This document shows positions 1 to 33,237 of a stretch of DNA of 33,237 nt, in pieces (positions within the stretch are counted from its first letter, which is position 1; each line of letters begins with the position of its first letter). The notes under the pieces were generated by a model. It had not been told where the DNA came from. It worked only from the letters and a program-made list of their open reading frames with translations, and searched no databases. The position numbers and the translations under genes are program-made. Location: the NCBI GenBank assembly GCA_020446045.1, contig JAGRFM010000128.1:1-33237 (forward strand). The letters are read 5' to 3'. The stretch comes from Nitrosomonas sp. GTDB taxonomy: Bacteria; Pseudomonadota; Gammaproteobacteria; Burkholderiales; Nitrosomonadaceae.

Positions 1-87
1 CACAAGATATCCCGTCACTGTGTTACAGCACTTGCCAATGGAACAACCATTGGCCGCATTCTGCGCCTTGTGACAAAATATCTTCTG
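1..87. repeat. large imperfect palindrome centred near base 44
   Basis: Bases 34-41 (GCCAATGG) and 47-54 (CCATTGGC) are a perfect 8-bp inverted repeat around a 5-nt loop. Outside a 15-nt unpaired zone on each side, bases 1-18 pair with 70-87 at about 14 of 18 positions, sharing AAGATAT and GTCAC blocks. Both arms have the same centre, so this is one nested structure that may extend beyond the left edge. It could be a mobile-element end, an operator or a structured 3' region. There is no U-run to make it a terminator. Confidence 0.5.
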
Positions 88-126
88 AGCGCTGTACTCG
101 CAAATATTAAATTGAAAGAGTACTAG
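1..126 (+). CDS. possible 3' end of a gene cut by the window edge (41 codons)
   Basis: Frame 1 is open from the first base to a TAG at 124-126 and gives 41 residues ending LKEY. I do not recognise a family. An open stretch of this length is not rare by chance. The same DNA forms a large imperfect palindrome (1-87), which argues that the segment may be non-coding repeat DNA instead. No start codon or ribosome binding site can be judged because the 5' part lies outside the window. Confidence 0.2.
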   Translation, partial: HKISRHCVTALANGTTIGRILRLVTKYLLSAVLANIKLKEY

Positions 127-216
127 TGATTTTTCTCACATTACTTTTATTTTTTTGCATTTATAGTGAATTGCAGTTTGTTCATTCATTAATTAACTTG
201 CAAAAAGGAGTGTACA

Positions 217-1248
217 ATGAGAAGAAATAAAGAATCGTTAGGACGTAAATTTTATATGTCTAAGCCCGATGATGAAGAATTAGGTCCTTTAAGCCTTCTC
301 CCAGGAAAATGGGTTAGTAAAGGGGGTGGTTGGAATATGATTGCGCTACCCTTTGATGGTGGCCCGTTTGATTACCGCCTTTTAATGAATCAATACGATG
401 AAACCCTTGAATTTACAATGGTTGACGATAATGTACCCAATCGTGGACTTCCCGGAGTAATCGATAATAGTGGTGAAGATGACCAGTTTGTAGTTACACT
501 GGATTATCAACAATCGATAAGTCAGCAAATTGCGGACGATTTCCCCAAAAGCGGCCTTGCAGGTACTCCCGGTCTCGCTATACACCACGAGCCTGGCTTA
601 TGGCTCCATATGAAAAACTTGCGCACTATAGACAAAGATTTTTCAGCGACAAAAGGAGTGGTAGATGCAGAACTCACCGTTGCCCGCCTGGCAAGCATAC
701 CGCATGGTAACTCGGTATTAGCTCTTGGAACAAGTAGTGTTGAAAAAGGTATGCCAGAGATCCCACCTTTAAGCGGACTCCCCATTGGACGTTTTGAAGA
801 TCTATCTACTCCCGGTTATGATTTTGAAGATGATCTTTACCTGGAACCCTATAAACACTTTATACACAACCCCTTCATGGGGAATGTTGGCGTTCCAGGC
901 TTTCCAGGATTCAACCCTCGAGATATGAATGAAATTCTGCGTTTTGCAAATAAAGGGGTTGATATACATCGAACAACAGTATTAACAGTTGACACAACAC
1001 GACAAAATGCGGGGATTCATAACATTCCTTTTGTGGTAAGACAAGCTGATGCCACTAGCATGAAATCCACATTCTGGATTCAGGAATTGAAAGAAAAAGG
1101 TAAACATGGACATTGTAGGCATCGAAAACTACGCATGCAATATTCACAAGTTGTGATATTGGACTTTTTTAGACCACGTGAAGATGGACAGCCAGGGCGT
1201 GCACGCTGGCCGCACATTAGTATCAATACGCTTGAGAAAGTAGATTAG
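217..1248 (+). CDS. nitrobindin/lipocalin-like, putative heme-binding barrel protein
   Basis: The 343-residue protein has no signal peptide or membrane segment, so it is probably cytosolic. Near residue 24 it has LGPLSLLPGKW followed by a Gly-rich WNMIALPF segment. This resembles the first strand of nitrobindin/FABP-like barrels, where LxxLxGxW opens the fold. ARLASIPHG around residues 155-163 is a motif I associate with proteins annotated as 'heme-binding protein' of this length. That recollection is family knowledge and could not be verified here. The start is set by AAGGAG at 205-210, six bases before the ATG. The gene stands alone on the plus strand, converging on the minus-strand cluster, with a hairpin after its stop. 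The C-terminal part is rich in basic residues (KEKGKHGHCRHRKLR). The ligand is unknown. Confidence 0.6.
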   Translation: MRRNKESLGRKFYMSKPDDEELGPLSLLPGKWVSKGGGWNMIALPFDGGPFDYRLLMNQYDETLEFTMVDDNVPNRGLPGVIDNSGEDDQFVVTLDYQQSISQQIADDFPKSGLAGTPGLAIHHEPGLWLHMKNLRTIDKDFSATKGVVDAELTVARLASIPHGNSVLALGTSSVEKGMPEIPPLSGLPIGRFEDLSTPGYDFEDDLYLEPYKHFIHNPFMGNVGVPGFPGFNPRDMNEILRFANKGVDIHRTTVLTVDTTRQNAGIHNIPFVVRQADATSMKSTFWIQELKEKGKHGHCRHRKLRMQYSQVVILDFFRPREDGQPGRARWPHISINTLEKVD

Positions 1249-1257
1249 TTTACATCA

Positions 1258-1292
1258 GGGATTGTTAGCGAGCGTCATGACAATCCCCTTTT
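1258..1292 (+). terminator. candidate rho-independent terminator between convergent genes
   Basis: GGGATTGT (1258-1265) pairs with ACAATCCC (1280-1287) across a 14-nt loop and is followed by CTTTTCCCC. It lies 9 nt after the stop of the plus-strand gene and before the stop of the convergent minus-strand gene. The U-run is short, so termination is plausible but not certain. Confidence 0.5.
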
Positions 1293-1302
1293 CCCCCATT
1301 CT

Positions 1303-2166
1303 TCAGCTACAAAAACTTGAATCGAAGTCGTAGACCCATTTTGTTTTGGTTTTTGAATCGGGGTTTATCCAGTGAGTTAAGCTTTGCAAGGCATCAAATG
1401 ATGCTTTAGCATTATTAACTACTTGTTTAGTGTAATTGGCCGACTTATCCTTATATTTAAACGAAACTTCTGCAAGTACTGGGTTTTGATGGTCTGTAGG
1501 AATGCCGTTATACCACAGAGTTACAGAAATCTTAGCTTTGGTTGATCCCAAATCAATCTCCCTTCCCTTATAAACATGTTCACGAATGGTTAAGCCTCCT
1601 ACAGGGCTTAATTCCGTATCATCTGAAAAACCATAGCCATTATTGAAACCCGTGAAATGATGATTGATATCCCCCATTTTGTTGATGGTGCGTTTATTGG
1701 GGACAGTATTGGAATGTCCATACACTACTTTAAACGGTGATGCTGAAGATATTCCGATGTCTGCCTCAAATTTTGTATCTGCTTTAGGACTCGCTGCTGA
1801 CAAATCTTCGAAATGGGATATATAGCGATCCGGGCTGCGGAATTTCAGTGTGACCTCCGAGGCTTCGTTCTCTATTCTTTCACGGAATATATAGCCGACT
1901 TCATTAAGCTGACAGGTTCCGTGCGTATCATAAAATGTGACATCTCTCACTTTTTCGAGACTTTCGCGACCTGTAGCATCCCCATTGATTGCTGCTTCAA
2001 CTGTTACTTTGGCATTATCCAAAAAGCTGCCGACATTCTCTGCTTCAGTATTGTATTGAAAAAGATCGGCTTTTAGCATCAGTTTATATTCCCTGGATTC
2101 GACTTTGGGATTGGCATGTGCCGCGATTGATACTAGTAAAAAGAGGAAGAGAAGCAGTTTTTGCAT
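1303..2166 (-). CDS. secreted CYTH-like (triphosphate tunnel fold) protein
   Basis: The 287-residue protein begins with a clear Sec signal (MQKLLLFLFLLVSIAAHA). The reading frame extends upstream to a TTG, but the ATG at 2166 has a GGGGG stretch just ahead of it and places the signal peptide at the N-terminus, so I chose it. Mature residues show a CYTH-like order: SREYK (24-28) near the N-terminus, FYDT (78-81), then GYIFRER (91-97) and EVTLKFR (104-110). CYTH enzymes use ExExK, YFDT, LRIR and LK strands to bind triphosphates. Here the first Glu of ExExK is Ser, so catalysis is doubtful. Extracytoplasmic placement is unusual because most CYTH proteins (ThiTPases, class IV adenylate cyclases) are cytosolic. 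It is last in the minus-strand cluster, 92 nt after the kinase gene. The fold assignment is inference from motif spacing. Confidence 0.55.
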   Translation of the reverse strand: MQKLLLFLFLLVSIAAHANPKVESREYKLMLKADLFQYNTEAENVGSFLDNAKVTVEAAINGDATGRESLEKVRDVTFYDTHGTCQLNEVGYIFRERIENEASEVTLKFRSPDRYISHFEDLSAASPKADTKFEADIGISSASPFKVVYGHSNTVPNKRTINKMGDINHHFTGFNNGYGFSDDTELSPVGGLTIREHVYKGREIDLGSTKAKISVTLWYNGIPTDHQNPVLAEVSFKYKDKSANYTKQVVNNAKASFDALQSLTHWINPDSKTKTKWVYDFDSSFCS

Positions 2167-2258
2167 GTTGATACCCCCTGATTGCGTATATAAAAAGTAA
2201 ACGTTCTTTTTTTGTCCCAAAACCTAAGTAGGTAGATAACATTCCAGATTTTTACACG

Positions 2259-4880
2259 TTAATCCATTTTTTCTAAACAACGATCTATCGTATGAAACAA
2301 TGTATTCATTTTTACCGGTTTGGTCAGGTAATATGCAAAACCGGCTTCCAGCCCACGTTTTACATCAATATCCATAGCATCGGCTGATAGTCCAACAACC
2401 GGTATATTGCAAGTTTCCGGATCGTTAGTAAGTTCATTTAGAACAGTGTAACCATCTATACCCGGCAAATGTATATCCAGCAGTATAACGTTGGGCTTAA
2501 AACGCCGCGCAAGCTTCAATCCTTCTTCACCGCTGGTTGCAGCTATCAGTTTTAAATGCGATTTTTTTCTCAACATCCCTTCTACAACACGCAAATTAGC
2601 AGGATTATCCTCAATATATAAAATAATGATCTGTTTCGTTTCAACTACGATATTTTCTTCGTCATGTTGTTTAACTTCTACTGTTTTTATTTCATCTGCA
2701 ATTGGCAAATCGAGCCAAAATAAAGAACCTTTTCCTGCATGAACCATACATTCAAAACCCAGCTTGCCACCCATAAGTTCTGCAAGTTGTTTGCAAAGCG
2801 CCAAACCTATACCAGTTCCTTCAACAGATGAATTTTCCGCTCCCAACCTTTCAAACGGCGTAAACAGATTTGCCTGATGTTCTACAGAGATTCCAGGGCC
2901 GGTATCAACAACAGTTATGCGTAAAAAACTGCTGTCTTGTTTACCATAGCAAGAGACTTCTACACTTCCGTTGATGGAATTATATTTGATTGCGTTAGAC
3001 AGCAAATTCACTAGAATCTGCCGTAATCGGGTAGCGTCTGCCATTACATAAACATTAAAGTTGCAATTGCAGACAAAGCGGATTTCCATCTCTTCCATCA
3101 ATGGACGCACAATTTCTGCAGCGGTTTTGACAGCATAATTCACATTGACAGGCTGCAAGAACACTGACATTTTTCCTGATTCAACGCGAGCCAGATCAAG
3201 CAATTCATTAATTAGCTCCAACAAATGATCACCGGCACGATGTATTTCATGGACATATTCATTGATATTCGATGGAAGATCTTCAATTTCCAGTAGCTGG
3301 CTGAAACCAAGAATTGCATTCATCGGTGTTCTGAGTTCGTGACTCATACGCGACAGGAATTCAGATTTAGCCCGATTGGCGCGTTCTGCTTCATCACGCG
3401 CCGTTTTCAATTCTTCAGTACGCTGTTGCACCCGGAATTCAAGTTCGTTATTCAAAATGCGAAGTTCTTCCTGCGTTTTTTTAAGACCGGTAATATCCGT
3501 TATCGAGCCCACCATGCGCAGCGGCTTTCCATCATCATCCCAAACGGCTTCGCCGCGGGACAAAATCCACTTGTAACTGCCATCTTTATGACGCAGACGT
3601 ATTTCAATGCGGAATGGTTCCTTTTTTTTCAAGTGCCGCTCAATAGCCAGTTTGACGGCCTGTTGGTCTTCAGGGTGAATCAATTCAAAAAAACTGGAAT
3701 CGATGTTAGGTAATTCATCATCACGATAACCAACAATCTCTTTCCAGCGCGGAGACAGGTAATCTTCGTGTGTTTCTGGATTCCAGTCCCAGATACCATC
3801 ATGAGTAGCTCTCAAGACCAGACGCATACGCTCGTCACTACTTTTCAGGTCCTTTTCAATCTGATGGAGATACGTGATGTCCTGTATGGTTCCCAATAAT
3901 CTGCTGGGTTTGCCGTCTTCGTCAAACTCTGTTTCACCACGTTCTCTGACATGTTTGATACGGCCGTCTGGCATTAATAACCGGTGCGCCAAATTATAGG
4001 ACTGATGCAATTGTTGTGAATCATTAATAGCCTTATCAACAATTTCTCTGTCTTCAGGATGAATCAAATTCCTAAAAGAATTGTACGATGGAGTGTATTT
4101 TGATGAATCGATTTCAAAAATACGGAAAATTTCATCTGACCAATATAATATTTTATTTTTCAGATCCAATTCCCAATTCCCAATCTGTGCAATGTTTTGT
4201 GCTTCATTCAGTCTTTTGTCATTTTCTTCCAGTAATTTCACAGTTTGTTCTTCGAGAGCAATTTCACGTTGAATTATTCTTAAGTTGTGACGCCATACTG
4301 CAATAGCACCTGCAATAAAGAGTATCGGTAATAAAATCTCTAGCAACCAGATATAAGGTTGTTTATTTTCGATTTCCTGTTGAATTTTCTTCATCGCTAT
4401 TTGATGCAAGCGCTTAAATTGTTGGCTGACAATTTCAATACTTAAATCCTGATTGGCAAGTTCTATGGCAAATTGCAATGGATCCGATTCGTAACGGCGA
4501 TCCAATGCATAAAGCTCATCAATGGCCTGATTTAATCGTTGAGCGACGCCGGACATACTGGGGTCATCAAATTCTCGCTGAAGCTTTAAAAGCGAGTGGC
4601 TGTGTTCAATAATGCGTCTATATTGCATTCTTGCATTACTGGCAAAAGATTGAGTATCTGTGATTTGAACCAATGATATTGATTCTATACCTTTTATTGG
4701 CCTGAGGTTAATAAAAGCTGCATGGATTGATTCTGCATGCAGAATAGATGACAAATGATAATCGTAAAGAATCCGGGTATTGTATTGATTATTTAAATCC
4801 CGCCAAATAAATAGAAAAGTTATCAGTATGATACAAATGAACATACTGAAGATCATTATTATAATTTCTTTCTTAATCAT
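2259..4880 (-). CDS. membrane hybrid sensor histidine kinase (two PAS, HisKA, HATPase, REC)
   Basis: The 873-residue protein is an inner-membrane kinase. Two membrane segments (about 9-26 and 177-196) bracket a helical periplasmic domain of about 150 residues. Two PAS/PAC units follow (about 225-340 and 350-468), each with the HPED and DG(K/R)xxR-type features of PAS_3. A short coiled coil leads into HisKA with SHELRTP, phospho-accepting His514. The ATPase domain shows the N box (Asn629), DTGPG (659-663) and GTGIGL (688-693). The C-terminal receiver has the acidic pair Glu757-Asp758, phospho-acceptor Asp802 and Lys854. There is no output DNA-binding domain, and no separate response regulator or Hpt protein lies in the window. 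The start ATG is only 9 nt after the upstream PhnD-like gene, so they are co-transcribed. The pair probably forms one sensory unit. Confidence 0.93.
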   Translation of the reverse strand: MIKKEIIIMIFSMFICIILITFLFIWRDLNNQYNTRILYDYHLSSILHAESIHAAFINLRPIKGIESISLVQITDTQSFASNARMQYRRIIEHSHSLLKLQREFDDPSMSGVAQRLNQAIDELYALDRRYESDPLQFAIELANQDLSIEIVSQQFKRLHQIAMKKIQQEIENKQPYIWLLEILLPILFIAGAIAVWRHNLRIIQREIALEEQTVKLLEENDKRLNEAQNIAQIGNWELDLKNKILYWSDEIFRIFEIDSSKYTPSYNSFRNLIHPEDREIVDKAINDSQQLHQSYNLAHRLLMPDGRIKHVRERGETEFDEDGKPSRLLGTIQDITYLHQIEKDLKSSDERMRLVLRATHDGIWDWNPETHEDYLSPRWKEIVGYRDDELPNIDSSFFELIHPEDQQAVKLAIERHLKKKEPFRIEIRLRHKDGSYKWILSRGEAVWDDDGKPLRMVGSITDITGLKKTQEELRILNNELEFRVQQRTEELKTARDEAERANRAKSEFLSRMSHELRTPMNAILGFSQLLEIEDLPSNINEYVHEIHRAGDHLLELINELLDLARVESGKMSVFLQPVNVNYAVKTAAEIVRPLMEEMEIRFVCNCNFNVYVMADATRLRQILVNLLSNAIKYNSINGSVEVSCYGKQDSSFLRITVVDTGPGISVEHQANLFTPFERLGAENSSVEGTGIGLALCKQLAELMGGKLGFECMVHAGKGSLFWLDLPIADEIKTVEVKQHDEENIVVETKQIIILYIEDNPANLRVVEGMLRKKSHLKLIAATSGEEGLKLARRFKPNVILLDIHLPGIDGYTVLNELTNDPETCNIPVVGLSADAMDIDVKRGLEAGFAYYLTKPVKMNTLFHTIDRCLEKMD

Positions 4881-4889
4881 GATCCTGAT

Positions 4890-5801
4890 TCATTTTTTCT
4901 GTTCGGCTGGTAGGTTCTGTTCTGAAAGTAAATATCTGGCAGCATGCTGAACATCTATAAAATCATCGATTAAAACTGGCAGGTAACCGCGCGCGCCCTG
5001 CTTTTCCAAGATAATCTTATCAACTGGTGCTGAAATATTCAGTTCTAGAAAGGCATTCTGGAGCTTTGTCTGTAAACTGTCGCTCATACTCGGATGTATA
5101 ACCCAGACATAATTCATATAGGGAGGTGTCTCCCAGATCAACTTCAGCGGCAATTTTTTGTCATGAAGAATATCTTCGGCAATATGGCTATTGACTATCC
5201 CAGCATCTATTTCACCTTTAACAATCTGCGCTAACGTATCATCATGCCCTGAACTGTGGGTTGTCAAAGCGAAGTATTTTTCGGATTCTATGTTTTTCCG
5301 TCGTAAATAGTAACGCGGCATGATATGGCCAGAAGTCGAATAAAAAGGACCAAATGAAACTGCCTTGCCTTTTAAGTCTTTAAGGTCATTTATAGTATTA
5401 TTGTTTTCATGAACGTATATCGATGATGTGAAATGCATATCAATGTCCCGCATTACTAATGGTATTGCACCATACCGCTCATGCGCCAGTATAAATGTCA
5501 CACCCCCCAAATAAGCCAGATCAATCTCCCCTTTTCCAAATTGATGAACCAGGGATTTGTAATCCGGACTGTCTACCCACTGGCAAGTAATATCAATCTT
5601 GTTGCAAATACTTTCAATCAATTGAACATGTTGTTCGCGAACCGCTTCTGATGAGCGATCAGGTAATGCGCTGACATTGATCGTTTGTGGTTTCTCGGTG
5701 AAATCGTTGCCACATCCGATGAGAAAAAGAAAAAAAATAATCCAAAGTCGTTGGGGATGCACTATATTTTCTAATCTTGTTTTGGATATAGACAGGTACA
5801 T
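4890..5801 (-). CDS. PhnD-type periplasmic substrate-binding lipoprotein
   Basis: The 303-residue protein matches the phosphate/phosphite/phosphonate-type binding family (PhnD-like). Features include an early strand ending in SALPDRSSEAV, FGKGEIDLAYLGGVTF, DLKDLKGKAVSFGPFYSTSG and a later GEIDAGIV. A lipobox (FLIGC) puts the lipidated Cys at residue 30, so it should be tethered in the periplasm. No ABC permease or ATPase gene is nearby. It is followed within 9 nt by a membrane hybrid kinase. PhnD-like proteins paired with or fused to kinases usually act as ligand sensors, so a sensory role is more likely than import. The ligand is unknown and could be an oxyanion. The start ATG has a weak ribosome binding site, but there is no better internal start before the lipobox. 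Confidence 0.85.
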   Translation of the reverse strand: MYLSISKTRLENIVHPQRLWIIFFLFLIGCGNDFTEKPQTINVSALPDRSSEAVREQHVQLIESICNKIDITCQWVDSPDYKSLVHQFGKGEIDLAYLGGVTFILAHERYGAIPLVMRDIDMHFTSSIYVHENNNTINDLKDLKGKAVSFGPFYSTSGHIMPRYYLRRKNIESEKYFALTTHSSGHDDTLAQIVKGEIDAGIVNSHIAEDILHDKKLPLKLIWETPPYMNYVWVIHPSMSDSLQTKLQNAFLELNISAPVDKIILEKQGARGYLPVLIDDFIDVQHAARYLLSEQNLPAEQKK

Positions 5802-5821
5802 CGTTACCGTGGTGTTATGCT

Positions 5822-5907
5822 ACAAAGCGCAGTGTTCTGGAAAGGATTGTTCATTTTTCAACCTAGAAACCTCAGTTGGGTGGTGTGTAGAGCGCTTTGT
5901 TTTTTTC
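5822..5907 (+). other. inverted repeat in the gap between two minus-strand genes
   Basis: ACAAAGCGC (5822-5830) and GCGCTTTGT (5892-5900) are perfect 9-nt arms about 61 nt apart, and seven T follow the second arm on the plus strand. The T-run is on the wrong strand to terminate the genes here. It may be a regulatory dyad upstream of the PhnD-like gene or chance. Confidence 0.25.
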
Positions 5908-5935
5908 TTTTGGCAAGGCGCAATGTTATACCTTG

Positions 5936-6355
5936 TTAAAATATCACTTCTAGCGCTTGTCGCAGAGACTCTGCCGTTTGTGGTGAATAAATTACACGCA
6001 GATTTTGTCCCGTAGATGAATAAAATATTAACGCAGTCGGCATAAATCCGCTGCTATTGGCAAATGCTCTTCCTTCAGGAGTGTTAATGTCAGCCACGAC
6101 AAACTCCAGGCGTGCTGCATACTCATTTCTGATTTGATTCATGACTACCATGGTCTCGCCGCTTTGGAGAATGTTATCGTCATGGACTAAAACCAGTACA
6201 GGGATTCCTTTTCCTATTACCGAAGTATCACCGGAAAAACCTCGTGGTAGAAGTGAAACCGCAAAAATGATAATGATCAAAACCAAACCCAGTGTAATCA
6301 ATTTTGGCAACTTGCTTTGTTTGATAACGGGTTTGCTTAAGTGCTGTCTTTGCAT
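5936..6355 (-). CDS. membrane-anchored thioredoxin-fold protein lacking the CXXC motif
   Basis: The 139-residue protein has one N-terminal membrane segment (LITLGLVLIIIIFAVSLL, about 20-38) and a thioredoxin-like domain facing the periplasm. Recognisable elements are the first strand PVLVLVHDD, the strand LEFVVADINTPEG, the cis-Pro loop FMPTALIFY and the closing helix. At the position of WCGPC it has HDDNILQSGE, with no cysteine, so it cannot be a dithiol oxidoreductase and is more likely a binding or scaffolding member. The frame starts at a GTG at 6358, but the ATG at 6355 is adjacent and preferred. A TATAAT box sits 23 nt upstream. It lies between the oxidase block and the sensor pair. Confidence 0.7.
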   Translation of the reverse strand: MQRQHLSKPVIKQSKLPKLITLGLVLIIIIFAVSLLPRGFSGDTSVIGKGIPVLVLVHDDNILQSGETMVVMNQIRNEYAARLEFVVADINTPEGRAFANSSGFMPTALIFYSSTGQNLRVIYSPQTAESLRQALEVIF

Positions 6356-6377
6356 CACGGTGGCCTTTAAAGTCTTA

Positions 6378-6383
6378 ATTATA
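6378..6383 (-). promoter_or_regulatory. candidate -10 box (TATAAT) for the thioredoxin-like gene
   Basis: A perfect TATAAT on the minus strand lies at 6383-6378, placing a start site about 15 nt before the ATG at 6355, with AAAGG between them. The -35 region at a 17-nt spacing (TACTAG) is poor. With the hairpin just upstream at 6431-6475, this suggests a new transcription unit. Confidence 0.4.
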
Positions 6384-6414
6384 CAAACAATGTAACAAAA
6401 CTAGTACTTTTACA

Positions 6415-6475
6415 AAATAATTTTTACGGATTCAGTGAACTTATCAGCTGCTCATGGATTGCATTGTGCACTGAA
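6415..6475 (-). terminator. weak terminator-like hairpin after the heme-protein gene
   Basis: Read on the minus strand, TTCAGTG (6475-6469) and CACTGAA (6437-6431) form a 7-bp stem with a 31-nt loop, followed by an A/T-rich tail (AAAAATTATTTT). A second pairing (GCTCA near 6450 with TGAGC near 6481) would compete with it. It could end the six-gene transcript that stops at 6491. Confidence 0.3.
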
Positions 6476-6490
6476 CTCATGTGAGCAATA

Positions 6491-7450
6491 TCAATCTCTT
6501 CGACGTAATCGATCGGCAATAATATTTCCATCGGTATCCAAACGACCACGAAGCTGTACATAATCACCAAGGTTGGGGGATTTTTTAATACGTGTATTTC
6601 CGGTTATTTTGAACGGCAGATTACCATCGAGATTCCACCGTGCCGTATACCGCCCATGCAGGCGTATTTTTGCGTCGGTCGGGATGGTTGCTTTTAGCCC
6701 ATCTTCGTCACGGGCGCCCTGCTCGACCCATTTTTCAATTAAACTCGTCTCATCATCATTCAAATACGGCGGTCCGTCGAGTGGCATGCGTGGAAGCGAT
6801 TGACCGCGAATGCGGCGGATTAATTCACTGGCTGCCGGATTACCGGGTACTATGCGTGCTCGATCATTGGCACTCAATATATTTTGATAGTTGTCCATCA
6901 GATAATTTTCGGGCGGTGAACCCATTATGCCATTAGGACTATGGCATTTCATACATCGCATTATGAAAATAGATTTAACGTCGTCAAAAGTCACCTGACC
7001 GGAATCTGCAGTTTGTTTCCGGGTGCTTATACCCGCATCAAGTGTGGTTGATGCGGTGGTATTAGTGCTGTCTAAATTATCTTCAACAATCGAATCTAAA
7101 GCGCCCTGGTTGATCCACTGCGCAATCAGTTCAGTCTGGTCATTACTTAGAAATGGTGGTCCCGTTAAAGGCATACGTGGCTGACTGGTTCCCTTGATGC
7201 GTTTATACAGCTCACTATTCTCGGCTTCGCCGGGAATGATAACAACGCCATTGTTTCCGCCTTTTATAAGGTTTTGATAGGTTTCCATCTGAAACCCATT
7301 GGAAGCACCCGGGCCAGCATGACAGAGAATACAACGCTCGTTGAAAATCGGCGCGACATTCTGATAACGAATCGTTTCAGCTAAAGTATATTGCGGGAGG
7401 AAAAGGAAAAAACCGGCGAAAATAATAAAAGCGATATGTGTTTTATTCAT
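6491..7450 (-). CDS. periplasmic protein with two c-type heme sites (PSD1-like domains) and a DUF5666-like tail
   Basis: The 319-residue protein has a Sec signal ending near residue 24 (QYTLA). Two repeated cytochrome units follow. The first has CILCH (Cys40, Cys43, His44) with candidate axial Met93 in RMPLTGPP. The second has CMKCH (Cys166, Cys169, His170) with Met222 in RMPLDGPP. The PRMPL(T/D)GPP(F/Y)L and LI.(Q/K)W(I/V).QGA endings are repeated, as in planctomycete-type (PSCyt1) cytochromes. Residues about 263-319 look like a DUF5666-type beta domain (VQLRGRLDTDGNIIADRL). I chose the ATG at 7450, which overlaps the previous gene's stop by 8 nt. An in-frame ATG at 7456 is an alternative. 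It is the last gene of the oxidase block and could accept or relay electrons. Confidence 0.85.
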   Translation of the reverse strand: MNKTHIAFIIFAGFFLFLPQYTLAETIRYQNVAPIFNERCILCHAGPGASNGFQMETYQNLIKGGNNGVVIIPGEAENSELYKRIKGTSQPRMPLTGPPFLSNDQTELIAQWINQGALDSIVEDNLDSTNTTASTTLDAGISTRKQTADSGQVTFDDVKSIFIMRCMKCHSPNGIMGSPPENYLMDNYQNILSANDRARIVPGNPAASELIRRIRGQSLPRMPLDGPPYLNDDETSLIEKWVEQGARDEDGLKATIPTDAKIRLHGRYTARWNLDGNLPFKITGNTRIKKSPNLGDYVQLRGRLDTDGNIIADRLRRRD

Positions 7451-8813
7451 AATCATGTATAAAAACCGTATCCGATAAAGATTCAGGATCAAGCCTGCCG
7501 TTTAGTTTGAAACCGTCGCCCCATTCCAGATACAATGGCGCCCCATCATTTTTTGCCAAATCACTGCTGCTCAGGTTTACCAAAAACGTGCAGGCTGCAC
7601 TTGTCCAGACATCAACCGGCGATAGCCACTGACCATCATCGTCTCTCGGTTTATAAGGATAGGCAACGCGCCAGCTAAAGCTGGGATCAGCATCCTGCGT
7701 AAAGAAAAATACGGGAACGAGCATCTGTATATCCGGATTTAACTCAAATCGTTCAAATGATTGATTCATCGCGGTGGGCGTAAGCCATATGGCCGCTATC
7801 TTAAAATCCTGCTGATCATTTTTTTGCACATGCGTGAGAACAGCCATATTCAAACGTTCCGCTTCATGCAATACGATTTCATTCAGTCGGACACTCAATT
7901 CATCTGCGAGATTATGAATAATGCGGATATGCGTATAGTCTTCTCTATGGATAGACCTCATCAAGGCTTTAAGTTGCGATTGCAGTCCAGGAAAATAAAA
8001 ATGCCATTGTTTTTCAAATACACCGTCTTTTAAAAGAGGCGGATCAAGAAAAGAGAATGGCAAGGCAGTTGGGATATTGTTTGATCGTATAAATTCAGTG
8101 TATTTATCTTCCCAGCCCATGATAAAGGGCAGTAATACCAATGGATTTGCGCTTCTCTCAATGTAATTTTCAAGTTGTTTCAACGCATCTTCAGGTGTGC
8201 TGAAATAAAGTGTATCGATTGCGGCAATGGGGACACCAACATGCAATGAAGCGCAATCATTGAGTTTTAGAGACAATTCATCCGCGTATTTGCTATGCCC
8301 TGATATAGGTAACAAACTGATAATATTAAAACGCTTTTCTAATGAAGTCGTTTGCTGGTCTATTGCCGACAAATAGGCGATTAAACTGTTTATTTCATCG
8401 TCTGCCAGATCGAAGCGCGGCATGGCGGGATCAAGTTGCCTGCCGTCGGCCGAGTAGCCGCTGCGTATGGCTTTGGTAAATGAGAAAATATCGTAAGATT
8501 TTCCCGCTCCAGCAGCACGCCTCGATGGGAAAGGATTATTCAGGCGGGACCAACGGATATCCGGTGCGACAATAAAAGCTTCACCACCGCCACGTGCGTC
8601 CTGCCCATGGCACCCAGAACAGGCAATTGCAGCACCGGATAACGGAAGACCATGTAATGTCGCGCCAATGGCTCTACCATCCCGGCCAATACCCGATTCA
8701 AAAATGGATTGCCCCAGTGCAACTGAATCACGCGTAAATTCTTCAGTATTTGAACCTGACGCATTAGCATGTACATACCAGAAAAACAAAAATAGACCAA
8801 TCCACCGAATCAT
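7443..8813 (-). CDS. cytochrome c fused to a periplasmic-binding-like domain
   Basis: The 456-residue protein carries a signal peptide (MIRWIGLFLFFWYVHANA). A class I-like cytochrome c domain spans about 30-152, with CSGCH (Cys65, Cys68, His69), a Gly-rich GQDARGGG after it and candidate axial Met131 in DPAMPRFDLADDEI. From about residue 160 to the end the sequence resembles a type 1 periplasmic-binding fold (ligand-binding protein of the Leu/Ile/Val or ABC type). It contains FNIISLLPISG, PLVLLPFIMGWE, a strand-turn IRIIHNLADELSVRLNEIVLHEAERLNM, and a late LSPVDVWTSAACTFLVNLSS. No transporter genes accompany it. The gene starts 9 nt after the SCO gene and its stop overlaps the next gene. A redox centre joined to a ligand-binding domain could be a sensor or a substrate-docking electron carrier. 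The role is inference. Confidence 0.8.
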   Translation of the reverse strand: MIRWIGLFLFFWYVHANASGSNTEEFTRDSVALGQSIFESGIGRDGRAIGATLHGLPLSGAAIACSGCHGQDARGGGEAFIVAPDIRWSRLNNPFPSRRAAGAGKSYDIFSFTKAIRSGYSADGRQLDPAMPRFDLADDEINSLIAYLSAIDQQTTSLEKRFNIISLLPISGHSKYADELSLKLNDCASLHVGVPIAAIDTLYFSTPEDALKQLENYIERSANPLVLLPFIMGWEDKYTEFIRSNNIPTALPFSFLDPPLLKDGVFEKQWHFYFPGLQSQLKALMRSIHREDYTHIRIIHNLADELSVRLNEIVLHEAERLNMAVLTHVQKNDQQDFKIAAIWLTPTAMNQSFERFELNPDIQMLVPVFFFTQDADPSFSWRVAYPYKPRDDDGQWLSPVDVWTSAACTFLVNLSSSDLAKNDGAPLYLEWGDGFKLNGRLDPESLSDTVFIHDYE

Positions 8814-8822
8814 GCCTAACGA

Positions 8823-9437
8823 TCAAAAATGTTCAGCGGTGTTGGAAGCAAGGCGTTTTAAATCTTCAACAACTCTTTCCGGTGGGGAATCGGGGCGCAG
8901 TTTAATCCAATGTGCGTTACGCGCATTGCCTGCTATCAACAAAGTACTGTGATTGTTCGGGTCATCGGTCCATTGACCCAGACGCCCCAGTATTGTAAGC
9001 ATCGTAGTCTTATCAGCGGTTAAAAACCGCCACCCGGGCAGATCGGCATGTTGCTTCTCGGCAAACGCTTTAAGTGCAGACGGATTGTCACGATCAGGGT
9101 CAACGGACAATGAAAGAAAGATATATTCTGAACCAAACTGCTCGCCCAGTTGTTCGCGCACAAACTGCAAACGCTGAGTCTGCAAGGGACAGGCATCTTT
9201 ACAATCGGTAAAAATAACATTGATCAAAACAATATGCTGGCTCAGCAAATCACTGAAAAAACGGTGTGATACGCCGTCCTGATCCGTCAGGCGTTCATCG
9301 CCGAAATAATGGCGCGCACGTTCAATACGTTCATCAGCGGATAGTGTATCTTTTGCAGTGTTACCCGCAGCGTATCCCCAGAAAGGAATCAACAACGAAA
9401 GACTCAACAGGATGCTGCAAAGATTTCTAATAATCAT
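8823..9437 (-). CDS. SCO1/SenC-family copper chaperone (second copy)
   Basis: The 204-residue protein starts with a signal sequence (about 1-24). It has the SCO thioredoxin fold with CKDAC (Cys79, Cys83) and the distal His163 in NNHSTLLIAG, the three ligands that bind Cu in SCO proteins. SLSVDPDRDNP is the usual SCO segment. SCO proteins deliver copper or reduce cysteines during copper-site assembly, classically for the CuA of cytochrome oxidase. No cytochrome oxidase gene is present here, so the client is probably the neighbouring multicopper oxidase (inference). The start is 5 nt after the stop of the first SCO gene. Identity with that copy is low apart from the motifs, so they are not a recent duplication. 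Confidence 0.9.
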   Translation of the reverse strand: MIIRNLCSILLSLSLLIPFWGYAAGNTAKDTLSADERIERARHYFGDERLTDQDGVSHRFFSDLLSQHIVLINVIFTDCKDACPLQTQRLQFVREQLGEQFGSEYIFLSLSVDPDRDNPSALKAFAEKQHADLPGWRFLTADKTTMLTILGRLGQWTDDPNNHSTLLIAGNARNAHWIKLRPDSPPERVVEDLKRLASNTAEHF

Positions 9438-9442
9438 ATCTT

Positions 9443-10015
9443 TTATAATTCATTATATTTAACATGATCAATCGCCTCGACAAGCGCATCCGGGGCTGGA
9501 ATACCCACCCAGCGAAACCATTTTTGATACTTTACATTACCAACCAGGATAACAGGCGGATGATCTTCGGGACGACCTCCCACGGGAATATTAAATGCTT
9601 TCAATACTTGATTGACGCTGGAACGTTTTCCGGTCAGCCAGTGCCAATCCTCGCCTGCCCCGAGCTGCTCTGAAACGGTTTTTAATCTTTCCGGCGTGTC
9701 GTTTAGCGGATCAACCGAGATTGAAATCAAAATGACTTCTTCCCCCAAACGGCTCTGTATCTGTTCCTCTACCGCCTGCATGGTCGCGTTTAGCAACGGA
9801 CAGATGGAATTGCATGTGGTAAAAACGAAGTTGACAATCACGGTACGGTCATCGATTAGTGTTGCTAGCGGTTGAATTTTTCCGTTGCTGTCCTGGAGTG
9901 AAACATCGGGAATAACAACCTGTGTTTCATTGGATTGCCCTGTTTGCTGTGCCGCCACAACATGTATCATTCCAATAACCAGAAGTAAAACAACATAAAT
10001 TAATAATTTTTTCAT
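9443..10015 (-). CDS. SCO1/SenC-family copper chaperone (first copy)
   Basis: The product is 190 residues when started at the ATG at 10015. A GTG directly before it at 10018 is also in frame. An N-terminal signal or anchor (LLIYVVLLLVIGMIHVVA) is followed by PDVSLQDSNGK, typical of SCO. The copper ligands are Cys68 and Cys72 (CNSIC) and His152 (EDHPPVILVG), counted from this ATG. SISVDPLNDTPERL follows the family pattern. It lies 14 nt after the propeller gene and 5 nt before the second SCO gene, all in one minus-strand unit. Two non-identical SCO proteins may divide labour between copper loading and thiol reduction, or serve different copper centres of the giant oxidase. That division is inference. 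Confidence 0.9.
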   Translation of the reverse strand: MKKLLIYVVLLLVIGMIHVVAAQQTGQSNETQVVIPDVSLQDSNGKIQPLATLIDDRTVIVNFVFTTCNSICPLLNATMQAVEEQIQSRLGEEVILISISVDPLNDTPERLKTVSEQLGAGEDWHWLTGKRSSVNQVLKAFNIPVGGRPEDHPPVILVGNVKYQKWFRWVGIPAPDALVEAIDHVKYNEL

Positions 10016-10029
10016 CACAATTCAAAAGT

Positions 10030-11913
10030 TCAGTTCAAATGATTGACCAGAACAGTAGCGTAAACCGCATTTATGGGTTGTTCCCCTTCAACATAAACAT
10101 AATACCCGCCGGTTTGAGACAAAACACCCTCGGCAACCCATTGATTCGCGGTATCAGGATCGTTTTTTAATGGCCAGATTATCGTTCTGCCGCCCTGTGC
10201 GGGAACAATCCGTAAATAAAACAGGTTACCAGGGATATTTTCTGTTTCAAGTTCATCCCCAATTTCCAGACGAAAATTTACCGGATTGCCAACGGCAACC
10301 GTTTGAACACTATCATTCATCCAGCGTGCCTTAACCGCTTCATTTGCAACCGTTTGCTTTGATGTACCGATTTTCAGTCCCAGACATTCACGCACTATCG
10401 GTGCTTCACTAGCCAGCGCCAAAACCATATTCCCTGCTGCCGGCAATCGTATGACTGCTGAATATAGCCCGGGTTTTATTTCACGCAAACCACTCTGCAC
10501 CACCATTGTAGCCATTGGCACATGGCCGTATGTGCGTAAACTGCTGCTCGGTGCATTCATACCTTCCATATAGTAATGCAGCGTGCGTTCAGCAGGATTG
10601 GCAAAAAACGCACCGGATCGATCCAATGTTAAAGCCATACTCGAGGCGCGCAATAGATTTGACGCTTCCGACAGGGACTTGGCGCCTGCTGGAACAAATT
10701 TTAATATTGGTTCGGCATCTTCAAGACTGGATAATGAAACCAGTCCGACAAGTTCGGATTGCAATGTTCTGATATACGCGTATTGTTCTGAAAACAATAC
10801 ATCGTAAGGCTGTCCTGAAATGCTGATGCGATGCTTCTCCTTGCCATTCGCTGTATCAAAAACATGCAGCCAATGCTGACTCGGATTAACCACAAACATA
10901 TACCGTGCATCAGGGCTGAGTCTTGCCGGGCCAAGCCCGGCGTCTAATTGTATCTTGTCTACAGCCGTACCTTGACTATCATAACGATGAATAACACCAT
11001 TTCCGCCGTCAATAATCCAGAGCAATTGCTGCTGATCATCGAAAGTCAGGCTGATCGGTTCGTAATTCAATCGTAATTCACGAACTATTTCCAGCCTGTT
11101 CGCATCAATCAGAGTTACCGTTTTACTTTGCCGGCTACTGGCAAAGACCATACGGTCATCATTTGAAAAAGCAAATTCATGATAGCCCGGTGATAACTGA
11201 ATATCGGCGACCAATACTTTATTCACCGTATCGAAAACAGTAACACGGCTTTGTTCCGGCGCATCGCCGGTCTGGCCGATCCAAAGCAAACGTTCATCCG
11301 GCTGCAAGGCAAGTCGCGTGGGTTTGCCCTGTAACTCGACGGTGTCCAGAATTTGCAGCATTTGCAAATCGGCCACGGCAAGTTTTTTTTCTTCCGGTAA
11401 TGCGACAAAAAGTTCAGCGTCATCGCTGGTTTTGACCCAATCAAAGCCTTTACCCTCAAGCTGCATTGCCGTGTACAAACTGCTGCGCCCGCTGAAACTG
11501 ACTGACGGATCCAGAACCGAAATACTCGGTTCATCATCCAGGCTCAAGACATAATAACCGGTCAGATCGAGCAACGGCCTGTGGACCAGATTACCGCTCA
11601 AATATTGGCCGACACGTTGACCGCAGACTGGCACAGCACCAGACATGACATCTGTTTGACGGTCAAGCCAGGCGCCAATCGGCCAATTACTCAAAGGTTG
11701 ATTGTCCGCGAGACGTTTGCCTTCCAACCAAAGGCGTACCTGCTGTCCGGCTACAGGCACTGCTGGCGCATGATCGTCAACAGCTTCCATACGCAAGTGC
11801 ATACTAATGCCTTCACGCTCAATCATGCGATCAAGATATAACGGAACTTCGGCTTGTGCAGCTATTACAAACAACAACTGCACAAGACCAGCGGCATAAA
11901 TTACAACCTTCAT
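10030..11913 (-). CDS. exported YVTN-type beta-propeller protein
   Basis: The product is 627 residues from the ATG at 11913. An upstream in-frame TTG at 11928 is less likely because the ATG forms an ATGA overlap with the oxidase stop codon, a classic coupling arrangement. The signal peptide ends about residue 21 (FVIAAQA). Residues 22-115 are an unrecognised domain with Cys98 in VPVCGQRVGQYLSG. Residues about 125-400 hold repeated propeller blades (FVALPEEKKLAVADL, LWIGQTGDAPEQSRVTVFDT, VFASSRQSKTVTLIDA, MFVVNPSQHWLHVFDT), as in YVTN/cytochrome-D1-like propellers but with no visible heme motif. The last 150 residues look like a beta-sandwich. Tight coupling to the oxidase suggests a partner, scaffold or electron-transfer platform. 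The function is not known to me. Confidence 0.8.
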   Translation of the reverse strand: MKVVIYAAGLVQLLFVIAAQAEVPLYLDRMIEREGISMHLRMEAVDDHAPAVPVAGQQVRLWLEGKRLADNQPLSNWPIGAWLDRQTDVMSGAVPVCGQRVGQYLSGNLVHRPLLDLTGYYVLSLDDEPSISVLDPSVSFSGRSSLYTAMQLEGKGFDWVKTSDDAELFVALPEEKKLAVADLQMLQILDTVELQGKPTRLALQPDERLLWIGQTGDAPEQSRVTVFDTVNKVLVADIQLSPGYHEFAFSNDDRMVFASSRQSKTVTLIDANRLEIVRELRLNYEPISLTFDDQQQLLWIIDGGNGVIHRYDSQGTAVDKIQLDAGLGPARLSPDARYMFVVNPSQHWLHVFDTANGKEKHRISISGQPYDVLFSEQYAYIRTLQSELVGLVSLSSLEDAEPILKFVPAGAKSLSEASNLLRASSMALTLDRSGAFFANPAERTLHYYMEGMNAPSSSLRTYGHVPMATMVVQSGLREIKPGLYSAVIRLPAAGNMVLALASEAPIVRECLGLKIGTSKQTVANEAVKARWMNDSVQTVAVGNPVNFRLEIGDELETENIPGNLFYLRIVPAQGGRTIIWPLKNDPDTANQWVAEGVLSQTGGYYVYVEGEQPINAVYATVLVNHLN

Positions 11914-14900
11914 CCGGGCAGATCGCAATTGGAACGCAAGCTGCCCAATTCGCCGTCATTAAATTCAGGAGGCGCATCGGTTACTCTCACCAGCGCCCAT
12001 AGCCCATTGGTAATACCGAAACCGGCATGATCGCGCCAGAGATAATCCCCAACTACCTTATACTCACCGCCAGCCTTAGGAAATACCAAATCGAAGTGCG
12101 CCATCGGCGAGATACTTTCCTGCCCACCTAAATGAAAGGCCAGGGCATTATTGCCAATACACTGGGATGCCACACCCCAACTCGATTTGCTGTTACCTCT
12201 TGGGTATCCGTTATCCGTATGTTCAGCCAGATAAGGATCGCGTGGCCAATGATGACCATGCAATTCTCCCGTCGTGGCCCGACCGACACCCGTCGGCATC
12301 AATGCACGAATACGCATTTCCTGCCCCGCATATGTTGTCAGAATAGGCACGTATGGCTCACTGCTTTCCGAATCACCATTGATGACCGTACCAATCTTAC
12401 CTGCGCCATTACTAAATGCTTGCCATGCATTGTCCACCCCTCCCAAGCCGGCTTTGCCGAAATCCGAGTCAGGTGGCAACCCGAAACGGAACCACATCGG
12501 TTCGGTACCGTAATTAATAGCCATATGGCCGGAATCGTGCGCATCTTCAGGTGCTGTTTGCTGTGGATCTTCATTGGCGTCTTCTTTCTCAGCCGCAATG
12601 TTTGGAATGGCCGAGCCATCTTTATAGCGCAGATTCAAGCCTTTTTGATGTACCAGCACCAGATCTCTGAACTGACGGTCTACTGCTTTTCCATCAAAAA
12701 TAACCGGATATTTCACATCGGCCGCCATACGCGTTGTACGCGTGTTGGATTGATCGGAACCTGGATTCTGCCGGTCAATAGCCGTGTCATTTTCTTCCCA
12801 TGTAGCACCTTCGGGTTCGATGACTAACGCACCAATCGCACCTTTCTGACCTTGTTTGATACGATCGGGCGGCGTTAAGTTGCTACCGCCGTATTCAACT
12901 GCAACAAATCGGGCGGGCTCACACTGTTCATTATTTTGCTGGAGAGATACGAGTCGTGTCGTATAAGGGCTGATTGGAAATTCATTGACCAGTTTTGCGT
13001 CAGTCAGACATTCAGCCAAGGTATTAACAATCCGGCCACGGTCGAACAGCAATGTATCAATTTTCGACATATTCGTTCGATCGTCGCCAAAATACTGCAA
13101 ACATGATTGTGGTAATTTACCTGTCAAAATACCCCAGAAATCACTCAATGAATAGAACATGTTATCGAATATACCTTCTTCCAGCATGCGCCATTTATTA
13201 AAGTTATCTTTCAATACCATACCGAAATCAACGTCAGCTTCATTTAATGCCGGATTAAATCTGTATTGATCGAAACTTTCTCCATTAGGCATTTTTTTAT
13301 TTTGATCAAAAATTCTCCGGTTCAAGAAGCTGTAGATATTTCTGTCCAAACTGGCTGCAGTAAATAAGTCAGCAGAAGACAACGGCTCTTTATAAAATAA
13401 AGAAAAATTGTTTAGTGTTTCGTAAGCGCTGTCATCCGTTGACAAACAGGCATTTTCCAATGGCGGCACTTCGATAGTACCGGCGTACCAGGCATAACGT
13501 TTGGACTTACCAGGCGCCACTGTACTCCTTGAATTCAGACCGACATTGTTACCGTCACTGGCCTGCAGATCATAATGCACCAATTGCGGATGCAACCCGA
13601 TATGGTTTGATGGACGGACCAGATTGTTATTGAATGTTGTCGAAGCATGATCGTAATACTCGCTTCGTTCACAATGTGCAGCATCATCATTCGCCGCATT
13701 GCCTAATTCGCTGCAATTACGTGGGATAATGCCGGAAACCGAGGTATATCCATACAAATCCGGCATCTTTGCTGGATTCTCAGGCAATCGATTGGTCATT
13801 GTGATATGGATGCAATCCCCTGCAGCCGCGCGCAGCACAAGCGGTTCAACCGGAGCATCAGGTCTTAATCTGCCGTATTTATCCAAATCTTCATTGTGGA
13901 CGAATAATATTGCCGTCGGATCGTGCAGTGGCCCTGATTTAAATAACTGTGTATCAACCACTTCGCCCTCTTCATTAACGATACGGATACCGATTTCATT
14001 GGGTTGCGGGTTGTATACTAGTGTACCGCCTGATGGATTTAGGTTGGTTCTGGGTGACCACCACTCCCACCATTTACGACTTTCGGATTTCCAACGTGGA
14101 ATCGTTATACCCAGTTCATTTTTTAATACCTTATTGGCCAATACCGCCGAAATATGATAGTACTGAACCGGAGCATCGGCTGGACATACATTATCGATAC
14201 GGCTATGGCTATCGTGTTTGTGTTCATATTTATGATCGTGTACGTGGCTCGGCGCCAGTAATGTCGGAATAGTATTGCTGGCTAATGGCATCAGTCTATG
14301 ATGCAGCGGTGCTCTGTTATAACTGCGCAGCACACCCCAGACACCATTCCATAGCCCATCCTGACTGGTATCCACGGCATACATCCGGTCATTGATACCT
14401 AATGGGCTTTCATAATCAATCAAGTTGGTGGTAAATGTAAACTGCTCCGACAACCCGGCATTTTGCGCATTGCGCCAGCCGGAATGCGGCGCATGCCCAA
14501 AACCAGAACCGCTTTGCAACCATTTCACACCATTAATGGAACCATTATGCTCATGCTCATGTGAGCCCCCCTGAATTTTGACTTTGACATGATCACCTGC
14601 AAACGCTTGCAAAATTGGGGTAAACGGATCGCCATCGAAAATACCCTGTGTCAAAGGATAATATTTGAACGGCGCAGATTTAGCCGCACCTTGTACCGTG
14701 TTTAACGCATCTATTGCCCGGTCAATACGGGTCTGCATGGCGAAAGCCATGTCACCTGCCAATCCCTTGGTCTGTGTGCCCCTTTTACCGTCCGGACCGA
14801 ATGCATGCGGATCATAAACGCGCGCGCCCAGCGGTTCATTACGGTAATTCACCACCATCATCCCGACATCGTCTGCTGAAATACCTTCAGCACAGGGGCG

Positions 14901-17900
14901 CAGAGGCTGCCCTTTTGAATTGTACAACTCAGGATTGGTGAAATCATTTTCTCCATACACTGAACCTGACAGTAAATCGCCACCATCAATCGTTTCTCTA
15001 CCACCCGGACAAGTCGGTTCAAACGCAATAATGTCGGGGAAAACCGGTTGTGCCGGTTTCCTGACCGAAGGGTTGATGGCCAGACGGAAACTGTCATGAG
15101 TCGGTTTTGCCGATTTTTCGGGTGGATTATCCGGATCTTCGTTCATCCAACCCACACCATCTTTACTTACACCATAATAAGCACCTTTGACGTAAGCATG
15201 CTGAAAATCGCCAAATTGCAGGAAAAATTCACGATGTGAATCATCACCTGGCGTACCATCGTAATCTATAGATTCGCCGTCCTTTCCTGAGATGACTGCC
15301 TGCCATGAAGTAGGACCACCGTCTTGACGATTGTCCATATCATACAGTTTGACTTTTTGTCCGGTAACGCTATCGAGCTCATTGTGCCACCATTCCGAAC
15401 CAGGCGGTTCCGTTAACATGGTGGCGTACAATCCGATCTGTTGGTGTGTTGAAGGGCCTAAGTGATCGTGCGTAAACGTCGTACCCAGTCCGCGGTGTAT
15501 GCCGCCTGTGTTGACAATCGGATCCGAGAACCAGCGTTGTAAGGTAGTCCGTGCACCAAACCAGTCACATGCACCCGGCATACCCGAATTTATTTCAAAT
15601 AAACGTGAGACACTGGTATTCCTTGTGTGTACTTCTTCTATCATCTCTTCCCAAAGTGCATCACATGCTGACTCGGATAAATGATAACGATCATCGAGCC
15701 ATCCGCAGTTTTCAGGCATATTCTGTCTGTGTTCGATTAAAGCCTGTACTTCAAGCTCGTTATTTCTCTTATTAATTTCTGCCAGATCAATCGCCTGATG
15801 CCAATCCGATTGACAATTCTCTACTGAAAACTGATATTCACAGTCTTCGTCATTTGCACATATAGAATCAGTGTTACCTTCCTCGTATCCCTTGAAATAA
15901 GGATGCGCAACAGGCATTAATGCTTCATTCTCATTCAAGGCATTGATTGCTGCTATCCGTTCGCGCACCATACCGGGTGAAAATGTTCCATCTTCGTAGT
16001 TCCAGCCGTTTGCACCACCGTCAGCTGAAGTCAAATCCCATTTCGGGAGATGGATATGTTGACCGATAACATCGGTAGGTGTAGTGATTTGATAGTCATC
16101 GCCGTAAAAATAATGCGGTACCAAATTGGTATGTGCATACATCGCACAGTCGAATGTATTCATACGCATAACCAACGGCTCCGGTGGTTTCTCGTATTTT
16201 AACAATGGCCCGACATCTTCCCATAAAGTCAAAATACGTTGTTGCGGATAGTGATAACCAATCTTGTTGAATACAACGTCTAATTGTAAATTCGCGCCTT
16301 TATAGACACGCGGATTTCCTGCACCAAATTCAATGCCGCCTGGGAGAACGGAAAAAACATCAAAATACCCGTCTTCGTCATAGGTTGCACCAAAAAACTC
16401 TGCATTTCCACCCCAAGCAAGCAGCATTCCTTTATCATCTATACATGGTTCGTTAAACGGTGCGCCTGGCACAGGCTCTGCTCCATTTGTTTCAAAGTAA
16501 GCGGATGACATCGAGCCATCCATATTCACAGCGTATGTCTGCCGTTCTCCTCTGGGTTTAGCATGATATTCCATAGCCAGTCGTTCAAGGCTCGTACCCT
16601 CTTCCGGAAAATAAATCGGGCTGGCCTTTTCCAGATGCTTTTCCGCCGTAAATCGACTAATCAAGGATTTTGCCTTTCCACCTGTGGAAAATCCTGCCAT
16701 CGCATGTCTAGTTAGCCCTCCATCGTGGCCTTTGACAATACCTGGAATCTCACTCATGTCCAGCGGTGGTGTTGTAGGCCGTGAACCAACTGATGAAGAA
16801 TAAGTTATACCTCCATCACTATGCTCGGTAACACCGGCAACCCAGAATGGGTATCCTGGATTTTTTGTTTGATCATTAAATGGATTAACCAATTCCGCTT
16901 TAGATCCTAATCCATTTTCTTTATGGGTGACATGAACCGGTTCTGGCATAGGCGCCATGCCTTTACCCGGTAACGGGACTATGGCCGGTATCGGTGTCCC
17001 TGCAACGATTTCACCATCAGGTAATGCACGACTGTTTGCAGCTGGTTTGCCATGTTGCAGTGCAAATGGTTGGTCATGAAAGCCTGTGTCTGTTTGACTA
17101 ACAGCAAGCGGCGTACCTGCTTCAAATACATCGTGATTGCGCCACATATACCACATGCCTTGAGCGAAATGCGGATAAAAATGGCAGTGAAAAATGGCGT
17201 CGCCCACTGTTTTATTACGGTTTCCCGAACCGCCGAATGCGATTTCATAGGTATATCCCGACCCCGGTCCCAGACCTTGAGCATCAATATAATTGGAATT
17301 GTCATCATTCGGATTGAACAACCACTGATGATTGTGTAAGTGAAAAATATGTTGCTCCTTTCCGGAATGCATATTACGGAATTTAACGAAATCTCCGATG
17401 TAACTGTGGTGCACATTGGATGGATCATACGGATAATAAGCCTCTGTTGCTTTTTGATCCGATGGTTGAACACAAAAATTCTCGCGTTCTGCTTGATACC
17501 GTGGATCAAGCACTTCAATTTCCTCGTCTGGATTTAATGGATTGGGTATTTTAACTTTCGCAACAAATTCGGGTTGGCATTGGCTCGTCACCAGATTTGC
17601 CGGTTTGTCTACCAACATGGCTGAGTCACCGACCGCAAAAGCCGACAAGAAAAATTCCTCATACGCGCAATCCAGACAATCCTGCATCGGTCCTGCCTGC
17701 AAACGGTTAGCAATAATTTCCGAACCGATACCTCCAGAACCATAGTTAATCATGAACGAATCACGTACACCATGCAGCGTATGTTTTAATTCCGGGTGCT
17801 CAAAGAAATAGGGAAAAGCCTGTGTTGCTGCATTCTCATCGTGGAATATGGAAACAAATTCACGAAAAGGTTCCAAACGGTTTGGAAGCGTGGGATTACG

Positions 17901-19019
17901 TTTTCCAATTGATTCGAGTGGATAAGTATCACTGGGGAAAGCGCCATCATCATTAGGACCAATAATTAACGCATTGATATCACCGTGGATAATGCGATTG
18001 CCCTGAACCATATTTAGCACCGGCTTGCCAGCCTTGCCTTCCTTATTCCAGATACAGTCACTTTCAGTCTCTTTACATTCATAAATGGCTTCATAATTTA
18101 TTATGGGTTGCCCACTTCGTGTAATTCCAGTAGTTGCTAAACGCATTTCTTCTTCGGTTACCTGTGCGCGGTAAAAACGTGCGCCTTTCGGTTGCACCGT
18201 TACAGCACCGAACAGGCCAACCCCGCTGTTTCCAGCCGTGCCTTCTCCACCGAAAACTGCGCCATCGTTACTGACTAAGAATGCGCCTTCTACAGGTGCA
18301 TAAAAACAATATTCTCTGGTCTCACCAGGTCTGGCCAAGCTGTTTGGATTTTGACCGACGTATGAACTGTCATCGTTAATACTACGAACCAATTCCAGGC
18401 CTTGCGGATGAAAGCCGACGGTACGACTGGCGACTTGGTCATCTAATCGGAAAATTATTTTAGGATTTCCTTCCGCATCAAGTTCTCCCTCAATATCTTT
18501 GGGTCCACGTTCTGTTGGATGATCAATATTTAGTAATGGATCAAATGAATTGAATGGATTCGCATAATTGGGTGGCGCATCCCCATAATGATTCAACTTG
18601 TGATGCAACAAATTGGTAAAACGTACTTTTAGATGTTCTCCCGCTGCCACGCGTAATACCAACGGGCGGGGCCGCAAATCGGGACGCAAGGCGATATTCC
18701 GGCTTGTATGCCGGCGTTTGACCGCTTCAAACAGCGCTTCGCCTTCTGCGGTGTAATCCAAAGTTTTGTATGCATCAGGATTAGAAATATCAACGATATC
18801 ATGCCGTAACGCATACATCATCCAGTTTACATTTTGCGCCCCCAGACGGTTGAAAATCATGGGGTGATCAATTGCAACCACATCGGCTTCCAGTGCATCT
18901 GATGGACAAACCGAATGCACCGCCATCTCCACTTCCGTCTCCGTCTCTGCTTTAACTATTCCTACCGCAAGACCTATTAGAAGTAGTATCGTAATTTTGA
19001 TAAACGCCCGAATGTTCAT
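11910..19019 (-). CDS. giant secreted multicopper oxidase, MofA/MnxG (manganese-oxidase-like) type
   Basis: The product is 2369 residues from the ATG at 19019, which has AGGGGA 7 nt upstream and opens a signal peptide (NIRAFIKITILLLIGLAVGIVKA). An upstream in-frame GTG at 19097 is disfavoured. Copper motifs are His204 (FHPQG), H560-L-H-N-H564, a canonical HCHxxxHxxxxM at 611-622 (Cys612, Met622), H988-I-H990, H1184-D-H1186 with His1192, H1487-E-H-E-H1491, His1810, H2254-G-H-H2257, His2308 and His2331. GQHIHLPKW...NGWNYEDGTFSPG and TTFTHDHLGPSTHQQIGLYA are phrases I associate with MofA/MnxG-like proteins linked to Mn(II) oxidation. The sequence is three tandem versions of one cupredoxin unit (PLVLR/PLVMR at about 116, 945, 1724). 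A His-rich loop lies near 1590-1603. Known relatives are shorter (about 1200-1900). The substrate is unproven: Mn(II), Fe(II), Cu(I) or an organic reductant are all possible. Confidence 0.92.
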   Translation of the reverse strand: MNIRAFIKITILLLIGLAVGIVKAETETEVEMAVHSVCPSDALEADVVAIDHPMIFNRLGAQNVNWMMYALRHDIVDISNPDAYKTLDYTAEGEALFEAVKRRHTSRNIALRPDLRPRPLVLRVAAGEHLKVRFTNLLHHKLNHYGDAPPNYANPFNSFDPLLNIDHPTERGPKDIEGELDAEGNPKIIFRLDDQVASRTVGFHPQGLELVRSINDDSSYVGQNPNSLARPGETREYCFYAPVEGAFLVSNDGAVFGGEGTAGNSGVGLFGAVTVQPKGARFYRAQVTEEEMRLATTGITRSGQPIINYEAIYECKETESDCIWNKEGKAGKPVLNMVQGNRIIHGDINALIIGPNDDGAFPSDTYPLESIGKRNPTLPNRLEPFREFVSIFHDENAATQAFPYFFEHPELKHTLHGVRDSFMINYGSGGIGSEIIANRLQAGPMQDCLDCAYEEFFLSAFAVGDSAMLVDKPANLVTSQCQPEFVAKVKIPNPLNPDEEIEVLDPRYQAERENFCVQPSDQKATEAYYPYDPSNVHHSYIGDFVKFRNMHSGKEQHIFHLHNHQWLFNPNDDNSNYIDAQGLGPGSGYTYEIAFGGSGNRNKTVGDAIFHCHFYPHFAQGMWYMWRNHDVFEAGTPLAVSQTDTGFHDQPFALQHGKPAANSRALPDGEIVAGTPIPAIVPLPGKGMAPMPEPVHVTHKENGLGSKAELVNPFNDQTKNPGYPFWVAGVTEHSDGGITYSSSVGSRPTTPPLDMSEIPGIVKGHDGGLTRHAMAGFSTGGKAKSLISRFTAEKHLEKASPIYFPEEGTSLERLAMEYHAKPRGERQTYAVNMDGSMSSAYFETNGAEPVPGAPFNEPCIDDKGMLLAWGGNAEFFGATYDEDGYFDVFSVLPGGIEFGAGNPRVYKGANLQLDVVFNKIGYHYPQQRILTLWEDVGPLLKYEKPPEPLVMRMNTFDCAMYAHTNLVPHYFYGDDYQITTPTDVIGQHIHLPKWDLTSADGGANGWNYEDGTFSPGMVRERIAAINALNENEALMPVAHPYFKGYEEGNTDSICANDEDCEYQFSVENCQSDWHQAIDLAEINKRNNELEVQALIEHRQNMPENCGWLDDRYHLSESACDALWEEMIEEVHTRNTSVSRLFEINSGMPGACDWFGARTTLQRWFSDPIVNTGGIHRGLGTTFTHDHLGPSTHQQIGLYATMLTEPPGSEWWHNELDSVTGQKVKLYDMDNRQDGGPTSWQAVISGKDGESIDYDGTPGDDSHREFFLQFGDFQHAYVKGAYYGVSKDGVGWMNEDPDNPPEKSAKPTHDSFRLAINPSVRKPAQPVFPDIIAFEPTCPGGRETIDGGDLLSGSVYGENDFTNPELYNSKGQPLRPCAEGISADDVGMMVVNYRNEPLGARVYDPHAFGPDGKRGTQTKGLAGDMAFAMQTRIDRAIDALNTVQGAAKSAPFKYYPLTQGIFDGDPFTPILQAFAGDHVKVKIQGGSHEHEHNGSINGVKWLQSGSGFGHAPHSGWRNAQNAGLSEQFTFTTNLIDYESPLGINDRMYAVDTSQDGLWNGVWGVLRSYNRAPLHHRLMPLASNTIPTLLAPSHVHDHKYEHKHDSHSRIDNVCPADAPVQYYHISAVLANKVLKNELGITIPRWKSESRKWWEWWSPRTNLNPSGGTLVYNPQPNEIGIRIVNEEGEVVDTQLFKSGPLHDPTAILFVHNEDLDKYGRLRPDAPVEPLVLRAAAGDCIHITMTNRLPENPAKMPDLYGYTSVSGIIPRNCSELGNAANDDAAHCERSEYYDHASTTFNNNLVRPSNHIGLHPQLVHYDLQASDGNNVGLNSRSTVAPGKSKRYAWYAGTIEVPPLENACLSTDDSAYETLNNFSLFYKEPLSSADLFTAASLDRNIYSFLNRRIFDQNKKMPNGESFDQYRFNPALNEADVDFGMVLKDNFNKWRMLEEGIFDNMFYSLSDFWGILTGKLPQSCLQYFGDDRTNMSKIDTLLFDRGRIVNTLAECLTDAKLVNEFPISPYTTRLVSLQQNNEQCEPARFVAVEYGGSNLTPPDRIKQGQKGAIGALVIEPEGATWEENDTAIDRQNPGSDQSNTRTTRMAADVKYPVIFDGKAVDRQFRDLVLVHQKGLNLRYKDGSAIPNIAAEKEDANEDPQQTAPEDAHDSGHMAINYGTEPMWFRFGLPPDSDFGKAGLGGVDNAWQAFSNGAGKIGTVINGDSESSEPYVPILTTYAGQEMRIRALMPTGVGRATTGELHGHHWPRDPYLAEHTDNGYPRGNSKSSWGVASQCIGNNALAFHLGGQESISPMAHFDLVFPKAGGEYKVVGDYLWRDHAGFGITNGLWALVRVTDAPPEFNDGELGSLRSNCDLPG

Positions 19020-19118
19020 ATCTTTTCCCCTGAATCGTGCCAGATTCAGCTGTTGTTTGAATGCTGCAGTATCTGACACATAAATCCTTTTCTTCACATA
19101 ACCTAATCGTATTTATTC

Positions 19119-19147
19119 TTATTACAAAAGTATGTGATTTTTGTCAT
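19119..19147 (-). promoter_or_regulatory. candidate sigma70 promoter of the oxidase operon
   Basis: On the minus strand ATGACA (19147-19142) and TAATAA (19124-19119) are separated by exactly 17 nt, giving a leader of about 90 nt to the ATG at 19019. The 414-nt gap 19020-19433 is AT-rich and otherwise holds only divergent promoter-like sequence. No riboswitch fold was recognised. Confidence 0.45.
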
Positions 19148-19340
19148 ATTTTCTTTAAATCTTTTTTTAGAAGGCAGTAGTCAATCGCTTATTCAAGAAC
19201 ACCGGCTAAATTCCAACAAATGATCTTTACTGTCGATTACGAAATGTTTTGTTATTTAACGTAACGGTTTTTTAAATTGTTATATGAATTATGTAATACA
19301 AATTCTTTTGAATCAACAGTAAACCCTAAGATTTTTGTCT

Positions 19341-19370
19341 TGCATTACTGTTTTAATTACTGACATAATC
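19341..19370 (+). promoter_or_regulatory. candidate promoter of the short-chain dehydrogenase gene
   Basis: TTGCAT (19341-19346) and CATAAT (19365-19370) are separated by 18 nt and lie about 64 nt before the ATG at 19434. Both hexamers match the consensus imperfectly. It would be divergent from the oxidase promoter. Confidence 0.35.
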
Positions 19371-19433
19371 AAACAAATAATTAATCTAGCTTAGAGATTT
19401 AACGATTCATACTATTGAAATTTAAGAGTTATT

Positions 19434-20249
19434 ATGACAACACCTATTGCACTCGTAACTGGCGCATCCAGCGGAATTGGAAGAGCAACTGCTATTTTGT
19501 TGGCACAGAATGGTTATTACGTTTTCGCAATGGCAAGGCGCATGCACCGATTGGAGGAGATACGCACGGAAAATATCGAACCGGTTTGTCTGGATGTAAC
19601 CGATGCAACTGCTATTGAATCATTGGTCAACCATGTAATGGAAACCAAAGGGCGCATAGACCTACTGGTTAATAATGCAGGATACGGTCAGCTTGGCGCT
19701 GCCGAATGTGTTTCAATGGAAGCCGCGCATCAACAGTTTGAAGTCAATGTATTCGGCTATGCACGTTTTATGCAGGCCGTTCTGCCGCATATGCGTGAAC
19801 AAAAATCAGGTTGTATCATTAATATTTCATCGATTCTGGGCCGTATTTCACTTCCGGGATTTGGCTGGTACGCTGCATCAAAACATGCTATTGAAGCGTT
19901 ATCCGAAAGCCTGCGCAGCGAAGTGATGGAATTCGGAATCAAAATTATTGTCATTGCACCCGGCCTGATTAAAACCGAATTCGCTGAAAAGGAATTCGAA
20001 CTGCTTAAATCCGTAGAACATCCCACCGTCTACCAAAAACTGCTCGACGCCCTGCCCCGTCTATTGAAAGACGAACCTATTGCACCCGGCCCTGAAATTA
20101 TTGCGCAGGCTGTACTCAAAGCGGCGAAATCAGCTTTTTCGCCGGCACGGCATGCATTGCCAGCTGATTCGAAAACTGCCGTCATTGCCCGCTGGTTTTT
20201 AGGTGCACGACTTTTTGACTGGGCCGTGCGGCGCAAAATGAAAATTTAG
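19434..20249 (+). CDS. short-chain dehydrogenase/reductase (SDR)
   Basis: The 271-residue protein is a classical SDR of usual length. The cofactor motif is TGASSGIG (9-16), NNAG lies at 80-83, and the catalytic residues are Ser in ISS (132-133), Tyr146 and Lys150 (YAASK). Arg35-Arg36 after the second strand suggest NADP(H) preference. After the active site it has PGLIKTEF. There is no signal peptide, so it is cytosolic. The substrate is not predictable; close SDRs act on alcohols, ketones or acyl intermediates. It is divergent from the oxidase operon across a 414-nt gap, and a functional link is not evident. AAGAG sits 8 nt before the ATG. Confidence 0.9.
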   Translation: MTTPIALVTGASSGIGRATAILLAQNGYYVFAMARRMHRLEEIRTENIEPVCLDVTDATAIESLVNHVMETKGRIDLLVNNAGYGQLGAAECVSMEAAHQQFEVNVFGYARFMQAVLPHMREQKSGCIINISSILGRISLPGFGWYAASKHAIEALSESLRSEVMEFGIKIIVIAPGLIKTEFAEKEFELLKSVEHPTVYQKLLDALPRLLKDEPIAPGPEIIAQAVLKAAKSAFSPARHALPADSKTAVIARWFLGARLFDWAVRRKMKI

Positions 20250-20373
20250 AGCTAAATTAATCAACGATTGAAGATCCAAAATAATTTCTTTTTGAATATA
20301 ATTCGACTTCGATAAATCTTTTTATAGACTATTTTATATAAAAATTATTAGTCTTTTGTTAGTGGCAATTAAA

Positions 20374-21063
20374 ATGAGAGTTTCTCTGTTCTACTTGAAA
20401 TTAATTACCATATTGGTAGTGTTTTTATCATTAACAAGTTGTGCAAGCATGGATGATCACCATGGCAAAATGGCTGCAACTGCTATTGGAGCGGGGTTAG
20501 GTGCTGTTGCTGGACTTGTTATTGCTCAAGATCCGATAACTGGCGCAATTATTGGCGGCTCTATTGGGTTTGTGGCGGGATCTGTTTACGACCTTGAAGT
20601 AAAAAAAAATAAAAATGCACCTGATGTTGAAATTGACTATATTGAAAAAACGGGAGCAGGACTACCTCAAGAAACAATCATATCAAAATACTCGATTCGG
20701 ACAGAACCGGAAAACTTGATTAAAAGAGGAGATGAGATACGTTTTTATTCTGAGATTGAAGTGATTAAAGGAAGAGATACATACGGACTCAAAGACCGAT
20801 TAGAAGAAGAATTGATTATTTCGCATGATTCCCAGAGTGAACCGAAAAGTAATAGAAAGGAGGTTATTGATTCTTCTATAATTCTATCCGGCGGTTATGA
20901 AACCAAATCGACTTTTAGATTTGTAGCTGATAACGCTCTTGCACAAGGTTATTATGATTATAGGAAAATTCTATATCTTAATGACGATCCAGTGAGAGAA
21001 TCTCAGGGTAGATTTCAAATTGCAATAATTGATCAAAAAATACATGTTGTATTTCTCAATTAA
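20374..21063 (+). CDS. lipoprotein with glycine-zipper segment
   Basis: The product is 229 residues from the ATG at 20374. An in-frame TTG at 20356 is a weaker choice. A signal peptide with lipobox LTSC places the lipidated Cys at about residue 23. A Gly-rich hydrophobic stretch follows (about 37-75: AIGAGLGAVAGLV, GAIIGGSIGFVAGSVYD), a glycine-zipper pattern typical of outer-membrane lipoproteins of the SlyB/YMGG type. The remaining 155 residues are soluble, beta-rich and not recognised. It is the first of three consecutive plus-strand lipoprotein genes. The region is more AT-rich than the flanking enzyme genes. The function is unknown. Confidence 0.75.
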   Translation: MRVSLFYLKLITILVVFLSLTSCASMDDHHGKMAATAIGAGLGAVAGLVIAQDPITGAIIGGSIGFVAGSVYDLEVKKNKNAPDVEIDYIEKTGAGLPQETIISKYSIRTEPENLIKRGDEIRFYSEIEVIKGRDTYGLKDRLEEELIISHDSQSEPKSNRKEVIDSSIILSGGYETKSTFRFVADNALAQGYYDYRKILYLNDDPVRESQGRFQIAIIDQKIHVVFLN

Positions 21064-21114
21064 AGCGTACCACTTTATTTTTCCAACCAATAATACTTAC
21101 TTCAAATAAACAAT

Positions 21115-21765
21115 ATGAACAAAACCTGGTTGCTTGTGTTTAGTCTAATTTTATTATCTGGTTGCTCGAGTACGCCTGAATTAACACGGGATGAATTTGC
21201 CTCGATAACAACACGCGAGTATCCAGGCTTGACTGGAGAACAAGTTTTACAAGCAAGTGAAAAGCTATTTCGCCTAGCTGATGGTGATGATTTTAAATTT
21301 AATTATTCCAGGGACAATCCTGCGATTGAAACTATATACGCTACCCGTAAGTGGACTGAATACTTGGTATTTTCAAGCGCCACTGGTTTTGATTATTGGA
21401 AACTAACAACTGTTTCGGGGGAACAAGGTACTATCGCCACGATACAACTCAATCGACATATTGTATCTAAAATCGTTTGGACATATCGTTATATGAATCC
21501 ACCAATACCTGCACATCAATGGCCAGAAGGTGAAGGTATCAAAAATACTTCTATCTATGATTTGTACTGGGCAAGAATGGATTATTTATTAGGAAAACGT
21601 GAGGACTGGATGACCTGTAAAATGTCCAAGGAAAGAATAAAACTAAAAGTTGTATGGGGTGACAATGATTTTTTGTGTAATTTTCTTAACTTGAAAGATG
21701 ATATCCCTGATTCACCATTAATAGTGTCCAATTTGGAATCAATATACAAAATTTTTCCTAAATAA
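21115..21765 (+). CDS. hypothetical lipoprotein, paralogue of the next gene
   Basis: The 216-residue protein has the lipobox LSGC (Cys17) and then SSTPELTRDEF. The segments FASITTREYPGL, ASEKLFRLADG, and the late SIYDLYWARMDYLLGK are matched in the next gene, so the two are paralogues. The last 60 residues (with two Cys) are extra in this copy. I do not recognise the family. It starts 51 nt after the glycine-zipper gene, likely in the same transcript. Confidence 0.7.
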   Translation: MNKTWLLVFSLILLSGCSSTPELTRDEFASITTREYPGLTGEQVLQASEKLFRLADGDDFKFNYSRDNPAIETIYATRKWTEYLVFSSATGFDYWKLTTVSGEQGTIATIQLNRHIVSKIVWTYRYMNPPIPAHQWPEGEGIKNTSIYDLYWARMDYLLGKREDWMTCKMSKERIKLKVVWGDNDFLCNFLNLKDDIPDSPLIVSNLESIYKIFPK

Positions 21766-21785
21766 AAATTTTATTTACAGAATTG

Positions 21786-22265
21786 ATGAAAAAAATTTTC
21801 TTCTTAGCGGTATCAATCATTTTTCTAACGAGCTGCACCACAGCAAATAAGCAATTGTCATATAAAGAATGGAGCAGTTCAACCACACGTGAGTATGCAG
21901 GAATTTCAAATAATCAATTCTTTCTTGCAGTTGAAAAGTTATTTCTTTTGGATTATGGCAATGAACTTAGTTTAAAGCGAATGAACGAAACGATATTTGC
22001 TAAACGCAATAGGGTAACCCGAACCGGTTGGTGGATATTTAAGTCAACTAATTATCATGTTGACTCATGGAGAATAAATATATCACCAACCAAAGATGGC
22101 ACAAAGATAACAATTCAAGCCAATTACGCATTATCAGCTGGAAAGCCAATTCCAGATTCAGTAATGATGCCAGGAATGCCAGTTCATAATACAGAAATTT
22201 ATGATCAATTTTGGGTAAAACTAGATTATTTACTAAAAAATAACGACAATACAAATAATCTATGA
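21786..22265 (+). CDS. hypothetical lipoprotein, shorter paralogue of the preceding gene
   Basis: The product is 159 residues from the ATG at 21786. A TTG directly before it is in frame. The lipobox is LTSC (Cys17 or so). WSSSTTREYAGI, VEKLFLLDYG and EIYDQFWVKLDYLLK align with the preceding protein. Its stop overlaps the stop of the convergent acyltransferase gene by 6 bp, leaving no room for a separate terminator. The function is unknown. Confidence 0.7.
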   Translation: MKKIFFLAVSIIFLTSCTTANKQLSYKEWSSSTTREYAGISNNQFFLAVEKLFLLDYGNELSLKRMNETIFAKRNRVTRTGWWIFKSTNYHVDSWRINISPTKDGTKITIQANYALSAGKPIPDSVMMPGMPVHNTEIYDQFWVKLDYLLKNNDNTNNL

Positions 22266-25200
22266 AATATTGTCCTCAACCCATACTTTCAAAGCAACAT
22301 AATCAACTTTACCGGTACCTAACAAAGGTAACTGATCGGTTATCAGTATTGTTTTAGGAATACTCATTTCACTGATACCATGCTGTTTCGCATAACTAAC
22401 CAGCATTTCACGCTGTGCATCCGGGTTCGTGGTTACCAAAACAATTTGTTCACCTTTTTTGGGATCGGGTAAATGGGTTGCTGCGTGACTGTATTCGGGC
22501 CAGAGTTGGCTGACATAGCTTTCCACTGCCGCGAGCGAAACCATTTCCCCACCGATTTTTGCAAAGCGTTTCACGCGTCCTTTGATACTTAAAAATCCTT
22601 TGTCATCAATGGCAACGATATCGCCCGTGTCGTACCAACCGTCTTTGGGGGGTTGTAATACAGCCGGTTGAATGGCTAAATAATACCCTTTCATAATGTT
22701 CGGACCGAACACTTTTAATTTACCGCCATCGTCAATGCCCGGCACGGATTCCAGGCGATATTCGATCCCCGGCATTAATCGTCCGACTGAACCGGGCAAG
22801 CTATGCATCGGTGTATTAAGGCTTAATATCGGTGACGTCTCAGTTGCGCCATAGCCTTCAAAAATCCGCACGCCGAATTTTTCCGCCCACAATTGTCGGG
22901 TTTCCGGTTTCAGTTTTTCCGCACCGGCAAATACATACCGTATGCTCTGGAAATCATAGGCATTCGCGAAACGCGCATAACCGGAAAGAAACGTATCGGT
23001 GCCAAACATGAGCGTGGCATTGGTGTCGTAAACCATTTCAGGAATAATGCGGTAATGCAACGGAGACGGATAAAAAAACGTCCGTATGCCGGATAGCACA
23101 GGCAGTAGCGTGCCGCCGGTCAATCCAAACGAATGAAAAACCGGCAATGCATTAAACACAATATCGGTTGGGCCGAAATCGATACGTGATGAAACCTGAT
23201 AACGATTTGCCTGGATATTTCGGTGGCTCAACACCACTCCTTTGGGAACATCTTCCGATCCGGAAGTAAATAAAATCACCGCAATTGAATCGGCGTCATT
23301 ATTTTTGTTAATCCATTGGTAAAACAGTTGCGGCACAAAACTGGATAATACGCCCTTAATCTTGGCTAAAAAGGAAATCTCTGATGCCAGATCTTCCAGG
23401 TAAATAATCTTTATTTGATGCGATTCGAGCGCTTCAATCAAATGCACCAATTTACCCGCATGAATAAAACGCCGGGATGTCACAACGGTATCAATCGCTG
23501 CGGTTTTGCACGCAGAAACCAGGTTTTTAGCGCTGGTTGAATAATTCAGCATCGCGGGTATCCGTCCGTAGGCCTGTAATCCAAAAAAACAGATCAACGT
23601 GCTGACCATATTAGGCATCAGTATTCCCGACGCTTTATTAATGCCTGTAAACCGTTTCAAAACGGAACCGAGTATGAAACAACGCATAATCAATTGGCGG
23701 TAATTGACAGGTTTTCGTTCTACATCTTCGGCAATAATATGGCGGCTGCCATGAATTGAACGCGCATCCAGCAATGTCTGAAACAATGTCTGATCCAGAT
23801 TGTTACTCTTGAACATCATATAAGACATCACGTCATAGAGTTTGATACCGGCCGTCTGGCGGCGTTTTCTGCCGCGTACATCTTTCGGCAAATCGAAATG
23901 CAAAGGCGTCATGACCGTCATGGTGATTTTTGGAAACCAACGAATACGTACTTTGCCACGCAATCTTGAAAAAGGCGTATATTGCGCACCGGAAATGATG
24001 ATTGGCAACACCTGGGCACCGGTTTTGTCGGCAATCATCGCAGGACCTTCATAGATTTTCATCAATGAACCGGTCACGGTTAACCGTCCTTCGGGGAAAA
24101 TAACAATGACACGACCTCTTTTTACCCGATCAATCAACAGCCGCGTAGACATCGGACTGGCCGGATCAAGCGCAATCGTATCAGCAAGAAATAAAAAAGG
24201 CCGTAGCCACCAGCGTTTGGCGATATGCGTGTTGATAGCAAAGCTGACATGGTGAGGAACATAGGCGCCGATCAACACTGCATCCAGGAAAGACAAATGA
24301 TTGGCGACAATGATAGTTTTACTATCCATTTTGTGAAAATGCTCGACGCCCTTAACGTCAAGCTTGTAGCACAGGTGAAAAATCCAGCGTAATACCGATT
24401 TGACCAAAGCCTGTGGCAACAGGCTGGAAATATAAACAGCCATGACACCATTCACGATTGCAATAACAAGAAATACGTCTATGACCGAAAAGTCATATGC
24501 CAGCATGGCGCTGATCGCAATCGCTGAAACCACCATGAATAACGCGTTCAGAATGTTATTTGCTGCAAATGTGCGTGACATATGCGACATTTCGGTACGA
24601 TGCTGGATAATTGCATACAACGGAACGATATAAATGCCGCCGCAAATTGAAATACCCAACAAGTCGATTAAGATGCGCCAGTGTGCAAACGACTCAAAAT
24701 AAACGCCTGCACCAATGAGTGCGCCTGTCTCAACGGGCAACAAACTGCTGCTGGCCAGATACATATCCACCGTAAACAACGTCATGCCGATAATCCCCAA
24801 CGGCACATAAGTGGCCGCTATTTCACCTTTGAGCAACCGGTTGCATAGCAGCGATCCGATCGCGATACCAATTGTAAATGTAGCGAGAAAAAGCGTTACG
24901 ACTTGCTCGTTACCGCCGACCACGTCCTTTGCAAACGTCGGGAATTGTGACAAAAAACTGGCGCCAAACAACCAGAACCACGATATACCAAGGATTGAGC
25001 GGAAAATCACCGGGTGTTGACGCGCATGTCGAATAATATCGCGCGTTTCAATCAAAAAGTTGTAATGAATAGTCAACGCAGCAGCTGCTGGTTGTGTAGC
25101 GGGTATCGAAAAGCTGCTCACCAACCCTAAAATAGCCACGACAATGACGATGCAGGAAATGATCAACGCGCCGTTTTCGACCATGATCAGCAAACCGCCG

Positions 25201-25691
25201 CAAATTGTGCCGAGCAGAATGGAAATAAACGTACTGCTGTCTACCAAAGCGTTACCGCCAATCAATTCATTTTCGGCAAGCTGATCGGGCAAAATGCCAT
25301 ATTTGACCGGCCCAAAAAATGCCGATTGTGTTCCCATCAGAAACAGAATCAGCATCAACAAACCGGTGAGTTGCCAATAAAATCCGAATGCAGCACCCAA
25401 CATCAGTACAATCTCGACCGTTTTAATGATGCGAATCAATTTTGATTTATCGTATTTGTCGGCAATCTGCCCCGCCATGGCGGAAAACAGAAAGAACGGC
25501 AGAATAAAAATACCCGCAGCTATAGTGATCATGATTTGCGGGCTTAAAGTCGATTGCTCAACCGCTGTATAGGTAATCAGGATAATCAATGCATTCTTGA
25601 ACACATTATCATTGAACGCTCCCAGAAACTGAGTCAGGAAGAGCGGAAGAAAGCGCCTGGTTTTCAGTAATTGCCATTGATCAGGATGCAT
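22260..25691 (-). CDS. aas: LplT-Aas fusion: lysophospholipid transporter / acyltransferase / acyl-ACP synthetase
   Basis: The 1143-residue membrane protein joins three activities for lysophospholipid recycling. Residues 1 to about 420 are an MFS transporter of the LplT type (FLGAFNDNVFKNALIILITY, GxxADKYDK). Residues about 440-640 are a PlsC-type acyltransferase with HLSFLD (His465, Asp470) and FPEGRLT (about 532-538). Residues about 650-1143 are an AMP-forming acyl-ACP synthetase with LFTSGSEDVPKG (about 805-816), YGATETSP, YDTGD and the C-terminal LGTGK (Lys1128). In E. coli LplT and Aas are separate proteins that flip lysophosphatidylethanolamine inward and re-acylate it; here they are one polypeptide, an arrangement found in other proteobacteria. 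AAGGAG lies 7 nt before the ATG. It is transcribed alone on the minus strand. Confidence 0.93.
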   Translation of the reverse strand: MHPDQWQLLKTRRFLPLFLTQFLGAFNDNVFKNALIILITYTAVEQSTLSPQIMITIAAGIFILPFFLFSAMAGQIADKYDKSKLIRIIKTVEIVLMLGAAFGFYWQLTGLLMLILFLMGTQSAFFGPVKYGILPDQLAENELIGGNALVDSSTFISILLGTICGGLLIMVENGALIISCIVIVVAILGLVSSFSIPATQPAAAALTIHYNFLIETRDIIRHARQHPVIFRSILGISWFWLFGASFLSQFPTFAKDVVGGNEQVVTLFLATFTIGIAIGSLLCNRLLKGEIAATYVPLGIIGMTLFTVDMYLASSSLLPVETGALIGAGVYFESFAHWRILIDLLGISICGGIYIVPLYAIIQHRTEMSHMSRTFAANNILNALFMVVSAIAISAMLAYDFSVIDVFLVIAIVNGVMAVYISSLLPQALVKSVLRWIFHLCYKLDVKGVEHFHKMDSKTIIVANHLSFLDAVLIGAYVPHHVSFAINTHIAKRWWLRPFLFLADTIALDPASPMSTRLLIDRVKRGRVIVIFPEGRLTVTGSLMKIYEGPAMIADKTGAQVLPIIISGAQYTPFSRLRGKVRIRWFPKITMTVMTPLHFDLPKDVRGRKRRQTAGIKLYDVMSYMMFKSNNLDQTLFQTLLDARSIHGSRHIIAEDVERKPVNYRQLIMRCFILGSVLKRFTGINKASGILMPNMVSTLICFFGLQAYGRIPAMLNYSTSAKNLVSACKTAAIDTVVTSRRFIHAGKLVHLIEALESHQIKIIYLEDLASEISFLAKIKGVLSSFVPQLFYQWINKNNDADSIAVILFTSGSEDVPKGVVLSHRNIQANRYQVSSRIDFGPTDIVFNALPVFHSFGLTGGTLLPVLSGIRTFFYPSPLHYRIIPEMVYDTNATLMFGTDTFLSGYARFANAYDFQSIRYVFAGAEKLKPETRQLWAEKFGVRIFEGYGATETSPILSLNTPMHSLPGSVGRLMPGIEYRLESVPGIDDGGKLKVFGPNIMKGYYLAIQPAVLQPPKDGWYDTGDIVAIDDKGFLSIKGRVKRFAKIGGEMVSLAAVESYVSQLWPEYSHAATHLPDPKKGEQIVLVTTNPDAQREMLVSYAKQHGISEMSIPKTILITDQLPLLGTGKVDYVALKVWVEDNIS

Positions 25692-25931
25692 TGATTTTCT
25701 CCTTAAACATTTTCGATAGCCACCACAACGGAATGATTGCCGGTCATGTTAAATGACAATGTGTAAATTGAAGCCGTTTAAAACCAAAGCATAGTATCAC
25801 GACCTTTGCGGTTACATTACAGTGTACTTTTATGGTGTCAATATCCAACGAATATCTGCCTGATCGCAAATCACAATTCTATATAGAAATCATCAGGATG
25901 GTTCTCCAATCGACAATTTTTTAACAAAAAC

Positions 25932-25961
25932 TTTACACAAAAAAATTGAATTGTATATACT
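25932..25961 (+). promoter_or_regulatory. candidate nrdA promoter
   Basis: TTTACA (25932-25937) and TATACT (25956-25961) are 18 nt apart, about 150 nt before the nrdA start. The -10 box overlaps the first NrdR-like box, which fits repression by NrdR. The gap 25692-26112 (421 nt) otherwise contains no gene that I can support. Confidence 0.5.
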
Positions 25962-25972
25962 ATACGTTATGT
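25957..25972 (+). promoter_or_regulatory. NrdR box 1 (candidate)
   Basis: ATACTATACGTTATGT resembles the 16-bp NrdR box (ACACwATATnTwGTGT) and starts exactly 31 bp before box 2, the three-turn spacing typical of paired NrdR sites. It is a weaker match than box 2. Confidence 0.55.
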
Positions 25973-25987
25973 ATCAGGCGGCGCCAG

Positions 25988-26003
25988 ATACAATATATAG
26001 TGG
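25988..26003 (+). promoter_or_regulatory. NrdR box 2 (candidate)
   Basis: ATACAATATATAGTGG closely matches the palindromic NrdR consensus. NrdR is an ATP-cone repressor of ribonucleotide reductase genes, and nrdA begins 110 nt downstream. The nrdR gene itself is not in the window. Confidence 0.7.
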
Positions 26004-26112
26004 TTCAAGGCGTTACCCGGTTTTTTCAGATTCAGCTTGATAATATCCGGTTAACACGTTGGAATCACGTTGGTTTATTTCATGCCAATAAGTCAAGGGA
26101 GAGTCAAATACG

Positions 26113-28974
26113 ATGCAGTTAGCCACCGAAACCTCAAGTTCAAGCCCCAAATCTGATATTAACGCATTTGCGGATATTCACACCGATTCCAAGCAATTTT
26201 CACAATACAAAATTATCCGCCGCAATGGTGCCGTTGTAGCGTTCGAACCGGTCAAGATTTCTGTTGCCATGACCAAGGCGTTTATCGCTGTGGACGGTGG
26301 GCAGGGAGCCGCGTCTGTTCGTGTACGGGAGCTTGTTCATCAACTTACCACGGATGTTGTCAATGCATTACTGCGCCGCAAGCCCGACAGCGGTACATTT
26401 CATATCGAAGACATACAGGATCAAGTCGAGCTTGCACTCATGCGTTCCGGTGAGCATGACGTGGCAAGGGCATATGTGTTGTATCGTGAAGAACGCGCTC
26501 GCGAACGCGCCCGTTTAAAGGAAAAAAATGCTGCCAAGGCCAAAAAGGAAACACTGTTTGTCACGGATAACGGTCAAAGAATACCTCTTGATTTGGCGAA
26601 ACTGACCACCCTGATCGAATCCTCCTGCGCTGGGCTGGGTGATGCGGTCAATCCCGCGTTAATTCTCAAAGCCACGTTGCGCGAACTGTATGACGGTGTG
26701 ACGCTGGAAGAAGTCAGAAAGTCCGCGATCATGTCTGCACGTGTATTAATTGAAAAAGAACCGGCTTACGGTTATGTCACTGCCCGCCTGTTGCTCAACA
26801 ACATCCGCGCCGAAGTATTGGGTGAAGAAGTGTTGCAGCAGGACATGCAAACGCAATACCCGGAGTATTTTCCCGGTTTCATTAAGAAAGGCATCGAAGC
26901 TGGCCTGCTTGATGACCGGCTTGCACAATTTGATCTTGCTAAATTGTCCGAAGCGCTGCAGGCCGACCGCGATCTGCAATTCGATTATCTCGGTCTGCAA
27001 ACGCTGTATGATCGTTATTTCCTGCATATCAAGGAAAAACGCATCGAACTGCCACAAGCGTTTTTCATGCGTGTTGCGATGGGTTTGTCGCTCAATGAAA
27101 TTGACCGTGAAACGCGTGCCATTGAATTTTACAATGTCCTGTCGCGTTTCGATTTCATGAGTTCGACACCGACATTGTTCAATTCCGGCACCTGCCGTTC
27201 GCAATTATCTTCGTGTTACCTGACGACCGTGTCGGACGATCTTGACGGCATTTACGAAGCGATCAAGGAAAATGCGCTGCTGTCAAAATATGCAGGTGGC
27301 CTGGGGAATGACTGGACTGCTGTGCGTGCAATGGGCTCACGCATTAAAGGCACCAACGGCAAATCACAGGGTGTGGTGCCTTTCCTCAAGGTCGTGTCCG
27401 ATACCGCGGTTGCGGTCAACCAGGGTGGTAAACGCAAGGGAGCGGTTTGTGCCTACCTGGAATGCTGGCATCTTGATATCGAGGAATTCCTGGAATTGCG
27501 CAAAAATACCGGTGACGACCGCCGCCGCACACACGACATGAATACTGCAACCTGGATACCCGACCTGTTCATGAAACGTGTCATGGAAGGCGGTGACTGG
27601 ACTTTGTTCTCACCATCCGACACACCGGATTTGCATGAAACCTTTGGCCGTGCATTTGAACAGGCTTATTTAGCTTACGAAGAAAAAGCAGCGCGTGGTG
27701 AGCTGGAATTGTATAAAAAAATTCCCGCTGTGCAACTATGGCGCAAAATGCTCAGCATGTTGTTTGAAACAGGCCATCCGTGGATTACCTTCAAAGACCC
27801 CTGCAACGTCCGGTCACCGCAAAATCATACCGGCGTGGTGCATAGTTCAAATCTGTGCACCGAAATTACGCTCAATACCAGTGAAAAAGAGATTGCTGTC
27901 TGTAACCTGGGTTCGGTCAATCTCGTCGCCCATCTAAACAATGGCGAACTCGACAAAGACAAGTTGAAGAACACCATCCGCACCGCGATGCGCATGCTCG
28001 ACAATGTCGTGGATATCAATTTCTACGCCGTTCCCAAGGCACGAAACGCTAATCTGCGTCATCGTCCGGTCGGTCTGGGGATCATGGGTTTTCAGGATTG
28101 TCTGCATCGTCTCGGTATTCCTTATTCTTCCGCCGAGGCCGTCGAATTTGCCGACCGTTCAATGGAGTTGGTTGCGTATGAAGCTTACTGGGCATCCAGC
28201 GAACTGGCCAAAGAACGCGGCAGCTACAGTACCTTCAAAGGCAGCCTGTGGGACAAAGGCGTCTTGCCGCACGAATCACTGCAACTGTTACACGATGAAC
28301 GCGGCGGCTATGTCGAAGCCGACCTGTCTACCACGTTGGACTGGGAAACTTTGCGCAAACAAATCAGGAAACATGGCATGCGCAATTCCAACTGCCTGGC
28401 GATTGCACCGACAGCGACGATTTCCAATATCATCGGCGTTTCCGCAAGTATCGAGCCAACGTATCAAAACCTGTACGTCAAATCCAACCTGTCTGGCGAA
28501 TTCACCATTACCAACAAATCCCTGGTCAGGGATTTGAAAGAACGCAATCTGTGGGACGAAGTAATGATTGCCGATTTGAAATACTTTGACGGCGCTGTCA
28601 GCCAGATTGACCGTATTCCTGACGACATCCGCACACTTTACGCCACGGCATTCGAAATGGACCCGCTTTGGCTGATCGAAGCTGCAGCACGGCGGCAGAA
28701 ATGGATTGATCAATCGCAATCGCTCAACATCTACATGGCAGGCGTATCCGGCAAGAAACTGGATGAAACCTACAAGCTGGCCTGGCTGCGCGGTTTGAAA
28801 ACGACTTATTACCTGCGCTCATTAGGTGCAACCGGTGCTGAGAAATCGACCGTCCAGGCCGGTGCGCTGAATGCGGTACCGGCACACGGCGGTATTTCCG
28901 CCAACAGTATGGAAGCATCGGTTGAAATCAAATACTGCGCGATTGACGATGAAAGCTGCGAATCCTGCCAGTAA
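26113..28974 (+). CDS. nrdA: class Ia ribonucleoside-diphosphate reductase, alpha subunit
   Basis: The 953-residue protein is the catalytic subunit that reduces NDPs to dNDPs in the cytosol with the NrdB radical subunit. Two ATP-cone domains are visible: about 33-130 (IIRRNGAVVAFEPVKI) and about 148-240 (FVTDNGQRIPLDLAKL). An extra N-terminal cone is known from some NrdA proteins such as that of Pseudomonas aeruginosa. Catalytic residues by motif are Cys361 (NSGTCRSQ) and Cys597 (AVCNLGSVNL) as the redox pair, and Cys582 with Glu584 (NLCTE) as the thiyl site. The C-terminal shuttle pair is Cys949/Cys952 (ESCESCQ). GGGAGAG upstream serves as ribosome binding site. nrdB follows after 65 nt. Paired NrdR boxes upstream suggest repression by NrdR. 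Confidence 0.97.
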   Translation: MQLATETSSSSPKSDINAFADIHTDSKQFSQYKIIRRNGAVVAFEPVKISVAMTKAFIAVDGGQGAASVRVRELVHQLTTDVVNALLRRKPDSGTFHIEDIQDQVELALMRSGEHDVARAYVLYREERARERARLKEKNAAKAKKETLFVTDNGQRIPLDLAKLTTLIESSCAGLGDAVNPALILKATLRELYDGVTLEEVRKSAIMSARVLIEKEPAYGYVTARLLLNNIRAEVLGEEVLQQDMQTQYPEYFPGFIKKGIEAGLLDDRLAQFDLAKLSEALQADRDLQFDYLGLQTLYDRYFLHIKEKRIELPQAFFMRVAMGLSLNEIDRETRAIEFYNVLSRFDFMSSTPTLFNSGTCRSQLSSCYLTTVSDDLDGIYEAIKENALLSKYAGGLGNDWTAVRAMGSRIKGTNGKSQGVVPFLKVVSDTAVAVNQGGKRKGAVCAYLECWHLDIEEFLELRKNTGDDRRRTHDMNTATWIPDLFMKRVMEGGDWTLFSPSDTPDLHETFGRAFEQAYLAYEEKAARGELELYKKIPAVQLWRKMLSMLFETGHPWITFKDPCNVRSPQNHTGVVHSSNLCTEITLNTSEKEIAVCNLGSVNLVAHLNNGELDKDKLKNTIRTAMRMLDNVVDINFYAVPKARNANLRHRPVGLGIMGFQDCLHRLGIPYSSAEAVEFADRSMELVAYEAYWASSELAKERGSYSTFKGSLWDKGVLPHESLQLLHDERGGYVEADLSTTLDWETLRKQIRKHGMRNSNCLAIAPTATISNIIGVSASIEPTYQNLYVKSNLSGEFTITNKSLVRDLKERNLWDEVMIADLKYFDGAVSQIDRIPDDIRTLYATAFEMDPLWLIEAAARRQKWIDQSQSLNIYMAGVSGKKLDETYKLAWLRGLKTTYYLRSLGATGAEKSTVQAGALNAVPAHGGISANSMEASVEIKYCAIDDESCESCQ

Positions 28975-29039
28975 ATCAATCCAGAAACCGGCAAACAAAC
29001 CCATGAACCCAATGAAACTAGGAAACAAGGAGACTAAAC

Positions 29040-30254
29040 ATGCTGACATTTGAAGATGAACCGAACCAGCCAAAACAGACTAAAATCCCTGAAAGTCCAT
29101 TGTATTCTCCAGACAATCGCTACAGTGATTTATATCGGTCTTATCCGCATACCGAAGACGCTGACAGCGAAGCCATGGACGTCAAGGAAGTTAAGGGCGT
29201 TAGAGACGACAACCCGTCAGTCGCTGAAGACCCGTTACGCCGCGTCAAGGTTGAAGATAAAAAAATCATCAACTGCAGCGCCGATGTCAATCAACTGGTG
29301 CCGTTCAAGTACAAATGGGCCTGGGATAAATATCTCTCTGCCTGCGCCAATCACTGGATGCCGCAGGAAATCAGCATGAGCCGCGATATTGCGCTATGGA
29401 AAGATCCCAATGGGCTGACCGAGGACGAACGCCGCATCGTCAAGCGTAATCTGGGCTTTTTTGTTACGGCGGATTCACTCGCGGCGAATAACATCGTCTT
29501 GGGCACTTACCGCCATATCACCAATCCCGAATGCCGCCAGTACTTGTTGCGTCAGGCATTCGAGGAAGCGATTCATACTCATGCGTATCAATATATCGTC
29601 GAATCGCTCGGTCTGGATGAAGGTGAAATTTTTAATGCGTATCATGAAATCGAATCCATTCGCGACAAGGATGAATTTCTGATTCCGTTCATCGATACCC
29701 TGACCGATCCGAATTTCAAAACCGGCACGACAGAAACCGACCAGCAATTGCTCAAAAGCCTGATCGTGTTTGCGTGCATAATGGAAGGCCTGTTCTTCTA
29801 TGTCGGATTTACGCAAATTCTGGCGCTTGGACGGCAAAACAAGATGACCGGTTCCGCGGAGCAATACCAGTATATTCTGCGCGACGAATCGATGCACTGT
29901 AACTTCGGCATCGACGTCATTAACCAGATTAAAATGGAAAACCCGCAACTATGGACCAAAGCTTTCCGTGAGGAAATTGCCGCGCTGATGCACAAAGCCG
30001 TTGCGCTCGAATATCGCTACGCCGAAGACACCATGCCGCGCGGCGTGCTCGGCTTGAATGCACCGATGTTCAAGGAATACCTGCGCTATATCGCCAACCG
30101 TCGCTGCCAGCAGATCGGACTTGATCCGCTTTATGCTGAGGCGACTAATCCGTTCCCGTGGATGTCTGAAATGATTGATTTGAAAAAAGAGAAGAATTTC
30201 TTTGAGACGAGGGTAATAGAATATCAAACAGGGGGGGCGTTATCCTGGGACTGA
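29040..30254 (+). CDS. nrdB: class Ia ribonucleoside-diphosphate reductase, beta (radical) subunit
   Basis: The 404-residue protein carries the diiron-tyrosyl radical centre that activates NrdA. Iron ligands are seen in EAIH (Glu176, His179) and DESMH (Glu283, His286). Tyr183, four residues after His179, is the expected radical tyrosine, so this is an Ia-type subunit with the Tyr retained. The first 75 residues are a poorly conserved, acidic N-terminal extension, longer than in E. coli NrdB (376). AAGGAG lies 10 nt before the ATG. It is co-transcribed with nrdA (65-nt gap) and followed by a long hairpin. Confidence 0.96.
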
Positions 30255-30285
30255 TGAATTCTATTGCGCTTACACCTTCTGCGTT

Positions 30286-30345
30286 AAAAATGGGTTCGAA
30301 ATGCTCATTTACTAAAATGTAAACTCCGCTTTCGTACCCATTTTT
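30286..30345 (+). terminator. long hairpin after nrdB, candidate terminator
   Basis: Two 16-nt arms (30286-30301 and 30330-30345) pair with a single T-T mismatch: AAAAATGGGT with ACCCATTTTT, plus CGAAA with TTTCG. The loop is 28 nt and the outer arm ends in five T. It lies 32 nt after the nrdB stop and 78 nt before fumC, so fumC probably has its own promoter. The symmetric A/T ends would work in both directions. Confidence 0.5.
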
Positions 30346-30422
30346 GCCTTGAATCTGCTGCGCTCATAACGAATTCATGGATTGATCAAGATCATGCATT
30401 AAAAAGATAAGAGGAACACTCG

Positions 30423-31826
30423 ATGAGTTATCGCGAAGAACGTGACGCAATGGGTAACATGCAGGTGCCGGAGAACGCATTGTGGGGTGCACAGACACAA
30501 CGCTCGCTGGAAAATTTCAAAATTTCCGGTGAGCAAATGCCCACGGCGCTGATTCATGCACTGGCGCAGGTCAAACGCTGCGCCGCCACCGTCAACCATG
30601 ATCTGGGATTGCTGAATGCAGCAACGACTGCGGCGATCATACAAGCCGCTGATGAAGTAATCAGCGGCAAACACGACGATGAATTCCCACTGGTCGTCTG
30701 GCAAACCGGTTCGGGTACGCAAACCAACATGAATATGAATGAAGTGCTGGCCAACCGCGCTTCCGAACTGCTCGGTGGCGAGCGCGGCATGAACCGGACG
30801 GTTCACCCCAATGACGATGTGAATAAAGGGCAATCGTCCAACGATGTATTTCCGACCGCAATGCATGTCGCCGCCGTGCAAAGCGTCCAGCACCATCTCA
30901 TCCCTGCTGTTTACCTGCTGCGCGGCACATTGGACAAGAAAGCCAAAGCCTTTGCGAGTATTGTCAAAATCGGCCGCACACACCTGCAGGATGCCACGCC
31001 GTTAACACTTGGGCAGGAGTTTTCCGGCTATGTTTCTCAACTCGATCACGGACTGCGGCATGTCGAAGCCGCCCTGCCCCATTTATATGAGCTGGCGCTC
31101 GGCGGCACAGCCGTCGGCACCGGTCTGAACGCCCACCCTGAATTTGCGCCGCGCGTTGCGGGAGAAATCACTTATCTGACCAAGCTGCCGTTTGTCACTG
31201 CACCGAACAAGTTTGAAGCACTGGCCAGCAACGACGCACTCGTCCATGCGCATGGCGCTTTGAAAACACTGGCTGCATCGATGATGAAAATCGCCAACGA
31301 CATCCGCTGGCTTGCTTCCGGCCCGCGCTGCGGCATTGGCGAAATCATGATTCCGGAAAACGAACCCGGCAGCTCGATCATGCCCGGCAAAGTCAATCCG
31401 ACGCAGTCCGAAGCCATGACCATGCTGTGCTGCCAGGTGATGGGCAACGATGTGGCGATCAACATGGGTGGTTCGATGGGCAACTTCGAACTGAACGTGA
31501 TGAAACCAATGATCATCCATAACTTCCTGCACAGCGTGCGCCTGCTCGCCGACGGCATTACCAGTTTCAACACCAACTGCGCGATCGGTATCGAAGCCAA
31601 CCATGCCCGCATCGACGCACTCATGCATAACTCGCTGATGCTCGTCACCGCGCTGAATCCGCATATCGGTTACGACAAGGCCGCGGAAATCGCCAAAAAA
31701 GCGCACCGTGAATCGACATCGCTCAAGGAAGCCGCCATCGCCACGGGCTACGTCACCGCCGAACAGTTCGACGAATGGGTCGATCCGATGAAAATGGTGG
31801 GTGACAACGATCAGGAATCACCTTAA
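30423..31826 (+). CDS. fumC: class II (iron-independent) fumarate hydratase
   Basis: The 467-residue protein has the same length as E. coli FumC and interconverts fumarate and L-malate in the TCA cycle as a cytosolic homotetramer. The family signature [16 protein letters not shown] is at about residues 316-331 and supplies the catalytic serine loop. [14 protein letters not shown] (about 97-110), the [11 protein letters not shown] substrate region and [16 protein letters not shown] are all intact. AGAGGA lies upstream of the ATG. It lies downstream of nrdAB but is separated from it by a hairpin. An aspartase is ruled out as less likely by close FumC-like motifs, though the superfamily is shared. 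Confidence 0.96.
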
Positions 31827-31931
31827 TTAAACTACAACAACTTGGTTAAATTAAAATTTTGTGCCTGTAATAAAACTTTAACAATCGAGCACTAAACTTG
31901 CGCTGTATCAACATCCTTAAAAGGAGAATTT

Positions 31932-32180
31932 ATGTTTTGTTACATCAAGGAATGGCCCAACAAAATGGCCACACTCATGACCGCCGACGGTGTGGTGCTG
32001 TGCACCTGTGAAACCACCGACGAAGCCAAAAAAGTCTGGCAGGACTGGAAACAACAGCATTTAAAACTATTAGATACCGAACCCGAAATCCTGCCGTATT
32101 CGCCGACGGTTGCGGATTGGTTGAAAGCGGTTGTGGCGGGGTGTTATGGGCGCAGGGAGAAGAAGGTAGTGAATGGTTAA
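31932..32180 (+). CDS. small hypothetical protein (82 residues)
   Basis: A strong AAGGAG lies 7 nt before the ATG, which supports a real gene. The protein has no signal peptide or membrane segment. The N-terminal half reads like a small alpha/beta domain (YIKEWPNKMATLMTADGVVLCTCETTDEAKKVWQDW) with three Cys at positions 3, 24 and 26. I do not recognise the family. Codon use resembles that of fumC upstream, 105 nt away, so it is probably native. Confidence 0.65.
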   Translation: MFCYIKEWPNKMATLMTADGVVLCTCETTDEAKKVWQDWKQQHLKLLDTEPEILPYSPTVADWLKAVVAGCYGRREKKVVNG

Positions 32181-32245
32181 TTTTTTATTCTTGTTTCAAA
32201 AAACTAGTTTGAAAGAGATATTATTTGTTATGAATTAAAGAATAA

Positions 32246-32263
32246 TTTCCAACAAGTTGGAAA
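32246..32263. promoter_or_regulatory. 18-bp perfect palindrome, candidate operator
   Basis: TTTCCAACAAGTTGGAAA is a perfect dyad (8-bp arms around AA), 83 nt before the zinc-ribbon gene in AT-rich DNA. There is no U-run for a terminator, so a dimeric regulator site is a reasonable guess. An imperfect dyad TTTCAAA...TTTGAAA lies about 50 nt upstream. Confidence 0.4.
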
Positions 32264-32345
32264 AATGTTTATTTAGTAAATTTATATAGATAGTACAGAT
32301 TTTTATTGTATGTTTAATTCTAGTAGAAGTTATTAGGAGAAAATA

Positions 32346-32510
32346 ATGGCAAAAATAAAATACGATTGTCAAAAATGCGGTAAAGAAGCAGATTTTGAAA
32401 CAGAAAAGGAAAAACAACTTCTCTTGGACGATGCAGCTATATGTCCAGTCACTTATATTGTTGAATGTCCTCATTGTGGCACACAGAATTCAGTGACTCC
32501 AGTCCAGTGA
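32346..32510 (+). CDS. small zinc-ribbon protein (54 residues)
   Basis: ATG at 32346 follows AGGAG closely and opens a 54-residue frame ending TGA at 32508-32510. Two CXXC knuckles are present: CQKC (Cys8, Cys11) and CPHC (Cys41, Cys44), with an additional Cys33. This is the layout of a minimal zinc ribbon that could bind nucleic acid or a protein partner. Its stop overlaps the GTG start of the next gene (GTGA), which suggests translational coupling. The codons are AT-rich, unlike fumC nearby. The function is unknown. Confidence 0.65.
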   Translation: MAKIKYDCQKCGKEADFETEKEKQLLLDDAAICPVTYIVECPHCGTQNSVTPVQ

Positions 32511-32932
32511 ATAATGAACCATCAACAAAAGCAACTTCTCAACCACCTACAGAAGAAGAACTCTTCTATCTAGAATGGGGCAAAGAGACAGTAAAATCCA
32601 ATATTAACATTGCAACAGACGTTCTAAAACAGTTTATTGCGATAAATGTTGTGTTGCTAGGTGGCGGAGCTGCCTTTCTTGAAGGCTCGGATATCTCAGT
32701 CCTTTCGCGTTCCGTAATTCTCATTTCTTTCCTCTTAGGTTTGATTGTTTCAATAATCGGCGTGGTTCCCAAGGAAAGCAAAGTGGATTTTCGAGTTCCA
32801 AAGCAGATAAAGGCACACAAATCAAAAGCCCTGATGAAAAAACGATGCTTCTTGTATTTAAGTGCTGCTTTTACTGTTTTTGGTCTTCTTATGGCGGCAT
32901 TGGTTGCCATTGGAGTAAAACTTTGTTTTTAA
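32507..32932 (+). CDS. small membrane protein coupled to the zinc-ribbon gene
   Basis: The product is 141 residues if it starts at the GTG at 32507, which overlaps the upstream stop as GTGA. An in-frame ATG at 32465 would add 14 residues encoded over the zinc-ribbon gene; neither start has a clear ribosome binding site. An acidic N-terminal region (PPTEEELFYLEWGKETVKSN) is followed by about three membrane helices: about 43-58, 67-88 and 114-138. A basic cytosolic loop (KQIKAHKSKALMKKR) lies before the last. I do not recognise the family. Small membrane proteins beside a small DNA-binding-like protein can be toxin, stress or phage-defence pairs, but nothing here shows this. Confidence 0.6.
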   Translation: MNNEPSTKATSQPPTEEELFYLEWGKETVKSNINIATDVLKQFIAINVVLLGGGAAFLEGSDISVLSRSVILISFLLGLIVSIIGVVPKESKVDFRVPKQIKAHKSKALMKKRCFLYLSAAFTVFGLLMAALVAIGVKLCF

Positions 32933-32984
32933 AGAAGTAGCCCGGATGCGATCAAAGTGCGATCAAACGATCAAAGTAAAGCAC

Positions 32985-33079
32985 GATCAAAGGGGTCAGA
33001 GTCGATTGTTTTTCATAAACCTTGGCAAAAATTAGCAAGTACAGTGGCATAAAAACAATCGACTCTGACCCCTTTGATC
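32985..33079. repeat. perfect 29-bp inverted repeat with 37-nt loop
   Basis: The left arm (32985-33013) begins GATCAAAGGGGTCAGAGTCG and the right arm (33051-33079) is its exact reverse complement. The GGGGTCAGAGTC core is one I associate with REP-like repeats scattered in many proteobacterial genomes. That is recollection, not a search result. Confidence 0.8.
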
Positions 33080-33148
33080 TTTCTTTGATCTTTCTTTGAT
33101 CTTTTTGATCCTTTCTTTGATCCTTTAGCGTTATTGCACCCCTTTGAT
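33071..33148. repeat. short tandem TTTGATC repeats
   Basis: TTTGATC occurs six times between 33072 and 33148, three of them at an 11-bp period, with the inverse GATCAAA four times on the left side (32950, 32961, 32969, 32985). The short, degenerate unit without spacers excludes a CRISPR. Slippage or repeated palindrome decay could explain it. Confidence 0.7.
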
Positions 33149-33199
33149 CTTCTAACGCACCATGTAATCGGTTTTATTTCCTGTAACACGAATTCTTAT

Positions 33200-33224
33200 C
33201 CTGGATAGTGTAAACTTATCCAGG
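33200..33224. repeat. short hairpin at the right end of the element
   Basis: CCTGGATA (33200-33207) and TATCCAGG (33217-33224) form an 8-bp stem with a 9-nt loop, overlapping the right inverted end. REP units typically carry such a terminal hairpin. Confidence 0.5.
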
Positions 33225-33237
33225 CTACACACGATAC

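Follow-up and report, generated by a model that had tools for sequence, protein, structure and literature searches.

A putative MnxG-type manganese oxidase operon with SCO and cytochrome genes in the ammonia oxidiser Nitrosomonas

Six closely packed genes on the minus strand

Bacteria of the genus Nitrosomonas are ammonia oxidisers. What, then, might one of them do with a giant copper oxidase encoded beside copper chaperones and cytochromes? The question is raised by a contig of Nitrosomonas sp. (JAGRFM010000128.1), of which a stretch of 33,237 nucleotides, hereafter the window, was analysed. Reading of the window for open reading frames (ORFs) gave six minus-strand frames without internal stops between positions 6491 and 19019:

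11910..19019, minus strand: giant multicopper oxidase of MnxG type; 2369 aa from the ATG at 19019, signal-peptide-like N-terminus
10030..11913, minus strand: beta-propeller protein, exported as judged by N-terminal hydropathy; 627 aa, 4 nt overlap with the oxidase gene
9443..10015, minus strand: SCO copper chaperone 1; CxxxCP and His motifs, SCO1-SenC match at 5.5e-17
8823..9437, minus strand: SCO copper chaperone 2; CxxxCP and His motifs, SCO1-SenC match at 1e-14
7443..8813, minus strand: fusion of a mono-heme cytochrome c with a type I (LivJ-like) periplasmic-binding domain; 456 aa
6491..7450, minus strand: di-heme PSCyt1 cytochrome, accessory gene; 319 aa from the ATG at 7450, PSCyt1 match at 2.8e-18

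If each gene starts at its likeliest ATG, the junctions measure −4, 14, 5, 9 and −8 nt, in agreement with the first-pass annotation, which had described minus-strand genes that overlap or lie at most 14 nt apart. The identities proposed there (an oxidase, a propeller, two SCO proteins, a cytochrome-binding-domain fusion and a two-heme protein) were all borne out, by domain searches and, for the binding domain, by a structural model.

Export signals had been assigned to all six products. Using N-terminal hydropathy as a rough proxy for such signals, we found a hydrophobic N-terminal stretch in each of the six, with best 12-residue Kyte-Doolittle means from 1.72 to 3.24 and at least one positive charge before or at the start of the stretch. 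Three window proteins assumed to be cytosolic served as controls and gave 1.43, −0.05 and −0.92. The assignment is thus upheld at the level of this proxy, the weakest case being the cytochrome fusion, whose value (1.72) is close to the highest control. No outer-membrane porin plus multiheme cytochrome was found among the 19 window proteins scanned against Pfam.

The oxidase and its partners

MnxG (NF041487) was the sole NCBIfam family that matched the oxidase at E values up to 0.1, and no Pfam family matched at E 0.1; these profile scans used a 2395-residue reading from a GTG, the ATG reading having 2369 residues. The protein is longer than the family model, and covers most of its 1894 positions (4-590, 634-952, 976-1134, 1141-1606 and 1626-1894). 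Its score, 2021.8 bits, does not reach the equivalog cut-off of 3100, and a Xanthomonas relative is also under it (2112.5 bits). Because of that score we name the oxidase a homologue of MnxG kind and not an equivalog, and identity of function is therefore not required.

The best sequence match in the PDB is MnxG of the Bacillus Mnx complex (9bxa, E 8.5e-64), in an alignment that spans the HxxHxH, HCH, HIH and HDH copper motifs of the window oxidase. The Bacillus protein has 1227 residues, about half the length of ours, and reads HCHxxxA where the window oxidase has the canonical HCHxxxH. The motif histidines and cysteine of the four copper motifs (HxxHxH, HCHxxxH, HxH and HxH) are kept in all 24 aligned oxidases, a set that includes the window protein and to which loci L024 and L036 yielded no row; an extra histidine of the THDH block is missing in L034, L044 and L047-L049. 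Motifs predicted to provide the ligands of the type 1 copper and of the O2-reducing trinuclear cluster are present. In multicopper oxidases, electrons enter at the type 1 site, and O2 is reduced at the trinuclear cluster. Since all four copper motifs are there, electrons should reach O2 within the enzyme itself.

A tree of the 24 oxidases, built by a quick method without bootstrap and with several rows of unusual composition, places the window oxidase among eight Nitrosomonas sequences that form one group (support 99). Methylomonas stands next to this group (87), followed by Xanthomonadaceae-type and Nitrospira sequences. When the MnxG model was run over 398 sampled genomes of the phylum it matched four, this genome and G074 included, with none over the cut-off; as 0/14 control genomes matched, the search is one without a positive control.

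The propeller protein matches Cytochrom_D1 above the cut-off (2.8e-9) and the YVTN-type family TIGR03866 under it (4.9e-19), and its gene follows the oxidase gene in all 14 named loci with DNA at that place. All 19 SCO proteins aligned per set retain the CxxxC pair and the histidine after it; four single-SCO loci are counted in both sets. The cytochrome part of the fusion matches Pfam Cytochrom_C above the cut-off (1.6e-4), and its c-type heme site, CXXCH, is invariant in the 13 aligned proteins, an alignment that left out L028 and L046. A structural model (mean pLDDT 74.9) gives the C-terminal half a type I periplasmic-binding fold; the best Foldseek match is an ABC substrate-binding protein (4q6b, E 9.6e-8, query TM 0.46). 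Model quality is poor in the heme part (block means of 36-52 over residues 51-100).

Conservation of the five-gene set

Among the 17 named loci compared, three are too short to be informative (L024, L034 and L036) and one stops within the propeller gene (L025). The remaining 13 come from six Nitrosomonas, Nitrospira, Methylomonas, Xanthomonas, two Lysobacter, a member of Lysobacterales and an unplaced gammaproteobacterium. All 13 carry oxidase, propeller, SCO, SCO and cytochrome fusion in the same order and on the same strand, so that the arrangement is not a product of chance. The fusion of L028 matches in part only (query residues 33-204), and L035 is the most diverged locus of the set. The same order is kept in genome G061 (L046). 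Together with the family match of the oxidase, this bears out the proposal that a copper oxidase of the Mn-oxidase kind is encoded together with SCO chaperones and a protein with a cytochrome domain.

A survey of 125 genomes of the family gave oxidase matches in 33, many of them short or partial, and the long type in eight. Six of the seven other long-oxidase genomes of the genus hold the same DNA as named Nitrosomonas records, their stretches lying entirely within L021, L026, L027, L030, L033 and L037. Propeller matches were obtained in 14 genomes and fusion matches in 25; the strong ones (58-62% and 43-47% identity, respectively, or self) are confined to the eight long-oxidase genomes, an observation that counts in favour of an operon of MnxG type. 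Weak propeller matches (25-29%) were seen in G021, G036, G041, G054 and G074, with a marginal one in G015, and weak fusion matches, mostly of the heme domain, in 17 genomes. One of these 17, the 66%-complete G028 with a 74-residue C-terminal piece of the fusion, may be a further carrier whose operon is broken up.

In four genomes (G021, G041, G054 and G074) the oxidase is shorter and is accompanied by a diverged propeller, a single SCO gene and a cytochrome-domain gene; G036 holds fragments of this shorter-oxidase set, and in three inspected genomes (G014, G067 and G084) the oxidase lacks such neighbours. Hence, at least three related arrangements exist in the genus. Shorter oxidases were also noticed in G062, G082 and others.

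The di-heme cytochrome gene behaves differently from the five genes that precede it. Its product has PSCyt1 domains in two stretches (2.8e-18), two CXXCH sites in the translation and a sub-threshold DUF5666 match in the tail. The 25 fetched loci gave no match to the gene; four of them stop short of its place. The 124 other genomes of the family gave no full-length match, and a single match of 42 residues (E 6.7e-4). At the level of the order, 17 of 300 genomes matched, the window's own included; the only full-length match, 45% identical, is in G290, on an 8.7-kb contig with pilin-like ORFs where no oxidase ORF was recognised when translations were judged by eye. In the relatives, the ORF that follows the fusion lies on the opposite strand in 7/13 loci, as called mechanically, a procedure that is unreliable for flanking ORFs in the GC-rich Lysobacter loci. 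Five of the six same-strand ORFs were scanned: three matched TonB, acetyltransferase and 2-hydroxyacid dehydrogenase families and two matched none, so that no SurA-type product is among the five. We thus reject the di-heme gene as a core member: it is adjacent here and has no match in the relatives' loci. Scattering of the genes in relatives had been named in advance as an outcome that would speak against a module; the five core genes stay together, and the sixth is not conserved.

The best PDB match of the di-heme protein is the Fe(II) oxidase FoxE. With an E value of 0.003 the match is weak, and the likeness was set aside.

Known systems and the probable substrate

The first-pass annotation regarded the gene set as one that had not been described, an idea that did not survive comparison with published operons. 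The putative mnxG operon of Pseudomonas putida GB-1 lists mnxG, a YVTN propeller, two SCO1/SenC proteins, a substrate-binding protein with cytochrome c and SurA (PMC11409713), and such an operon is also named for strains DSV-1 and MS-1. Compared by family model and product names, the first five genes are alike in order and name, so that five of our six genes match; the sixth is a SurA-domain protein in GB-1 and a di-heme cytochrome here. A GB-1-like operon is also reported in Pseudomonas OF001 (PMC8218464). With the GB-1 operon in print, we discarded the label of a previously undescribed system. In GB-1, deletion of mnxG makes Mn removal about ten times slower, and a double deletion of mnxG and mcoA leaves no oxide formed (PMC11930936, in the parts consulted). 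The GB-1 type of operon is marked by a sigma-54 promoter and MnxS/MnxR control. Control by sigma-54, described for GB-1 in the same paper, was not seen here: no match to the sigma-54 consensus was found upstream of the operon within 2 mismatches, and matches to the pattern across the window are at the level of chance (37 versus 37.1 expected).

Other systems resemble the operon in part. The mof operon of Leptothrix discophora, mofA-mofB-mofC, likewise joins a giant multicopper oxidase gene with a cytochrome c gene, and MofC-like proteins combine cytochrome c with a periplasmic-binding domain, as the window fusion does (PMC5566968). The isomerase MofB has no counterpart in the window operon; conversely, the excerpts of that paper mention neither a propeller nor a SCO pair for the mof operon. 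The ompB cluster of Geobacter sulfurreducens holds a multicopper oxidase gene, a distant mofC homologue and a SCO gene, a partial likeness; OmpB is needed there for Fe(III) oxide reduction, and a propeller goes unmentioned in the same excerpts (PMC5566968). Bacterial MnxG-like proteins are described as six-domain proteins (PMC3600357).

The Bacillus Mnx complex, whose oxidase gave the best PDB match, is not known to have SCO or cytochrome partners.

On these grounds, the operon probably encodes an MnxG-type oxidase of Mn(II) that is exported, loaded with copper and linked to O2, with Mn(II) as the substrate suggested by homology. The two SCO proteins would load copper into the exported oxidase. 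At its type 1 copper the enzyme would accept electrons from Mn(II) one at a time and conduct them through the protein to the trinuclear cluster; there O2 would be reduced to water, and Mn(III/IV) oxide would remain outside the cell. The propeller and the cytochrome fusion may aid assembly, docking or electron handling; assembly, docking and an electron side path are all possible options for these two proteins. The analysis itself establishes the gene order, the family, the copper, SCO and heme motifs and the conservation of the five-gene set; the Mn(II) substrate, export, copper delivery, the electron path and all roles of the propeller and cytochrome proteins are inferred.

It is conceivable, if unlikely, that the operon acts on a different periplasmic or surface substrate, for example Cu(I) or Fe(II), as a defence against copper or iron, Mn oxidation being absent or incidental. 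A family score under the equivalog cut-off would suit such a role, as would the investment in copper handling that two SCO genes represent, and substrate promiscuity of multicopper oxidases is discussed for nitrifiers (PMC11995701, in part). Against this stands the match of the whole five-gene set, beyond the oxidase alone, to an operon whose Mn oxidase has been tested by experiment.

The first-pass annotation had also suggested that electrons of Mn(II), or of some other extracellular reductant, are collected by the cytochromes and enter respiration, so that energy is conserved, instead of going straight to O2. The cytochrome fusion does belong to the conserved core, and a di-heme cytochrome gene comes next in this genome. 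Genes for cytochrome c maturation matter for Mn oxidation in P. putida MnB1 (PMC11409713), an effect that could be indirect, and for N. communis the use of a poised electrode in the absence of O2 is raised as a possibility (PMC10415592); both statements come from excerpts. However, the oxidase retains the ligand motifs of both its type 1 site and its O2-reducing cluster, the di-heme gene is missing from the relatives' loci that reach its place, and nothing found favours diversion to respiration. We consider this reading very improbable. The narrower version, in which the di-heme cytochrome and the fusion tap the MnxG oxidase or electrons from Mn(II) into the respiratory chain, has a slighter chance still; if true, manganese would be a second, energy-yielding electron source for an ammonia oxidiser. 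What stands of the initial interpretation is the kind of oxidase and its partners; novelty of the set and electrons that bypass O2 do not.

For the preferred Mn(II) oxidase, the host is what the locus adds: the operon is real, well conserved and mostly known, and its added value lies in an ammonia-oxidising host with a complete five-gene set. Putative MoxA, MnxG and McoA are reported in metagenome-assembled genomes (MAGs) and published genomes of nitrifiers, Nitrosomonadaceae included, and the same paper, in the parts consulted, states that Mn oxidation is undemonstrated for any listed nitrifier family member, those of Nitrosomonadaceae among them (PMC11995701), which counts against an Mn(II) oxidase here, as do the family score under the equivalog cut-off, the missing SurA gene and the lack of a sigma-54 match upstream. 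Nitrospira MAGs from a filter encode MnxG, and removal of ammonium and of manganese is coupled in water filters for reasons described as unclear (PMC12070406, in excerpt). The literature searched, largely open-access and without bioRxiv preprints, gave no description of the operon anatomy in Nitrosomonas in the portions consulted; as far as these searches reach, that anatomy and the extra di-heme gene are new.

The Pfam model of ammonia monooxygenase A matched four of nine tested genomes of the genus; the gaps (G000, G031, G049, G068 and G086) are tentatively taken as losses in draft assemblies. With the full five-gene operon, and not an oxidase gene by itself, present in Nitrosomonas and in at least one Nitrospira, the idea that nitrifiers oxidise Mn becomes more specific and easier to test. 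Named carriers allow Mn oxidation by ammonia oxidisers to be tested, and one of them is Nitrosomonas sp. JL21, in whose record the operon is present.

A binding protein and a hybrid kinase beside the operon

Two minus-strand genes (2259-5801) lie a short way downstream of the oxidase operon, and a Pfam scan of the window proteins assigned them as follows:

4890-5801, minus strand, PhnD-like periplasmic-binding protein
2259-4880, minus strand, PAS hybrid histidine kinase with receiver

The PhnD-like gene comes first and is followed, after a spacing of 9 nt, by the kinase gene; a possible interpretation is that their products make up a sensor pair. In two Nitrosomonas loci with related oxidases (L030 and L033), a PAS hybrid kinase is found upstream of the oxidase, and a kinase match is also present at L035, the most diverged of the 13 named loci that keep the five-gene order. 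A phosphonate-type binding protein is listed in the mcoA operon of Pseudomonas putida GB-1 (PMC11409713).

The upstream side and shorter oxidases

In two other Nitrosomonas loci, one protein each, encoded immediately 5' of the oxidase, gave no Pfam hit, and the two resemble each other as judged by eye:

L021:8767-9636
L026:8976-9833

In the window, the next gene upstream of the oxidase encodes a short-chain dehydrogenase on the opposite strand. Shorter MnxG-like oxidases (1767-2062 residues) were detected in Nitrosomonas-group genomes (L042-L045, L047-L049); some of these oxidases stand alone, and others are accompanied by a reduced propeller-SCO-cytochrome set.

Additional reading frames in the window

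The ORF listing contains two frames antiparallel to the oxidase gene and within it, which are probably a composition effect:

12132-12827, plus strand, ORF of 231 aa
13699-14157, plus strand, ORF of 152 aa

Two further genes lie outside the operon:

5936-6358, minus strand, 140-residue protein whose translation has a hydrophobic N-terminal stretch
217-1248, plus strand, FMP-type heme-binding protein (NCBIfam NF040572)

The former matched no family at E 0.1 in the Pfam or NCBIfam scan, and its sequence reads like a thioredoxin fold without CxxC. The latter scored 293.3 bits, above the NF040572 cut-off of 150 bits.
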